Assembly (NCBI RefSeq): GCF_001425165.1
Contig: NZ_LMDU01000013.1
Location: 124,001-188,000, forward strand
Direction of reading: 5' to 3'
DNA: 64,000 nucleotides
Origin: Pelomonas sp. Root405
GTDB taxonomy: Bacteria; Pseudomonadota; Gammaproteobacteria; Burkholderiales; Burkholderiaceae_C
Shown here in pieces: positions 1-64,000 of this stretch. Positions within the stretch are counted from its first letter, which is position 1. Every line of letters begins with the position of its first letter. Under the pieces are notes generated by a model, which had not been told where the DNA came from, did no database searches, and saw only the letters and a program-made list of their open reading frames with translations. The position numbers were made by a program, and so were the translations under genes.

Positions 1-1
1 T

Positions 2-130
2 TTCCTGCGCTGCAGCGAGCCGGCCCTGCGTGACGCCGCCCGCCGACACGCGCCGCTGAAACTCCCGGCCGCGCCCAGCCCGGTCGATGTATTCGCCAGC
101 CTGCGCGAATGGAAGAACGGATTCCGATGA
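2..130 (+). CDS. gloB: Hydroxyacylglutathione hydrolase (glyoxalase II), C-terminal end only
   Basis: The left edge cuts this gene; only 42 codons and the stop remain. The reading frame gives FLRCSEPALRDAA near the start and ends in VFASLREWKNGFR, which matches the conserved C-terminal part of GloB (NPFLR.. and the final W-K-x-G-F/Y-R). The enzyme hydrolyses S-lactoylglutathione to lactate and glutathione in the cytoplasm. The metallo-beta-lactamase metal ligands lie outside the window. The stop codon TGA overlaps the ATG of the next gene (ATGA at 127-130), so gloB and mltD are probably translationally coupled. The identification rests on a short C-terminal stretch and on the gloB-mltD neighbourhood that is common in Burkholderiales. 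Confidence 0.8.
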   Translation, partial: FLRCSEPALRDAARRHAPLKLPAAPSPVDVFASLREWKNGFR

Positions 131-1731
131 CTTTGATCCACCGACTGTCCCCCCTCGTATTGCCGGCCCTGCTGGCCGCCTGCGCCACCACCACTCCCCT
201 CCCCCCGCTGGACGAAGCGCCGGCACCGCCACTGTCCCCTCCCGCCGCGGCTGCCGTGGCCAGCGCCACGACCGAATCCGCCGTTTCGCCCGAGCCAGTG
301 CGCGCCATCGCCGCCGAGCTGCTCGAAGACAACCTGCGCCCTGGCCAGAAGATCGACCTCGACGCCCCGGAGGCCAATGCCGACCTGTGGGCGCGCGTGC
401 GCCAGGGCTTCCAGCTGCAGGACCTGGACGACGACTGGGTGCGCAAGGCCGAGGCCTGGTACAGCGCGCGGCCCGACTACGTCGAGCGCATGACGACACG
501 CGGCAGCCGCTACCTCTTCCACATCGTCGACGAGGTCGAGAAGCGCGGCATGCCGGCCGAGCTGGCCCTGCTGCCCTTCATCGAGAGCGCCTTCGTGACG
601 CATGCCGTGTCCAGTGCCAAGGCCACCGGCATGTGGCAGTTCATGCCCGCCACCGGCCGCGATTTCGACCTGAAGCAAAACATCTTCCGCGACGACCGCC
701 GTGACGTGCTGGCGTCCACCCGTGCAGCGCTGGACTACCTCGGCCGCCTGCACAAGATGTTCGGCGACTGGCACCTGGCGCTGGCCGCCTACAACTGGGG
801 TCAGGGCAACGTGCAGAAGGCGATTGCGCGCAACCAGAAGCGCGGCCTGCCGACCGACTACGCCAGCCTGACGATGCCCGATGAGACGCGCTATTACGTG
901 CCCAAGCTGCAGGCCGTCAAGAACATCGTCCTCAACCCCGACCGCTATGCGCTGGCCCTGCCGCCGGTGGCCAACCACCCGTATTTCCTCAGCGTCAAGA
1001 TCGAGCGCGACATCGACGTGTCGCTGGCCGCCCAGCTCGCCGGCCTCACGCTGGAGACCTTCCAGCAGTTCAACCCGCAGATGAACAAGCCGGTCATTCT
1101 GGCCGCGGCCACGCAGCAGGTGCTGCTGCCCTACGACCAGGCCAGCAACTTCGCCGAAAACCTGGCGCGTCACCGCGGTCCGCTGGCCAGCTGGACAGCC
1201 TGGGTCGTGCCCAAGACGATGAGCCCATCGGAAGCCGCCCGGCGGACCGGCATGCCGGAATCGGCACTGCGCGAGATCAACCGCATCCCGCCCAAGATGC
1301 TGGTCAAGGCCGGCTCCACGCTGCTGGTGCCGCGCGCCGAACATGTGCACGACGACGTCTCCGAACGGCTGGCCGACACCGCCAGCCTCAGCCTGGCGCC
1401 CGACGCGCCGCCGCTGCGCCGAGTGACGCTCAAGGCCGGCAAGGGCGACACGGTCGCCGTGATTGCCGCGCGCTACAAGGTGCGCGCCGATCAGGTCGCG
1501 CAATGGAACAAGGTCGGCAATTCGACCCGCTTCAAGCCCGGCCAGGCCGTGGTGGTCTACACGGCCTTCAAGGCCAAGGCCGCCCCAGCCAAGACGACGG
1601 TGGCGGCACGCGCCGTTGCCAAGAAGGGCAAGTCCTCGGTCCGCGCCGCCAAGGCGCCCGCGCCTCGCAAGCTGGCCAAGGACCGTGGCGGCAAGGGCCG
1701 CAACAACGTCGTCGCGTCAGCCGCGCCTTGA
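127..1731 (+). CDS. mltD: Membrane-bound lytic murein transglycosylase D with LysM repeats
   Basis: A lytic transglycosylase cleaves the MurNAc-GlcNAc bond of peptidoglycan. The ATG at 127 is chosen over an in-frame ATG at 109 because it gives a clean lipoprotein signal (MTLIHRLSPLVLPALLAAC, lipobox LAAC, Cys19) and an ATGA overlap with gloB. The SLT domain carries LLPFIESAF with the likely catalytic Glu153, followed by ATGMWQFMPATGR and later LAAYNWGQGNV. Two degenerate LysM-like segments (about residues 290-410) precede a clearer LysM near 430-480. The last 50 residues are Lys/Ala-rich and may bind the cell wall or be flexible. Length, 534 aa, is normal for MltD. It runs convergently into the sigma gene, overlapping it by 15 nt. 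Confidence 0.93.
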   Translation: MTLIHRLSPLVLPALLAACATTTPLPPLDEAPAPPLSPPAAAAVASATTESAVSPEPVRAIAAELLEDNLRPGQKIDLDAPEANADLWARVRQGFQLQDLDDDWVRKAEAWYSARPDYVERMTTRGSRYLFHIVDEVEKRGMPAELALLPFIESAFVTHAVSSAKATGMWQFMPATGRDFDLKQNIFRDDRRDVLASTRAALDYLGRLHKMFGDWHLALAAYNWGQGNVQKAIARNQKRGLPTDYASLTMPDETRYYVPKLQAVKNIVLNPDRYALALPPVANHPYFLSVKIERDIDVSLAAQLAGLTLETFQQFNPQMNKPVILAAATQQVLLPYDQASNFAENLARHRGPLASWTAWVVPKTMSPSEAARRTGMPESALREINRIPPKMLVKAGSTLLVPRAEHVHDDVSERLADTASLSLAPDAPPLRRVTLKAGKGDTVAVIAARYKVRADQVAQWNKVGNSTRFKPGQAVVVYTAFKAKAAPAKTTVAARAVAKKGKSSVRAAKAPAPRKLAKDRGGKGRNNVVASAAP

Positions 1732-2247
1732 TCCAGCAAGATACTCGCGCATCAGCGCGCGTCCCCGTTGGATGCGGCTCTTGGCCGCCTCGCGCGTGAT
1801 GCCCAAGCGGTCAGCCACCTCGCCGATGGTCAGCTGCTCCATGTCCCGCAGCAGGATCACCTCGCGGTAGATCTCGGGCAGCGACTCGAGCGCGCGGACC
1901 AGGTCGATGCGCAACTCGTCCGGCGGCACGCGGGCCAGGTGCTCGGCCTCGTGCCGCTCGCTCAGCGCCTCGGTGCCGCGCATCAGCCGCAGCACCGGCA
2001 GCATGCACAGCCGCGTCACCATGCGCAGCATCCAAGCGGCCAGCGCCAGGGGATCGCGCAACGTGCCGACGCGCCGATACAGCACGATCAGCGCCTCCTG
2101 CACGACGTCTTCTACCGCCGAGCTGCGATGGCATTGGCGGCGCGCGTAGCGCCGGATGTCCGGCTGCAGCTGGCGCAGCACCTGCTCCAACGCGCCGGGG
2201 TCACCCGCCTGTGCGGCCTCGAAGACCCGCGCGTCGACCGCGATCAC
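1717..2247 (-). CDS. ECF-type RNA polymerase sigma factor
   Basis: This 176-aa protein has the two-domain ECF layout. Region 2 contains DIRRYARRQC, then SAVEDVVQEALIVLYRR in place of the usual D-AEDL-QE-F. Region 4 near the C terminus has SLPEIYREVILLRDMEQLTIGEVADRLGITREAAKSRIQRGRALMRE as a helix-turn-helix of the sigma-70 region 4 type. The start ATG overlaps the stop of the upstream small membrane gene (ATGA), so the two are coupled. No recognisable anti-sigma factor with a zinc-binding motif follows; the downstream neighbour is the convergent mltD, whose end it overlaps. The 70-aa membrane protein upstream could be a partner, but that is inference from position only. Confidence 0.88.
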   Translation of the reverse strand: MIAVDARVFEAAQAGDPGALEQVLRQLQPDIRRYARRQCHRSSAVEDVVQEALIVLYRRVGTLRDPLALAAWMLRMVTRLCMLPVLRLMRGTEALSERHEAEHLARVPPDELRIDLVRALESLPEIYREVILLRDMEQLTIGEVADRLGITREAAKSRIQRGRALMREYLAGSRRG

Positions 2248-2456
2248 CGGCGCTCATCCGGCAGCCGGCGGCCCACCATTGCGCAGGCCGGGCAGAAACC
2301 GAGCAAGCCGCTCAGCGCGGCCAACACCCCGCTGACTGCCAGGCCCACGCCCAGCGGCGTCAATCCCAGTTGCATCAGCGCGCACGCCACGATCAGCGCG
2401 CCGCCGATCCCGCGCGCCCAGCGCTCTTTCGTCCCCACGTTGTTCCTGTAGATCAT
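2244..2456 (-). CDS. Small inner-membrane protein, DUF2892 (YgaP-type transmembrane) family
   Basis: A 70-aa protein beginning MIYRNNVGTKERWARGIGG, followed by two hydrophobic segments (about residues 17-33 and 36-53) and a conserved LLGFCPACAMVG ending. The N-terminal basic segment plus two helices and the G-x-C-P motif match the DUF2892 family, found alone or fused to rhodanese in YgaP. The start is supported by an AGGTG ribosome binding site 7 nt upstream. Longer in-frame extensions upstream run antisense to the MAPEG gene and are not credible. It is translationally coupled to the ECF sigma gene. Its function is unknown; a role in sensing or in sulphur chemistry through the CPAC cysteines would be speculation. 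Confidence 0.8.
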   Translation of the reverse strand: MIYRNNVGTKERWARGIGGALIVACALMQLGLTPLGVGLAVSGVLAALSGLLGFCPACAMVGRRLPDERR

Positions 2457-2548
2457 CAATTCACCTCGTCGCTGCCCGAGCACGGCGGGCATCATCGACA
2501 AGGAGGGCCGCTGATGCGAAAAGGACTCAGGCCGAAGCGAAATAACCG

Positions 2549-2938
2549 CTAGACGAAGAAGAGCGCCGCGCTGACCGCCAGGCCCGCGAACCAGACAAGT
2601 GAGCGCAGCGTCGCCTGATCTGCCACGTACAGACCGATGAAGGCCAGGCGCGCGGCGACGAAGCCCAGTGCCAGCGCATCCACGGTGCCCTGGGGCGCCT
2701 GGTGCTGATGGGCGACGAACAGGCCGGCGAGGAAGACCGGCAAGGCCTCCCAACTGTTGGCCTGCGCGGCATGGGCACGCGCCTGCCAGCCGCTCAGATT
2801 CGCGAGCCATTCGCGCGGCCGGTTGTTGTCGAATCCGCCATCACGGCGGCGCTTGCCGAAGCCCTTGGACTTGGCCAGCCCGGCGCAGACGATGGGCAGC
2901 ACGCAGGCTACGAGCAGGCAGAGTTGGGCAATCGTCAT
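2549..2938 (-). CDS. MAPEG-family integral membrane protein
   Basis: 129 aa with about four hydrophobic helices: residues 3-20, 62-78, 85-104 and 112-129. The segment between helices 1 and 2 holds DNNRPREWLANLSGWQARAHAAQANSWEALPVF; N-x-R and A-x-x-N-x-x-E are the signature of the MAPEG family (microsomal glutathione transferase and FLAP relatives). Bacterial members of this size are mostly of unknown substrate. The ATG lies 10 nt after the recR stop and has an AAGAAG motif in front, so it is probably the last gene of the dnaX-ybaB-recR transcript. A 92-bp gap separates it from the next gene on the same strand. Confidence 0.88.
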   Translation of the reverse strand: MTIAQLCLLVACVLPIVCAGLAKSKGFGKRRRDGGFDNNRPREWLANLSGWQARAHAAQANSWEALPVFLAGLFVAHQHQAPQGTVDALALGFVAARLAFIGLYVADQATLRSLVWFAGLAVSAALFFV

Positions 2939-2948
2939 CGAGCTTCTT

Positions 2949-3530
2949 TCAACGTCGGTCTGTCAGGGCGTGGGCGATGGTGCCCAGGTCCACGTACTCG
3001 AGTTCGCTGCCGACCGGCACGCCACGCGCCAGCCGGGTCGAGCGGATGCCGCGGGCGCGCAGCGCCTCGGCCAGCACATGGGCCGTGGCCTCGCCCTCGG
3101 CGGTGAAGCTGGTGGCGAGGATGACCTCCTCGACGCCCTCCTCGCCCGCCCGGGCGAGCAGCTCGGCCGCGCCGATCTGCCGCGTGCCGACGCCGTCCAG
3201 CGGCGAAAGCCGGCCGAGCAGCACGAAGTAGTAGCCGCGGTAGGAGGCGGTGCGCTCGAGCGCCGCCTGGTCGGCCGGCGTCTCGACGACGCAGAGCAGG
3301 CGCGCATCACGTTCGCCATCGGCGCAGACACCGCAGATGGGCGCCTCGCTGAAGGTGTGGCAGCGCTCGCAATGCTTGATGCGCTCGACCGCCGCCGTCA
3401 ACGCATCGGCCAGGCGCGGCATGGCCAGGCGGTCATGCTGCAGCAGGTGGTAGGCCATGCGCTGAGCCGACTTCTGGCCCACGCCGGGCAGGCGCTTGAG
3501 CGCCTCAACGAGCGTATCCAGTGCGTTCAA
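2949..3530 (-). CDS. recR: Recombination mediator protein RecR
   Basis: RecR works with RecF and RecO to load RecA at single-strand gaps. The 193-aa product has the N-terminal helix-hairpin-helix ([24 protein letters not shown]), a four-cysteine zinc finger (CERC and CGVC, about residues 54-72), and a Toprim domain ([10 protein letters not shown], then [20 protein letters not shown]). The only usable start in this frame is TTG at 3530; an in-frame stop lies six codons upstream, and RecR homologues begin at this point. A four-codon ATG-initiated frame ends in a TGA that overlaps the TTG, so initiation may depend on coupling. It is separated from ybaB by a 136-bp spacer holding a dispersed repeat. 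Confidence 0.95.
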
Positions 3531-3582
3531 ATCGAAGCCATGTTGTCAGCAAACGATCGCCGCCGCAGGCGCGATCTTGTCG

Positions 3583-3665
3583 AGCGGCAGCCGTGGAACT
3601 GGCTTTGCCAGGCCACCGGCTGCGCCCCCTTGAGGGGGAGGCGCGCAGCGCCTCGGGGGTGGGCC
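3583..3665. repeat. Dispersed three-hairpin intergenic repeat, copy 1
   Basis: Lies between ybaB and recR. On the + strand it reads from AGCGGCAGCCGTGGAACTGG to CGGGGGTGGGCC and contains three adjacent inverted repeats: CTGGC-TTT-GCCAG, CCCCCT-TG-AGGGGG and GGCGC-GCA-GCGCC. The second copy at 57299-57381 has the same order of elements with substitutions confined mostly to loops and linkers. Both copies begin within a few bases of the stop codon of the upstream minus-strand gene and fill the spacer before the next gene. This matches a repetitive extragenic palindrome; known REP-like elements act in mRNA stability, gyrase binding or termination, but nothing here shows which applies. Confidence 0.85.
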
Positions 3666-3666
3666 A

Positions 3667-3993
3667 TCAAAACGGGAATTTCATCCCCGGAGGCATGGGC
3701 ATGCCCTGCGTCAGCTTGCCCATCTTCTCGCTGCTCGTCGCCTCGGCACGGCGGGCCGCGTCGTTGAAGGCGGCGGCCACGAGGTCTTCCAGCATGTCCT
3801 TGTCATCAGCCAGCAGGCTGGGGTCGATGGTGACGCGGCGGACTTCGTTCTTGCAGGTCATGACGACCTTGACGAGGCCGGCGCCGCTCTGGCCCTCGAC
3901 CTCGATGCTGGCGAGTTCTTCCTGCGCCTTCTTCAGGTTGTCCTGCATCGCCTGGGCCTGCTTCATCAGACCGGCGAGTTGGCCTTTCATCAT
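3667..3993 (-). CDS. ybaB: YbaB/EbfC family nucleoid-associated protein
   Basis: A 108-aa protein starting [28 protein letters not shown], the typical N-terminal helix, followed by the core [26 protein letters not shown] and a C-terminal [12 protein letters not shown]. YbaB forms homodimeric tweezers that bind DNA with little sequence specificity. It sits 13 nt downstream of dnaX and upstream of recR, the order conserved across most proteobacteria. Length is normal for the family. Confidence 0.95.
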
Positions 3994-4006
3994 GATCGTG
4001 TCCTTG

Positions 4007-5869
4007 TCAAAGAGTGGGAGTCAGCGGCTGCACGGAGCCCGGCAAGATGCGCGCCGACGAAAATTGGGAAAGCAGCGTCCGTGTCATCGGATGTTGGGCG
4101 GCGAGGTCCTCCGCAGCCCGTTGCTGTGCCTCGGTGCGGGCCACGGTGCGCAGCGCAATCGAGTCCTCGGCGACGCCGACCTCGATGTGGAGCTGTGCAT
4201 CCAGCGCCGCTTCGAGCTTGGCGACGAGGGCCGGTGCGCGCAGCGATTCGCGCTCGACCCGCAAGGTCCAGGCCTCACGGCCGTCGACGGTGCGGCGCGC
4301 AAGTGCCTGCGCCTGGCGGGCCAGCTCGGCGGTCATCCCGACCAGGTTGAGGGCCGCGACGCGTTCGGCCCATTGCGCGCCCTCGGCGGTCTCGCGCAAC
4401 ACCGCACGGCGCGGCGCTTCGACATCCCGCGCGGCGGCGGGAACGGATGCCGGCGCATCGTCCGCCTCCATCCACGGCGGCGGCGCATCGTCGGGCGGCG
4501 GGCCGTCCATGTCGTCGTCCGCCTGGGCGTCGACTTCAACGGGGCGCGGACGCAGACGGTCGCTGAGTTTGGGGGCGGATGGCTCGGCTGCCATGGGCGC
4601 CGCAACCACCGGCGCCGGCGTGAAGCCCTTGGGCGTCGCGACCGGTGCCAGGACAGGCGCTGCGACCGGCGCCGGCGGCGCCACCTTAGGCAACGGCACC
4701 GCGACGACGGCCTTGGCCACCGCGGGCGGCCTCACCAGGGCCGCGGCCTTGATCGGCTTGGCGCTGGTGCCCGCCGGCCGGAAGGCCAGCATGCGCAGCA
4801 GCACCATCAGCAGGCCGGCGTACTCATCCGGTGCCAGGTGCAGCTCGGCGCGGCCGTGCAGGGCCATGCTGTACATCAGCTGAATCTCGTCGGCCGGCAG
4901 CGCGGCGGCCAGGCGGCGGATCTCGGCGGTCTCGGTGTCGGCATCGTCCAGCGCGGTGGGCGCGGCCTGCGCCAGCGCCATCTGCTGGAAGAGCGTGGCC
5001 AGGTCCTCCAGCGTGCCCGCAGCCGACAGGCCGGCACCACGCAGCGCATCGGCCTGGGCAACGACGGCCTCGCCGCTGGCGGCAGCCAGTGCATCGACGA
5101 TGGCGACGACATGACCGCGGTCGACGCTGCCCAGCATCTGGCGCACGCCCGCTTCGGTCAGTGAGCCGGCACCGAAAGCAATCGCCTGGTCGGTCAGCGA
5201 CAGGCCGTCGCGCATGGAGCCCCGCGCGGCACGCGACAGCAGCCGCAGCGCGCCCGGCTCGGCCGGCACGTTCTCGGCACCGAGCACATTGCCGAGGTGC
5301 ATCTGCACGTCCGCCGCTGCCATCGGCCGCAGGTTGAACTGCAGGCAGCGCGACAGCACGGTGACCGGCACCTTCTGCGGGTCGGTCGTGGCCAGCACGA
5401 ACTTCAGGTAGTCGGGCGGCTCCTCCAGCGTCTTCAGCATCGCGTTGAAGGCGGTGTTCGACAGCATGTGCACTTCGTCGATCATGTAGACCTTGAAGCG
5501 CCCGACGACCGGCTTGTAGACGGCTTGGTCCAGCAGTTGCGAGATCTCCTCGACACCGCGGTTGGACGCCGCGTCCAGTTCCACGTAGTCGACGAAGCGA
5601 CCCGAATCGATGTCCCGGCAGGCGTGGCAGACACCGCAGGGCTGGGCCGTGATACCGCCCGCGCCGTCCGGCCCCACGCAGTTCAGGCTCTTGGCCAGGA
5701 TGCGCGACACCGTCGTCTTGCCGACGCCACGGGTGCCCGTGAACAGATAGGCGTGGTGCAGGCGCCCCTGCGTCAACGCGTTGGCCAGGGCCTGCACGAC
5801 GTGTTCCTGGCCAACGAGCTGCTCGAAACTCTGCGGACGGTATTTGCGGGCCAGGACCTGGTAACTCAT
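4007..5869 (-). CDS. dnaX: DNA polymerase III subunit tau/gamma
   Basis: The clamp-loader ATPase of the replisome. The start ATG at 5869 gives [21 protein letters not shown], the invariant DnaX N terminus; the frame stays open further upstream only as antisense of the PurM-like gene. Walker A is GTRGVGKTT (residues 45-53), the zinc module uses Cys64, Cys78, Cys81 and Cys84, and Walker B/sensor 1 are MIDEVHML and [18 protein letters not shown] Pro/Ala-rich linker (about 370-480) leads to a C-terminal domain that resembles tau domain V. Total 620 aa. I found no A-AAA-AAG slippery heptamer, so a separate gamma product by frameshifting is not predicted. Divergent from the PurM-like gene with only 33 bp between starts. 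Confidence 0.95.
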
Positions 5870-5888
5870 CCGCAGGATTCTAGGCGTC

Positions 5889-5894
5889 GATAAT
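5889..5894 (+). promoter_or_regulatory. -10 element directly before the PurM-like gene
   Basis: GATAAT lies 8 nt before the ATG at 5903. A transcript from it would start within about two bases of the initiation codon. The 33-bp space shared with divergent dnaX leaves no room for a conventional leader. No convincing -35 is visible, so this is a sequence-based candidate only. Confidence 0.45.
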
Positions 5895-5902
5895 CCCGCC
5901 CC

Positions 5903-7012
5903 ATGACCTCGCAAGCCCCCCTCACCTACGACCAGGCCGGCGTCAATTACGACCTGATCGACCCGCTCAAGATCACCGCGCAACGCGCCGCCGCCGCCAC
6001 CGGCGCCCACCTGGGCGCACATGGCTTCACCGAAGTGAAGGCCTCGCGCGGCGAATCGGCCTATGTGGTGGACGTGGGGCCCTTCTACCTGGCGTCCATC
6101 GTCGAATGCCTGGGCACCAAGACGCTGGTGGCCGACGAGATGGCCAAGTTGACGGGCAAGAGCTACTTCGCCGGCATCGCTCAGGACACCATCGCGATGG
6201 CCGTCAACGACCTGATCACCGTCGGCGCGACGCCGCTGGTCGTGCAGGCCTACTGGGCCGCGGGTGGCAGCGACTGGTTCGGCGACGCGCAGCGCGCCCA
6301 GGCGCTGGTGGCCGGCTGGAAGGCCGCCTGCGACACCTGCCAGGTCGCCTGGGGCGGTGGCGAGACGCCCGCGTTGGCCGGCATCGTGGAAGACGGCCGC
6401 ATCGACCTGGCCGCGTCCTGCACCGGCCTGATCAACCCCAAGGAGCGGCTCTCGGTCGGCGACAAGCTGGGCGCTGGCGACGCCATCGTGCTGCTGGCCT
6501 CCAGCGGCATCCATGCCAACGGCCTGAGCCTGGCGCGCAAGCTGGCCGAGCGCCTGCCCCAGGGCTATCTGACCGAGATCGAACCGGGTCTGACGTACGG
6601 CGAAGCGCTGCTCGCACCGACTGCCCTTTATTCCCCCGTCACCGAGGCGCTGTGGAAGGCCGGCATCGCGCCCCACTACTGCGCCAACATCACCGGCCAC
6701 GGCTGGCGCAAGCTGTTGCGCCACCCGAGCGCGCTGACCTATCGCATCCACACCGTGCCGCCCAAGACCGCGGTACTCGACTTCATCCAGAAGCAGGCCG
6801 GCCAGGACGACCGCGAGGCCTATTCGACGCTCAACATGGGCGCCGGATTCGCCATCTTCGTCAAGGCCGACGACGCCGAGCGCACCGCCCAGGTCGCGCG
6901 CGATTGCGGCATCCAGGCCTGGGTGGCCGGCACGGTCGAGGCGGGCGAGAAGCAGTTGTTGATCGAGCCGCTGAACATCCGCTTTAGCGAAGACGACCTG
7001 GCATTGCGCTGA
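5903..7012 (+). CDS. PurM-like protein (AIR synthase-related)
   Basis: 369 aa of the AIR synthase superfamily, whose PurM member makes 5-aminoimidazole ribonucleotide from FGAM and ATP. Retained family features are LTYDQAGVNYD at the N terminus (like SYKDAGVDID), LGTKTLVAD, AVNDLITVGATPL, the glycine-rich GGGETPAL and SSGIHANGLSLARKL, and YSTLNMGAGFAIF near the C terminus. It is divergent: the canonical V-S-G-T-D-G-V-G-T-K loop is shortened to SIVECLGTKTL, and it is longer than E. coli PurM (345 aa). It may be a paralogue with altered substrate or an unusual true PurM. It stands alone, divergent to dnaX, outside any purine operon. Confidence 0.72.
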   Translation: MTSQAPLTYDQAGVNYDLIDPLKITAQRAAAATGAHLGAHGFTEVKASRGESAYVVDVGPFYLASIVECLGTKTLVADEMAKLTGKSYFAGIAQDTIAMAVNDLITVGATPLVVQAYWAAGGSDWFGDAQRAQALVAGWKAACDTCQVAWGGGETPALAGIVEDGRIDLAASCTGLINPKERLSVGDKLGAGDAIVLLASSGIHANGLSLARKLAERLPQGYLTEIEPGLTYGEALLAPTALYSPVTEALWKAGIAPHYCANITGHGWRKLLRHPSALTYRIHTVPPKTAVLDFIQKQAGQDDREAYSTLNMGAGFAIFVKADDAERTAQVARDCGIQAWVAGTVEAGEKQLLIEPLNIRFSEDDLALR

Positions 7013-7162
7013 AGTGTCCGGTCCACAGCTCCCGAGGGCCGAGCGCCGGGCTGCTCCCAAGCCGGCCCGTCTGGTGATGTGCAAGCGGGGCATTCCCCGC
7101 GAGCATCGCCGCCCGGTTGGGCTGTCCTGCGTTCGGCAGCGCAAGCCCGGACGAGGGGCATC

Positions 7163-7549
7163 GTGACCTGGTACTACACCCAGATGGTCCAGTGGCATGT
7201 GTGGCTGGCCTGGTGCAGCGTGGGCCTGTTCTTCGCGCGCGGCCTGCTGTTTCAGTTCGGCGCGCCGCAGCTCCAAGGCATCGCCAAGGACGCGCGTCTG
7301 CTGGTGGTGGTCTTCAGCGTCAATGCCTGCCTCGTCGTCACTGGCTTGGGCCTCTGGGGCGCCATCGGCTACCACCCCGTGCGCGATTGGTGGCTCGGGG
7401 TGAAGCTCGTCGCGCTGCTCGGCTACGTGGCTTGCGGCCATTGGGCATTGAGCCAGGCGCGCCTTCACCTAATCGGCTATCTCACCGCGTTGGCCCTGCT
7501 GGCGCTGGCAATGGACCTTTCGATCAACCGCCAGTTTTTGCCCGGGTAG
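7163..7549 (+). CDS. SirB2-like four-helix membrane protein
   Basis: 128 aa with about four transmembrane helices: LAWCSVGLFFARGLLFQFG, LLVVVFSVNACLVVTGLGL, WLGVKLVALLGYVACG and LIGYLTALALLALAMDLSI. The pattern H-x-x-L-A near the start, RG in helix 1 and WL-x-x-K-L in helix 3 resembles the SirB family, but the match is by eye. The GTG at 7163 is chosen because a GAGGGG ribosome binding motif sits 5 nt upstream; the in-frame sequence further upstream lacks protein-like character. The stop lies just before the promoter and body of the SRP RNA. Function unknown. Confidence 0.65.
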   Translation: MTWYYTQMVQWHVWLAWCSVGLFFARGLLFQFGAPQLQGIAKDARLLVVVFSVNACLVVTGLGLWGAIGYHPVRDWWLGVKLVALLGYVACGHWALSQARLHLIGYLTALALLALAMDLSINRQFLPG

Positions 7550-7552
7550 AAT
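7547..7552 (+). promoter_or_regulatory. -10 element of the SRP RNA gene
   Basis: TAGAAT starts inside the last codons of the preceding membrane gene and ends 7 nt before the predicted 5' end of the 4.5S RNA at 7560. The spacing fits a sigma-70 promoter. The -35 region is poor. Confidence 0.55.
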
Positions 7553-7559
7553 GATCAGC

Positions 7560-7653
7560 GACGGGCCTCCCCGCATGGAAGCGCGCCCAACCGGGTCAGG
7601 TGGGGAACCAAGCAGCCCTAAGCGTTGCAACCAGTGCCGGGGTCAGGCTCGTC
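7560..7653 (+). ncRNA. ffs: Signal recognition particle RNA (4.5S, small bacterial type)
   Basis: The conserved apical core is present: GGTCAGGTGGGGAACCAAGC at 7594-7613, followed by AGCCCTAAGC, the site of Ffh binding and the GGAA tetraloop. The ends pair perfectly as a terminal stem: GACGGGCCT at 7560-7568 with AGGCTCGTC at 7645-7653 (one G-U pair). Length of about 94 nt is normal for the small SRP RNA. With Ffh it targets nascent inner-membrane proteins to FtsY. It lies in the dnaX neighbourhood, as in many Burkholderiales. Confidence 0.93.
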
Positions 7654-7730
7654 ACCCTCCCCTCCCTTCTTGAAGCCGACTGCGGCGATGTCGTTGGCCC
7701 CCCTGGCCACGGCCACTTGCCAAGCTGAGC

Positions 7731-7759
7731 GAAAAAAAGGGAAGGCTTGTCGCCTCCCC
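7731..7759 (-). terminator. Rho-independent terminator of the envelope gene cluster
   Basis: Read on the minus strand, GGGGAGGC-GACAA-GCCTTCCC (one mismatch) is followed by seven T residues. It lies about 20 nt after the stop of the secreted-protein gene at 7782. On the + strand there is no T run, so it should not stop SRP RNA transcription. Confidence 0.8.
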
Positions 7760-7781
7760 CCTCGTCAGGCAGTGCCCCGAG

Positions 7782-8195
7782 CTAGTTCGGCGACTTCGGG
7801 ATATCGGTCGAACGCACAGTCAGCGACTTGATCTGGCCGCCGCCGCTCACGCTGCCGTCGACCTGTCCTTCACGCACACGACGCTCGCACAGCTCGCGGT
7901 CTTCGCCGCGCTGAGCCTGGCAACGCTTGAGCGCGTTGGCGGCCCACTGCTCGGCCCTGTCGTCGGCGGAGATCAGCTTGCCTTGGCGGGCCTGGGCGTA
8001 GGCCGCTCCGGCTTCGCGCAGGCAAACATCGCGGGGCTGACTGGTCTTGGCGGTCAGGCAGTCGGCCTTCTCGCGCTCGTACTGCAGCCGCAGCGGGTCG
8101 GCATTCTTCGCCGCGGGGCCGGCAGCCTGGGCGAGGCCACCGCAGGCCAGCAGGCTCGCAACCAGCCATCGGTTTGTCGTTAAACGTCTTGTCAT
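7782..8195 (-). CDS. Small secreted protein of unknown function
   Basis: 137 aa. An N-terminal signal peptide, MTRRLTTNRWLVASLLACGG ending near LAQA-AG, precedes a mature region rich in charged residues with four cysteines in a regular arrangement (EKADCLT, PRDVCLREA, ALKRCQAQR, DRELCERRV). That C-x13-C-x29-C-x11-C spacing suggests two disulphides in the periplasm. The ATG at 8195 is chosen for the AGGAGA ribosome binding site 6 nt upstream. It is the last gene of the cluster with the OmpA-like and DUF4398 lipoproteins, 37 nt after the former, and is followed by a clear terminator. I do not recognise a named family. Confidence 0.75.
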   Translation of the reverse strand: MTRRLTTNRWLVASLLACGGLAQAAGPAAKNADPLRLQYEREKADCLTAKTSQPRDVCLREAGAAYAQARQGKLISADDRAEQWAANALKRCQAQRGEDRELCERRVREGQVDGSVSGGGQIKSLTVRSTDIPKSPN

Positions 8196-8232
8196 CGCCG
8201 TCTCCTTGAGGATTGAAGCCACGGAATGCGGC

Positions 8233-9147
8233 TTAGCCACGCGAGCGAACCGGCTGGTTGTCGTTGGAGATATAGACCTCGACGCGACGATTCATGGCGC
8301 GGTCCGAGGTGCTCGAATTGCTGGCCACCGGGTATTGCTCGCCGTAGCCGCGCGTGGCGATGCGGGTCGGGTCCACGCCCCGGGCGCGCAGCGCGTCGGC
8401 CACCGCTTGCGAGCGCCGCTGCGACAGCGTCATGTTGGTTGCGTCGCTGCCGGTGCTGTCGGTGAAACCCTCGATCAGCACACGGCGGTCAGCGTGCTGG
8501 TTGAGGTAGTTGGCCAGCTTGCCGATGGCTTCCTGCGCCGCCGGCCTGATCTCGGCACGTCCCGTCTCGAACAGCACATCACCCAGCGTGACGAGCATGC
8601 CGCGATCCGTCTGCTTGGCTTGCAGGTCCGCCAGCTCGCGCTGGAGGGCGTCAGCCTGCGCCTGGGCTTGGGCAGCCGTCATCGTGGCCGCTGCGGCCTG
8701 CTGGCGCGCGGCGTTTGCATCGGCATTGGCGTTGGCCGCCTGGGCTTGCGCCGATGCCGCCTGGTTCTGGGCGCGACGGGCGCGTTCGGCGTTGGCGTCG
8801 GCGCGAGCACGCTCGCGGTCGGCCTCGGCAGACTTGATGGCTTCTTCATCCGTCTGCGCCTTGGCCAGGGCCATGGCGGTGCGCGCCTGGGTGGCGGCCA
8901 CATAGGCGGCTGAATCGATGTCGGCAGGCGCCTCGCGCTTGACGCTGAGTTCATCGGCAACGCGCAGGGAGTCGGCCGCCTTCTTCAATTCCAGCGGCGC
9001 GTACTTCGCGACTGCCGGGTCAGCCTCGGCGCTGCGCACGGTAGCGCGCGCCTGCTGCAGTTGCGGCGTGACGGTGGGCGTGCTCGCACAGCCTGCAAAC
9101 AGGGCGGCAGCTGCGGCCAGGGCGGTCAGGGTCTTGATGGTTCGCAT
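8233..9147 (-). CDS. OmpA-family lipoprotein with an N-terminal DUF4398 domain
   Basis: 304 aa. The ATG at 9147 follows an AAGAGG ribosome binding site and yields a lipoprotein signal, MRTIKTLTALAAAAALFAGC. The next 75 residues (ATVRSAEADPAVAKYAPLEL to ARTAMALAKA) fit DUF4398. A long Ala/Gln/Arg helix (about 95-175) is probably a coiled coil. The C-terminal OmpA-C domain has LGDVLFETGRAEI, VLIEGFTDSTGS, the LSQRRSQAVADAL helix and a final NRRVEVYIS; the Asp and Arg that bind diaminopimelate in peptidoglycan are in place. It is likely an outer-membrane-anchored wall linker. It lies 19 nt after a second DUF4398 lipoprotein gene. Confidence 0.88.
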   Translation of the reverse strand: MRTIKTLTALAAAAALFAGCASTPTVTPQLQQARATVRSAEADPAVAKYAPLELKKAADSLRVADELSVKREAPADIDSAAYVAATQARTAMALAKAQTDEEAIKSAEADRERARADANAERARRAQNQAASAQAQAANANADANAARQQAAAATMTAAQAQAQADALQRELADLQAKQTDRGMLVTLGDVLFETGRAEIRPAAQEAIGKLANYLNQHADRRVLIEGFTDSTGSDATNMTLSQRRSQAVADALRARGVDPTRIATRGYGEQYPVASNSSTSDRAMNRRVEVYISNDNQPVRSRG

Positions 9148-9166
9148 GGCAATCCTCTTATTCAAT

Positions 9167-9535
9167 TCAGGAACGGTTCAGCTGCGACTGCAGCTGCTGG
9201 ATGCTTTCGCGCACTTCGGACAGCGCGCGTCCAGAGCGAGCCGAGCGCGCGGTCGCCTGGGCCAGGGCCGCATCCGCGGCGGCCTGGTCGGCGAGCTGGC
9301 GCGCCAGCACGTAGTCCTTGCGGGCCATGGCCTGGTTGGCGCGCGCCAGCTTGTCGCGTGCTGCCGCCAGTTCAGTGGGGGCTTCCGCGGCGTTGCCCGT
9401 GGCCTGCTCGACGGAGGCATTGGCAACGGCCATTTGTTCCTTGGGGGCGTCGCCCGTGGTCGAGCATGCCGACAGAGCTGCAGCAGCAAATGCCGCCAAC
9501 AAAACAGCTCGGCCATTCATCGAATGGTGATTCAT
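9167..9535 (-). CDS. DUF4398-domain lipoprotein
   Basis: 122 aa. The start ATG at 9535 is preceded by AGGAG and gives MNHHSMNGRAVLLAAFAAAA with the lipobox LSAC. The mature part (VANASVEQATGNAAEAPTEL, then LARANQAMARKDYVLARQLA) is a helical repeat matching DUF4398 and echoes the same domain in the following OmpA-like lipoprotein, so the pair probably arose by duplication and addition of an OmpA domain. First gene of the three-gene envelope cluster. Its precise role is unknown. Confidence 0.82.
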   Translation of the reverse strand: MNHHSMNGRAVLLAAFAAAALSACSTTGDAPKEQMAVANASVEQATGNAAEAPTELAAARDKLARANQAMARKDYVLARQLADQAAADAALAQATARSARSGRALSEVRESIQQLQSQLNRS

Positions 9536-9711
9536 AGGAACTCCTGTAGTTTGAAATACCCAGCGTTCGCGCATCACGCCCCGCCGGGGTCGGGTTCTTT
9601 GAGGATGCCCATCCAGTATTCGCCCGCGATGGCGTGCCACCCGTCAGTGCTCGGCGGCAATGGGTGTGGGAGACGCCCTACAGCTGCGCGATGCAGCTGC
9701 GCGCAACCGTC

Positions 9712-12093
9712 TCAGCCGGTTGCCTGGCGGAAGGCCATCACGGCCTGGTTGCGCAGCGTTCGCAGCAACGAGAGTTCTTTCTCGCCCAGCTGCACGGCAC
9801 CGGCCTGGGGATGGTCGGCGTAGATCAGGCCCAGGGGCGAGCCCTTCAGTACCAGAGGCAGCAGCAGAAAGCTCTGCGCCTGCAATTCGCCACGGAACCA
9901 GCTCGGCAACCGAGTGGCGATGTTGGCGGCCCGCGCGTCCTGGATCAGCGTGTCGACACCCTTCAGGCAGACCGCGGCGAACAGATCCGGCGGTTGCGCG
10001 GTCAGGTCCACGCGCAACAGCGGCGCCAGGCGCTCGACATCGGCACCCACGCCCAGCCGGCCCGTCAGCGCCTGGCCGCGCGCATCACGCAGGCAGAAGA
10101 CGACGCGGCGGAAGCCCAGGGCGCGGTAGATGGTCTCCAGGATCATGCGCAGCACCGCGTTGAGCTGGAAGTTGTCGACCATGGCATCAGTGATGTCCTG
10201 CACCCCGGCGGCCAGCAACTGCGTGGCTTGGTCGGCGGGCGACGTCTTGCCCTTGTCGTGGGTGCGCTCCATCACTTGCGTGGGCGCGAGTTCATGGGCC
10301 GTCAGCGAGTCATGCACCGACGGCGTCAGCGGCGCCAGCAGGCGCTGGGCACGCGAGTCCTTGGGCAGGTGCAGCTCCAATGCCTCGGTCATCTGCGCGA
10401 GATGCTGGCGCGCGGTGTCGGCCGCCTGCTCGAACGCCTCGGCGCTCAGGCCCAGCGCGCGTGCATGGCGCTGCGCCATCGCGCGAAGCTTGGCATGGGC
10501 CTGCTCGGGCGGCGTGTTCAGGATCAGATCGGCCATGTCGTTGCTGGCGCGGGCCAGCCAGCGCTGGCGTTCGGTGCCCTCTTCCAGCAGCCGCTGCGGC
10601 GCCTCGCCGAGGGGACGGCGCATGGCGCGCTGCAGGCTGTCGGGCAAGCCCCATTGCTTGGCCACGCCCAGACCCAGGGCCTCGTAGCTCATGCCCAGCA
10701 CCTGGGCAGACGCGGCCGCCTCGCTGAGGGCGGCATGGCCATCCTCGGGCGGGCTGACGAGGCGGCGCACGGCGTCGGCCTCTTCCGGGAAATAGAACTC
10801 GGTCAACGAGCGGCCGAGGTGGTGGAACATCGCGCCCAGAAAGGCCTCCTCAGCCTCACGCGGGTTCGGGCAAAGCTCACGCGCCAGCGAGGCCGCCATC
10901 AGCGAACGCAGATAGTCTTCCCGCAGTCGCTTGGCATGGCCCTTGTTCTCCATGCGCTCCAGCAACACCAAACTCAGGGCCAGGTTGCGGATGCCGGCAA
11001 AGCCGATCAGCGCGACGGCCCGAGACACCGTGCTGATGCCACCGCCCCCGGCGTGCCGGTACTGCGCCGTGTTGACGAGGCGCAGCAGCTTTTGCGTCAG
11101 CGCCACGTCCTTGAGGATCTCGTTGGTCAGGCTGGCCAGGCTCTCGTTCTCGGACTGCGTCAGGCGCTGGATGCGGCCGATGGCATCCGACAGCGCCGGG
11201 AAGTCGCTCTTGTGGCGCATGCGGCGCAGCAGGAAGTCCAGCACCGGCGCCTCCTGGGCGTCGGCATCGGGCTCGGCCACGGGGCGCAGCCAGGCGGCCA
11301 ACGCGTCGCGCAGCAGCGCCGCGCTTGGCCAGCGCGCCGATGGCTCGCGCGCCAGGCCGCGCTGCACGATGGCGCGCAGCGCGTCGTCCACGCTGGCATC
11401 CAGGCCCGAGGGCAGCAGGAGGTCGGTGGTCTGCACGCGCTGGATGGCGCGCCAGGGGTCGGGGTCGTGGTTGAGGCGCTGCCCGCTCAGCATCTCGGCC
11501 AGCATGATGGCGGCGGCAAACACGTCCATCTGTGGATGCGGCGGTGCGCCACGCGCCGCCTCCGGCGAGATATAGCCCGGCGTACCGACGATGCGCGACG
11601 GCGCGTTCGCATTGGTCGACACCCGAGCGGCGATGCCGAAGTCCATCACGCGCGGCCGGCCGCGCGCATCGATCAGGATGTTGCTGGGCTTGAGGTCGCG
11701 GTGCACCAGGCCGGCCGCGTGGGCGGCGGTGAGGCCGTCCAGGATGCCCAGCATGAGGGTCACGGCTTCGGCCGCCGTCGGGCGCGGCCCGGCGCGCAGG
11801 CGCTGGGTCAGCGTGCCACCTGAGACGTACTCGAAGACCAGGTAGGAGCGACCGCCCTGGGCGTCGGCCTCGAAGACCGGCACGATGTTCGGATGGGTCA
11901 GGCGGCTGACGGCGCGGGCCTCATGCAGCCACTCGTCAACGCTGCCAGGCTCGGCCGCGGCCTTCAGCAGCTTGACGGCCACCTCCCGGTCCAGCAACGG
12001 GTCATGCGCGAGCCACACCGTCGCCTGCGCGCCCTCGCCCAGGCGCTGAATCAGGCGGAAGCGGCCGAGCTGGGGAGGCAGGTCGTCGATCAT
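9712..12093 (-). CDS. Serine/threonine protein kinase fused to HDOD and GAF domains
   Basis: 793 aa. Residues 11-270 form a complete Hanks-type kinase: P-loop LGEGAQATVW, catalytic Lys41 (VAVK), HRDLKPSN at 131-138, DFG at 151-153 and GTPGYISPE as the activation/P+1 segment. Residues about 295-490 are an HDOD domain (LTNEILKDVALTQKLLRLVN, TVSRAVALIGFAGIRNLALS, AMFHHLGRSLTEFYFPEEA). The C-terminal 170 residues (VDNFQLNAVLRMILETIYRA through SFLLLPLVLKGSPLGLIYAD) look like a GAF domain. No membrane segment, so cytoplasmic. It starts 9 nt after the stop of the pseudokinase-HDOD gene, so the two form an operon. Ligand and substrates are unknown. Confidence 0.9.
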   Translation of the reverse strand: MIDDLPPQLGRFRLIQRLGEGAQATVWLAHDPLLDREVAVKLLKAAAEPGSVDEWLHEARAVSRLTHPNIVPVFEADAQGGRSYLVFEYVSGGTLTQRLRAGPRPTAAEAVTLMLGILDGLTAAHAAGLVHRDLKPSNILIDARGRPRVMDFGIAARVSTNANAPSRIVGTPGYISPEAARGAPPHPQMDVFAAAIMLAEMLSGQRLNHDPDPWRAIQRVQTTDLLLPSGLDASVDDALRAIVQRGLAREPSARWPSAALLRDALAAWLRPVAEPDADAQEAPVLDFLLRRMRHKSDFPALSDAIGRIQRLTQSENESLASLTNEILKDVALTQKLLRLVNTAQYRHAGGGGISTVSRAVALIGFAGIRNLALSLVLLERMENKGHAKRLREDYLRSLMAASLARELCPNPREAEEAFLGAMFHHLGRSLTEFYFPEEADAVRRLVSPPEDGHAALSEAAASAQVLGMSYEALGLGVAKQWGLPDSLQRAMRRPLGEAPQRLLEEGTERQRWLARASNDMADLILNTPPEQAHAKLRAMAQRHARALGLSAEAFEQAADTARQHLAQMTEALELHLPKDSRAQRLLAPLTPSVHDSLTAHELAPTQVMERTHDKGKTSPADQATQLLAAGVQDITDAMVDNFQLNAVLRMILETIYRALGFRRVVFCLRDARGQALTGRLGVGADVERLAPLLRVDLTAQPPDLFAAVCLKGVDTLIQDARAANIATRLPSWFRGELQAQSFLLLPLVLKGSPLGLIYADHPQAGAVQLGEKELSLLRTLRNQAVMAFRQATG

Positions 12094-12102
12094 GGGCCGT
12101 GC

Positions 12103-13881
12103 TCAGGAACCGCCACGGGCGGACAGGCGTTCGCGCAGGGATGAAGCATTCGGTTCAGCCTCGTCAGTTGGCTTGGCCGGCGCTGTCGGCGGCTGTTTCG
12201 TGCCGGGGTTGAGCGCTTCCATGACCTCGCGCAGGCCGATGCCCAAAGCCTTGGCGTAACGCCGCGTCGCCGCTTCCAGCGCCGGGCGGCGGCGCGCTTC
12301 GGGCAGGCTGAGGGCATCGACCAGCTCGTTGGCAAAGCTGCAGGTCAGGCGGATGGCGTCCGCATCGCTGCGCGCCGGGTGCACGGCTGCGTCCAGCGGC
12401 TGGCGGCGGATCATCTGCTGCAATTCGTCGCCCAGGCCCCAGTGGCGGGCCACCGCAATGCCCAGCGCATCCAGGTCGCAGCCCAGCACGGCATAGGCGG
12501 CGGCCTGCTCGCTCATGGCCACAGGTTTGGGCTGCTCCTCGGTCGGCTCGGGCGGCACCATCAGCTGGCGGATTTGCTGGGCGTCATCGGGGAAGTGGTA
12601 CTGCAGCAGCAGGCGGCCGAGGTTCTGCATGACCGTGATCAGGTGCACCACCTCGCCGTCATATCCGGCCGGGCGCAGCGCCTGGGCGATCTGGGCGGCC
12701 TTGGCGACTCGCGCCATCAGCTGGCGCAGCATCTCGGCGGCCACGGCGGCCAGCGGCCCCGGCCACGGCTTGAGCGCATTGGCCGCCAGTTGCACGCCGT
12801 CCAGTCCCAGCATCTGGATGGCGCGCTGCATGTTGAGCACGGTCTCACCATGGTGGCCAGCCTGCTTGAGCGCGTTGTTGACGCGACGCACGAGTTCCAG
12901 GCTCAAGGCCATGTCCCTGAGCACGAACTCGGACAACGCGCTGGCATGCTGGGCCTCCAGGCCGGACCCACCGGTGAAGCGATGCAGACCGGTCAGCGTC
13001 GTGGGCAGGTGGCCGATGCGTTGCAGCTTGTCCAGCAGCAGCACGACCGGGCCGCCGTTGTCGTGGGCGGCCGCCTGGCGCCAGCCGTCCAGCGCGCGCC
13101 AGAAGCTGCGCGCCAGGTGGTAGCGCTGGCGCAGCTGGCGGTCGGTGGCGCGGTTGCAGATGGCGCGCAGCGGGTCGGGGATCGGGTGGGGCGTCTCCCA
13201 GCCCAGGCGCACCATCTCACGCCCCAGCGGCTGCATCTGCTGCACAACATGCTGCAGGTCGTTTTCCTCCAGCACCGGCTTGCCGCTGAGGATGCGGTTG
13301 AGCAGCAGGCCGACGCAGAGCACGTCTTCCTCGGCCGACTCGCGCACGGCGCGTCGCGTCACCGCGTTGAAGTCGACCGTGGCGGGGAAGACCTCCTGCG
13401 CAACCTCCAGGCCGGCGAGGCGCACCTTGTCGTTGGCGTCGATGACCACGCATGCCGTCTGGATGTCGCGATGGGCATGGCCAGCGTCATGGGCAAAGGC
13501 CAGGCCTTCGAGCAGCTGGGCGATCCAGCCAGCGGCGTCGATGGGCAGGGGCGCGCTCTGGCGCGCCAGGCGCTCATCCAGGGTCTCGCCCAGGGCCCGG
13601 TCATAGGCGACATAGGGCCAGCTCTCGACCTGATCGATCTCGAAGACCGGCGCGAGGTTGGGATGCTGCACGCGCCCGCCGGCCTGCGCCATGCGCAGCC
13701 AGTGCTCCAGCGCGGCCGCGCTGTTGGGCTTGTCGCGTGGCATGCAAAGCACCAGCTCCTGGCCATGCCGCGAATCGAAGACGCGCCACATCAGGCTGCG
13801 TGCGCTCTTGGACAACAGCGCACGCAACTCGAAGCGGCCAAAGCTTCTGAGCGGCGTCGCGGTGGGCTGGGATTCGGGCAC
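12103..13881 (-). CDS. Pseudokinase-HDOD protein
   Basis: 592 aa with the same kinase-HDOD layout as its neighbour but with the catalytic motifs eroded: the P-loop is LLSKSARSLMW with no glycines, the VAVK lysine position reads LVLCMP, HRDLKPSN became HRDIQTACVV (137-146), and DFG became AGL (about 156-158). The HDOD part (about 285-490) keeps LRDMALSLELVRRVNNALKQ, NMQRAIQMLGLDGVQ and MQNLGRLLLQYHFPDDA. The start is GTG at 13881 with no clear ribosome binding site; the frame stays open upstream to about 14043 without ATG, GTG or TTG. A regulatory partner of the active kinase downstream is a reasonable inference, not shown. Confidence 0.85.
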   Translation of the reverse strand: MPESQPTATPLRSFGRFELRALLSKSARSLMWRVFDSRHGQELVLCMPRDKPNSAAALEHWLRMAQAGGRVQHPNLAPVFEIDQVESWPYVAYDRALGETLDERLARQSAPLPIDAAGWIAQLLEGLAFAHDAGHAHRDIQTACVVIDANDKVRLAGLEVAQEVFPATVDFNAVTRRAVRESAEEDVLCVGLLLNRILSGKPVLEENDLQHVVQQMQPLGREMVRLGWETPHPIPDPLRAICNRATDRQLRQRYHLARSFWRALDGWRQAAAHDNGGPVVLLLDKLQRIGHLPTTLTGLHRFTGGSGLEAQHASALSEFVLRDMALSLELVRRVNNALKQAGHHGETVLNMQRAIQMLGLDGVQLAANALKPWPGPLAAVAAEMLRQLMARVAKAAQIAQALRPAGYDGEVVHLITVMQNLGRLLLQYHFPDDAQQIRQLMVPPEPTEEQPKPVAMSEQAAAYAVLGCDLDALGIAVARHWGLGDELQQMIRRQPLDAAVHPARSDADAIRLTCSFANELVDALSLPEARRRPALEAATRRYAKALGIGLREVMEALNPGTKQPPTAPAKPTDEAEPNASSLRERLSARGGS

Positions 13882-14043
13882 GGTGCGGGCGAAGTCGTGG
13901 CAGATACAGATGTAGCCCGCATTGGACCCCAGGCTTGCACCTGAAGAAGGGCAGTGCAGACCCTGAATTGCGATGGATTTCTGCGCCAGTCCAGGTCTTG
14001 CGTGCCTCCCAAGGCCAGTGGACCGGCGCCAGACCGTCTCGCT
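13882..14043. other. Spacer between hrpA and the pseudokinase gene
   Basis: 162 bp between two minus-strand genes. The minus-strand frame of the pseudokinase is open through nearly all of it but lacks a standard start codon. I see no strong hairpin with a T run and no convincing promoter pair, so it remains unclear whether the kinase operon has its own promoter here. Confidence 0.4.
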
Positions 14044-17000
14044 TCAGGACAGTTGGGACCAGACTTTGTCGAGTCGTTTCACGCTAACCGGCTGCGGCGT
14101 GCGCAACTCCTGTGCGAACAGGCTGACCCGCAATTCCTCCAACTGCCAGCGGAAATCATCGAGCCGAGCATCGCGCACGCCCTTGAGGTCGGCGAGCCGG
14201 CGTGTGTAACGCTGCTCAAGCGGCTTCACCTCGCCCATCAGCCTGGCGTCTCGGGCCGGGTCGGCGCGCAGCTTGTCCAGCCGGGTCGTGATGGCCTTGA
14301 GGTAGCGCGGCAGGTGCTGCAGCTGGGCCCAGGGCGTGTCCAGCGCAAAGCGTTTGGGCACCAGTCGCTGCAACTGGGCGGTGACGTCGTCGCCGACGTC
14401 CTTGGCGGGGCGCGAGTCCTTGAGCTTGCGCGCTGCATTGGCGAGCTCCTGCAGCACGGCATGGGCGGCCCGGGCGACCTCCTGGGCGATGAGGTTGAGC
14501 CGGCTGCGACCTTCCTCGATGCGCTTCTTGAAAGACATCGGGTCGGTCGGCAGCGGGTCGGCCAGGAAGGCGAGGTCCAGTGCCACACCGATGATCTGGT
14601 CGCGCAGCTCTTCGGCCGTGCCCAGTCCCATGTAAAGCACCGACATGCGCTGCAGGTCCGGAATGTTTTTCTCCAGGAACTTCAGCGGTTCCTTGAGCTG
14701 CAGCGCGATCAGACGGCGCAAGCCCGCGCGGTGCTTGGCGGCAGCGACCTCCGGCTCGTCGAAGACCTCGATCTCGACATGGGCGCCTTTGTCGATCAGC
14801 GCGGGGAAGCCGATCAGCGTCTGCCCGCCCTTGCGCACTTCCAGCAGCTCGGGCAGTTCGCCGAAAGTCCAGTCGGTGTACGCCTGGGCGGCGTCTCTCG
14901 CGGGTGCCGCGGGCTTGACGATCTCGGCACGGATGCCCTTGCCCGCCACCGGCGCCGCGGCAGGCTTGGCGGCTTCCGCGGCCGGCAGCTTCAGCGCCGC
15001 CAGCGCCTGGAAGGCCGACCGCGCCTGCCCGCCCAGCTCGGCCTTCAGCGCAGCGAGCTGCCTGCCCTGGCCGAGTTGACGGCCATGCTCGTCCACCACG
15101 CGGAAGTTCATGAACAGGTGCGGCGGCAGCTGCTCCAGCTTGAAGTCGTTGCGCTGCACCGCGAGCTGGGTGCGGTCTTTCACGGCCCTGAGCAGCGTGT
15201 CGACCAGGCCACCCTGGCAGAACGGCTGCAGTTCGACGAACTCGGCGACGAAGTCCGGCAGCGGCGTCAGGCGCGCGCGCGGCTTCTGGTGCAGGCTCTT
15301 CAGCAAGGCTGTGACCTTGGCGGCAAGCATGCCGGGCACCAGCCATTCGGCGCGCTCCTCGCTGACCTGGTTGAGCGCAAAGATGGGTACGGTCACCGTC
15401 AACCCGTCGCGCGCATCGCCAGGCTCGTGCAAATAGGTCGCCGCGCAGTCCACGCCGCCCAGGCGGATCACCTTGGGGAAGGCCTCGCTGGTGACGCCGG
15501 CCGCCTCGTGGCGCATCAGCTCGTCCTGGCTGAGCTGCAGCAGCTTGTCGTCGCTCTTGCTGGCCTCGCGCCACCACTTCAATAGCGTGGCGCCCGAGAA
15601 CACGTTCGCCGGCAGCTTGTCGTCGTAGAAGGCGTAGATCAGCTCATCGTCGACCAGCACGTCCTGGCGGCGCGACTTGTGCTCCAGCGCCTCGACCTTG
15701 GCGATCTGGCGCCGGTTGTGGCCCAGGAAGGGCAACTGGCGTACCAGCTCGTCGGGCAGGTCGTCATTGACCAGCCCCTCGCGAATGAAGATCTCGCGCG
15801 CGGCCCGTGGGTCGACGCGGCCGAAGTTCACGCGCTTGTTGCTGTAGAGCACGATGCCGTACAGCGTCGCCCGCTCCAGCGCCACGACCTCGGCAGCCTT
15901 CTTCTCCCAGTGCGGCTCCAGCAGCTGGGTTTTGATCAGGTGGCCGGCGATGGGCGGCAGCCATTGTGGCTCGATGTTGGCGATGCCGCGGCCGTACAGG
16001 CGCGAGGTGTCCACCAGCTCGGCTGCGACGATCCAGCGGCCGGGTTTCTTGCTCAAGTGGGCGCCGGGGTGGCGATAGAACTTGATGCCGCGCGCGCCGA
16101 GATACCAGTCTTCGTCATCGCTCTTCTGGCCGATGTTGCCGAGCAGACCGGCCAGCATGGACAGGTGCAGCTGTTCGTAGGTGGCGGGGCTCTGGTTCAG
16201 GCGCCAGCCATGTTCGGCGACGACGGTGAGCAGCTGAGAGTAGACATCGCGCCATTCGCGCACGCGGCGCGGGCTGATGAAGTTCTCGCGCAGCAGTTGC
16301 TCATGGCGGCGGTTCGACAGTTTGTGCTCCGCACCGCCGCCCTTGGAGTCTTCGAGCCACTTCCACAGCTTGAGGTAGCCGCTGAACTCGCTCTTCTCGT
16401 CGTCGAACTTCTTGTGCTTCTCATCTGCCGCCTGCGCGGCTTCCATCGGCCGGTCGCGCACATCCTGGCCGCTCAGCGCCGACGCGATCACCAGCACCTC
16501 GGACAGCGCTTCGCGGTTCTTCGCCTCCAGGATCATGCGACCCACGCGCGGGTCCAGCGGCAGGCGCGACAGCTCCTTGCCCAGCGGTGTCAGCTCGTTG
16601 TCGTCGTCGGTCGCGCCCAGTTCGGCCAGCAGCTGGTAGCCATCCGCAATCGCCTTGGGCCGCGGCGGCTCCAGGAAGGGGAAGCGCTCGACCTCGCCCA
16701 GGTGCAGGGACTTCATGCGCAGGATCACGCCGGCCAGCGATGAGCGCAGGATTTCCGGATCGGTGAACTTCGGCCGTTCGTTGAATTCCTTCTCGCTGTA
16801 GAGACGGATGCAGATGCCGTTGCTGACCCGCCCGCAGCGGCCGGCGCGTTGATTGGAGGCCGCCTGGCTGACCGGCTCGATCAGCAGTTGCTCGACCTTG
16901 TTGCGGTAGCTGTAGCGCTTGACCCGTGCGAGGCCAGGGTCGATGACGTAGCGAATGCCCGGCACGGTCAGCGAGGTCTCGGCCACGTTGGTGGCCAGGA

Positions 17001-17883
17001 CGATGCGTCGCTGGCCGTGCGGCTCGAAGACCTTGTCCTGCTCGGCCTGGGACAGCCGCGCGAACAGCGGCAGAACCTCCACACCCGGCGGATGGTGCTT
17101 CCTCAAGGCTTCGGCCGCCTCGCGGATCTCGCGCTCGCCGGGCAGAAAGACCAGCACGTCGCCGCCGCCCTCGCGCCACAGCTCGTCCACCGCGTCGGTG
17201 ATGGCGTTGTTCAGGTCGTACTCGCGGCTTTCCTCGAAGGGCCGGTAACGCTGCTCGACCGGGTACAGCCGCCCCGACACCGTCAGCACTGGCGCCGGCC
17301 CTTTGCTGGACTCGAAATGCCGCGCAAACCGGTCGGCATCGATGGTGGCCGACGTGACGACGATCTTCAGGTCCGGCCGGCGCGGCAGCAGCTCGCGCAA
17401 ATAGCCAAGCAGGAAATCGATGTTGAGGCTGCGCTCGTGGGCCTCATCGATGATGAGGGTGTCGTAAGCCTTCAGCAGCGGGTCGCTCTGGGTCTCGGCC
17501 AGCAGGATGCCGTCCGTCATCAGCTTGACCGACGCCGTCTTGGCCAGCCGGTCCTGGAAGCGGACCTTGTAGCCGACCACATCGCCCAACGGCGTCTTCA
17601 GCTCCTCGGCGATGCGCTTGGCCACGCTGCTGGCGGCGATGCGCCGCGGCTGGGTGTGGCCGATCAGTCCGCCGCCGTTGATGCGCCCACGGCCCATCGC
17701 CAAAGCAATCTTGGGCAGTTGCGTGGTCTTGCCGGAGCCGGTCTCGCCGCAGACGATGACGACCTGGTGCTCCGCCATCGCGTGCGCGATCTCGTCACGC
17801 CGCGCCGAAACAGGAAGCGATTCAGGGAAGGAAATGGAAAGAGCCGGTTGAGGCAACCGGCTCTCGGGTCGTTCTGAATTCAT
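14044..17883 (-). CDS. hrpA: ATP-dependent RNA helicase HrpA (DEAH box)
   Basis: 1279 aa, the usual size for HrpA. Walker A is CGETGSGKTTQ (residues 45-55), followed by TQPRRIAASSVA (motif Ia), DEAHERS (motif II), VTSATID (motif III), LVFLPGEREI (motif IV), ATNVAETSLTVPGI (V) and QRAGRCGRV (VI). The long C-terminal region matches the OB-fold and DUF3418 extension of HrpA. HrpA unwinds RNA and in E. coli resolves stalled ribosomes and takes part in fimbrial mRNA processing. The ATG at 17883 (MNSERPESRLPQPAL) is preferred to in-frame upstream codons that lie in the divergent promoter. Divergent from argA with 40 bp between starts. Confidence 0.95.
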   Translation of the reverse strand: MNSERPESRLPQPALSISFPESLPVSARRDEIAHAMAEHQVVIVCGETGSGKTTQLPKIALAMGRGRINGGGLIGHTQPRRIAASSVAKRIAEELKTPLGDVVGYKVRFQDRLAKTASVKLMTDGILLAETQSDPLLKAYDTLIIDEAHERSLNIDFLLGYLRELLPRRPDLKIVVTSATIDADRFARHFESSKGPAPVLTVSGRLYPVEQRYRPFEESREYDLNNAITDAVDELWREGGGDVLVFLPGEREIREAAEALRKHHPPGVEVLPLFARLSQAEQDKVFEPHGQRRIVLATNVAETSLTVPGIRYVIDPGLARVKRYSYRNKVEQLLIEPVSQAASNQRAGRCGRVSNGICIRLYSEKEFNERPKFTDPEILRSSLAGVILRMKSLHLGEVERFPFLEPPRPKAIADGYQLLAELGATDDDNELTPLGKELSRLPLDPRVGRMILEAKNREALSEVLVIASALSGQDVRDRPMEAAQAADEKHKKFDDEKSEFSGYLKLWKWLEDSKGGGAEHKLSNRRHEQLLRENFISPRRVREWRDVYSQLLTVVAEHGWRLNQSPATYEQLHLSMLAGLLGNIGQKSDDEDWYLGARGIKFYRHPGAHLSKKPGRWIVAAELVDTSRLYGRGIANIEPQWLPPIAGHLIKTQLLEPHWEKKAAEVVALERATLYGIVLYSNKRVNFGRVDPRAAREIFIREGLVNDDLPDELVRQLPFLGHNRRQIAKVEALEHKSRRQDVLVDDELIYAFYDDKLPANVFSGATLLKWWREASKSDDKLLQLSQDELMRHEAAGVTSEAFPKVIRLGGVDCAATYLHEPGDARDGLTVTVPIFALNQVSEERAEWLVPGMLAAKVTALLKSLHQKPRARLTPLPDFVAEFVELQPFCQGGLVDTLLRAVKDRTQLAVQRNDFKLEQLPPHLFMNFRVVDEHGRQLGQGRQLAALKAELGGQARSAFQALAALKLPAAEAAKPAAAPVAGKGIRAEIVKPAAPARDAAQAYTDWTFGELPELLEVRKGGQTLIGFPALIDKGAHVEIEVFDEPEVAAAKHRAGLRRLIALQLKEPLKFLEKNIPDLQRMSVLYMGLGTAEELRDQIIGVALDLAFLADPLPTDPMSFKKRIEEGRSRLNLIAQEVARAAHAVLQELANAARKLKDSRPAKDVGDDVTAQLQRLVPKRFALDTPWAQLQHLPRYLKAITTRLDKLRADPARDARLMGEVKPLEQRYTRRLADLKGVRDARLDDFRWQLEELRVSLFAQELRTPQPVSVKRLDKVWSQLS

Positions 17884-17891
17884 TGAGCGCG

Positions 17892-17898
17892 TATTGTC
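17892..17898. promoter_or_regulatory. Shared -10 region between divergent hrpA and argA
   Basis: The 40-bp interval contains one A+T-rich site. Read on the + strand it gives TATTGT, 26 nt before the argA ATG; on the minus strand it gives GACAAT, 9 nt before the hrpA ATG. If both are used, polymerases for the two genes would compete for the same bases. No clear -35 elements are visible. Confidence 0.35.
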
Positions 17899-17923
17899 CC
17901 GCAGCCATGGAGAATCCCGCCCC

Positions 17924-19267
17924 ATGACCGGTCTTGTCTTCCCTCACACCTTCGTGCCCTGGTTTCGCGCCGTGGCGCCGTACATCCATGCCTACCGTGG
18001 CGAGACCTTCGTCGTCGGCATGCCGGGGGAGCTGATTGCCGCCGGCAAGCTGAATGCCTTCGTGCAGGACCTGGCCATCCTGCATGCCATGGGCATCAAG
18101 ATCGTCCTGGTGCATGGCTTTCGTCCCCAGGTCAACGAGCAACTCGCCGCCAAGGGCCAGACCCCGCGCTTCAGCCACGGTCGCCGCATCACCGACGCCG
18201 TGGCGCTGGACTGCGCGCAGGAAGCCGCTGGCCAGCTGCGCTTCGAGATCGAGGCCGCGTTCAGCCAAGGCCTGCCCAACACACCCATGGCCAATGCCAC
18301 GGTGCGTGTCGTCTCGGGCAACTTCCTGACCGCTCGCCCGGTCGGCATCGTTGACGGCGTGGACTTTGAGCATTCAGGCCTGGTGCGCAAGGTCGACGGC
18401 GCCGCCATCCAGCGCGCCATCGACATCGGCGCCATCGTGCTCTTGTCGCCGTTCGGCTTCTCACCCACCGGCGAGGCTTTCAACCTGTCGATGGAAGACG
18501 TCGCCACGTCGGCGGCCATCGCGCTGCAGGCCGACAAGCTGCTGTTCGTCTGCGAGGTGCCCGGCGTGCCCGAGAACCCAGCCGACCCCGACAGCGCCAT
18601 CGACACCGAGTTGGCACTGGCCGACGCCGAGCGCATGCTCGCCAACGCCGGCCCGGCGCCAGAGCCGACGGACGTCGCCTTCTACCTGCGCCACTGCGCC
18701 GAAGCCTGCCGCGCCGGCGTCGAGCGCTCTCACATCATCCCGTTCGCCGTTGACGGCGCGTTGCTGCAGGAGGTCTATACCCACGACGGCATCGGCACCA
18801 TGGTCGTCGACGAGAAGCTGGAGAGCCTGCGCGAGGCCAGCGCCGACGACGTGGCGGGCATCATTCAGCTCATCGAACCCTTCGAGCGCGACGGCACGCT
18901 GGTCAAGCGCAGTCGCACGGAGATCGAGCGCGATGCCGAGATGTATACGGTCATCGAACACGATGGCGTCATCTTCGGCTGCGCGGCGCTCTACCCTTAT
19001 GTGGAGGCCCGTACCGCCGAAATGGCCGCGCTGACGGTGTCCGCCGAAGTGCAGGGACAGGGCGACGGCGACCGGCTGCTGAAAAGAATCGAACAGCGCG
19101 CCAAGGCCATGGGCCTGGACAGCATCTTCGTGCTCACCACGCGAACCAAGCACTGGTTCATCAAACGCGGTTTCCAGCAGGTCGACCCGGAATGGCTGCC
19201 CGAGGAACGCAAGCGCAAATACAACTGGGACCGGCGCTCGCTGGTGCTGATCAAGAAATTCAACTAA
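17924..19267 (+). CDS. argA: N-acetylglutamate synthase (amino-acid N-acetyltransferase)
   Basis: First step of arginine biosynthesis: acetyl-CoA plus glutamate to N-acetylglutamate. The 447-aa product begins with an acetylglutamate-kinase-like domain (IHAYRGETFVVGMPGELIAA, KIVLVHGFRPQVNEQL, VVSGNFLTARPVGIVDGVDF) that carries the arginine feedback site in this family, and ends with a GNAT domain (about 300-447: GCAALYPYVEARTAEMAALT, QGDGDRLLKRIEQRA, FVLTTRTKHWFIKRGFQQ). The ATG at 17924 has GGAGA 10 nt upstream. Followed by a strong terminator, so probably monocistronic. Confidence 0.95.
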   Translation: MTGLVFPHTFVPWFRAVAPYIHAYRGETFVVGMPGELIAAGKLNAFVQDLAILHAMGIKIVLVHGFRPQVNEQLAAKGQTPRFSHGRRITDAVALDCAQEAAGQLRFEIEAAFSQGLPNTPMANATVRVVSGNFLTARPVGIVDGVDFEHSGLVRKVDGAAIQRAIDIGAIVLLSPFGFSPTGEAFNLSMEDVATSAAIALQADKLLFVCEVPGVPENPADPDSAIDTELALADAERMLANAGPAPEPTDVAFYLRHCAEACRAGVERSHIIPFAVDGALLQEVYTHDGIGTMVVDEKLESLREASADDVAGIIQLIEPFERDGTLVKRSRTEIERDAEMYTVIEHDGVIFGCAALYPYVEARTAEMAALTVSAEVQGQGDGDRLLKRIEQRAKAMGLDSIFVLTTRTKHWFIKRGFQQVDPEWLPEERKRKYNWDRRSLVLIKKFN

Positions 19268-19299
19268 GCCGCCAACAAGCCCCGCTGGGCTTGGCTGAT

Positions 19300-19340
19300 A
19301 CGGCCGGCGCGCTAAAGTGCCGGCCGTTTTCCATTTTTGT
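19300..19340 (+). terminator. Terminator after argA
   Basis: A perfect 9-bp stem, ACGGCCGGC (19300-19308) with GCCGGCCGT (19319-19327), loop of 10 nt, followed by TTTCCATTTTTG. It lies 33 nt after the argA stop and 16-29 nt before the next ATG. The loop contains TAAAGT, so part of the structure could overlap a promoter for the next gene. Confidence 0.75.
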
Positions 19341-19355
19341 GTTCAGGAGCCCACC

Positions 19356-19634
19356 ATGCCCCGCGTCGTCCAATGCGCCTATCTGAAGAAAGAAGCCGAA
19401 GGGCTGGACTTCCCGCCCTACCCGGCGCATACCGAACTCGGCAAGAAGGTCTGGGAAAACGTCAGCAAGGAAGCCTGGGCGGCCTGGATGAAGCACCAGA
19501 CCATGCTGGTCAATGAAAACCGCCTGAACCTCGCCGATTTGCGCGCCCGCCAATACCTGATGCGCCAAGCTGAGCAATTCTTCTTCGGCACGGGTGCCGA
19601 AGCAGTGGCCGGCTATGTGCCGCCATCAGCCTGA
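19356..19634 (+). CDS. yggX: Probable Fe(2+)-trafficking protein (YggX family)
   Basis: 92 aa starting [19 protein letters not shown], with [20 protein letters not shown] and [14 protein letters not shown], all invariant YggX segments; Cys7 is the conserved residue linked to iron binding and protection of Fe-S clusters from oxidation. The ATG is preceded by CAGGAG at 7 nt. It lies behind the argA terminator and is followed by 320 bp without a strong gene. Confidence 0.95.
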
Positions 19635-19954
19635 ACTGACGGGGCACCTTAACGGCGGTGCTGCCATTGCCTGATCTCGCACCATATTGAACAGCACCGT
19701 CTCAGTGGTTGCGCGTCAAGTAACGACCAGGCCGACATGAGCGAATGCGGCAGCGTCGATTCCAAGCCGTGCGTATTTGGCGGCAGCGAATGGAAACCCG
19801 TAGTCCAATCCCAACGAAAACTCTTGCCTGATTCCCTGGCTCGCGATTTAATTCAGCCGCGGAGATAATCGCCGGGCCCCGCGCCCAGCACCTCCGAGGC
19901 CTCGATGCTTTCCATCGAGCGTCTCACCGGTCAAATCGCAAGAGGAATAGCAGC
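19635..19954 (+). other. Non-coding interval with the promoter and leader of the H-NS-like gene
   Basis: 320 bp of lower G+C than its surroundings. It contains a promoter candidate (next entry), then a leader of about 95 nt with an AAGAGG ribosome binding site before the ATG at 19955. A 43-codon ATG frame (19737-19868, MSECGSVDSKPCVFGG at its start) exists but has no ribosome binding site, mixed third-position composition and runs over the promoter; I do not call it a gene. No repeats or RNA family recognised. Confidence 0.5.
19824..19852 (+). promoter_or_regulatory. Sigma-70 promoter candidate for the H-NS-like gene
   Basis: TTGCCT (19824-19829), 17-bp spacer, TTTAAT (19847-19852), predicting a start near 19859. 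A second -10-like GATAAT lies at 19864-19869. The surrounding A+T richness is consistent with autoregulation by an H-NS-type protein, but that is inference. Confidence 0.55.
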
Positions 19955-20251
19955 ATGTCCAATCTCAAGGAACTTCTGGCTCAACGCGCGGCGCTTGATG
20001 AGCAAATCAGCCAAACCAAGGAGCGTGAACGCGGCGAAGCGGTATCTAAGGTCAAATCCTTGATGAGCGAATATGGCCTGACGGTTGCTGATCTCAGCAT
20101 GCGCACGCCCAAGCCGGTCAAGGTCTCGAAGGTTGCCGCCAAATATCGCAACCAGGCTACCGGCGAAACCTGGAGTGGTCGCGGCCTGCAGCCGAAATGG
20201 TTGAAAGCGGCCATTGCAGGCGGCGCCAAGCTGACGGATTTCGCGGTCTAA
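19955..20251 (+). CDS. H-NS family nucleoid-associated protein
   Basis: 98 aa. The N-terminal 45 residues (MSNLKELLAQRAALDEQISQ, then KERERGEAVSKVKSLMSEYG) form the coiled-coil oligomerisation region. A basic linker (TPKPVKVSKVAAK) leads to the C-terminal DNA-binding motif YRNQATGETWSGRGLQPKWL followed by LKAAIAGGAKLTDFAV, the hallmark of the betaproteobacterial H-NS/BpH3 group. Such proteins bind A+T-rich DNA and silence transcription. It has its own promoter and a strong terminator, so it is monocistronic. Confidence 0.95.
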   Translation: MSNLKELLAQRAALDEQISQTKERERGEAVSKVKSLMSEYGLTVADLSMRTPKPVKVSKVAAKYRNQATGETWSGRGLQPKWLKAAIAGGAKLTDFAV

Positions 20252-20341
20252 AGCTGTCGAGCCACTCTCTTTTCCCGGGTCGCATTCGTCACGAATAAGT
20301 AGCCTCTCGCACAGTCGGCGCCGAGGCGCACCACCCAAGCA

Positions 20342-20372
20342 GGGGCCATCTTCGGGATGGCCCCTTTCTTTT
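20342..20372 (+). terminator. Terminator of the H-NS-like gene
   Basis: A 9-bp perfect stem GGGGCCATC / GATGGCCCC with a TTCGG loop, followed by TTTCTTTT. It lies 90 nt downstream of the stop codon. Confidence 0.88.
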
Positions 20373-20400
20373 GCGGCGGGCACCACGCCTAAACTGCGCC

Positions 20401-20556
20401 ATGCCTTTCGTCACATTGTTCGAAGCCAAAGCCCGCGGGTTTCTGCGGGGTGCGTTGCTTCATTGCAAAGACGAGATTCCGCCCATGTCGCTCCGCCCTT
20501 TCCACCCTGCCCGCGCGCGCCAAGCCGTGCTGAGGTCGACGCAGGTATCGGCCTGA
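20401..20556 (+). CDS. Possible 51-aa leader ORF before the GGDEF/EAL gene
   Basis: An ATG at 20401 opens a 51-codon frame (MPFVTLFEAKARGFLRGALL at its start, ending LRSTQVSA) whose TGA is 3 nt before the ATG of the large GGDEF/EAL gene. A TAAACT hexamer ends 5 nt before this ATG, the same placement as for several other genes in the window, so a leaderless transcript could start here. Composition is only weakly protein-like and no family is recognised. It may be a leader peptide, or simply the transcribed upstream region. Confidence 0.3.
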   Translation: MPFVTLFEAKARGFLRGALLHCKDEIPPMSLRPFHPARARQAVLRSTQVSA

Positions 20557-20559
20557 TCC

Positions 20560-23500
20560 ATGGTTTTGCATTCCGGCACGCCTGATTCCGGCGCCTACGA
20601 GCAGGGCGCGGATCTGAGCGTCCAGGCGCCGCCTTCCACGACGTTGCCGCCGGGCCCCCGCCGTATCCATGCCCCCCGCGGCTGGCGCTCGCTGCGGCGC
20701 GTCGGGCTGGCGGCATTGTCCGGCCTGGGGGGCGGCCTGATCGGCGCCTGGGCTCTGGCCACTGACATGCTGCCGCCGATATTGCGCCTGCCGCAACCGG
20801 CGGGCGCGGTGCCGGCGCAGGATTTGCTGATCCCGCTGCTGCTGGCCGCCCTGAGCCTGCTGCTGCTGTGGCGACTCAGCGCCTGGGCGCTGCCGCTATT
20901 CATGGCCGGTTGGCTGCTTGGCGCCAGCCTCCCGCTCTTCTTGACGCCGACCCCCGACTCGGCCGCAGCGCTGGACTTGCTGACCTCCGCACCGGTGCTT
21001 GCCGTGCTGGCATTGCCGCTGCTGGCGACGGTGCTCAACCGCACGTTGCTGCGTCGTCTTGGGCTCACCGGGCGGCTGACCGGCTGGCGCGAGGTCGGCC
21101 TGTTCGGATTGCTCGCCGGTGTCGGGGCGCCGTTGCTGAGCGGCCTGCTGACGCTCGGTGCGCTGCTGGCCGCTGGCGTGTCGCTGCCCGGGGCCGTTAC
21201 AGGTGCGCTGGAGCTTGCGGCAGCCTGCGCGCTCGGCCTGGTGAGCGCTGGCACCGCGCTCCAGGCCAGCTCCCAAAGACCACGCCGCGGTAATCGGTGG
21301 TTGGCCCGTGGCCTCGCCGTGGCCGCTGTCGCCGCGCAGGCGGGGCTGACCTGGCTGCCCGACGTCAACGCACTGCTGTTGCTGCCGCATCTGCTGCTCT
21401 GCCTGCACGCGCTGCAGGCGTCACCGCGGGCCAATGCCAGCCTCGGCATCGGTTTGCTGGTTCTGTGGGCCGTGTGCGCGCCGCCCACGCCGACGGCCTA
21501 TGCGATCGGTGCGGCGCTGGCCTTCGGGCCGCTGTTCATCGTCGCGCTCAGCCAGCAGCAACTGCGCGACCGCGACGGCTGGCGCAGCGCACTCGACGCC
21601 CAGGGCCTGGCTTTGGCCGAATGGCGGCTGCCCGAGGGCCGGCGCCACGCATCGGCGCGCTGGCTGGCGCTAACGACGCCCGTCGATGGCAGCACGAGCG
21701 GCAGCGCGCCGCTGGACTGGCTGCACCTGGCGCATCCCCGCGACCGCGAGCCCGTGCGCCGTGCGCTGCGCGAGCTGCTTGCAGACCGGCACCGCAATCA
21801 CCTTGGTCTGTCGTTGCGCCTGGCGGCTGACGGTGGTGACTGGCGCTGGCACGAGCTCCAGGCCCACATACCGCTGCGTGACCGCCAGGGACGCGCGCGC
21901 GGGCTGATCGCGACCTTGGCCGATGTCAGCTGGCGCCACACCGCCGAGGAACGCGAGCGCATGTCCGCCACGCTGTTCCAGCAGGCCAGCGAGGGCCTGG
22001 CCATCGTCGACATGCAGTGGCGCATCGTCGAGGTCAACCCGGCCTATTGCGACATCCTGCATGCGCCGCGCGAGGCCCTTGTCGGCCGGCTGGCCACGCC
22101 GCTGAGTGCGGCCAACCTGCAGCGCAGCGGCCATGGGCTCAGCGCCCTCCAGGCTGAGCTGGGCGCCGGCCGAAGCTGGAGCGGCCAGCTGCAGGCCGAG
22201 CTGGACGATGGTGGCAGCCATGTCTTCGCCGCCAAGCTCAGCCCCGTGCCCGAGCCCGACGGCGTCAGCGCGCGCTGGCGGGTGCTCAGCCTGATCGACC
22301 TGGGCGAAAGCCTGCGCCAGCAAGACCTGCTGCGCCGGCGCCTGCGCTATGACCTCGCCACCGGCCTGCCCAACCGCGACGAGTTCATGCGCTTGCTGCA
22401 GCTGGCCCTGGTGGCGGCCAACCGCGATGGGTTCAAGCTGGTCGTCGGCGTCATCGACCTTGACGACTTCGGTCCCGTCAATGCCGAGCACGGCCAGCTC
22501 GTCGCCGACGCGGTGCTGCTGCAGCTCAGCGGCCGGCTGCAGGCGACGCTGCGCGGGTCGCGTGGGGCAGCGCCGGACACGGCCGACCAACTCGCGCGCC
22601 TGCACGGCGACGAGTTTGCCGTGCTGATGCGCGTGCAGTCTCCCGAGGAGGCCCAGCGCGGCGCCGAGCGCCTGCTGGCCGTGCTGTCAACGCCGGTCGC
22701 CGTGCGCGAGAGCCGGGTTGGCAACGGCATGGCGTTGGAGATTGGTGCCAGCATGGGCGCCACCCTTTACCCGCATGACGACGCCGACCCCGAAACGCTG
22801 CTGCGCCACGCCGGACACGCCCTCTATCGCGCCAAGCACGCCGGGCGCGGTCGCATCCAGTTCCACGACCCGACGCTGGACCAGCGGGACGAAGCCGGCC
22901 TGATCGCGCTGGCCCGTCTGCAGCGCGCGCTCGACAGCAATGAGCTGCTGCTGCATTACCAACCGCAAATCGACCTGCGCACGGGTCAAGTCATGGGTGT
23001 CGAGGCCTTGCTGCGTTGGCAGCATCCAGATCGCGGCCTGCTGGCCCCGGCGCATTTCCTGCCGCTGATCGAGACCACGGGCCTGGCAGTCCAGATTGGC
23101 GACTGGGTGATCGAGCAGGCGCTGGCGCAGACGGCAGCCTGGGCGCGCGCCGGTGTCAACGGCGGCAAGGGGCTGCAAGTCAGCGTCAATGTCGGCGCCC
23201 GCCAACTCAGCCGCCACGACTTTCCGCAGCGCCTGCAGGAACTCATCCAGCGCCAGCCGCCGGAAGCGGCCGCGCTGCTGCACCTGGATGTGCTGGAGGC
23301 CGACGCCCTAACCGAAACCGCTGCAACGCAGGCCCTGATCCAGCGCTGCCTGGGCCTGGGGATCGGCATTGCGCTGGACGACTTCGGTGCCGGCTACTCG
23401 CGGCTGGCCTCGCTGAAACGCCTGTCCGTCGACACCTTGAAGCTCGACCGCAGCTATGTGCAAGGCATGCTGGGCGATGCGCAGGACTTGTCGCTGGTCG

Positions 23501-23724
23501 AGAGCGTCATCGGCCTGGCCCGCAACATCGGATGCGGCGTGCTCGCCAAGGGTGTTGAAAGCCGTGCCCACGCCCGCGAGCTGCTGCGCCTGGGCTGCCG
23601 CCTCGGGCAAGGCAACGGCATCGCGGCGGCCATGCACCCGACGGCCCTTGGCGGATGGATGGAATCCTTTGCCCGCAGCGACTGGGTGGGTCATTTGAAG
23701 ATCCCCTCGCAGGTCAATCCGTAA
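20560..23724 (+). CDS. Membrane-bound GGDEF/EAL c-di-GMP signalling protein with PAS domains
   Basis: 1054 aa. Residues about 45-330 hold eight or so hydrophobic helices, an unclassified membrane sensor. Two PAS-like regions follow (about 335-450 and 465-590, the latter starting LFQQASEGLAIVDMQWRIVE). The GGDEF domain (about 600-765) has RLHGDEFAVL, so the signature is HGDEF at 682-686. The EAL domain (about 780-1045) has VEALLRWQHPDRG (E815), SVNVGARQL, DDFGAGYSRLASLKRL (D940, D941) and LDRSYV, but AKGVE instead of AEGVE (Lys997) and QGNG instead of QGY. Synthesis and hydrolysis activity are therefore both uncertain. Its stop is 9 nt before dnaG. Confidence 0.88.
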   Translation: MVLHSGTPDSGAYEQGADLSVQAPPSTTLPPGPRRIHAPRGWRSLRRVGLAALSGLGGGLIGAWALATDMLPPILRLPQPAGAVPAQDLLIPLLLAALSLLLLWRLSAWALPLFMAGWLLGASLPLFLTPTPDSAAALDLLTSAPVLAVLALPLLATVLNRTLLRRLGLTGRLTGWREVGLFGLLAGVGAPLLSGLLTLGALLAAGVSLPGAVTGALELAAACALGLVSAGTALQASSQRPRRGNRWLARGLAVAAVAAQAGLTWLPDVNALLLLPHLLLCLHALQASPRANASLGIGLLVLWAVCAPPTPTAYAIGAALAFGPLFIVALSQQQLRDRDGWRSALDAQGLALAEWRLPEGRRHASARWLALTTPVDGSTSGSAPLDWLHLAHPRDREPVRRALRELLADRHRNHLGLSLRLAADGGDWRWHELQAHIPLRDRQGRARGLIATLADVSWRHTAEERERMSATLFQQASEGLAIVDMQWRIVEVNPAYCDILHAPREALVGRLATPLSAANLQRSGHGLSALQAELGAGRSWSGQLQAELDDGGSHVFAAKLSPVPEPDGVSARWRVLSLIDLGESLRQQDLLRRRLRYDLATGLPNRDEFMRLLQLALVAANRDGFKLVVGVIDLDDFGPVNAEHGQLVADAVLLQLSGRLQATLRGSRGAAPDTADQLARLHGDEFAVLMRVQSPEEAQRGAERLLAVLSTPVAVRESRVGNGMALEIGASMGATLYPHDDADPETLLRHAGHALYRAKHAGRGRIQFHDPTLDQRDEAGLIALARLQRALDSNELLLHYQPQIDLRTGQVMGVEALLRWQHPDRGLLAPAHFLPLIETTGLAVQIGDWVIEQALAQTAAWARAGVNGGKGLQVSVNVGARQLSRHDFPQRLQELIQRQPPEAAALLHLDVLEADALTETAATQALIQRCLGLGIGIALDDFGAGYSRLASLKRLSVDTLKLDRSYVQGMLGDAQDLSLVESVIGLARNIGCGVLAKGVESRAHARELLRLGCRLGQGNGIAAAMHPTALGGWMESFARSDWVGHLKIPSQVNP

Positions 23725-23733
23725 ACTGCCGGG

Positions 23734-25614
23734 GTGATACCGCCCGGCTTCATCCAGGATTTGCTTGCCCGCGTCGACGTCGTCGAGGTGGTGGGGCGGC
23801 ATGTCGAGCTGAAAAAGGCCGGCATCAACCACAAGGGCCTCTGCCCTTTCCACGGCGAAAAGTCACCCAGCTTCATCGTCAGCCCGAGCCGTCAGACCTA
23901 CCACTGCTTCGGCTGCGGCGCGCATGGCAACGCCATCGGCTTCCTGATGGAACACACCGCGGCCACGTTCGTCGAGGCGGTCGAAGATCTCGCGCAGCAG
24001 GTCGGCATGCAGGTGCCGCAAGACGAACGCAGTCCCGAGCAACGCGAACGGGCCAAGGCCGACAAGGCCAGGCAGCAGAGCCTGACCGACGTGCTGGCCC
24101 GCGCGGCAGACTTCTACAAGGCGCAGTTGCGCAAGGCGCCGCGTGCGGTCAGCTACCTGAAAGGCCGCGGCTTGACCGGCCAGATCGCTGCCCGCTTCGG
24201 TCTGGGCTATTCACCCGAGGGCTGGCGCTCCCTGGCCAGCGGTTTCCCGTCCTACGACGACCCGCAGCTCGTCGAATCCGGATTGGTTATCAGCCCGGAG
24301 GTCGAGCCCGGTGAGGACGCGAAACGGTACGACCGCTTCCGGGACCGGATCATGTTCCCGATCCGCAATGTGCAGGGCGAGGTGATCGGCTTCGGCGGGC
24401 GGGTGCTGGACAAGGGCGAGCCCAAGTATCTGAACTCGCCCGAAACGCCGGTGTTCAGCAAGGGTCGGGAGCTATACGGCCTGTTCGAAGGCCGCCAGGC
24501 GATGCGTCAGCGCGGCCACGCCTTGGTCGTCGAGGGCTATATGGACGTGGTCGCCCTGGCGCAACACGGCATCGCCAACGCGGTCGCGACGCTGGGCACG
24601 GCCTGCACGGCGGAGCATGTGCACAAGCTCTTCCGCCACACCGAGTCCGTCGTCTTCAGCTTCGACGGCGACGCCGCCGGCCGCCGCGCCGCGGTGCGCG
24701 CGCTGGAGGCCGCCCTGCCCCATGCGACCGAGACGCGCACGGTCAAGTTTCTCTTCCTGCCGACCGAGCACGACCCCGACTCCTATGTGCGCGAGCTGGG
24801 TGCGGAGGCCTTCGAGCGCTGCATCGAAGGGGCCGTGCCGCTGTCGCGCCAGCTCATCACCGTGGCGGCCGACGGCTGCGACCTCGGCACGCCCGAAGGC
24901 CGCGCCCGCATGCTGGCCCAGGCCAGGCCGCTGTGGAGCCTGCTGCCGGACAGCCTGTTGCGGCGGCAACTGCTGGGCGAACTCGCACGCCAGGGGCAGA
25001 TGCCCGAGGCCGAATTGCAGGCGCTGTGGTTGGGCGCGGCAGCACCGCCCCCATCCCCAGCTGAGCCGGCGACTCGGGCCGAAAAGCCGCGTTGGCAGCC
25101 CAAGGCTGAATGGAAGCCAAAAGGCGACTGGAAATCGCGCCGCGACCGTGATGCGGAACCCCGCCCGGCAGGTCCGCGGACCGCGCCGGCGACCGCCGTT
25201 GACCACGCCACCCGGCTGCTCCTGCAGCACAGCGAGCTTTGGGAGACGCTCGCCGATGAAGACCGGGCCCTGTTGCACGACCTGCCCGGCCTGTACGGGG
25301 AACTCATCCAATGGCTGGAGCGTCAGCTGACCCATCATGGTGCCGCACCCTGGGCGGCCATCGAGGCGGGGCTGATTGAATCCGGCCTGGTCGCCCGCGC
25401 CGCCCAGGTTCTGCACCCGGTGCACGAACTGGGCGGCGACGCCCACCCCGCCAAGGAGTTGACTGCGGCCCTGGCCAAGCTGCGGCGCGACCAGATCGAC
25501 ACCGAAATCGCCAATCTGCTGGCGCAGCCCGCACTCAGTGAGGCGGACCGCCAGCGCTATCGGGAGTTGCGCGCCCGAGCGGATGAGTTCAAAGGCGGTC
25601 CGCAGGCGGCCTGA
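23734..25614 (+). CDS. dnaG: DNA primase
   Basis: Synthesises RNA primers at the replication fork in association with DnaB. The 626-aa product starts at GTG (MIPPGFIQDLLARVDVVEVV) and has the CHC2 zinc-binding motif (Cys37, His40, Cys58, Cys61), the RNA polymerase core domain (RFRDRIMFPIRNVQGEVIGF, FGGRVLDKGEPKYLNSPETP), the Toprim segment (ALVVEGYMDVVALAQ, FSFDGDAAGRRAA) and a C-terminal DnaB-binding domain after a Lys/Arg/Trp-rich linker near residue 450. A TAAACT hexamer ends 6 nt before the GTG. Unlike many proteobacteria there is no rpsU in front; a GGDEF/EAL gene precedes it. Confidence 0.95.
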   Translation: MIPPGFIQDLLARVDVVEVVGRHVELKKAGINHKGLCPFHGEKSPSFIVSPSRQTYHCFGCGAHGNAIGFLMEHTAATFVEAVEDLAQQVGMQVPQDERSPEQRERAKADKARQQSLTDVLARAADFYKAQLRKAPRAVSYLKGRGLTGQIAARFGLGYSPEGWRSLASGFPSYDDPQLVESGLVISPEVEPGEDAKRYDRFRDRIMFPIRNVQGEVIGFGGRVLDKGEPKYLNSPETPVFSKGRELYGLFEGRQAMRQRGHALVVEGYMDVVALAQHGIANAVATLGTACTAEHVHKLFRHTESVVFSFDGDAAGRRAAVRALEAALPHATETRTVKFLFLPTEHDPDSYVRELGAEAFERCIEGAVPLSRQLITVAADGCDLGTPEGRARMLAQARPLWSLLPDSLLRRQLLGELARQGQMPEAELQALWLGAAAPPPSPAEPATRAEKPRWQPKAEWKPKGDWKSRRDRDAEPRPAGPRTAPATAVDHATRLLLQHSELWETLADEDRALLHDLPGLYGELIQWLERQLTHHGAAPWAAIEAGLIESGLVARAAQVLHPVHELGGDAHPAKELTAALAKLRRDQIDTEIANLLAQPALSEADRQRYRELRARADEFKGGPQAA

Positions 25615-25636
25615 TCAGGGTTTACCTGTCACAGTT

Positions 25637-25665
25637 TTGCAATTCAGCCGCGCTTGACCCATAAT
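25637..25665 (+). promoter_or_regulatory. Sigma-70 promoter candidate upstream of rpoD
   Basis: TTGCAA (25637-25642), 17-bp spacer, CATAAT (25660-25665). The predicted start near 25672 gives rpoD a leader of about 290 nt. It lies 23 nt after the dnaG stop. Confidence 0.65.
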
Positions 25666-25962
25666 CTCGCGTTTTCCGCGCGCGTCAACAAGAGTGACGG
25701 CAGAGAAATGCCGGACCCGGCCACCCAGCGACACTGGGCAACTCGCTAAGAGTTTTGATGGCCAAAATATCCGCCAGCTCTGCATACCAAACGATCACGC
25801 CAGCTTGTTCGCGCCACGCCAGGGTCCCTCGCTCGATGTTGGAGTGATACCCGGTGACGAAAGCCACCGCCCCCATGCCCCGCCGGTTTTGAGTCCGAGC
25901 CTGGGTTGGCCGCGGTGGCTGCTGCATTTCTGATTGACCGCGCAAACCCCCGAAGGACCTGC
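25666..25962 (+). other. Structured leader region of rpoD
   Basis: About 300 bp without an accepted gene. It holds three tandem short inverted repeats: CCCAG-CGACA-CTGGG (25724-25738), AACTC-GCTAA-GAGTT (25740-25754) and TTTTG-ATGGC-CAAAA (25753-25767), the last two overlapping by two bases. Both strands carry open frames of about 80 codons (25694-25933 + from GTG; 25685-25945 -), but the + frame has only about 60% G or C at third positions, against a much higher value in the surrounding genes. The rpoD ribosome binding site AAGGA is at 25953-25957. It does not match any riboswitch or tRNA that I recognise. Confidence 0.5.
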
Positions 25963-28206
<2,244 letters not shown>

Positions 28207-28222
28207 TCGCTGTATTCGCAAC

Positions 28223-28249
28223 AAAGGCCGGCATGTCCGGCCTTTCTTA
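28223..28249 (+). terminator. Terminator of rpoD
   Basis: AAAGGCCGG (28223-28231) pairs perfectly with CCGGCCTTT (28237-28245) around a CATGT loop, followed by CTTA. It starts 17 nt after the rpoD stop. The next promoter's -10 begins 10 nt later. Confidence 0.85.
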
Positions 28250-28255
28250 CGCCGA

Positions 28256-28261
28256 TAAACT
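28256..28261 (+). promoter_or_regulatory. -10 element before the cyclase gene
   Basis: TAAACT ends 6 nt before the ATG at 28268 and follows the rpoD terminator directly, so the cyclase needs its own promoter here. The predicted start coincides with the initiation codon, which implies a leaderless mRNA. No ribosome binding site is present. Confidence 0.5.
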
Positions 28262-28267
28262 GACCCC

Positions 28268-29236
28268 ATGACCGCGATCCGAGAGCGCACCGTCCTCTTT
28301 GCCGACTTGCGCGGCAGCACCGGGCTGTACGAATCCCTGGGTAATGCTGAGGCAAGCGGCATGGTCACGCAGACCATCAACCAAATCAGCGAAGCCGTGC
28401 TGGAAAGTGGCGGCCAGCTCATCAAGACGCTGGGTGACGGCCTGATGGCGGCCTTCGACACGCCGCGCGACGGCGTGCGCGCGGCACAGCGCATGCAGGA
28501 GCTGCTGGAGCGCACGGTGCAGCGCGCCCGCCGCCAGAACAACCCGGCACTTCTCGCAATGCGCCTGCAGGTGGCGCTGGCACGCGGCGAGGTCGTCGAG
28601 CTCAACGGCGACTGCTTCGGCGACGCGGTCAATGTCGCCGCTCGTCTCATCGACCATGCCGGCGATGGCGAGATCCTCGTCACGGCCGAGGTGCTGGGCG
28701 GCCTGCATCACGCCTCCAAGGGCCGCTTCCGCAGCCTGGACCGGATCTCTGTGCGCGGTCGTGTCGAGCCGGTGCACGTCTACCGCCTGGATGCCGCGCC
28801 GCTAGTCAGCGCTGACGCCACCGCCACGCAGTTCGGCGAGCCCATGCGCTCGGTCGAACCTGACGGCATGCGCCTGGTCTGGCAAGACCTGGACCGTGTC
28901 TTCGACATCGGCGCCATGCCCATCGTGCTCGGGCGCAGCGTGCAGGCCACCTATTGCATCACCGACGCACGCGTGTCCCGTTCGCACGCACGCATCGACT
29001 GGCAGGGCAGCAGCTTCGAACTGACCGACCTTTCTTACAACGGCACCTATGTGCGCTTCGGCGTCTCCGGCGAAATGCTGAGTCTCAAGCGCGGCAGTTG
29101 CACGCTGCATGGCAGCGGCATCATCGGCCTGGGCGGCCTTCCCACCGACGACCAGTCGCCCATCGTGCGCTTCGAAGTACTGCACTTCGCCGACACGGAG
29201 CCCCAGCCCTTCGGCGGCCCGCGCTCGAGACGCTGA
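28268..29236 (+). CDS. Class III nucleotide cyclase with a C-terminal FHA domain
   Basis: 322 aa, no signal or membrane segment. Residues about 5-180 form a class III cyclase catalytic domain: metal-binding Asp in VLFADLRGST, the Lys and second metal Asp in IKTLGDGLMAAF, the substrate-specifying Asp in NGDCFGDAVN and the transition-state Asn/Arg in NVAARL. All positions needed for a homodimeric adenylate cyclase appear filled. Residues about 210-310 are an FHA domain (IVLGRSVQATYCITDARVSR, SHARIDW, LTDLSYNGTYV), which binds phosphothreonine. The combination suggests control by a Ser/Thr kinase. Eight nucleotides separate it from hemH, so the two may be co-transcribed. Confidence 0.88.
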   Translation: MTAIRERTVLFADLRGSTGLYESLGNAEASGMVTQTINQISEAVLESGGQLIKTLGDGLMAAFDTPRDGVRAAQRMQELLERTVQRARRQNNPALLAMRLQVALARGEVVELNGDCFGDAVNVAARLIDHAGDGEILVTAEVLGGLHHASKGRFRSLDRISVRGRVEPVHVYRLDAAPLVSADATATQFGEPMRSVEPDGMRLVWQDLDRVFDIGAMPIVLGRSVQATYCITDARVSRSHARIDWQGSSFELTDLSYNGTYVRFGVSGEMLSLKRGSCTLHGSGIIGLGGLPTDDQSPIVRFEVLHFADTEPQPFGGPRSRR

Positions 29237-29244
29237 CCTTTCTC

Positions 29245-30342
29245 ATGCCCTTCCTTCCCGAACCGCCGCATCGCCACGGCGCCCCTCCTGCTGGCCCCGA
29301 CATGGCCGTGCTCTTCTGCAACCTCGGCACGCCCGACGCGCCGACGGCGCCAGCGCTGCGGCGCTACCTGGCCCAGTTCCTTGCCGACCCCCGCGTCGTC
29401 GAGATCCCCCGGCTGATCTGGCTGGCCATCCTGCACGGCATCATCCTGCGCCTGCGGCCGGCCAAGTCGGCGGCCAAGTACGCGACGGTATGGACGCCGG
29501 AAGGCTCGCCACTGAAGGTCTGGACCGAGAAGCAGGCCAAGCTGCTGCAAGGCCTGCTGGGTGAGCGTGGCCTGCGCGTGCGCGTCGCCTACGCCATGCG
29601 CTATGGCCAGCCCGCCATTGGCCAGACGCTGGACGCGCTCAAGCGCGAAGGTGTGCGGCGCGTGTTGGTGCTGCCGGCCTACCCGCAATATTCGGGCGCA
29701 ACGACGGCCAGCGTCATCGACGACGTGGCGCGCTGGGCGCTCAAGACCCGGCATCTGCCCGAGCTGCGCTTCATCAACCGCTACCACGACGACCCCGCCT
29801 ACATCGCGGCGTTGGCGCAGAGCGTGCGAGACCACTGGCAGCGCGACGGCCGCGCCGACAAGCTGGTCATGAGCTTCCACGGCATGCCCGAGCGCACGCT
29901 GCACCTGGGCGACCCCTATCACTGCGAATGCCTGAAGACCGGTCGCCTGCTCGCCCAAGCGCTGGCGCTGAAGGACGGCGAATGGTTGGTGACCTTCCAG
30001 AGCCGCTTCGGCAAGGCCAAGTGGCTGCAGCCCTATACCGAGCCCACGTTGATCAAGCTGGCCCAGGGCGGTCTCAAGTCGGTCGACCTCATCTGCCCCG
30101 GGTTTTCGGCCGACTGCCTCGAAACCCTGGAGGAGATTGACCAGGAAGCCCGCGCCGCTTTCCTGGCTGCCGGCGGCCATCGCTTCGCCTACATCCCTTG
30201 CTTGAACGACCACCAGGCCGGCATGCGCGCGCTCGCCGGCTTGGCCGAACGCCATCTGCAAGGCTGGCCGACCGAGGTGCTGCACGCGGACGCCTTGACC
30301 CTGCAACGCCAGCGAGCCGAGGCTGCCGGAGCGCAACTGTGA
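29245..30342 (+). CDS. hemH: Ferrochelatase
   Basis: Inserts Fe(2+) into protoporphyrin IX, the last step of haem synthesis. The 365-aa product has the N-terminal VLFCNLGTPDAPTAPALRRY, the YPQYSGATT segment, the catalytic His212 in MSFHGMPERT, YHCECLKTGRLLA and the C-terminal LICPGFSADCLETLEEI with the conserved Glu293. The ATG at 29245 lies 8 nt after the cyclase stop. Its TGA overlaps the GTG of hslR (GTGA). Confidence 0.95.
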   Translation: MPFLPEPPHRHGAPPAGPDMAVLFCNLGTPDAPTAPALRRYLAQFLADPRVVEIPRLIWLAILHGIILRLRPAKSAAKYATVWTPEGSPLKVWTEKQAKLLQGLLGERGLRVRVAYAMRYGQPAIGQTLDALKREGVRRVLVLPAYPQYSGATTASVIDDVARWALKTRHLPELRFINRYHDDPAYIAALAQSVRDHWQRDGRADKLVMSFHGMPERTLHLGDPYHCECLKTGRLLAQALALKDGEWLVTFQSRFGKAKWLQPYTEPTLIKLAQGGLKSVDLICPGFSADCLETLEEIDQEARAAFLAAGGHRFAYIPCLNDHQAGMRALAGLAERHLQGWPTEVLHADALTLQRQRAEAAGAQL

Positions 30343-30773
30343 CCGAGGCGCCGACCAGCATGCGGCTGGACAAATGGCTCTGGGCAGCGCGCTTCTACAA
30401 GACCCGTGCCCTGGCAGTCGACGAGATCAATCTCGGCCGTGTGCGCGTGGGCGGCCAGCCGGTCAAGCCGGCGCGGGACGTCAAGGTCGGCGACCTGCTC
30501 ACCATCCGCATCGGCACGCTTGCCCGCGAGGTGGAGGTCAAGGGTCTGTCCAACCAGCGCGGCCCGGCGCCCCAGGCGCAAACGCTATATGCGGAGACGG
30601 CAGCGAGCATCACGGCGCGTGAGGCCGCCGCCGAGGCGCGCCGGCTGGCGCCGGAGCCCGCCGCCAGCATCGAGCAGGGCCGGCCGACCAAGCAGGATAG
30701 GCGGCGCCTGGCCGACTGGGACCGCTGGTCGGCCTCCCTGGACGACGTGGAAGACCCTGGCGATCCGGGTTGA
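30339..30773 (+). CDS. hslR: Heat-shock protein 15, S4-domain RNA-binding protein
   Basis: 144 aa. The S4 domain MRLDKWLWAARFYKTRALAV, with INLGRVRVGGQPVKPARDVK and VKGLSNQRGPAPQAQTLYAE, matches Hsp15, which binds stalled 50S subunits carrying peptidyl-tRNA and recycles them after heat stress. The GTG at 30339 overlaps the hemH stop and has GGAG 7 nt upstream; an ATG at 30360 is the alternative. The C-terminal extension (GRPTKQDRRRLADWDRW) is typical. It lies immediately upstream of the grpE-dnaK-dnaJ heat-shock block. Confidence 0.92.
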   Translation: MTEAPTSMRLDKWLWAARFYKTRALAVDEINLGRVRVGGQPVKPARDVKVGDLLTIRIGTLAREVEVKGLSNQRGPAPQAQTLYAETAASITAREAAAEARRLAPEPAASIEQGRPTKQDRRRLADWDRWSASLDDVEDPGDPG

Positions 30774-30802
30774 CCCGGATCATTCCTTTTTGAATCTCCC
30801 CT

Positions 30803-30830
30803 CTTGAAACCGGGACATCGCGCCCAACGT
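30803..30830 (+). promoter_or_regulatory. Sigma-32 heat-shock promoter candidate for grpE
   Basis: CTTGAAA (30803-30809), 13-bp spacer, CCCAACGT (30823-30830) compared with the sigma-32 consensus CTTGAAA-N13/14-CCCCATNT. The -35 match is complete and the -10 is partial. It lies 25 nt before the grpE ATG. Confidence 0.65.
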
Positions 30831-30855
30831 CGACGCGATCCTGCCCATTCATGCC

Positions 30856-31389
30856 ATGACGACCGAACATTCCCTGCCCGAAGACGCGGCCGGCGCCACC
30901 GAGCCCACGGCCGCTGACCTGAACCCCGAAACCCTGACCGCTGAGCTCGAAGGCCTGAAGCAGCGATTGGCGGAGATGAGCGACGCCTATCTGCGCGCCA
31001 AGGCCGAGGCTGAAAACGCCCGCCGCCGTGGCGATGAAGACGTTGCCAAGGCGCGCAAGTTCGCCATCGAAAGCTTTGCCGAAGCCATGCTGCCCGTGAT
31101 GGACAGCATGGAGGCGGCCATCGCCACGCCCAGCGCCACGGTCGACACCGTGCTCGAAGGCGTGCACGCCACCCGCCGCCAATTGTCCAGCGCGCTGGAA
31201 CGCAACAAAGTCGTCGAGATCAACCCCGGCCAGGGCGCCAAGTTCGACCCCCACCAGCACCAGGCCATCTCGGTAGTGCCGGCGCCTCAGCAGGACGCCA
31301 ATACGGTCGTCACGGTGCTGCAAAAGGGCTTCCTGATCGCCGACCGCGTACTGCGGCCGGCTCTCGTGACGGTGGCCGCGCCGAAGTAA
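30856..31389 (+). CDS. grpE: Nucleotide exchange factor GrpE
   Basis: 177 aa. A long N-terminal helix ([40 protein letters not shown]) is followed by the head domain with [20 protein letters not shown] and [20 protein letters not shown], the C-terminal signature. GrpE releases ADP from DnaK. An additional ATG two codons upstream in another frame is not used. It is followed by a second sigma-32-like site before dnaK. Confidence 0.95.
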
Positions 31390-31407
31390 TGCACTAGCCG
31401 CCGTTCT

Positions 31408-31435
31408 CTTGAAACGGCGCGACTTATCCACAACT
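31408..31435 (+). promoter_or_regulatory. Sigma-32-like promoter candidate for dnaK
   Basis: CTTGAAA (31408-31414), 13-bp spacer, CCACAACT (31428-31435). The -35 is a full match and the -10 is weak. The -35 is embedded in an inverted repeat CCGTT-CTCTTG-AACGG-like (31401-31417), which could also serve as a partial terminator for grpE. The dnaK ribosome binding site AGGAG is 32 nt before its use. Confidence 0.5.
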
Positions 31436-31467
31436 CGAACACATCAACAAATCTTCAGGAGTTCCAA

Positions 31468-33435
<1,968 letters not shown>

Positions 33436-33452
33436 TCCTTCGATGACTTCAC

Positions 33453-33489
33453 AGCCCGGGAGCGCTCATTCAGCGCCCTCGGGCTTTTT
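33453..33489 (+). terminator. Terminator between dnaK and dnaJ
   Basis: AGCCCGGGAGCGC (33453-33465) pairs with GCGCCCTCGGGCT (33473-33485) with one mismatch and one G-U, loop TCATTCA, followed by a T run at 33485-33489. It should reduce dnaJ expression relative to dnaK. Confidence 0.85.
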
Positions 33490-33513
33490 CCCTTGAAACG
33501 AGAAGCGGCAAAC

Positions 33514-34665
33514 ATGGCTTCCAAGCGCGATTACTACGAAATCCTCGGCGTCGCCAAGAACGCGAGCGACGAGGACATCAAGAAGGCCTACCGCAAGCTG
33601 GCCATGAAGCACCACCCCGACCGCAACCAGGGCGACGGGGCGAAGAAGGCTGAGGAAAGCTTCAAGGAGGCCAAGGAGGCCTACGAGATGCTGTCCGATG
33701 CGCAAAAGCGCGCGGCCTACGACCAGTACGGCCATGCCGGTGTCGACCCCAACATGGGCGGCGGGCGCGGCGGCCCCGGTGCGGAAGGCTTCGGCGGCTT
33801 TGCCGAGGCTTTCGGCGACATCTTCGGCGACATCTTCGGCGGCCAGGGCGGCCAGCGCCGCGGCGCGGGCGGCCAGCAGGTCTACCGGGGCAGCGACCTC
33901 AGCTACGCGATGGAGATCACGCTGGAAGAGGCCGCTCGGGGCAAGGAGACGCAGATCCGCATCCCGAGCTGGGAAGGCTGCGAGACCTGCGGCGGCACCG
34001 GCGCCAAGCCGGGAACCAGCGCCAAGACCTGCGGGTCATGTGGGGGCTCGGGCACGGTGCACATGCGCCAGGGCTTCTTCAGCATCCAGCAGACGTGCCC
34101 ACATTGCCATGGCAGCGGCAAGATCATTCCCGACCCCTGCACGGCCTGCAGCGGCCAGGGCAAGGTCAAGAAGACCAAGACGCTGGAAGTGAAGATTCCG
34201 GCCGGCATCAACGAGGGCATGCGCATCCGCTCCGCGGGCAATGGCGAGCCTGGCGTGAACGGTGGCCCGAGCGGTGATCTCTACATCGAGATCCGCATCA
34301 AGCAGCACGACATCTTCGAGCGCGATGGCGACGACCTGCACTGCACGATGCCGGTGTCAATGATCACGGCGGCACTTGGCGGCGGCATCGAGGTGCCGAC
34401 GCTGGGGGGCAAGGCCGAGATTGAGCTCCCGGAAGGCACCCAGCACGGCAAGACTTTCCGCCTGCGCGGCAAGGGCATCAAGGGCGTGCGTTCCAGCTAT
34501 CCCGGCGACCTCTACTGCCACATCGCCGTGGAGACGCCGGTCAAGCTGACCGAGCATCAGAAGAAGCTGCTCAAGGAGCTCGACAAGAGCCTCAAGGACG
34601 GCGGCGAGCGTCACTCGCCCAACGCCAAGAGTTGGACCGATCGGGTCAAGGACCTGTTCAAGTAA
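33514..34665 (+). CDS. dnaJ: Co-chaperone DnaJ (Hsp40)
   Basis: 383 aa. J domain with HPD at 34-36 ([11 protein letters not shown]), a Gly/Phe-rich segment ([20 protein letters not shown]), the zinc-binding region with four CxxCxGxG repeats ([32 protein letters not shown]), then the C-terminal beta domains. Start ATG at 33514 fits the [12 protein letters not shown] family start. It lies 24 nt after the dnaK terminator's T run; a CTTGAAA motif occurs there but is too close to the ATG for a normal sigma-32 promoter, so dnaJ probably depends on read-through. Confidence 0.97.
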
Positions 34666-34683
34666 GCCCTGGCTTACCCGCCG

Positions 34684-34718
34684 AGCCGCGACACCCGACC
34701 GGGTCTCGCGGCTTTTTT
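34684..34718 (+). terminator. Terminator of the dnaK-dnaJ region
   Basis: AGCCGCGA (34684-34691) pairs with TCGCGGCT (34706-34713), with inner ACCC/GGGT pairing, followed by TTTTTT. It lies about 18 nt after the dnaJ stop. Confidence 0.88.
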
Positions 34719-34822
34719 GCGCCGGTTCTCCGCCGATCCGCGCCAGCCCGGCCTGCGTCGTAAGTCACGCCGCTTGTCGTATTGCGGTATTTACCAGCTC
34801 ACCCGCGCGCGCACATCAACCC

Positions 34823-34850
34823 TAAAGTTCGCCGACTGTCACACCGATGA
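34823..34850 (+). promoter_or_regulatory. Sigma-28 (FliA-type) promoter candidate
   Basis: TAAAGTTC (34823-34830), 12-bp spacer, ACCGATGA (34843-34850). The flagellar consensus is TAAAGTTT-N11/12-GCCGATAA: the -35 matches at seven of eight and the -10 at six of eight positions. It lies 69 nt upstream of the receiver-TPR gene, whose AAGGAG ribosome binding site is clear. Confidence 0.5.
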
Positions 34851-34919
34851 CTCATAAGTGATCCATTCGCCGTCCCTTGCGCTCACAGTCCACGGCTTCG
34901 CGCCGCGGAAGGAGTCGGC

Positions 34920-36560
34920 ATGTTCCTGATGGACAACACCATCCAGGCGGCATCGGCGCTGATCATCGACGGCAATGCCAATTCACGCAGCCTGATGTCC
35001 GCCCAGTTGCGCGACCTCGGCGTCGGCACGGTGCGGCAGACGCCGCGCGTCAAAGATGCCCGCGTGATGCTGGAGCACCAGACCTTCGACATCGTGCTGT
35101 GCGACTACCACTTCGACGCCAGCGACACCTCGGGCCAGGACCTGCTGGACGAGCTGCGCCGCGAAGGCCTGCTGCCCTACTCGACCGTCTTCGTCATGGT
35201 GACCAGCGAAGCGACCTACGCCAAGGTCGCCGAGGCCGCCGAGGCCGCGCTGGACGCCTACCTGATCAAGCCCTACACCAGCGCCAACCTGGCCGAGCGG
35301 CTGGCCAGCGCGCGGCAGCGCAAGCGCATCCTGAAAGAGATCTTCGAGGCCATCGAGAACCAGGATTTCGAGACTGCAGCCAATCTCTGCCTTGCCCGTT
35401 TTGAGGCCAAGGACAAGTACTGGCTTTACGCCGCCCGCATCGGTGCAGAGTTGCTGCTGCGCCTGAAGCGCTTCGCCGACGCCAGGGTCCTGTACGAGGC
35501 CATCATCGCGGCCAAGACAGTGCCGTGGGCACGTCTTGGTGTGGCACGCACCGAAGTCGCCACCGGCAACCTGCAGGCGGCCCGCCGCACGCTGGAGAAC
35601 CTGACCGGAGACCTGCCCGACTACGCCGACTCGCATGACCTGATGGGCCATGTGCAGATGGAACAGGGCGACCTCGCGCAGGCGCTCAAGACCTACCAGA
35701 CCGCCGCGACGCTCACCCCCGGCTGCCTGCTGCGTCTGCAGCGCTGCGGGTCGCTCGGCTTCTACGCCGGCCAGCGCGCGGAGGCGCTGAAGATGCTTGA
35801 ACGCGCCATGTCGCAGGGCCTGCGCTCCAAGCTTTTCGACATGCTCAGCCTGGTGTTGATCGGGTTGATGCGCTTCGACGCCAAGGACACCAAGGGCTTC
35901 AAGTACGCCCACGACTCACTGACCGCTGCGATGGAACGCGCGCCGGGCTCCATCCGCCTGCAGCGCTTCGACCTCGTCTTCCGCGGCTTGGCCTTTTTGC
36001 TGGAGCGCCGCGTCGGTCAGGCCCTGGTCGTTGCGCGCGAATTCACCCAGCACGCGGACAGCGGCAATTTCGACCTTGAGGCCGCCTCGCTGCTGACGGC
36101 GCTGTGGCTACGGCTTTGCAGCCAAGAGGTCGAGCTCGAAGAAATGATGCCCATCCTGCGCAGCTTGGGTGTGCGCCATTGCGCCACCAAGGCGAGCACC
36201 GAGATCCTCGTGGCGATGTCGGAAACTCATCTAGCCTCGGCGGACCAGTTTCGCGACTGTCACCAACAGATCTTCAACGTCGCCGAGACGGCAATGCGGC
36301 ATTCGCTGCGCGGCAGCGCCAAGGTCGCCGTCGAGCTGTTGATCCAGCAGGGGGAGGTCACGCGCAATGCCAAGCTCATCGACATGGCTGGCCTGGTGCT
36401 GAAGCGCCATGCCGACAAGATCGACAGCGCCGAGACGCTGGCCGATCAGATCGACGCCTTGCACAGCCGATATGTGAAGCCCATGGGCAGCAGTCCCGGC
36501 AAGCCACGCGCTGCCGGCGGCGTGGCGCTGCGCGCGCCCGAAGCCGCTGTCGCCGGCTGA
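34920..36560 (+). CDS. Response regulator with receiver domain and TPR repeats
   Basis: 546 aa. Residues 10-130 form a receiver domain: acidic pocket LIIDGNANSR (one Asp instead of the usual pair), phosphoacceptor Asp62 in IVLCDYHFD, Thr in MVTSEA and Lys in YLIKPY. From about 140 to 480 the protein is helical with TPR-like repeats (LYAARIGAELLLRLKRFADA, SHDLMGHVQMEQGDLAQALK, CGSLGFYAGQRAEALKMLER). No DNA-binding or enzymatic output is visible, so output is probably through protein contact. Similar receiver-TPR proteins occur near chemotaxis or virulence regulators. ATG chosen for AAGGAG at 8 nt. No histidine kinase gene is adjacent. Confidence 0.85.
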   Translation: MFLMDNTIQAASALIIDGNANSRSLMSAQLRDLGVGTVRQTPRVKDARVMLEHQTFDIVLCDYHFDASDTSGQDLLDELRREGLLPYSTVFVMVTSEATYAKVAEAAEAALDAYLIKPYTSANLAERLASARQRKRILKEIFEAIENQDFETAANLCLARFEAKDKYWLYAARIGAELLLRLKRFADARVLYEAIIAAKTVPWARLGVARTEVATGNLQAARRTLENLTGDLPDYADSHDLMGHVQMEQGDLAQALKTYQTAATLTPGCLLRLQRCGSLGFYAGQRAEALKMLERAMSQGLRSKLFDMLSLVLIGLMRFDAKDTKGFKYAHDSLTAAMERAPGSIRLQRFDLVFRGLAFLLERRVGQALVVAREFTQHADSGNFDLEAASLLTALWLRLCSQEVELEEMMPILRSLGVRHCATKASTEILVAMSETHLASADQFRDCHQQIFNVAETAMRHSLRGSAKVAVELLIQQGEVTRNAKLIDMAGLVLKRHADKIDSAETLADQIDALHSRYVKPMGSSPGKPRAAGGVALRAPEAAVAG

Positions 36561-36604
36561 GCGGCAGCTCTCAAACCCATCCCCCGGCTTAACGCGGCCA
36601 GCCA

Positions 36605-37729
36605 CTAAAAGAGGCTGCCTTGTGTGGTCGCCTTGGGCGGCCTGCGGAACAGGCCCAGTTCCACCGGCCGCCGCTTGTTGCGCAAGCCGAGCTTGTTGAC
36701 CGCGCGCTGGAACCGCGCCTGCAGCAGCTCGGCCCAGACGCCCTCGCCCGTGAAGCGCGTGCCGAAACGCGCGTCGTTGTCCTTGCCGCCCCGCATGTCG
36801 CGGATGCGCGCCATCACGCGCTCGGCGCGGTCGGGGAAGTGGCGTTGCAACCAGTCCTGGAACAGCGGGTTCACCTCCCAGGGCAGGCGCACGGGAATGC
36901 TAAAGGCGCTGCTGGCGCCGGCCGCTGCGGCGGCTTCCAGGATGCGCTCCAGTTCGGGTTCGTTGATGAAGGGAATGATGGGCGAGACACTCACACCCAC
37001 CGGCACGCCGGCTTCGGCCAACGCCTTGATCGTGCGCAGCCGCCGCGCCGGCGCCGCCGCACGTGGCTCAAGGATGCGCGCCAGTTCGTTGTCCAGTGTC
37101 GTCACCGACAGATAGACAGACACCAGGCCCTGGGCCGCCATCGGCGCAATCAAATCGAGCTCGCGCTCGATGCCAGCGGACTTGGTGACGACCGAGAAGG
37201 GATGGGCGCATTCCGCCAGCACCTCGACGATGCGGCGCGTGATGCCGAGCTTGCGCTCGACGGGCTGGTAAGCATCGGTCGCCGTACCCAGCACCAGCGA
37301 ACGCGGTTCATACCGGGCACTCGCCAGCGTCTCGCGCAGGCGCTCGGCCGCATTGGCCTTCGCGACGATGCGCGTCTCGAAGTCCAGCCCAGGCGACAGG
37401 TTCAGATAACTGTGCGTGGGCCGCGCGAAACAGTAGATGCAGCCGTGCTCGCAGCCGCGATACGGGTTGATCGAGTAGTCGAAGTTGATGTCTGGGGACT
37501 GGTTGCGCGTGACGATGCTCTTGGCGTGCTCTTCGATGACCTGCGTCTCGGGCGGAAGATGCTCTTGCGCGGCGTCCTGGTCCAGCGCCCCCCAGCCGTC
37601 GTCGAACTGCTCACGCTCCCTCTGCTCGAACCGATGCGGCATGGCAGTTGCGGTGCCGCGGCCCTTGATGGATTCAAGCGGCACGAGTGCGGGTTGTGCC
37701 GCGGCGATACGAGTGGGCGAGGTCGACAT
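36605..37729 (-). CDS. PA0069-family radical SAM protein (SplB-like), SOS-boxed
   Basis: 374 aa. The radical SAM cluster motif is CEHGCIYC (Cys93, Cys97, Cys100) within INPYRGCEHGCIYCFARPTH, followed by GTATDAYQPVERKLGITRRI and SVVTKSAGIERELDLI. This family is related to spore photoproduct lyase, so a DNA-repair or nucleotide-modification role has been suggested but not established. The ATG at 37729 (MSTSPTRIAAAQPALVPLES) is chosen because the frame upstream runs through the LexA operator, which ends one base before this codon. Convergent with the receiver-TPR gene. Confidence 0.88.
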   Translation of the reverse strand: MSTSPTRIAAAQPALVPLESIKGRGTATAMPHRFEQREREQFDDGWGALDQDAAQEHLPPETQVIEEHAKSIVTRNQSPDINFDYSINPYRGCEHGCIYCFARPTHSYLNLSPGLDFETRIVAKANAAERLRETLASARYEPRSLVLGTATDAYQPVERKLGITRRIVEVLAECAHPFSVVTKSAGIERELDLIAPMAAQGLVSVYLSVTTLDNELARILEPRAAAPARRLRTIKALAEAGVPVGVSVSPIIPFINEPELERILEAAAAAGASSAFSIPVRLPWEVNPLFQDWLQRHFPDRAERVMARIRDMRGGKDNDARFGTRFTGEGVWAELLQARFQRAVNKLGLRNKRRPVELGLFRRPPKATTQGSLF

Positions 37730-37730
37730 G

Positions 37731-37748
37731 CTGTAAATATATACAGTA
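37731..37748 (-). promoter_or_regulatory. LexA (SOS) box before the radical SAM gene
   Basis: The + strand reads CTGTAAATATATACAGTA, fitting the E. coli-type LexA operator CTGT-N8-ACAG with an A+T-only core. On the minus strand TATATT inside the box lies 6 nt before the ATG, so operator and -10 coincide and LexA binding would block initiation outright. Confidence 0.85.
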
Positions 37749-37896
37749 TTTGACCGGCCGCTGAACGGCTTTTGCGCCAAGCTGTATCACACCGGCCTTC
37801 AGGTCGTCGGCCACCGCCTACGACAGGACGTGCCAAGCGCTGACCGCTTGATCAAACGGCGTCGCCGAAAGTGGAGCCATCACTGCGGAGGCTTCC

Positions 37897-38244
37897 ATGA
37901 GCTTGCACACCACCATCTCTTCTTCCCGTGTCGAAGGCACTGATGTCTACAACCTCGCGGGCGAGAAGCTCGGAGCCATCGACGATCTGGTCATCGACAA
38001 ACGCACGGGCCATGTGCGCTACGCGGCGCTCGAGTTCGGCGGCTTTCTCGGCATGGGGACCGACAGGTTTGCGCTGCCCTGGAGCATGCTGACCTATGAC
38101 ACTGAGAAAGACGGTTATGTCGTCAACCTTGACATGGAACAGCTTAAGAGCGGCCCCCGATACGCCAAGGACGAACGGCCGGATTACTCTGACGAATACG
38201 GTCGCGGTGTCTATGACCACTACGGCGCACCCTGGGGCATTTGA
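37897..38244 (+). CDS. PRC-barrel domain protein
   Basis: 115 aa. The core VYNLAGEKLGAIDDLVIDKR, then TGHVRYAALEFGGFLGMGTD and RFALPWSMLTYD, matches the PRC-barrel fold (G-x-x-L-G-x-I-x-D-x-x-I-D and Y-x-x-x). Such small proteins bind other proteins or nucleotides and are often stress-induced. The C terminus is rich in Asp, Tyr and Gly (RPDYSDEYGRGVYDHYGAPW). Start supported by GGAGG at 6 nt. Function not predictable. Confidence 0.85.
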   Translation: MSLHTTISSSRVEGTDVYNLAGEKLGAIDDLVIDKRTGHVRYAALEFGGFLGMGTDRFALPWSMLTYDTEKDGYVVNLDMEQLKSGPRYAKDERPDYSDEYGRGVYDHYGAPWGI

Positions 38245-38278
38245 GGCCCGCCGGTCATTCAACTGAACGGAGCAGACG

Positions 38279-38470
38279 ATGAAGCCGCAGCAACGCCTGT
38301 TGCAGGTGACGTCGGGCATCGTCATCACGCTGGCGGTTCTTACGGCGTGTCGCAAGGAAGTGCCGCCGCCGAATCCGATACCGGCACCTGACCGCCTGCC
38401 GAAGCCGACCACCTTGCAGCCGGCGACTCAGTTCGCCGCTGTCCCCTTTGTCGGGTTCGCCAGCGGCTAG
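38279..38470 (+). CDS. Small predicted lipoprotein
   Basis: 63 aa. The N terminus MKPQQRLLQVTSGIVITLAV ends in the lipobox LTAC, leaving a mature Pro-rich peptide of about 39 residues (RKEVPPPNPIPAPDRLPKPT). Follows the PRC-barrel gene by 34 nt with an AACGGAG ribosome binding site. No family recognised. An 8-bp perfect palindrome covers its stop codon. Confidence 0.6.
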   Translation: MKPQQRLLQVTSGIVITLAVLTACRKEVPPPNPIPAPDRLPKPTTLQPATQFAAVPFVGFASG

Positions 38471-38484
38471 CGGCGAGCCGCTAG
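38467..38484. repeat. Palindrome overlapping the lipoprotein stop codon
   Basis: CTAGCGGC (38467-38474) and GCCGCTAG (38477-38484) separated by GA. No T run follows, so it is not a standard terminator. It could be an mRNA stability hairpin or an operator. Confidence 0.45.
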
Positions 38485-38533
38485 GTGATTGTCCCCAGGC
38501 CAGGCCGCAATGCTTGGGCCGACAGTCTCATCC

Positions 38534-38932
38534 ATGAGCCAGCATGCCCCTTCCCCGTTGGATGAGACCGCCGACCCGCAAAAGCTCAGGGTCCTGGTTG
38601 TCGACGACGACCCGGACTCGGCAGAGTCACTGGCGTTCAGCCTGCAGCTGGAGGGCCGGCAGGTGCGCTATGCCACCTGTGCCCGGGACGCACTCAAGGT
38701 GGCGGAGACCCTCTCCCCTCACTTCGCGCTGATCGACGTCTTCATGCCTCAGGTCGACGGGCACGCCTTGGCCGCCGAATTGCGGCAGCGCTTCGGCCAT
38801 CAGATCGTCGTTGTCGCGGTCACCGGCGCGTTGAAGAGCGTTGAGCTGAACGCTTTTGATCACCATCTGATGAAGCCCATCAACTTCATGCAGCTTGACG
38901 AGTTGCTGTCCCAACAGCGGCGCAGCAGTTGA
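38534..38932 (+). CDS. Single-domain response regulator
   Basis: 132 aa from the ATG at 38534 (an in-frame ATG at 38510 is possible). Receiver features: LRVLVVDDDPDSAESLAFSL with the acidic pair, phosphoacceptor Asp68 in FALIDVFMPQVDGHALAAEL, Thr in VAVTGALKS, and Lys in HHLMKPINF. There is no output domain, so it is a CheY/Spo0F-like single-domain regulator. No partner kinase nearby. It ends 30 nt from the convergent dnaB stop. Confidence 0.85.
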   Translation: MSQHAPSPLDETADPQKLRVLVVDDDPDSAESLAFSLQLEGRQVRYATCARDALKVAETLSPHFALIDVFMPQVDGHALAAELRQRFGHQIVVVAVTGALKSVELNAFDHHLMKPINFMQLDELLSQQRRSS

Positions 38933-38962
38933 GTCGCCCTGGCGCTTGATCCCGCGACTGGC

Positions 38963-40387
38963 TCAGTACTCGTCCCGCTCCACGCCGACATAGCCGGGCG
39001 CGAGGTTCTCGAACTTTGTGTGCATGCGCTGGAACATCAGCTTCACCGTGCCCACCGGGCCATTCCGCTGTTTCGCGATGATGATCTCTGCCACCCCAGG
39101 CTCCTTGCACTCGTCCTTGGTGTAGTACTCGTCACGGTAGATGAACATGATGATGTCCGCGTCCTGCTCGATGGCGCCGGACTCGCGCAGATCGGACATC
39201 ATGGGCCGCTTGTCCGGCCGCTGCTCGACCGAGCGGTTCAGCTGCGACAGCGCGATGACGGGGCACTTCAGCTCCTTGGCCAGCGCCTTCAGGCCGCGCG
39301 AGATCTCGCCGAGCACGGTCGCACGGTTTTCCTCGCTGCCGCCACCGTTGCCACTCATTAGCTGCAGGTAGTCGATGACGATGAGGCCGAGCTGGCCGCA
39401 GATGCGCGCCTGCCGACGCGCGCGGGCGCGCACCTCGCTGGGCGAGAGGCCGGGGCTCTCGTCGATGAAGATGCTGGCCTTGCCGAGCTTGTCGACGGCT
39501 TCCGATAGACGCCCCCACTCGTCGTCCTTGAGCTGACCGGTGCGCAGATGGCTTTGGTCGATGCGGCCGATGGAGCCCACCATGCGCAGGGCCAGCTGGG
39601 CAGCGCCCATTTCCATCGAGTAGATGACGACTGGCAGGCCTTCATTGATGGCCACGTTCTCGGCGATGTTGACCGCGAACGCTGTCTTGCCCATCGACGG
39701 GCGCGCCGCCAGCACGATGAGGTCGCCGCCCTGCAGGCCGGCGGTCTGCCTATCAAGATCGTAGAAGCCGGTGCGCACGCCGGTCACGTCCTGGGCGCCG
39801 CTCTCGGCCAGCTCGTTGACGCGATCGATCAGCGCCACGACGAGGTTATCCATGCTCTGGAACCCCTGGCGGCTGCGCGAACCCTCCTCGCCGATGCGGA
39901 AGATCTTGCCCTCGGCCTCGTCGAGGATCTGCGTGACGGCGCGACCCTGCGGATTCATCGCAGCGGTGGCGATCTCGTCGCTGGTGGCCACGAGCTTGCG
40001 CAGGATGGCCCGCTCTCGGACGATCTCGGCATAACGGCGCAGATTGGCGGCGCTGGGAACGCTCTGCGCCAGCGCATTCAAGTAGGCCAGCCCGCCGCAT
40101 TCCTCGGCGCGGCCCACGGAAGTCAGTTCGTCAAAGACGGTGACCACGTCAGCCGGCTTGCCCGCGTTGATGAGCTTGCCGACGGCCGCGTAAACATGCT
40201 TGTGCTCGAAGCGATAGAAGTCGCTGTCGGTCAGCAGGTCGGCGGCCTTGTCCCAGGCCGAGTTGTCGATCAGCAGGCCGCCAAGCACGCTCTGCTCGGC
40301 CTCCACCGAGTGCGGCGGCACACGCAGACGCGCGACTTCATCGTCATAGGGGGCGGTGGAAGATGAAGCAGGAAAGATCGCGGACAT
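38963..40387 (-). CDS. dnaB: Replicative DNA helicase
   Basis: 474 aa. N-terminal domain RVPPHSVEAEQSVLGGLLID, then the RecA-like C-terminal domain with Walker A in ARPSMGKTAFAVNIAENVA, QLALRMVGSIGRIDQSHLRT, LIVIDYLQLMSGNGGG (Walker B) and LSQLNRSVEQRPDKRPMMSD. Ends with PVGTVKLMFQRMHTKFENLA. Unwinds the fork and binds DnaG. Lies downstream of rplI on the same strand, behind a terminator-like hairpin. Confidence 0.97.
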   Translation of the reverse strand: MSAIFPASSSTAPYDDEVARLRVPPHSVEAEQSVLGGLLIDNSAWDKAADLLTDSDFYRFEHKHVYAAVGKLINAGKPADVVTVFDELTSVGRAEECGGLAYLNALAQSVPSAANLRRYAEIVRERAILRKLVATSDEIATAAMNPQGRAVTQILDEAEGKIFRIGEEGSRSRQGFQSMDNLVVALIDRVNELAESGAQDVTGVRTGFYDLDRQTAGLQGGDLIVLAARPSMGKTAFAVNIAENVAINEGLPVVIYSMEMGAAQLALRMVGSIGRIDQSHLRTGQLKDDEWGRLSEAVDKLGKASIFIDESPGLSPSEVRARARRQARICGQLGLIVIDYLQLMSGNGGGSEENRATVLGEISRGLKALAKELKCPVIALSQLNRSVEQRPDKRPMMSDLRESGAIEQDADIIMFIYRDEYYTKDECKEPGVAEIIIAKQRNGPVGTVKLMFQRMHTKFENLAPGYVGVERDEY

Positions 40388-40459
40388 GCCTGTGGATAAA
40401 GCTGTGAACGGACTGGGAGTAAGCGGTGGACCGGGCGGGAAAACCTGGTCCAGAAAGAC

Positions 40460-40520
40460 AGAAGGCCGAAACCCCGTGGGGCATCGGCCTTCTTTGGATG
40501 TTGCGGCCTTCCAGGCCGCA
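40460..40520 (-). terminator. Terminator or attenuator between rplI and dnaB
   Basis: Two hairpins in the 146-nt spacer. Read on the minus strand the first is an 8-bp stem TGCGGCCT/AGGCCGCA (40502-40520), the second a 10-bp stem AGAAGGCCGA/TCGGCCTTCT (40460-40493), followed by GTCTTTCT. The interrupted T tract suggests partial termination, lowering dnaB relative to the ribosomal genes. Confidence 0.6.
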
Positions 40521-40533
40521 GCGCAAGCCGCTT

Positions 40534-40986
40534 TTACTCGGCTTCTGCAACCACCTGAACGCTGATCTCGACGACCACGTCCGTGTGGGCAGCGACGCTC
40601 ACCGGGAACTCACCGACGGTCTTCAGCGGGCCGTTGGGCAGGCGCACTTGCGACTTGGCGATGGGCGAGCCCATCTTGGTCAGCGCGTCGGCGATGTCGG
40701 CGTTCGTCACGGAACCGAACAGGCGGCCGTCCACACCGGCCTTCTGGGCGATGCGAACGGTCTTGCCGGCGAGCGCTTCGCCCAGCTTCTGGGCTTCGGC
40801 CAGCTTGGCGGCGGCAGCCTTTTCGAGTTCGGCGCGCTTGGCTTCGAATTCCTTGATCGCGACTTCGGTGGCGCGGCGCGCCTGCTTGGTTGGGATCAGG
40901 AAGTTGCGGGCATAACCGTCCTTGACCTTGACGACATCGCCGAGGTTGCCAAGGTTGGCCACTTTTTCGAGCAGGATCACTTGCAT
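40534..40986 (-). CDS. rplI: 50S ribosomal protein bL9
   Basis: 150 aa. The N-terminal RNA-binding domain [20 protein letters not shown] plus [20 protein letters not shown] is invariant in bL9; a long central helix and the C-terminal domain ([20 protein letters not shown]) follow. Last gene of the rpsF-priB-rpsR-rplI operon. Confidence 0.97.
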
Positions 40987-40998
40987 GTCGTCAGCTCC

Positions 40999-41289
40999 TT
41001 AGACCTTGTGCTGGTCGCTGTACGGCAGGAAGGCCAGGAAGCGCGCACGCTTGATGGCAACCGTCAGCTGACGCTGGAAGAAAGCGCGCGTGCCGGTCAG
41101 GCGAGCGGGCGTGATCTTGCCGTTCTCAGACACGAAATCGCGCAGCGTGTCGATGTCCTTGTAGTCGATCTGCTCGACACCGGCGACGGTGAAGCGGCAG
41201 AAACGCTTGCGACGGAACAGCAACGATTGTTGGTTGCGCTTGGGCTTCTTGTCTTTGGAGAAGCGACCTTTACCACGTGGCGGGGGCAT
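40999..41289 (-). CDS. rpsR: 30S ribosomal protein bS18
   Basis: 96 aa with the core [39 protein letters not shown] and [21 protein letters not shown] basic N-terminal extension ([20 protein letters not shown]) is typical of this group. Pairs with bS6 on the 30S platform. Twelve nucleotides before rplI. Confidence 0.97.
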
Positions 41290-41317
41290 AGAGGACCTCT
41301 GTTAAATCTATCCGGAT

Positions 41318-41629
41318 TCAATGATTTCCGGGTTCTTGTGGAGCAGCCGGTTCGATCACGGTGACGTGGGCGATGAAGCCCCGGCCATTGCGCTGGTGGG
41401 TCAGGAAACCGCGGAACACCGCGATGCCACCGACTCCCAGCGCCTGCAACTGCTTGGCCAACTCGCCCACCGCGACCGCCTTGATCTCCAGGGAGACCTT
41501 GCGCGGCTTGCCGGCTTCGATGACTTCGGACTCGGCCTTCAGGCTTGCGTCCAGGGCCATCAGCCCGGCGGGTGTGTAGCGAACTTGTCCGAGTTGCTGG
41601 ATCTGTGCCTGCAGGTGAAGCTGGTTCAC
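41318..41629 (-). CDS. priB: Primosomal replication protein N
   Basis: 103 aa, starting at GTG (MNQLHLQAQIQQLGQVRYTP). The OB fold (GLMALDASLKAESEVIEAGK, KVSLEIKAVAVGELAKQLQA, LGVGGIAVFRGFLTHQRNGR) matches PriB, a single-strand DNA-binding protein that helps PriA restart forks. Position between rpsF and rpsR is diagnostic. Confidence 0.93.
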   Translation of the reverse strand: MNQLHLQAQIQQLGQVRYTPAGLMALDASLKAESEVIEAGKPRKVSLEIKAVAVGELAKQLQALGVGGIAVFRGFLTHQRNGRGFIAHVTVIEPAAPQEPGNH

Positions 41630-41680
41630 GCTAGAGGCAAGCTGCTCGAAAAACCTGGTTCTTTAGCGATGAGCGTGGGC

Positions 41681-42046
41681 TCAGGCCGCTTCTTGCTGTT
41701 GCGGCGCCTTGCGGGCTTCTTCGCGCTCGACGGCCTTCATCATGACCGAGGGGGTCGAGATGGCCTTGTCCTGAACCACGGTGAGGTGGCGCAGCACGGC
41801 ATCGTTGAAGCGGAAGCCGGTCTCGAGTTCAGCGAGGACTTCCTTGCTGCACTCGATGTTCAGGCACAGGTAGTGGGCCTTGGCGAGCTTCTGGATCAGG
41901 TACGCCATCTGACGACGGCCCCAGTCCTCGACCCGGTGCACGACACCGCCACCAGCGGTGATCAGGCCCTTGTAGCGCTCCAGCATGGCCGGAACCTGTT
42001 CGCTTTGATCCGGATGGATCAGCAGAACGATTTCATAGTGACGCAT
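41681..42046 (-). CDS. rpsF: 30S ribosomal protein bS6
   Basis: 121 aa. [40 protein letters not shown] and [20 protein letters not shown] are the conserved bS6 blocks. Preceded by AAGGAG at 5 nt. First gene of the operon, with a promoter about 100 nt upstream. Confidence 0.97.
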
Positions 42047-42150
42047 GAATACTCCTTGTGGATTCCAGCCCAGCGCTGTCGAAATGAACTGCCGGGCTGT
42101 GGAAGCCGAATCACAGCGTCTACTCGTGACTCGGCAAGGGGGAACCAGCG

Positions 42151-42179
42151 ATTCTAGCCGGAGATGGCCGATCCACCAA
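42151..42179 (-). promoter_or_regulatory. Promoter of the rpsF operon
   Basis: On the minus strand TTGGTG (42179-42174), 17-bp spacer, TAGAAT (42156-42151). The predicted start near 42145 gives a leader of about 98 nt. The leader contains CAGCCC ... GGGCTG (within 42066-42102), a hairpin that could hold a bS6:bS18 autoregulatory site; I could not confirm the diagnostic bulge. Confidence 0.7.
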
Positions 42180-42192
42180 CCGGGCTCTGTCC

Positions 42193-44271
42193 TCAGGGCC
42201 GCTGTGGGCTGCGCAGCGCGTCGACAAATTCGCGCTGCCGAGCAGCGGGCGGCGCGGTGATCAGGCTTACCAGCACCAAGGCCAGGGCTCCGGCCGGTAC
42301 GCCGAACAGGCCGGCCGACGCCGGCTGAATTCCCCAGAACAGCGTCACCGGGCCGGGCAGGCCAACCAGCGCCCTGAGCCCCGGGTGAGCCACGACGAGA
42401 TAGATGACGCAGACGCCCAGACCCGTGAGCATGCCGGCCAGCGCACCGGCCCGGTTCGCCCGGCGCCAGAACACGCCTGCGACCAGCGCAGGGAAGAAAG
42501 TCGAGCCCGCGATGGAGAAGGCGGCCGTGACCACGGCCAGGATGTCCGCCGGGCGGCTGGAGGCCACCGCCGCCGCCGCCAGCGCCGCAGCCAGCAGCAG
42601 CGCCTTGGACAATGTGACCCGCCGGGTGCGCGAGGCCTCGGGATTGATGGCCTTGTAGTAGAGGTCATGCGACAGCGCGCTGGAAATGGCCAGCAGAAGG
42701 CCATCTGCCGTGGACAGCGCCGCTGCCAGCCCGCCAGCCGCAACCATGCCCGAGATCACATATGGCAGGCCGCCCAGCTCAGGCATGACCAGCATGACGA
42801 GATCCGGGTGCAGGCGCAGTTCGCCCAGTTGGAGCCGACCATCGCCGTTCAGGTCGACGGCCGACAGCAGGGTCGGGTCAACGCGCTGCCACTGGCGTAT
42901 CCAGGCGGGCAGTTGGTCAAAGCTCGTGCCGACGAGGCCATTGAAGACTTCGGTCTTGACCATGACGGCGAGGGCCGGCGCGGTCAGGTAGAGCAGGCAA
43001 ATGAAGACCAGCGACCAAGCCACCGACTCGCGCGCTGCCGAGACCGAAGGGGTCGTGTAGTAGCGCGTCAGCAGGTGCGGTAGGCCGGCCGTGCCCACCA
43101 TCAGGCACAGGGCCAACGCGATGAAGTTGCGACGCGCCTCGCTGGCCTGTTCGCGCTCGGCCGGCGTGCCGTCGGGGTTGCCTGCAAACGGTTGCGTGTG
43201 CGGCACGAGGCCGGACAGCGGCTGGGCCAGGCGGATCTCGCTGGCCTGATCACGCCGCCAACGCTCCTCGGCCTCAGCCGGCGTGCGGGGCAGGGCCGCC
43301 CGCTGCTTTTCGGCGGCCTGGATCTGCGCCAGCGGCGCATCCGCGGCCTTCAATGCGGCGACGCTGGCCGCCGCCTTCGCCTGTTCCTCGGCCAGTGCCT
43401 TGGGCACGTCGGCCAGACGCATCACGGCTGCTTCGGCGCGCTGCTGATGGATGGCACGCACCTGCAGCTCGGCCGGGTCGCGGATCAGCTCGCTCTCGCG
43501 CTCGGCGAGCTGGTGCAGTTGCTGGCCGTAGACCAGTTGGGGCAGCGGCCAGCCCGTCTGCTTGACGCTGAGCCAGATGACCGGCACCAAATAGGCCAGG
43601 ATCATGATCAGGTACTGCGCCACCTGCGTCCAGGTGACGGCACGCATGCCGCCGAGGAAGGAGCAGACCAGCACGCCGCCCAGGCCGACGAAGACGCCAA
43701 CCTCGAAACCCAGGCCGGTCAGCCGTGTGGTGATGAGCCCGACGCCATAGATCTGGGCGACCAGATAGACGAACGACACCAGGATGGCCGCTGCGGCGCC
43801 GACCAAGCGCAGCGTGCGGCTGTCGAAGCGCTCCGCCAGGAAATCGGCCAGCGTGAACTGGCCGAAGCGGCGCAGATAGGGCGCGATGCACAGGGCGACC
43901 AGCACGAAGCCCCCGGTCCAGCCCAGCACGTAAGCCAGGCCGGCATAGCCGCTGGCGTAGAGGGTGCCGGTCAGGCCGATGAAGGTCGCGGCGCTCATCC
44001 AGTCGGCACCCGCGGCCATGCCGTTGTAGAGCGGCGGCACGCGGCGCCCGGCGACGAAGTACTCCGCCGGGTCGGTCGTGCGGCACAGGATGCCGATGAC
44101 GGCGTAGACGAGCACCGTTGCGCCGAGGAAGGTGTAGCCAATCCAGGCTTTCGGCAGGCCGCGCTGCTCGGCCAGGCCCAGGCCGATGACGAGGGCGATG
44201 AAGCTCAACGCAAAGAGGGCGTAGCGGCGATGGAGTTGGCGAGCGGGGCCTGAAAACATGGCCGCGATCAT
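42193..44271 (-). CDS. Sodium/solute symporter (SSS family, VC_2705-like) with a large insert
   Basis: 692 aa. The SSS core shows [60 protein letters not shown] and [20 protein letters not shown], with about 13 membrane helices. Between the sixth and seventh helices a hydrophilic insert of about 150 residues (around 240-380) is predicted coiled coil. A further loop holds [16 protein letters not shown], an EF-hand-like Ca(2+) loop (D-x-N-x-D-G-x-L-x-x-x-E). Substrate may be a carboxylate such as acetate but is not provable here. The ATG at 44271 lies only 6 nt after the ppsA terminator's T run and has no ribosome binding site; ATG at 44259 is an alternative. Confidence 0.85.
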
Positions 44272-44277
44272 GGCAAT

Positions 44278-44312
44278 AAAAAGCCCGGGTCCCCTTGCGG
44301 AGAACCCGGGCT
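44278..44312 (-). terminator. Terminator of ppsA
   Basis: On the minus strand AGCCCGGGT (44312-44304) pairs perfectly with ACCCGGGCT (44290-44282), 13-nt loop, followed by TTTT(A)TT. It lies 19 nt after the ppsA stop and directly before the symporter start. Confidence 0.88.
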
Positions 44313-44331
44313 GATCAGGAACGAAGCCTGA

Positions 44332-46728
44332 TTACTTGGCCGCCAGGCGCTGCCAGGTCTCGATGACCGTGTCGGGGTTCAGCGAGATCGACACGATGCC
44401 CTCCTCCGCCAGCCAGTCGGCGAAGTCCGGATGATCGCTTGGCCCCTGCCCACAAATGCCGATGTACTTGCCGGTCGCTCGGCAGGCGCGGATGGCGCGC
44501 GAGATCATGGCTTTCACCGCCGGGTCACGCTCGTCGAAGTCGCCGGCCAGTTGCTCCAGGCCGGAGTCGCGGTCCAGGCCTAACGTGAGCTGTGTCAGGT
44601 CGTTGGAGCCGATGGACATGCCGTCGAAATGCTCCAGGAACTGCTCGGCCAGGATGGCGTTGCTGGGCACCTCGCACATCATGATGATGCGCAGGCCGTC
44701 CGTGCCGCGCTTGAGGCCGCGCTCGGCCAGCATCTCGACCACGCGCGAGGCCTGCTTCACCGTACGGACGAAGGGCACCATGATCTCAATGTTCGTGAGC
44801 CCCATGTCCTTGCGCACGCGCTTGAGCGCCTCGCACTCCATCGCGAACGCGTCCTGGAACTCGCCGCTGATGTAGCGCGACGCACCGCGGAAGCCCAGCA
44901 TGGGGTTCTCTTCGTCCGGCTCGTAACGGCTGCCGCCGATGAGCTTGCGGTACTCGTTGGACTTGAAGTCCGACAAGCGCACGATGACCGGGCGCGGGAA
45001 GAACGCGGCGGCAATCGTCGCGATGCCTTCGGCCAGCTTGTCGACGTAGAAGGCACGCGGCGACGCGTGACCGCGGGCGACGGACTCGACGGCCTTCTTC
45101 AGGTCGGCATCGATGTTCGGATAGTCCAGGATGGCCTTGGGGTGGACGCCGATGTTGTTGTTGATGATGAACTCGAGCCGGGCCAGGCCCACGCCTCCTG
45201 AGGGCATCTGCGCGAAGTTGAAGGCCAGCTGCGGGTTGCCGACGTTCATCATGATCTTGATGGGGCAGTACGGCAGCTCGCCGCGGTGCACCTCGCTGAT
45301 CTCGGTCTCCAGCAGGCCGTCGTAGATGTAGCCGGTGTCGCCCTCCGAGCAGGCGACTGTGACCAACTGGCCGTCCTTGAGCTTGTCGGTCGCGTCGCCG
45401 CAGCCAACCACCGCCGGGATGCCCAGTTCGCGCGCAATGATGGCCGCGTGGCAGGTGCGGCCACCGCGGTTGGTGACGATGGCGCTGGCGCGCTTCATGA
45501 CCGGCTCCCAGTTCGGGTCGGTCATGTCAGTGACGAGTACATCCCCGGGCTGCACGCGCTCCATCTCGGCCACGCTGTCCACCAGGCGAACCGGCCCGGT
45601 GCCGATCTTCTGGCCAATGGCACGACCTTCGGCCAGCACGGCGCTGTGAGCCTTGAGCTTGTAGGCCAGCTCGACCTGGCCGGCCGACTGGCTCTTCACC
45701 GTCTCCGGGCGGGCCTGCAGGATGTAGATCTTGCCGTCCACGCCATCGCGGCCCCATTCGATGTCCATCGCACGGCCGTAGTGCTGCTCGATGATCAGCG
45801 CGTACTGGGCCAGCTCGGTCACCTCGGTGTCATTCAGCGAGTAGCGGTTGCGCTGCTCGGGCACCGTGTCGACGGTCCGCACCAGCTTGCCGCTTGCCGC
45901 CTTTTCTTCGGGCGTCGCGAACTCCATGCGCAGCAGCTTGGAACCCAGGTTGCGGCGGATGATGGCCAGCTTGCCGGCCTTCAGCGCGGGCTTGTGGACA
46001 TAGAACTCGTCCGGGTTCACGGCGCCCTGCACCACCGTCTCGCCCAGGCCGTAGCTGGACGTGATGAAGACGACGTCCTGGAAGCCACTTTCGGTATCGA
46101 TGGTGAACATGACGCCGGCCGAACCGAGGTCGCTGCGCACCATGCGCTGCACGCCGGCGGACAACGCCACATCGCCGTGCGCAAAGCCCTTGTGCACGCG
46201 ATAGCTGATGGCGCGGTCGTTATAGAGCGAGGCGAACACTTCACGCATCTTGTGCAGCACGTCGTCGATGCCGACGACGTTTAGGAAGGTTTCCTGTTGG
46301 CCGGCAAAAGATGCGTCGGGCAGATCCTCGGCGGTCGCGGAAGACCGCACCGCGAATGACACGCCGGGGTTGTCGGACGTCAGCTGGTCAAACGAGGAAC
46401 GCACTGCAGCTTCCAAGTCGGCCGGGAAGGGTTGCTTCTCGATCCAGCCGCGGATCTCGGCACCGGCCTCGGCCAGGGCACGGACGTCGTCGGTGTTCAG
46501 CGTGGACAGCCGCGCCGCGATGCGCGCGTCCAGCCCCTCGTGTCTCAGGAACTGCCGGAAGGCATGCGCCGTGGTGGCGAACCCTCCGGGGACGCGCACG
46601 CCGCTTGCGGCGAGCTGCGAGATCATTTCGCCGAGGCTGGCGTTCTTGCCGCCAACAGACTCGACGTCGGTCATCCTCAGGTTCTCAAACGGTACGACCA
46701 GGGCGGTCGCCTCGAACAGGGTGGACAT
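44332..46728 (-). CDS. ppsA: Phosphoenolpyruvate synthase
   Basis: 798 aa. Converts pyruvate, ATP and water to PEP, AMP and phosphate for gluconeogenesis. N-terminal ATP-grasp domain ([40 protein letters not shown]), phosphohistidine swivel domain with catalytic His427 in [17 protein letters not shown], and C-terminal PEP-binding TIM barrel ([52 protein letters not shown]). Start ATG preceded by GGAG. Regulated post-translationally by the ppsR product encoded 1.6 kb away on the other strand. Confidence 0.97.
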
Positions 46729-46882
46729 GGGAAAACTCCGGGAGGTTGAAAAACCGGTGTCGTCGCGTCGTCCTGGCCCAGGACCGAGCTGAAAAGCTCA
46801 AGGCAGGCGCTGCTCCGTCCATTTCTGGATTCTTCTAGGAGGAAGGAGAAGCGCATGGGCTGATCGCGAGGAATTGCGGCCG

Positions 46883-46910
46883 ATTCTAGGCGTTGGGTTT
46901 CATGCAGTAA
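46883..46910 (-). promoter_or_regulatory. Promoter candidate of ppsA
   Basis: On the minus strand TTACTG (46910-46905), 16-bp spacer, TAGAAT (46888-46883). The predicted start near 46876 gives a leader of about 148 nt that contains CTGAAAAGCTCAAG and other small hairpins but no riboswitch I recognise. Confidence 0.55.
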
Positions 46911-47021
46911 CGGCGCGGCGGTGTGCAATAAGTCCCTGACCGGCCTCGTGTCCCCTCTTTCCGGGTGGCGTGAAAACGTTGTCAGGCGACTGATTGAAGT
47001 CAAGCCCGTAGTCCTCTAGCT

Positions 47022-48338
47022 ATGCACAATGCCCGCGTGACCCGCGACGACGACAGCCCCGAAGAAGTCAACCCCCATTACCTCGACCATGTGATCCATG
47101 TGTCGGAGTCGCGAGCCGTCGAAGCCAGTGAAGACATCGTCAGCCAGAACGGCATCAAGCTGCTCGCCAAGGGCGCCTTGATCAATGCCAAGGTGCGCGA
47201 CCGGCTGCTGATGCACAAATTGCAGAAGCCGCTCGAGGACTGCATCCAGGTCACCGAGGGCGTCATGCCGGAAAGCTTCGGGCCATTGGGCGAAGCGCTG
47301 CTCGAACAGCATCCACTGCTCAAGGCAATCTGTGCCCACGACCTCTACCCCAGCGCACCGATCACGCTGGCCACGCTGAAACTCAGCGTGCCTGTGCAGT
47401 CGCTCCTGACGGTCTATGCCGAGCACCAGGGCGACCGCCTCAAGCACACGGCCGGCGTGGCCATGCTCGCACTGGCACTGGCTCGGCGCATGCTTCCCGG
47501 CGAGACCGAGCAGCACCGCATGCTGGCGCTGGCAGGGCTGCTGCACGATGTGGGCGAGCTCTACATCGACCCGCAGTACATGCGCCCCGGTACGCCGCTG
47601 GGGCCGCGGGAATGGCGCCATGTCGCTTCTCATCCGGTGGTGGGCGAGCGCGTGCTGCGCGGCATGAGGGGGGCCGGCCGAGACATCGCGAACGCCGTGC
47701 TGCACCACCACGAGCGCCTGGATGGCTTTGGCTATCCACGTGGTGTTCAGGGTGCTGCCCTGCCCATGACGGGGCAGATCCTTGCCGCTGCCGAATGGCT
47801 GATGGCCTTGATCGAAACGAGCATGACCCCGATGACGCGAGCCAGCGTGGCCACACGCCTCATCCCAGGTGAATTCAGCCGCGAACTGACCGAGGCCATC
47901 GCCACGGCTGCGGCGGCCGGTCCGGCGCCTATTGCGGTTCCCGACCCTATGCCGCTGGAGTCGGCGATCCCGCGCGTCATCGGCATCGCCTCGGCGCTGG
48001 AGCGGTTTCAGCAATCGCGCCCCTGGATCGACGAGCGCCTGGCTGCCGCCAAACCGGCCTTGCGCGCGGTGCTCGAAGCCGGCCTGCAACGGCTGCTGCG
48101 CATCCAGACGGCGTTTTCCAGCACCGGGCTGGATGCCCACGACCCTGATGCCCTTGTCGCCGAGCTTGCCGACCAGCGCGACCCAACGCTGCAGGTCGAG
48201 CTGATGACCGTCGTCGGCGAACTCGAATGGCGGCTGCGCGAGCTTGAGCGTGAGTCGCTGCTGCGGGCCGGCCTGCTGCCGCCCGCGGAAAGCGCCGTCA
48301 TGCGCGAGCTGATTGCCAGGCTCAAGGGCGAAGCCTGA
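47022..48338 (+). CDS. HD-GYP domain protein (putative c-di-GMP phosphodiesterase)
   Basis: 438 aa. The N-terminal 130 residues resemble the region that precedes HD-GYP domains in PilZ-like or DUF3391-type proteins, unclassified here. The HD-GYP core is HTAGVAMLALALARR, LLHDVGELYIDP (His175-Asp176), HPVVGERVLRG, AVLHHHERLDGFGYP (GYP at 237-239). The canonical HD-x-GK lysine is Glu here (HDVGE), and the rest of the metal ligands appear present. It has no signal or membrane segment. Encoded between ppsA and ppsR on the ppsR strand, 44 nt before ppsR. Confidence 0.85.
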   Translation: MHNARVTRDDDSPEEVNPHYLDHVIHVSESRAVEASEDIVSQNGIKLLAKGALINAKVRDRLLMHKLQKPLEDCIQVTEGVMPESFGPLGEALLEQHPLLKAICAHDLYPSAPITLATLKLSVPVQSLLTVYAEHQGDRLKHTAGVAMLALALARRMLPGETEQHRMLALAGLLHDVGELYIDPQYMRPGTPLGPREWRHVASHPVVGERVLRGMRGAGRDIANAVLHHHERLDGFGYPRGVQGAALPMTGQILAAAEWLMALIETSMTPMTRASVATRLIPGEFSRELTEAIATAAAAGPAPIAVPDPMPLESAIPRVIGIASALERFQQSRPWIDERLAAAKPALRAVLEAGLQRLLRIQTAFSSTGLDAHDPDALVAELADQRDPTLQVELMTVVGELEWRLRELERESLLRAGLLPPAESAVMRELIARLKGEA

Positions 48339-48346
48339 GCGCTGGC

Positions 48347-48352
48347 TATCAT
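48347..48352 (+). promoter_or_regulatory. -10 element candidate before ppsR
   Basis: TATCAT lies 30 nt before the ppsR ATG, just after the HD-GYP stop, allowing ppsR expression independent of the upstream gene. The -35 is unclear. Confidence 0.35.
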
Positions 48353-48382
48353 GGCCGCGACCACACTTCGCGAGCCACCGTC

Positions 48383-49204
48383 ATGACCGCCAGAACCGTT
48401 TATTTCGTCTCTGACGGCACCGGCATCACCGCCGAAACCTTCGGCAATTCCATCCTCGCCCAGTTCGCCATCAAGGCGCGGCACGTGCGCCGGCCCTTTG
48501 TCGACTCGGCCGACAAGGCCCATGCTGTCGTCACCGAGATCAACGAAGTCGCCGAGCGCGAAGCGCATCGGCCCATCGTTTTCGCGACGCTTGTGGACCG
48601 CGACGTGCTCAAGATCGTGCGCGAGCACTGCCAGGGCCGGGTGATGGACATGTTCGGCACCTTCATCGAGCCGCTGGAAGACGAGTTCGGCATCAAGAGC
48701 AACCACCGGGTGGGGCGCTTCTCAGACGTGGCCGAAAGCCAGGAGTACCACGACCGCATCGAAGCGATCAACTTCTCGCTGGCCCATGACGACGGCCAGA
48801 GTAGCAAGAACCTGGACGTCGCCGACGTCATCCTTGTCGGCGTCTCGCGCTCCGGCAAGACGCCGACGTCGCTTTATCTGGCCATGCAGCACGGCATCAA
48901 GGCGGCCAACTACCCGCTGATCCCCGAGGACTTCGAGCGCCGCAAGCTGCCGCCTTCGTTGATGCCGCACCGGCGCAAGTGCTTCGGGCTGACCATCGAT
49001 CCCGAGCGCCTCTCCTCCATCCGCAACGAGCGCCGCCCGGGCAGCAAATATGCCGACCTGCTCAACTGCCGCTACGAAGTCAACGAGGCCGAGGCCATGA
49101 TGAAGCGCGAGGGCATCGCCTGGCTGTCGTCCACGCACAAGTCCATCGAAGAGATCGCCACGACCATCCTGCGGGACATCCGGCCGGACCGTTTGATGTA
49201 CTGA
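48383..49204 (+). CDS. ppsR: PEP synthase regulatory protein (kinase/pyrophosphorylase)
   Basis: 273 aa of the DUF299 family. Bifunctional: ADP-dependent phosphorylation of a Thr in PpsA inactivates it, and Pi-dependent removal restores activity. Diagnostic features are RTVYFVSDGTGITAETFGNS, the P-loop VGVSRSGKTPTSLYLAMQHG (153-160 core) and KCFGLTIDPERLSSIRNERR, with C-terminal IEEIATTILRDIRPDRLMY. Length normal. Confidence 0.95.
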   Translation: MTARTVYFVSDGTGITAETFGNSILAQFAIKARHVRRPFVDSADKAHAVVTEINEVAEREAHRPIVFATLVDRDVLKIVREHCQGRVMDMFGTFIEPLEDEFGIKSNHRVGRFSDVAESQEYHDRIEAINFSLAHDDGQSSKNLDVADVILVGVSRSGKTPTSLYLAMQHGIKAANYPLIPEDFERRKLPPSLMPHRRKCFGLTIDPERLSSIRNERRPGSKYADLLNCRYEVNEAEAMMKREGIAWLSSTHKSIEEIATTILRDIRPDRLMY

Positions 49205-49254
49205 AGCCGGCATCTGCGCTGGCGTTCGTTCTCACCGCCAAGCGCACCGGGGTG

Positions 49255-49626
49255 CTACGCCGGGTTATCGCGCTCGCCCTTTGACGTCAAGACGCCAGCA
49301 TCGACGCGTTCACAGCCCCGCACTCTGCATCGGTCGTCATCGAAGATCACGATGAACCAGAACGACTGCGCCGGTGCCCCATGCACTTCGCTGAGCTCCG
49401 AGGCCGGCTTGGACAGCTTCAACCGGAGATCCAGTGACAACTCTTCGGCTGCTGCCAGGTCCTCACGTGCCACCGCCTGCAGTTCAACAGGCTCATCGCG
49501 GAAGTCCAGCACGACCACCAGGTCGTTGGTCTTGAAGTGGCGTTGCGCGGCCTGCGCATAAGTGGTGACGCGCTCGTCGAGGAGGTCCTGGATGCGGTCG
49601 GGAATGGATGGGCTCACGGGTTCCAT
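49255..49626 (-). CDS. Hypothetical protein downstream of glgA
   Basis: 123 aa. The ATG lies 6 nt after the glgA stop, so it belongs to the glgC-glgA transcript. The sequence starts MEPVSPSIPDRIQDLLDERV, has a mixed alpha/beta core (TNDLVVVLDFRDEPVELQAV, APAQSFWFIVIFDDDRCRVR) and no signal, membrane helix or known motif. Composition and codon use agree with real genes. Function unknown; position suggests a link to glycogen metabolism but nothing else does. Confidence 0.65.
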   Translation of the reverse strand: MEPVSPSIPDRIQDLLDERVTTYAQAAQRHFKTNDLVVVLDFRDEPVELQAVAREDLAAAEELSLDLRLKLSKPASELSEVHGAPAQSFWFIVIFDDDRCRVRGCERVDAGVLTSKGERDNPA

Positions 49627-49632
49627 GATGAC

Positions 49633-51098
49633 TCAGACCCCACGTGCAGGTATCAGCTCACGGTACACACCCATGTAGCGCTCGGCCGCAGCGTCCCACC
49701 CGAAGCGCTGCCGCATCGCCACATCCTGCACGCCCGCCCAGTACGTCTGCCGGCTCCAAAGCGCAAATGCGCGGTGCAACGCGCGCCGGTAGGCATCGGC
49801 CGTGAAGTCGTTGAAGACAAAGCCGGTGGCAGTGCCGGCGGCAAGGTCTTCCAGCGTCGTGTCGACGATGGTGTCGCCCAGGCCACCGACGCGGTGCACG
49901 AGAGGCAGCGCACCGTAGCTGAGGCCGTAGAGCTGGGTCAGGCCGCAGGGCTCGAAGCGGCTGGGCACCAATATGATGTCGCTGCCGGCATAGATGCGGT
50001 GAGCCAGCCCTTCGTCCATGCCGATGCGGCGGGCGATTTGGCTCGGGTGCCTGGCCGCAGCATCGCCGAAGGCCGCTTCGAGACGCGCATCGCCGCTGCC
50101 CAGGATGACCAACTGGCCGCCTGAGCCGATCAGGTCGTCCAGCGCCTCCAGAACCAGCGGCAGGCCCTTCTGCTCGGTCAGTCGGCTGACGATGCCGAAG
50201 AGCGGGACCGCGGGATCCACCGCCAGGCCGCATTCGCTTTGCAACGCGGCCTTGCAACGGGTCTTGCCCGAGGCGTCACCGGCGTCGTAGCGCGCGGCGA
50301 TGGCGTCGTCATGGGCGGGCGACCAGACGCCGTAGTCCACCCCGTTCAGGATGCCGTGCAGCGCGCTCGCGCGGCGGCGCAGCAGGCCATCCAGGCCACA
50401 GCCCTGGTCAGGCGTCTGGATCTCGCGCGCATAGCTCGGGCTCACCGTCGTGATGGCGTCGGCGAAGTGCAGGCCGGCCTTCATGAAGCTGACCTGGCCA
50501 TAGAACTCCAGGCCCTCGACGGCGTAGTGCGCGGGCGGCAGGCCGAGGTCGTAGAAGTGGTCGGCAGGGAACAGACCCTGGTAGGCGAGGTTATGGACCG
50601 TGAATACCGTGCGCGCCTCGGTACGCCGGCGCGAGCGGCTGGCTGCAACGTGCGCGCAGGCAAGGCCCGCGTGCCAGTCATGGGCATGCACGATCTCGGG
50701 CCGCCACGCCGGGTCCACGCCCTCGGCCAAGCGGGCAGCAGCCAGGCCGAGCAGCGCGAAACGGCGATGGTTGTCGGCATAGGCGATGCCGCCCGCGTCC
50801 GCATACGGGTTGCCGGGGCGGTCGAAGAGGCCGGGCGCATCCAGAACATAGACCGGCATGTCGAAACCCGGCAGCCGGCCACGCAGCAGCGCCGCCCTGC
50901 CCTCGCTCCACGGCAGTGCGACGGGGGCGACGGCGCATTCCTGGCTCAAAGCTTCGCGGACGGACGGAAAGCCCGGCACCAGCAAGCGCGGCTCCGCACC
51001 GACGTTGGCAAGCGCAGCGGGCAAGGCACCAGCCACGTCGGCGAGGCCGCCGGTCTTCAGCAGCGGAAAGAGTTCCGCGCTGACCTGCAGTACACGCG

Positions 51099-51102
<4 letters not shown>
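49633..51102 (-). CDS. glgA: Glycogen synthase
   Basis: 489 aa, GT5 family, adding glucose from ADP-glucose to the non-reducing end. [20 protein letters not shown] contains the K-x-G-G-L motif that binds ADP-glucose; [40 protein letters not shown] and [20 protein letters not shown] are conserved blocks with the E-x7-E-like catalytic motif. It starts at GTG, which overlaps the glgC stop (GTGA), so translation is coupled to glgC. Confidence 0.95.
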
Positions 51103-52358
<1,256 letters not shown>

Positions 52359-52427
52359 GGCGGTCTCTCCAAATCGGATGCCTGCAGTTTGCACCGCCCG
52401 CTGTGCCGTCCCGCTGGGGGCTTCTCC

Positions 52428-53618
52428 TCAGAGAGTTGTTTCGGCGCTTTCGTCGGCGGCGGCCTGGGCTAGCGCGCGCTCAAACGCGCTGCGGCTGGGG
52501 GTCTCGACAAAGACGCAGCGCTTCTGGTGCCGCTTGCAGTGGTCCTTCACGCGCCAGTAGGCGTCATGGCTGATACAGCCGGTCTGGCAGATGACGAGAT
52601 CGGCCGCCGCCAGTTGAGGTTCGAGCTGGGCCGGCTTGTGCTCGCTGCCGCCGTCATGGTGCAGGAACTGCGCGCCGCAGCCTTCCACCGCTTGGCGGTA
52701 CTGCGGCACGCTGCCGCCGCGACCGCCGACGCACAGCACGACCCGTCGCTCCAGCTTGACCGGCATGCTGACGAGCACGTCGATCTCAGGCGCGGGCTCG
52801 GGCGCCTCGAACACATCCGGCACCACAGGCAACCGCGCGGCAAGCCGGTTGACCTCGCGCTGCAGCGTCTGGTTGCGCTCGATCTGCTCGGCCAGTCGCT
52901 CGCGCAGCGCCTCGCGCTCGGGCAGGTCGGGACGCGCGGCCTGCCAGCGCGCCAGCTGTTCCTGGGCCTGCGCCAGCTGGGTCTGCAGGCTGATCTGCGC
53001 GGCGCGCAACTGCAGCTTGTCCCGCTCCCAGGCCTGCTGCTCGCGAGCGTGCTCCAGGCTCCAGGTGGTCACGCGCCGCTGGACCGCGGCGTATTCGCGT
53101 GCCAACGCCTGATGCTCGTCGGCCAGCTCGCGGTAGCGGCTCAGGTCCACGCGCTGTGCGGCGCCGACCTGGTGCTGAAGCATGTGGACCTGGCCCAGCA
53201 CGCGCATCTCCAGCCACTCGTCGCAACGCGCATGCGTCAACGTCGCCCACAGCGCCCCGGCGATGGCCTCGCCCTGTGCCGCGCGGGCGCGCCACCAGGC
53301 TGTCAATGACTCGCGGCATTTGGCCTGCGCTGCACTGCGCACGTCGAGCGAGAAACGCTGCTCCAGATCCTTCTGCACCGCCTCCGCCACCGCATTGCGA
53401 CGCGCGGCCGCCGTCACGAGGCTGCAATGCAGGGTGTAGTCGTCCTCATTGCCTTGCAGCACCAGCAGCCGCTTGGCCAGTTGGCGCACCCGCTCCAGCG
53501 GCATGCACACGCCGATGACGGGGCAATGCGCGTGGCTGCCAAGCTCCCAAATGCGGCGACGGCGTGAGCCGGTGGTGGGGGGCATCGCGGCATGCGCGGC
53601 GCAACAGCTTTCGGCCAT
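52428..53618 (-). CDS. DUF2325-domain protein with a long coiled coil
   Basis: 396 aa. The first 40 residues include HCPVIGVCMPLERVRQLAKR; cysteines and His here could bind metal. Residues about 150-280 form a long coiled coil (ALAREYAAVQRRVTTWSLEH, LQLRAAQISLQTQLAQAQEQ). The C-terminal 100 residues match DUF2325: RRVVLCVGGRGGSVPQYRQA, FLHHDGGSEHKPAQLEPQLA, ADLVICQTGCISHDAYWRVK. Start supported by GGAGA at 6 nt. It lies 61 nt after hemP on the same strand and may be co-transcribed under iron control. Function unknown. Confidence 0.82.
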   Translation of the reverse strand: MAESCCAAHAAMPPTTGSRRRRIWELGSHAHCPVIGVCMPLERVRQLAKRLLVLQGNEDDYTLHCSLVTAAARRNAVAEAVQKDLEQRFSLDVRSAAQAKCRESLTAWWRARAAQGEAIAGALWATLTHARCDEWLEMRVLGQVHMLQHQVGAAQRVDLSRYRELADEHQALAREYAAVQRRVTTWSLEHAREQQAWERDKLQLRAAQISLQTQLAQAQEQLARWQAARPDLPEREALRERLAEQIERNQTLQREVNRLAARLPVVPDVFEAPEPAPEIDVLVSMPVKLERRVVLCVGGRGGSVPQYRQAVEGCGAQFLHHDGGSEHKPAQLEPQLAAADLVICQTGCISHDAYWRVKDHCKRHQKRCVFVETPSRSAFERALAQAAADESAETTL

Positions 53619-53679
53619 GCGGGGTCTCCGGTGGAGGCGCGGGCGGGCGATGGCTGGCTAGCGCGGGGGTGACGACGGA

Positions 53680-53877
53680 CTACTTCGTCAGGATGAGCTT
53701 GCCCTGCGCGGTGACGCGCAGGCGGTAGACCTGCTGGTGATGAACGATCAAGACCTCACCCCGGCGTCCGAGCAGCGCGCCGCTGTCGATACGAGGGACC
53801 GCGCCTGCCGCATTGGCAGGACCAGGCAGGAGGTTAGGCGGCGTCAGCGCGTGGAGCGGTGGGACATCAACAGGCAT
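53680..53877 (-). CDS. hemP: Hemin uptake protein HemP
   Basis: 65 aa. The C-terminal half IDSGALLGRRGEVLIVHHQQ followed by VYRLRVTAQGKLILTK matches the HemP/HmuP family, small regulators needed for haem receptor expression in beta- and alphaproteobacteria. The N terminus is Pro-rich. Preceded by a Fur-like promoter whose predicted start falls on the ATG. No haem receptor or ABC transporter is in view. Confidence 0.88.
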   Translation of the reverse strand: MPVDVPPLHALTPPNLLPGPANAAGAVPRIDSGALLGRRGEVLIVHHQQVYRLRVTAQGKLILTK

Positions 53878-53883
53878 GCAGTC

Positions 53884-53912
53884 ATGTTATTGAGAATAAT
53901 TCTCAATTGCAA
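53884..53912 (-). promoter_or_regulatory. hemP promoter with an embedded Fur box
   Basis: On the minus strand: -35 TTGCAA (53912-53907), then exactly 17 bp, then -10 TAACAT (53889-53884). The 17-bp spacer is a perfect palindrome, TTGAGAATAATTCTCAA (53890-53906), matching a Fur box. Fe-Fur would occupy the whole core promoter. The -10 ends 6 nt before the ATG. Confidence 0.85.
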
Positions 53913-53944
53913 GCGCGAGATGTCCCGCGTGCCAGCGACGAGGG

Positions 53945-54715
53945 TCAGCAGCGCTGCCGATGACTTTCGTAAAGGCAGATGGCGGCAGCCGCTGCGACGT
54001 TGAGCGATTCCTCCCCGCCCGGCTGCGGGATGCCGACGGTCAAGGCGCAGCGGGCCATCAATTCAGCTGACACGCCCCGGCCTTCGTGGCCCATGACCCA
54101 GGCGCATGGCGAGGGCAGCGCAACGCCATTGACCAGTTGATTGGTGTGAGAGCTGGTGGCTACGAGGGGGACGGCCAGCGCGGCCAAGTCCTCGGCCACC
54201 AAGCCTTCGACCAGGCGCAGGCCGAAATGGGCGCCCTGCCCGGCGCGCAGCACCTTGGGAGACCACAACGCCGCCGTGCCTTTGATCGCCAGGACCTGCT
54301 GCACACCGAAGGCAGCGGCACTTCGCAGGATGGCGCCGACGTTGCCGGCGTCCTGCAGACGGTCCAGCACGACGCTGGCGACGTGGGCATCGATGGCCGG
54401 CGCGTCGGGCAGCGTCAGCTCCGCGCCGATCTGGGCGGGCGACTCCAGGCCGCTCAGGCCCTTGAACAGCGCCGTCGGCACGACCAGCGCCCGGGGTGCG
54501 GACTGGGCCAGCGCCGCCAAAGTTGCGTCCTGCAGTGCCGCGTCGGTCAACACGACCAGGGCCGGCTGCCAGCCGCGGTGCAGGGCCGCGCGCAGCAGGT
54601 GGTCGCCTTCGACCCAGACGCTGCCCGTCTTGCGGTAGCCGTTCGCGTCGGCGGAGAGCTTGCGCAGTCGGACGAGGGCCGGGTTGTCGCGCGACGTGAC
54701 GGGGTCGAGCTTCAT
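53945..54715 (-). CDS. TrmH/SpoU-family RNA 2'-O-methyltransferase
   Basis: 256 aa. N-terminal substrate-binding segment ([20 protein letters not shown]) and SPOUT catalytic domain with [40 protein letters not shown] and [20 protein letters not shown], which form the trefoil-knot SAM site. Such enzymes methylate tRNA or 23S rRNA; the exact target cannot be read. The start overlaps the rnhB stop (ATGA), so it is the last gene of the bamA-lpx operon. Confidence 0.9.
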
Positions 54716-55353
54716 GCCAGCGGGTTCTTCGTCACGTCCACGCAGACCTCGCGCACTGGCGCGAAGCTGCGGCGGTGCCAGGGGCTGGCGCCATGTTGCT
54801 TCAATGCGGCCAGGTGCTCGGGCGTCGAATAGCCCTTGTGCGCGGCAAATCCGTACTGCGGATGGCTGTCATGCATCTGCTCGCAGAACAGGTCGCGGGC
54901 GACCTTTGCCAGGATGCTGGCCGCCGAGATGGCCTGCACGGTCGCATCGCCCTTCACGATGGCCTCGGCGGGGACGGACAGCACCGGCAGCCGGTTGCCG
55001 TCGATGCGCACGAAGGCCGGCTTGAGCCGCAGCCCGGTGACCGCACGCTGCATGGCCAGCATGGTGGCCTGCAGGATGTTGATGCTGTCGATCTCCTCGT
55101 GCGTGGCATGCGCGATGCAGCAGCACAGCGCCTTGGCGCGGATCTCGTCATAGAGACGCGCGCGCTTGGCCGGTGTCAGCATCTTGGAGTCGGCCAGGCC
55201 CTTGATGGGCTGCAGGTCGTCGAGGATGACAGCGGCCGCGAACACAGGCCCTGCCAGCGGGCCACGGCCAGCCTCGTCCACGCCGGCGATGAGGCCGGGC
55301 GGCGTCCAGTCGAGCGTGACCTGCTCAGGCTTGGAGGAGCGTCTCGATGGCAT
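54712..55353 (-). CDS. rnhB: Ribonuclease HII
   Basis: 213 aa. Removes ribonucleotides from [23 protein letters not shown] carries the catalytic Asp26-Glu27; further Asp residues are in [10 protein letters not shown] and the C-terminal [20 protein letters not shown]. The ATG at 55353 overlaps the 3' end of lpxB by 29 nt; no ribosome binding site is obvious, so coupling is likely. Length normal. Confidence 0.94.
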
Positions 55354-56458
55354 CGCTGGCGCGCTGCGCGGTGTCTTGGCGCAGCAGCTCGTGGAGTTGG
55401 ACAAAGCGTTCGTGCAGGACCGCGCGGCGCGGCGCATCGGCCAGCAGGGACTCGGCCTCGCGGGCGAGGTTCTCAGGCGTGCAGGCCTGCTGGATCAGCT
55501 CGGGCACGAGGAACTCGCGCGCCAGGATATTGGGCAGGCCCACCCACGGCAGCAGGCCCCGGCCCTTCATGCGCCACCAGTTCAACGCATTCATTCGATA
55601 GGCGATGACCATGGGGCGCTTGAACAGCGCCGCCTCCAGCGTGGCGGTGCCACTGGCCACCAACGTCAGGTCGCAGGCCGCCAGCACCGCATGGGACTGG
55701 CCGTCGACGAGCTTGATGTCGGCGCCGCCCATGTCCTTCAACATCGGCTCGACGAGGCCGCTCAGGCCGGGCACCACGGGCATCACGAACCTGCGGCCGG
55801 GCCTGGCCAGCAGCCTGGCCGCGGCGATCAACGCCGGCGCGATGTAGTTGATTTCGCTCTTGCGGCTGCCGGGCAGCAGCGCGATCACGGTGTCTGATTC
55901 GGAGAGACCCAGCGCATCGCGCGAGGCCCCACGCGGCGGCTCCAGCGGGATGGTGTCAGCCAGCGGGTGGCCGACATAGGTCGCACCGATGCCGGCCTTG
56001 TGCAGGATCTCAGGCTCGAAGGGGAAAAGGCAAAGCACATGGTCGGCCGCCGCCTTGATCTTGACGACCCGCTCGGGCCGCCAGGCCCAGATGGACGGGC
56101 AGACGAAGTGAACGGTCTTGATGCCGGCTTCGCGCAGCCGCGTTTCCAGCCCGAAATTGAAGTCGGGCGCGTCGACGCCGATGAAGACATCCGGCCGGTT
56201 CGAGATGAGGCGGGTGCCGAGCTGCTTGCGAATGGACAGCAGCTCGCGGATGTTCAGCAGCGCATCGACGTAGCCGAAGATGGACAGCTTGCTGTGCGGC
56301 CACCAGGTCTCGAAGCCCTGGGCGATCATCTTCGGGCCGCCAATACCCTGGCTGCTCAGCCCCGGCCAACGCGCACGCAACCCTTGCAGCAGGAGGCTCG
56401 CCAGCAGGTCGCCGCTGGCCTCGCCGGCCACCATGCCCAGGCGGGGCGCGGTCTGCAT
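55325..56458 (-). CDS. lpxB: Lipid-A-disaccharide synthase
   Basis: 377 aa, GT19. Condenses UDP-diacylglucosamine with lipid X to form the disaccharide. [72 protein letters not shown] and [20 protein letters not shown] are signature blocks. ATG at 56458 lies 4 nt after the lpxA stop. Membrane-associated. Confidence 0.96.
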
Positions 56459-56462
56459 CGGC

Positions 56463-57254
56463 TTACCGAACGATGCCGCGCTTGGAGGCGGCAAGGAAGT
56501 TCAGCATCAGATCGATGTCGCCATCCGCTGCGCCGCCTTCCGTGCCGCGCAGCGCCGCGATGCCCACCTTGGCTTCATCCAGCGTGTGGCCGCTGCGGTA
56601 AAGCAGCTTGTAGATCTGGCGAATGATGCCGATGCGTTCACTGCTGAAATCGCGACGTTTCAGGCCGACCACATTGACGGCGCGTGCAGCGAGCGGGTTG
56701 CCGTCCACCGTCATGAAGGGCGGCACGTCCTGGGCCACATGGGCCTGGAAGCCGATCATGGCGTGATCGCCGATGCGCATGCGCTGCAGGACGCCGGTCA
56801 GGCCGCCGATGGTGACCCAGTCGCCGACCTGCACATGGCCTGCAAGCGTGGCGTTATTGGCCAGTACGCATTCGTTGCCAATGACGACGTCGTGGGCCAC
56901 ATGGCAGTAGGCCATGATCCAGTTGTCGTTGCCGACCGTCGTCTCGCCGCGGTCCTGCACCGTGCCGATGTTCAGCGTGCAGAACTCGCGAACCGTGTTG
57001 CGGTCGCCGATGACCAGCGTCGTCGGCTCGCCGGCGTACTTCTTGTCCTGGTTGGGCGCGCCGATGGAGCTGAATTGGAAGAAGTGGTTGTCGCGGCCAA
57101 TCGTGGTGTGGCCCTCGATGACCACATGCGGGCCAACTTTGGTGCCGGCGCCAATCTTCACGTGCGGGCCGATCAGCGAGTAGGCACCGACCTCGACCGA
57201 CGAGTCCAGCTCGGCGGCGGGATCAATCAAAGCTGTGGGATGAATCAAAGCCAT
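56463..57254 (-). CDS. lpxA: UDP-N-acetylglucosamine acyltransferase
   Basis: 263 aa. First step of lipid A synthesis. Hexapeptide repeats of the left-handed beta helix ([40 protein letters not shown]) with the catalytic His in AYCHVAHD, and the C-terminal helical region. Separated from fabZ by the second copy of the dispersed repeat. Confidence 0.96.
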
Positions 57255-57298
57255 GCCAGCTCCAGAGACGCGCGCGCAGGGCGCGCGCTCGAATCCTT

Positions 57299-57381
57299 CA
57301 GCGGCACCCGTGGAACTGGCTTTGCCAGGCCACTGGGTGCGCCCCCTTGAGGGGGAGCGCCGAAGGCGCTACGGGGGTGGG
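57299..57381. repeat. Dispersed three-hairpin intergenic repeat, copy 2
   Basis: Lies between fabZ and lpxA. Same order as copy 1 at 3583-3665: CTGGC-TTT-GCCAG, CCCCCT-TG-AGGGGG and GGCGCT-AC... (here AGCGCC-GAA-GGCGCT). The third stem has changed in sequence but still pairs, which suggests selection for structure. On the minus strand it begins CCCACCCCC directly after the fabZ stop, exactly as copy 1 does after ybaB. Confidence 0.85.
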
Positions 57382-57849
57382 TCATGCCTCGATGCGGCGC
57401 ATCGTGCACATCAGCTGCGCTTCGGCGGCGAGTTGCTCGCCGACCAGTGCGCGGCCGGTGAACTTGTAGACACCGGCCTTGGCGCGGTCCAGCGTGACAT
57501 CAAGGATGAGCTGGTCTCCGGGCTCGATGGGCCGCTTGAAGCGGGCGTTGTCGATGCCGGCGAAATAGACCACCGAATTCTCGTCCAGCACCATGTCCAT
57601 GCTGGCCAGCGACAGCAGCGTCGCGGCCTGTGCCATGGCTTCGAGCACGAGCACGCCGGGCATCACCGGGCGGTGCGGGAAATGACCAAGGAAGAAAGGC
57701 TCGTTGATCGAGACGTTCTTGATCGCCCGGATGCGCTCGCCCTTGATCAGCTCGACGACTCGGTCCACCAGCAGGATGGGATAGCGGTGCGGCAGGCGCT
57801 TGAGGATTTCGTGGATGTCCATCGTCATCGAGGTCTTGTCGTCGTTCAT
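57382..57849 (-). CDS. fabZ: 3-hydroxyacyl-ACP dehydratase FabZ
   Basis: 155 aa. Hot-dog fold; catalytic His56 in [14 protein letters not shown] and Glu70 in LVLEAMAQ. Supplies unsaturated acyl chains for fatty acid and, by position, hydroxymyristoyl balance for lipid A. The ATG directly follows the lpxD stop. Slight N-terminal extension ([10 protein letters not shown]) relative to E. coli. Confidence 0.96.
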
Positions 57850-58890
57850 TTATTTCTTCTCGAGCGCGCGCACGCGGTCGCGCAGGGTGTGGAGCTGGCG
57901 CAGGGTGGCCGCGTTCTTCTGCCAGCTCGAATTTTCTTCGAAGGGATGGGGGCCGCTGTAGACGCCCGGCTCATTGATGCTGCGCGTGATGGTCGTGGCC
58001 GCCGAGATGTGCACGCCGTCCACCAGCGTCAGGTGGCCGATGATGTTGGCCGCGCCCCCGATGGTGCAGTTGGCGCCGATGCGGGTCGAACCCGCCACCG
58101 CTGCGCAGCCGGCCATGGCCGTGTTGCGGCCGATATGCACGTTGTGGGCAATCTGGATCAGGTTGTCGAGCTTGACGCCATCCTCGATGACCGTATCGGC
58201 CAGCGCACCACGGTCGATGCAGGTGTTGGCGCCGATCTCGACGTCGTCGCCAATGCGCACGGCCCCGAGCTGTTCGATCTTCACGTAGCCGCTCTGGCTC
58301 GGCGCGAATCCGAAGCCATCGGCGCCGATGACGACACCGCTGTGCACGATGCCGCGCGCGCCGATGCGGCAATCGAAGCCGAGCACGACGCGTGGCGAGA
58401 GCCGGGTGCTTTCGCCGACGGCAGCGCCGCGTTCGACGATGCAGTGGGCGCCGATGCGCGCGTTGTCACCAATGACGACACCCGCCTCAATCACGGCGAG
58501 CGGACCGACTTCCACGCCCCGCCCCAGTCTGGCATCCGGCGACACGATGGCGCTGGGATGCACACCGGCAGCCGCGGCCGGCCGCTTGCGGGCGGCCCAC
58601 CACTGCGTCAGCCGCGCGAAGTACAGATAGGGATCAGGCGTAACGATGGCCGCGCCCCCCGAGCTGCCACGTTTGGCAGCCGCTTCGGCCAGCGCCGGCG
58701 CCACGATGACGCAGCCGGCCGCAGTCGTTGCAAGCTGCGCCTGATAGCGCGGGTTGGCCAGGAAGCTGATGCTCTGCGCATCGGCCTCATCGAGCGGCGC
58801 GATGCGGCCGATGCGCACATCGGACCCACCAAGCAAATCGCCGCCCAAGGCGGCGATCAGCTCGGTGAGCGCGACGGGTGTCGAGCTCAT
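57850..58890 (-). CDS. lpxD: UDP-3-O-(3-hydroxymyristoyl)glucosamine N-acyltransferase
   Basis: 346 aa. N-terminal uridine-binding domain ([33 protein letters not shown]), hexapeptide-repeat beta helix ([20 protein letters not shown], catalytic His in [20 protein letters not shown]) and a C-terminal helix ending [11 protein letters not shown]. Third acylation step of lipid A. Confidence 0.96.
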
Positions 58891-58902
58891 GGGGTGCGCG
58901 AC

Positions 58903-59412
58903 TTACTTCTGCGCGTTCAGCGCGTCGATCACCTTCTTGGTGACGTCCACGCGGGCGCTGAAGTGGATCGCGTCCTGCAGGATGAGGTCGTACTTCTCGG
59001 CCTCGAAGATCTGCTTGATCACGCGGTTGGCTTTCTCGACCACGGCGGAGAGCTCTTCGTTCTTGCGCTGAGTCAGGTCTTCCTGCCATTCGCGGCGCTT
59101 GCGCTGCAGGTCGCGCTCCTGTTCGACAACGTCGCGCTGGCGGCGGGCGCGCTCATTCTCGGACAGCGTGGGCGCATCCTTTTCCAGCTTTTCGGCAGCG
59201 CCACGCAGCTTGGTTTCCAGATCGCGCAGATCCTTCTCGCGCTTGCCGAATTCGGCTTCCAGCTTGGCTTGTGCAGTCTTGGCCAAGTTGGCCTCGCGCA
59301 GCACGCGCTCGCTGTTGACGTAGCCGATCTTCAGTTCCTGGGCTTGCACGGCCGAGGCGGCCACGATCATCGAAGCGGCCAGAGCCGCCGATTGCAAGAG
59401 CTTGCTCATCAT
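58903..59412 (-). CDS. ompH: Periplasmic chaperone OmpH/Skp
   Basis: 169 aa. Signal peptide MMSKLLQSAALAASMIVAAS ending AVQA-Q, then LKIGYVNSERVLREANLAKT and a long charged coiled coil (EFGKREKDLRDLETKLRGAA), the tentacles that hold unfolded outer-membrane proteins. The start overlaps the bamA stop (TGATGATG region); ATG at 59409 is equally possible. Confidence 0.94.
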   Translation of the reverse strand: MMSKLLQSAALAASMIVAASAVQAQELKIGYVNSERVLREANLAKTAQAKLEAEFGKREKDLRDLETKLRGAAEKLEKDAPTLSENERARRQRDVVEQERDLQRKRREWQEDLTQRKNEELSAVVEKANRVIKQIFEAEKYDLILQDAIHFSARVDVTKKVIDALNAQK

Positions 59413-61739
59413 CAGAATGCAGTCCCGATCTGGAATTGGAATTTCTCGATTCTATCCGTGCGTTGCTTGCGGATAGGTTTGCCATAGCTCAGGCGCAGCG
59501 GGCCCATGGGCGAGATCCACGACAGGCCGATACCGGCCGACACGCGCACGGTGTCGAAACTGACCTTCTCGGCGAGGCCCGTGCCCCAGACATTGCCGGC
59601 GTCCATGAAGCCGAAGATGCGGAAGCTTTTGTCGTTGCCGCTGCCCGGCACGGGCAGATAGAGCTCGGCATTGGTGTTGAAGCGCTTGCTGCCGCCGCTG
59701 TAGGAACCGGTCACATCGACCGGGCCCAGCGAGCCGGCTTCGAAGACGCGCACCGAGCCGAGACCACCGCCGTAGAAGTTCTTGAAGATCGGATAAGGCC
59801 TGCCACCCAAGCCGACACCCCAGCCGAGTTCGCTGTTGATGCCCAGCGTGATCTTGTTCGTGATCTCGAAGTAATGCTGGTACTGCAGGTTCAGGCGCGC
59901 GTACTGCGCATCACCGACCGGGCTGAACTCGACGTTGACGCGCTGGTAACGCCCCTTCATCGGCGAGATGACACTGTCGCGGCTGTCGCGCTGCCAGCCG
60001 ATCGTCAGTGGCACGGAGTTGCTGCGCTCGCCGAACTGGTTGCGGAACAGGAAATAGCTGTTGGGCAGGCCCCGCGACGTCGTGAGGTTGGTCTGTTCGT
60101 AGCCAAGCCCGAAAAAGACCGTGTCGACCTCGGAGAAGGGCACGCCGAAGCGGATCGCGCCGCCCTTGGTGACGTACTCGTACTCCTCGCCCAGCGTGTT
60201 GATCGGGCGCGTGGTGCGGTAGAACACGTCGATGGCGCGCGATACGCCGTCGACGGTGAAATACGGGTCCACCGTGCTGACCTGGAACTGGCGGCCGGTG
60301 CTGGCCGTCGCCACGTCGATGCCAAGATAGTTGCCCGAGCCGAACACGTTGTCCTGGCGAATGGAGCCGGTGAAGGACAGCTTGGTCTGGCTGGAATAGC
60401 CGGCGCCGACGGTGATGGCGCCGGTGGGGCGCTCGACCACGGTGAGGATGACATCGACCTGGTCCTGGGCGCCCGGCACCTCCTGGGTGTCGATGTTGAC
60501 TTCCTTGTCCTTGAAGTAACCCAGGCGCTCGACGCGATCGCGCGAAGCCTTGATCTTTTGGCCGTCGTACCAAGCCGCCTCGAACTGGCGGAACTCGCGA
60601 CGGATGACTTCGTCACGCGTGCGCGAATTGCCCGAGATGATCACCTTGCGCACATAGACGCGGCGCTGCGGCTCGGCGACGAAGGTGACGACGACCTGTC
60701 CGGTTTCGCGGTTGATGTCGGGGCGGCTTTCCACGCGTGCAAACGCATAGCCGTAGGTGCCGAACAGGTCGCTGAAGGCCCGCGTCGTTGTCGCGACGGC
60801 CTCGCCCTGGTAGGCCTGGCCCGGCTTGAGGTAGACGAGGTGCTTGAAGTCTTCCTCGCGGCCCAGGTAGTCACCTTCGAGCTTGACGCCGGTGACCGTG
60901 TAGGGCTGGCCTTCGCTGACCGTGATAGCGACGCTGATGCTCTGCTTGTCCGGCGAGATCGTCACCTGCGTGGAGGTGACGGCGAATTCCAGATAGCCGC
61001 GGTTCAGGTAGTGACTGCGGATCGTTTCCAGGTCCGCGTTCAGCTTGGCGCGCGAGTAGCGGTCGGTCTTGGTGTACCAGGTGAGCCAGCCGGTCGTCGT
61101 CTGCTCCAGCAGGCCCAGCAGCGTGCTTTCGGAGAAAACCTTGCTGCCGAGGATGCGGATCTCGGCGATCTTGGCCGGCTCACCCTCGGTCACGTTGAAG
61201 CTGACGTTGACGCGGTTGCGCTCGATGGGCGTGATGGTCGTCGTCACTTCCGCGCCATAAAGGCTGCGGGTCAGGTACTGGCGCTTGAGCTCCTGCTCAG
61301 CGCGGTCGGCCAGGGCCTTGTCGAAGGGCTTGCCCTCGCCGATGCCGACATCCTTGAGCGACTTGGAGAGCGCCTCGGTGTCGAACTCCTTGAGGCCGAC
61401 GAAGTTGACGTTGGCGATGATGGGGCGCTCGTCGATGATGACGACGACGGCATTGCCCTCGATGCTGATGCGCACGTCCTTGAACAGGCCGGTCGCGAAC
61501 AGGGCGCGCAGTGCTGCGGCGCCCTTTTCATCGTTGTAGGTGTCACCGATCCGGAATGGCAGCGAGGCGAACACGGTGCCCGGGTCGGTCCGTTGCAGGC
61601 CTTCGACGCGGATATCCCGGAGCACGAAGGGATCGACCGCCCAGGCCAGGCCCGACTGGAACATCCCCGTGACAGCCAGAGCCAGCAAGCCGAGGCGGAA
61701 GGGGCGACGTGGCGCTCCCGAACTGAAAGGAAAGGACAT
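59412..61739 (-). CDS. bamA: Outer-membrane protein assembly factor BamA
   Basis: 775 aa. Signal peptide MSFPFSSGAPRRPFRLGLLA ending LAWA-V, five POTRA domains (first: FVLRDIRVEGLQRTDPGTVF; fifth: RRVYVRKVIISGNSRTRDEV) and a C-terminal beta barrel with VGAGYSSQTKLSFTGSI, WISPMGPLRLSYGKPI and the terminal aromatic (FQFQIGTAF). Inserts beta-barrel proteins in the outer membrane. ATG at 61739 lies 16 nt after the rseP stop; no strong ribosome binding site. Confidence 0.97.
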   Translation of the reverse strand: MSFPFSSGAPRRPFRLGLLALAVTGMFQSGLAWAVDPFVLRDIRVEGLQRTDPGTVFASLPFRIGDTYNDEKGAAALRALFATGLFKDVRISIEGNAVVVIIDERPIIANVNFVGLKEFDTEALSKSLKDVGIGEGKPFDKALADRAEQELKRQYLTRSLYGAEVTTTITPIERNRVNVSFNVTEGEPAKIAEIRILGSKVFSESTLLGLLEQTTTGWLTWYTKTDRYSRAKLNADLETIRSHYLNRGYLEFAVTSTQVTISPDKQSISVAITVSEGQPYTVTGVKLEGDYLGREEDFKHLVYLKPGQAYQGEAVATTTRAFSDLFGTYGYAFARVESRPDINRETGQVVVTFVAEPQRRVYVRKVIISGNSRTRDEVIRREFRQFEAAWYDGQKIKASRDRVERLGYFKDKEVNIDTQEVPGAQDQVDVILTVVERPTGAITVGAGYSSQTKLSFTGSIRQDNVFGSGNYLGIDVATASTGRQFQVSTVDPYFTVDGVSRAIDVFYRTTRPINTLGEEYEYVTKGGAIRFGVPFSEVDTVFFGLGYEQTNLTTSRGLPNSYFLFRNQFGERSNSVPLTIGWQRDSRDSVISPMKGRYQRVNVEFSPVGDAQYARLNLQYQHYFEITNKITLGINSELGWGVGLGGRPYPIFKNFYGGGLGSVRVFEAGSLGPVDVTGSYSGGSKRFNTNAELYLPVPGSGNDKSFRIFGFMDAGNVWGTGLAEKVSFDTVRVSAGIGLSWISPMGPLRLSYGKPIRKQRTDRIEKFQFQIGTAF

Positions 61740-61755
61740 GGAGACCGGGGGAGTG

Positions 61756-63117
61756 TCAGTGCCAACCCGCAAAGCGGGAGACGTCGTTGGAAAGGGCCAA
61801 GGCCATCATCAGCATCAGGATCAGCGCACCGGCGCGCTGCAGTTGCCGTTGCCACCATTCAGAGACGGGGCGGCCGCTCAGACCCTCGAAAAGATGATAC
61901 ATGAGGTGCCCGCCATCCAGCATCGGCAGCGGCAGCAGGTTCAGCACCGCCAGGCTCAGCGAGATCTTGGCGAGGAAATCGAGATAGGGCGTCAGCCCCG
62001 CCTGGGCCGACTGGCCGGCGTAGTCGGCGATGGTCAGCGGGCCACTGAGGTTCTTCGGCGACGCTTCACCGGTGAGGATCTTGCCGATGAGGCGAACGGT
62101 CGTGACGGCCATGTCCCAGCTCTGCTCGACGCCGCGCCACAGGCCATCGACGAAGCCTCGGCTGACGAAGACGCGCTCGGGCGGCGAGCCGACACCGATC
62201 TGCAGGCGAGCGATGCGCCGGCCCTCTTCTTCGACAAGGCGGGGCGTCGCGTTCAGCTCGACAACCTGGCCGGCGCGCTCGACCCGCCAGGCCATGGCGC
62301 GCGGCTGCCCGGCGTCATGGGCGCGGCGAATCGCATCGCGCAGGAAGCTGGCGTCGGGCACGATACGGCCGTCGATGGACAGCACGCGGTCACCTGCTAC
62401 CAGGCCCGCGGCGGCTCCGGCACCGCCAGCGACGACTTCGCGAATCAGCGGCTCAGCCATCGGCGACAGGCCGATCTCGTTGAACAACTGCGCATTGGGC
62501 GCGCGGCCGGCGAGGCTTTCTGTTGGCAGGCGCAGACTGCGGGCCGAGCGGCCCTGGGCGTCGCTGGTCGACAGGTGCAGGGTCTCACCCAGGGCCTGGG
62601 CGCGCATGACGGCCGACTGCAAGTCGGGCAGGGATTCGACGTCCTGCCATTGCTGACCATCGGATGACACGGCCCGCACCCAGTCACCCGCCCGCAGGCC
62701 CGCGCGTTCGGCCAGCGAGCCGGCCGGTGGCGTACCCAGCACGGCCTTGGGAACCTCGCTGCCCAGCCAAGCCACGGCCGCGAACAGCAGCACCGCCAGC
62801 ACCCAGTTGGCCGCCGGGCCCGCCGCAACGATGGCCGCGCGCTGGCGCAGTGGACGCTGGTTGTAGGCCTGCTCGCGCTCATGCGGCGCCACCAATCCAT
62901 CCCGCTCGTCCAGCATGCGCACATAGCCGCCAAGCGGCAAGGCGCTGAGGGTGAACTCGGTGCCATTGCGGCCGACACGCCGCCAGATGACGTGACCGAA
63001 GCCGATGGAGAAGCGCAGCACCTTGACGCCACAAGCTCGTGCCACGCGGTAGTGGCCCCACTCATGGACGGCGATCAACAGCGCCAGCGCGACGAGAAAG
63101 GCGATGACGGTGGTCAT
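61756..63117 (-). CDS. rseP: Site-2 intramembrane protease RseP
   Basis: 453 aa. Zinc motif HEWGH (18-22) in the first helix, membrane PDZ regions ([40 protein letters not shown]) and a C-terminal [19 protein letters not shown] with the third zinc ligand. In E. coli it cleaves RseA in the sigma-E cascade. The ATG overlaps the dxr stop (ATGA). Confidence 0.95.
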
Positions 63118-64000
63118 AGCAGCCGCTGCGCATGCTGTCGCGTGCGGGCGTCGAGGGCCAGCAACGCTTCGATGCTGCCGCAGTCATCCGGCTGCACATC
63201 GGCAAGGCATTGCGAGTTGATCGCATGGATGCGGTCAAAGCGCAGCCGGCCATTCAGGAAGGCATCGACCGCCACTTCGTTGGCCGCGTTCAGCACCGTG
63301 GTGCTGCCCTCGGCGCCCTTGAGCGCGGCCCAGGACAGATGCAGGCCGGGGAAGCGCACCGCGTCTGCTTCCTCGAAGGTCAAGTCGGGCGTCGACAACA
63401 GGTCCAGGCGGCTGGCACCCGAAGTGATGCGTTCCGGAAAGGACAGGCCGTAGGCGATGGGCACGCGCATGTCGGGCGTGCCGAGTTGGGCCAGCACCGA
63501 CTGGTCTCGGCAGACCACCATCGAATGGATGATGCTCTGCGGGTGGATCAGCACCTTGATCTGGTCCGGTGCAAGGTTGAACAACCAGCGCGCCTCGATG
63601 ACTTCGAGGGCCTTGTTCATCATCGTTGCCGAGTCCACCGAGATCTTGCGGCCCATGACCCAATTGGGATGCGCGCAAGCCTGGTCAGGCGTCACGTCGG
63701 CCAGCGTCTTGGGATCGCGGCTGCGGAAGGGGCCGCCCGACGCCGTCAGCACGATGTGGTCGATTCGATCAAGCCAGGCGCTGCGGTCCTCGGGCAGGCA
63801 TTGAAAGATGGCCGAGTGCTCGCTGTCGATGGGCAGCAGCGTTGCGCCGCCCTGCTCAACCGCCTGCATGAAGAGGGCACCACCGACGACGATGGCTTCC
63901 TTGTTGGCCAGCAGCAGGCGCTTGCCGGACCGTGCCGCGGCGATGGCCGGCGCGAGACCGGCGGCGCCGACGATGGCCGCCATGACGGTGTCGACCTCGG
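63114..64000 (-). CDS. dxr: 1-deoxy-D-xylulose 5-phosphate reductoisomerase, C-terminal part
   Basis: The right edge cuts the gene: about 295 codons remain. [65 protein letters not shown] and [20 protein letters not shown] are Dxr signatures, with the metal-binding Asp and Glu in [12 protein letters not shown] and the C-terminal domain intact to the stop. Makes 2-C-methyl-D-erythritol 4-phosphate in the isoprenoid pathway. The N-terminal NADPH-binding domain lies outside the window. Confidence 0.96.

Follow-up and report, generated by a model that had tools for sequence, protein, structure and literature searches.

Background

In eukaryotes a dead paralogue can stand beside a live one in a single pathway, as in HER3/HER2, STRAD/LKB1 and IRAK3. 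Bacteria also have many pseudokinases, which are described in the available part of PMC12599244 as largely unexplored by experiment. Among them is MviN, a pseudokinase which is under the regulation of the live kinase PknB and dimerizes back to back (PMC12599244, available part); back-to-back and face-to-face forms are both described for dimers of the PknB type in the corresponding part of PMC6333020.

The window analysed here, the whole stretch of 64,000 nucleotides of Pelomonas sp. Root405, carries a pseudokinase-HDOD gene, referred to below as PSE, beside a kinase-HDOD-GAF gene, referred to as ACT. An earlier note on this DNA had proposed that the two form an integrated two-protein device. 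The pair was compared with its homologues in related genomes, and PSE turned out to be a widespread family which adjoins its live relative, yet is present without ACT in many genomes.

Results

Layout of the PSE-ACT locus

The two open reading frames lie on the same strand and are separated by nine bases (Table 1), as the earlier note had described them. Only two Pfam matches were obtained for PSE, Pkinase (40.0 bits, cut-off 31.7) and HDOD (PF08668, cut-off 22.9), and no GAF domain was found. The claim that the first gene keeps a kinase-sized region was thus borne out. Its HDOD domain, which had been called intact, is indeed present at 44.3 bits but scores far under the 109.4 bits of ACT. Across the family, PF08668 was matched in 36/36 PSE members and Pkinase in 35/36 at an E-value of 0.001. 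The syntenic gene upstream of PSE, which we take to be hrpA, lies outside the unit. A scan of positions 11900-14300 gave no promoter-like site; a single terminator-like site, against an expectation of 0.7, was found on the opposite strand. Judging by the spacing, PSE and ACT are probably co-transcribed in one operon where both are present.

Table 1. Features of the PSE-ACT locus, in positions of the window
Feature	Position	Strand	Basis
PSE, 592 aa, GTG start	12103..13881	(-)	ORF
Kinase-like domain of PSE, about residues 12-268	13078..13848	(-)	profile-profile match to ACT
Altered P-loop of PSE, residues 24-32 (S-K-S-A-R-S-L-M-W)	13786..13812	(-)	alignment
Beta-3 of PSE, residues 46-49 (C-M-P-R), VAIK lysine lost	13735..13746	(-)	alignment
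Catalytic loop of PSE, HRDIQTAC, residues 137-144	13450..13473	(-)	alignment
DFG position of PSE, GLE, residues 157-159	13405..13413	(-)	alignment
HDOD domain of PSE, residues 311-494	12400..12951	(-)	PF08668, 44.3 bits
Spacer, 9 bases, PSE stop to ACT start	12094..12102	(-)	sequence
ACT, 793 aa, ATG start	9712..12093	(-)	ORF
Kinase domain of ACT, residues 13-261	11311..12057	(-)	PF00069, 146.9 bits
HDOD domain of ACT, residues 299-492	10618..11199	(-)	PF08668, 109.4 bits
GAF domain of ACT, residues 644-787	9733..10164	(-)	PF01590, 36.5 bits
hrpA-like helicase gene, syntenic neighbour, outside the unit	14044..17925	(-)	upstream of PSE, 55/57 named loci

PSE has lost most catalytic residues and ACT is complete

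In the window protein, PSE has serine at each of the three glycine columns of the P-loop, Cys46 at the column of the VAIK lysine, methionine at the alpha-C glutamate, HRDIQTAC as its catalytic loop and GLE in place of DFG. ACT, in contrast, has K41, HRDLKPSN at residues 131-138 and DFG at 151-153. The earlier note had read the loss of the P-loop glycines, the lysine and DFG from the first gene, and the retention of Lys41, HRDLKPSN and DFG in the second, correctly. Beyond what it had noticed, PSE keeps the HRD aspartate (D139), and has also lost the catalytic asparagine, the alpha-C glutamate and most of the activation segment.

Residue counts were taken from 101 PSE rows (the window protein entered twice, 57 named loci and 42 other loci, a set distinct from the 68 genomes counted below) and 99 ACT rows, in which the window protein was again entered twice and two rows come from another family. 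Frames starting after query residue 30 or ending before residue 540 were excluded, which removed the two-frame PSE of G090 and G138, PSE of G094 (L124), and ACT of L045 and L084; G218 is also absent from the rows, and 18 of the 20 genomes with PSE only are represented. In the alignment, the VAIK lysine was kept in 0/101 PSE rows against 99/99 ACT rows, and the DFG aspartate likewise in 0/101 against 99/99, its column in PSE being Gly in 85 rows and Ala in 14. The alpha-C glutamate was retained in 9/101 PSE rows and the asparagine at Asn+5 in 6/101, Lys+2 was replaced by Gln in 92/101, and the activation segment was mostly deleted. The HRD aspartate was retained in 97/101, and structural residues were kept throughout the family (alpha-F Asp 99/101, alpha-I Arg 101/101, HRD His 99/101). 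Among the ACT rows, the VAIK lysine, alpha-C Glu, HRD Asp, Lys+2, Asn+5, DFG, the PE of APE, alpha-F Asp and alpha-I Arg were each present in 99/99, and the HRD arginine in 96/99. The excluded ACT of L084, read separately, has VALK, HRDLKP and DFG.

Profile-profile alignment of PSE with ACT (hhalign) covered 536 columns, kinase and HDOD together, at a probability of 100. Against solved kinases, the PSE profile gave a best E-value of 2.5e-20 (4eqm, a bacterial kinase), and the nearest solved sequences to the ACT kinase were StkP and PknB. From these profiles we infer that PSE keeps the kinase fold. Hanks-type pseudokinases are recognised by kinase-fold homology together with loss of at least one of the VAIK lysine, HRD aspartate and DFG aspartate, and PSE, as far as sequence alone can tell, is a Hanks-type pseudokinase family with an HDOD domain, from which most catalytic residues have gone.

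Occurrence of PSE with and without ACT

Some match to the pair was found in 35/40 relatives searched. Within the genus of the window, PSE and ACT were adjacent in 19/20 genomes, its own included; the twentieth (G010) has PSE at the end of one contig and ACT on a different contig. A scan of species genomes yielded 57 named PSE loci at 46-90% identity (Roseateles, Pelomonas, Paucibacter, Mitsuaria and others), and an ACT homologue lay downstream on the same strand in 57/57, as two frames in L045. The gaps between the two genes, measured from start codons chosen by script and with rows read by eye, ran from a 4-base stop-start overlap (11/57) up to 218 bases; L084 has no gap value and L045 no start codon.

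At the level of the family, PSE was present in 68/200 genomes and 47/141 genus codes (hand count). Sorting by hand from the matches listed, with full-length ACT taken at the top and some genomes being incomplete, gave 48 genomes with both genes, 20 with PSE and no full-length ACT, 18 with ACT and no PSE, and 114 with neither. The two genes were adjacent in 48/48 of the genomes having both (among the matches listed), and their association over the 200 genomes, on the same matches, gave an odds ratio of 15 (Fisher p 1e-15, a statistic that ignores kinship). ACT without PSE thus accounted for 18/66 genomes with ACT among the matches listed, three of which (G219, G174 and G163), at 36-42% identity, are maybe not orthologues.

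The place of the missing ACT, taken as the slot from PSE to the downstream PurM-like gene, could be followed in 12 of the 20 PSE-only genomes. In 12/12 of these loci the slot measured 124-1254 bp, too small for ACT, and the same slot in four paired loci measured 2576-3317 bp with ACT inside. ACT matches within the PSE-only slots were weak (E 0.007 or worse), the longest covering 37 residues (L133). At six further PSE-only loci (L180-L183, L185 and L186) no neighbour gene of the window was found around PSE, which therefore lies elsewhere in those chromosomes. PSE itself is broken across two frames in each of G090 and G138, and carries one internal TGA in G115. No fusion of PSE with ACT was seen; an open frame of 1430 aa in G225 contains PSE but no ACT.

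In a search for PSE outside the family, 56/300 genomes of the order had a match. The seven best matches from other families (L198-L204) were of ACT type, with HRD and DFG in 7/7 and a VAIK-like string in 6/7 (none by pattern in L198), and PSE was not found among these best seven.

Conserved adjacency in related genomes, a check that the earlier note had proposed, was therefore observed, both downstream of 57/57 named loci and in 48/48 family genomes. As for the two-protein device, the proposal stands in part, with a pseudokinase under selection, an adjacent live paralogue, a probable operon and a pair conserved in relatives. It is not supported as an obligate unit, in which the dead member would occur solely with the live one, as 20/68 genomes with PSE have no full-length ACT among the matches listed and 12 slots are too small for it.

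Origin of PSE

A quick tree of 114 rows placed the 55 PSE rows in one clade (SH-aLRT 100), with a stem of length 1.37, and the family apparently has a single origin. Kinase-HDOD-GAF proteins from other families, used as outgroup, fell outside PSE and the ACT groups of the family. The fork that joins PSE to the family's two ACT groups was open, and branching before ACT is therefore not separated from branching within it. A total of 37/111 inner branches were open in this tree, and the counts of change taken from it are approximate and without direction. ACT presence changed 10 times over the 55 PSE rows (9 without L130), and PSE presence 3 times over 53 ACT rows; three PSE-only rows were long-branched (L117 1.42, L119 1.3, L122 1.22). 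Because ACT-type genes occur in other families too, the changes in ACT presence would be read as losses. These data would best fit a single tandem duplication close to the base of the family, after which the PSE copy lost GAF and catalysis.

Selection and co-divergence

Purifying selection acts on the dead domain of PSE much as on the live domain of ACT. With 23 close sequences each (NG86), median omega was 0.175 in the kinase-like domain of PSE and 0.174 in the kinase domain of ACT (usable pairs 251/253 and 236/253), and in the HDOD domains 0.188 and 0.166, respectively. There was no clear sign that selection on PSE is relaxed without ACT. Measured against the PurM-like neighbour, the divergence of PSE had medians of 2.55 in paired loci (20/32, restricted to a shared distance range) and 2.36 in PSE-only loci (12/12), with p=0.63, and omega of the kinase-like domain was 0.08-0.42 in four PSE-only pairs and 0.19-0.54 in three paired sets. 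Raw identity to the window protein was lower in PSE-only loci (p=0.005), and this weighs against autonomy.

Co-divergence was analysed in 52 of the 57 named loci by partial distance correlations. PSE and ACT correlated at 0.43 with HrpA fixed, against 0.18 for PSE and HrpA with ACT fixed, a difference in favour of a partnership. ACT and HrpA, however, correlated at 0.72 with PSE fixed; since ACT tracks the unrelated HrpA more than it tracks PSE, this mirror-tree measure is weak and not decisive for partnership. When paired rows were contrasted with PSE-only rows, no more than five PSE positions were conserved in the former alone, too few to be interpreted as an interface.

Conserved replacement residues in the PSE cleft

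Where ACT has a glycine loop, PSE has the consensus L-L-x-K-S-x-x-S/T-x-x-W. K25 is K/R in 98/100 PSE rows, at a column that is variable in ACT, S26 is S/T in 96/100, the third glycine column is S/T in 94/100, and W32 is present in 100/100, being Trp in ACT too. Further along, P48 and R49 are each kept in 98/100 rows and D139 is Asp in 96/100 distinct rows. By their alignment to ACT, K25 and R49 should lie at the cleft. Conservation was ranked over 268 PSE columns in a set reduced to 67 rows below 85% identity; K25 came 8th, D139 21st, S26 22nd, Q141 49th and R49 52nd. Lower ranks were taken by the columns of the former lysine (99), the alpha-C glutamate (227) and the asparagine (184), and by R28.

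In the rows with PSE only, K25 is K/R in 17/18. On these residues, the cleft of PSE looks refitted rather than decayed, with a new job that would be independent of ACT. Two points count against such a refitting, namely the rank of R28 (204/268) and the state of position 141, which is Gln in 12/18 of the PSE-only rows. As the usual metal ligands are lost, binding without catalysis would be the likelier reading of the cleft. A similar proposal, with basic residues replacing the metal, has been made for the cleft of the DLHK pseudokinases (PMC12599244, available part).

Discussion

The reading that we favour, and would believe and doubt in about equal measure, is that PSE may be an autonomous non-catalytic switch or scaffold, probably ligand-sensing, that drives its own HDOD domain, with cross-talk to ACT being possible. 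An ancestral kinase-HDOD-GAF gene would have been duplicated in tandem near the base of the Roseateles/Pelomonas family, and the PSE copy would then have lost GAF and catalysis with the kinase fold retained. Its nucleotide cleft would have been refitted by K/R25-S26, by P48-R49 after beta-3 and by H137-x-D139-x-Q141, and this cleft, the back of the N-lobe, or both, would bind a ligand or partner. Such binding would determine which state the HDOD domain takes up, and HDOD would be the output. SadB, an HDOD protein, binds c-di-GMP (PMC6543031, available part), and by analogy the HDOD domain of PSE could plausibly be a non-enzymatic output or a second-messenger site. ACT would be a separate live Ser/Thr kinase with GAF as its input, and could communicate with PSE through an N-lobe heterodimer, or by using it as a docking site or substrate, although PSE would also work without it. 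The adjacency of the two genes, the odds ratio of 15, the start/stop overlap and the correlation of 0.43 suggest that PSE and ACT often share one pathway. Besides PSE and ACT, the genome of the window has 16 further Pkinase matches over the cut-off, and in genomes lacking ACT its place beside PSE may be taken by a different kinase. A bolder form of the same idea, tentative when all its parts are taken jointly, is that PSE might found a ligand-sensing pseudokinase family, in which a metal-free former ATP cleft takes a nucleotide or second messenger (with the P-loop x-K-S-x-x-S/T, Arg49 and H-x-D-x-Q as the site), HDOD gives the output, no kinase is needed and ACT is an optional second input.

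It could instead be envisaged that PSE is an allosteric partner of ACT, acting as activator, inhibitor or scaffold in a hetero-complex held together by back-to-back N-lobes and HDOD contacts, in the manner of HER3/HER2 or STRAD/LKB1. The invariable adjacency of the two genes where both were listed, their overlap in some loci and their partial correlation all speak for such a partner, as does an N-lobe Arg/acidic pair (R16/E81 in PSE, R11/E75 in ACT) which is kept in both proteins (PSE Arg 92/100 and D/E 96/100; ACT 96/96 each) and which we take to match the PknB dimer contact. This pair may, however, serve folding instead. Moreover, the 20/68 PSE genomes without full-length ACT among the matches listed, spread over 9-10 changes on the tree, the 18/66 genomes in which ACT was listed without PSE, the lack of a clear sign of relaxed selection where ACT is missing and the mere five paired-specific positions make an allosteric role of this kind unlikely in our view.

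Nor does it seem probable, to a still lesser degree, that PSE is an enzyme by an altered mechanism, with the catalytic lysine moved to K25 of the P-loop and Asp139 of HRD as the base. Conservation of K/R25 and D139 would suit such an enzyme, but the metal ligands at DFG and Asn+5 are lost, the alpha-C glutamate is rarely kept and most of the activation segment is deleted. The relocated lysine of WNK kinases occupies the third P-loop glycine column, and their DFG is intact. K25 lies, unlike the WNK lysine, between the first two glycine columns, and PSE is not a WNK-like kinase, having S/T at the third column and no DFG aspartate in any row. In favour of such an enzyme, the DLHK pseudokinases retain the HRD aspartate, and ATP binding in the absence of the beta-3 lysine is considered possible for them (PMC12599244, available part). 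That PSE is simply a decaying duplicate without function is hardly credible; the lost catalytic residues and the broken frames of G090, G138 and G115 are what decay would leave, but the gene is under purifying selection comparable to that on ACT, persists as one clade in about a third of the family genomes sampled, and is retained where ACT is absent.

Whether PSE is the autonomous switch that we favour or acts through ACT can be approached in the family itself. With a live sister adjacent in 48 sampled genomes (among the matches listed) and a natural series of 9-10 changes in which ACT is missing, the PSE clade makes it testable whether a bacterial pseudokinase acts via its live paralogue or alone, and the conserved cleft residues K25, R49, D139 and Q141 mark where the function of PSE can be probed.

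Comparison with known systems

Bacterial pseudokinases as such are known already. In contrast, the architecture and history of PSE were not found, among the matches listed, in the literature searched on bacterial pseudokinases, HDOD and kinase-GAF proteins; within a search that reached few subscription papers, the combination of HDOD with a pseudokinase was not found, and 'HDOD domain' with 'protein kinase' gave no match. In distinction from HER3/HER2 and STRAD/LKB1, many lineages have PSE and lack its partner, and the pair is known here from its sequences.

Among the bacterial groups, ActPs3, represented by MviN of Mycobacterium, resembles PSE in its Hanks-type fold, its deleted activation loop and a scaffold role (PMC12599244, available part), which for PSE is a proposed one. 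However, ActPs3 proteins are described there as primarily actinobacterial, often transmembrane and degraded in all motifs including HRD, and no kinase is among the operon genes given for them in that part of the text, whereas PSE has ACT beside it. PSE also has an HDOD domain and a K-S P-loop of its own, and its HRD aspartate, kept in 97/101 rows, places it outside ActPs3 as defined in that source. It likewise falls outside CP1, defined there by a COG3899 ATPase fusion, as PSE consists of kinase and HDOD only. The DLHK pseudokinases resemble PSE in being proteobacterial, in lacking a transmembrane region and in keeping the HRD aspartate, and their example in Table 1 of PMC12599244 (available part) has, like PSE, lost the beta-3 lysine and the DFG aspartate. 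Their catalytic-loop asparagine is called conserved in the text of that source but is absent from the Table 1 example (Hrdlrpas), and in PSE it is kept in 6/101 rows. Compared by description only, DLHK proteins frequently carry helicase or DNA2 domains (PMC12599244, available part), and PSE carries HDOD. SadB shares with PSE a non-enzymatic HDOD domain, but has a YbaK-like N-terminal domain and no pseudokinase according to the available part of PMC6543031. The Burkholderiales kinase-HDOD-GAF proteins, to which ACT belongs, are of the same gene family as PSE, and PSE appears to be derived from them; ACT has all its catalytic residues and carries a GAF domain, and PSE has neither.

Neighbouring, interrupted and related frames

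Across the whole 5.8-Mb genome carrying the window, 18 Pkinase and seven HDOD matches exceeded the Pfam cut-offs, the pseudokinase-HDOD gene (PSE) ranking lowest among them for both domains. The long frame opposite PSE was taken as a putative high-GC shadow frame. The genes downstream of the live kinase-HDOD-GAF gene (ACT), which we take to be OmpA-like and DUF4398-like, followed ACT in the same arrangement in just 12 of the 57 named PSE loci, and thus probably lie outside the PSE/ACT unit.

Features considered
Feature	Location	Strand	Remark
Open frame, 521 codons	window 12379-13944	+	opposite strand to PSE
OmpA-like and DUF4398-like genes	window 8233-9640	-	after ACT, same strand
PSE in two frames	L116 (G090)
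PSE in two frames	L160 (G138)
PSE with one internal TGA	G115:C1:1595500-1597119
Two kinase-HDOD-GAF genes	L134 (G037), 3150-8090	+	side by side

PSE was interrupted in three genomes; in G090 ACT was split as well, which suggests an assembly error there.

Among the matches listed, only the HDOD-GAF half of ACT was matched in G055:C27, G154:C1, G044:C169, G195:C1, G192:C1:1729196 and G067:C24 (46-53% identity), and since these matches began only at about residue 262-283, in frames of 555-654 aa, the kinase domain is apparently missing. Two of these genomes, G067 and G192, have PSE as well but no ACT, so their HDOD-GAF-only frames may represent an ACT that has lost its kinase and been relocated.

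In G037, from a different family of the same order, both tandem genes retained VAIK, HRDLKP and DFG; judged by sequence, this pair is a live/live tandem duplication, separate from PSE/ACT.
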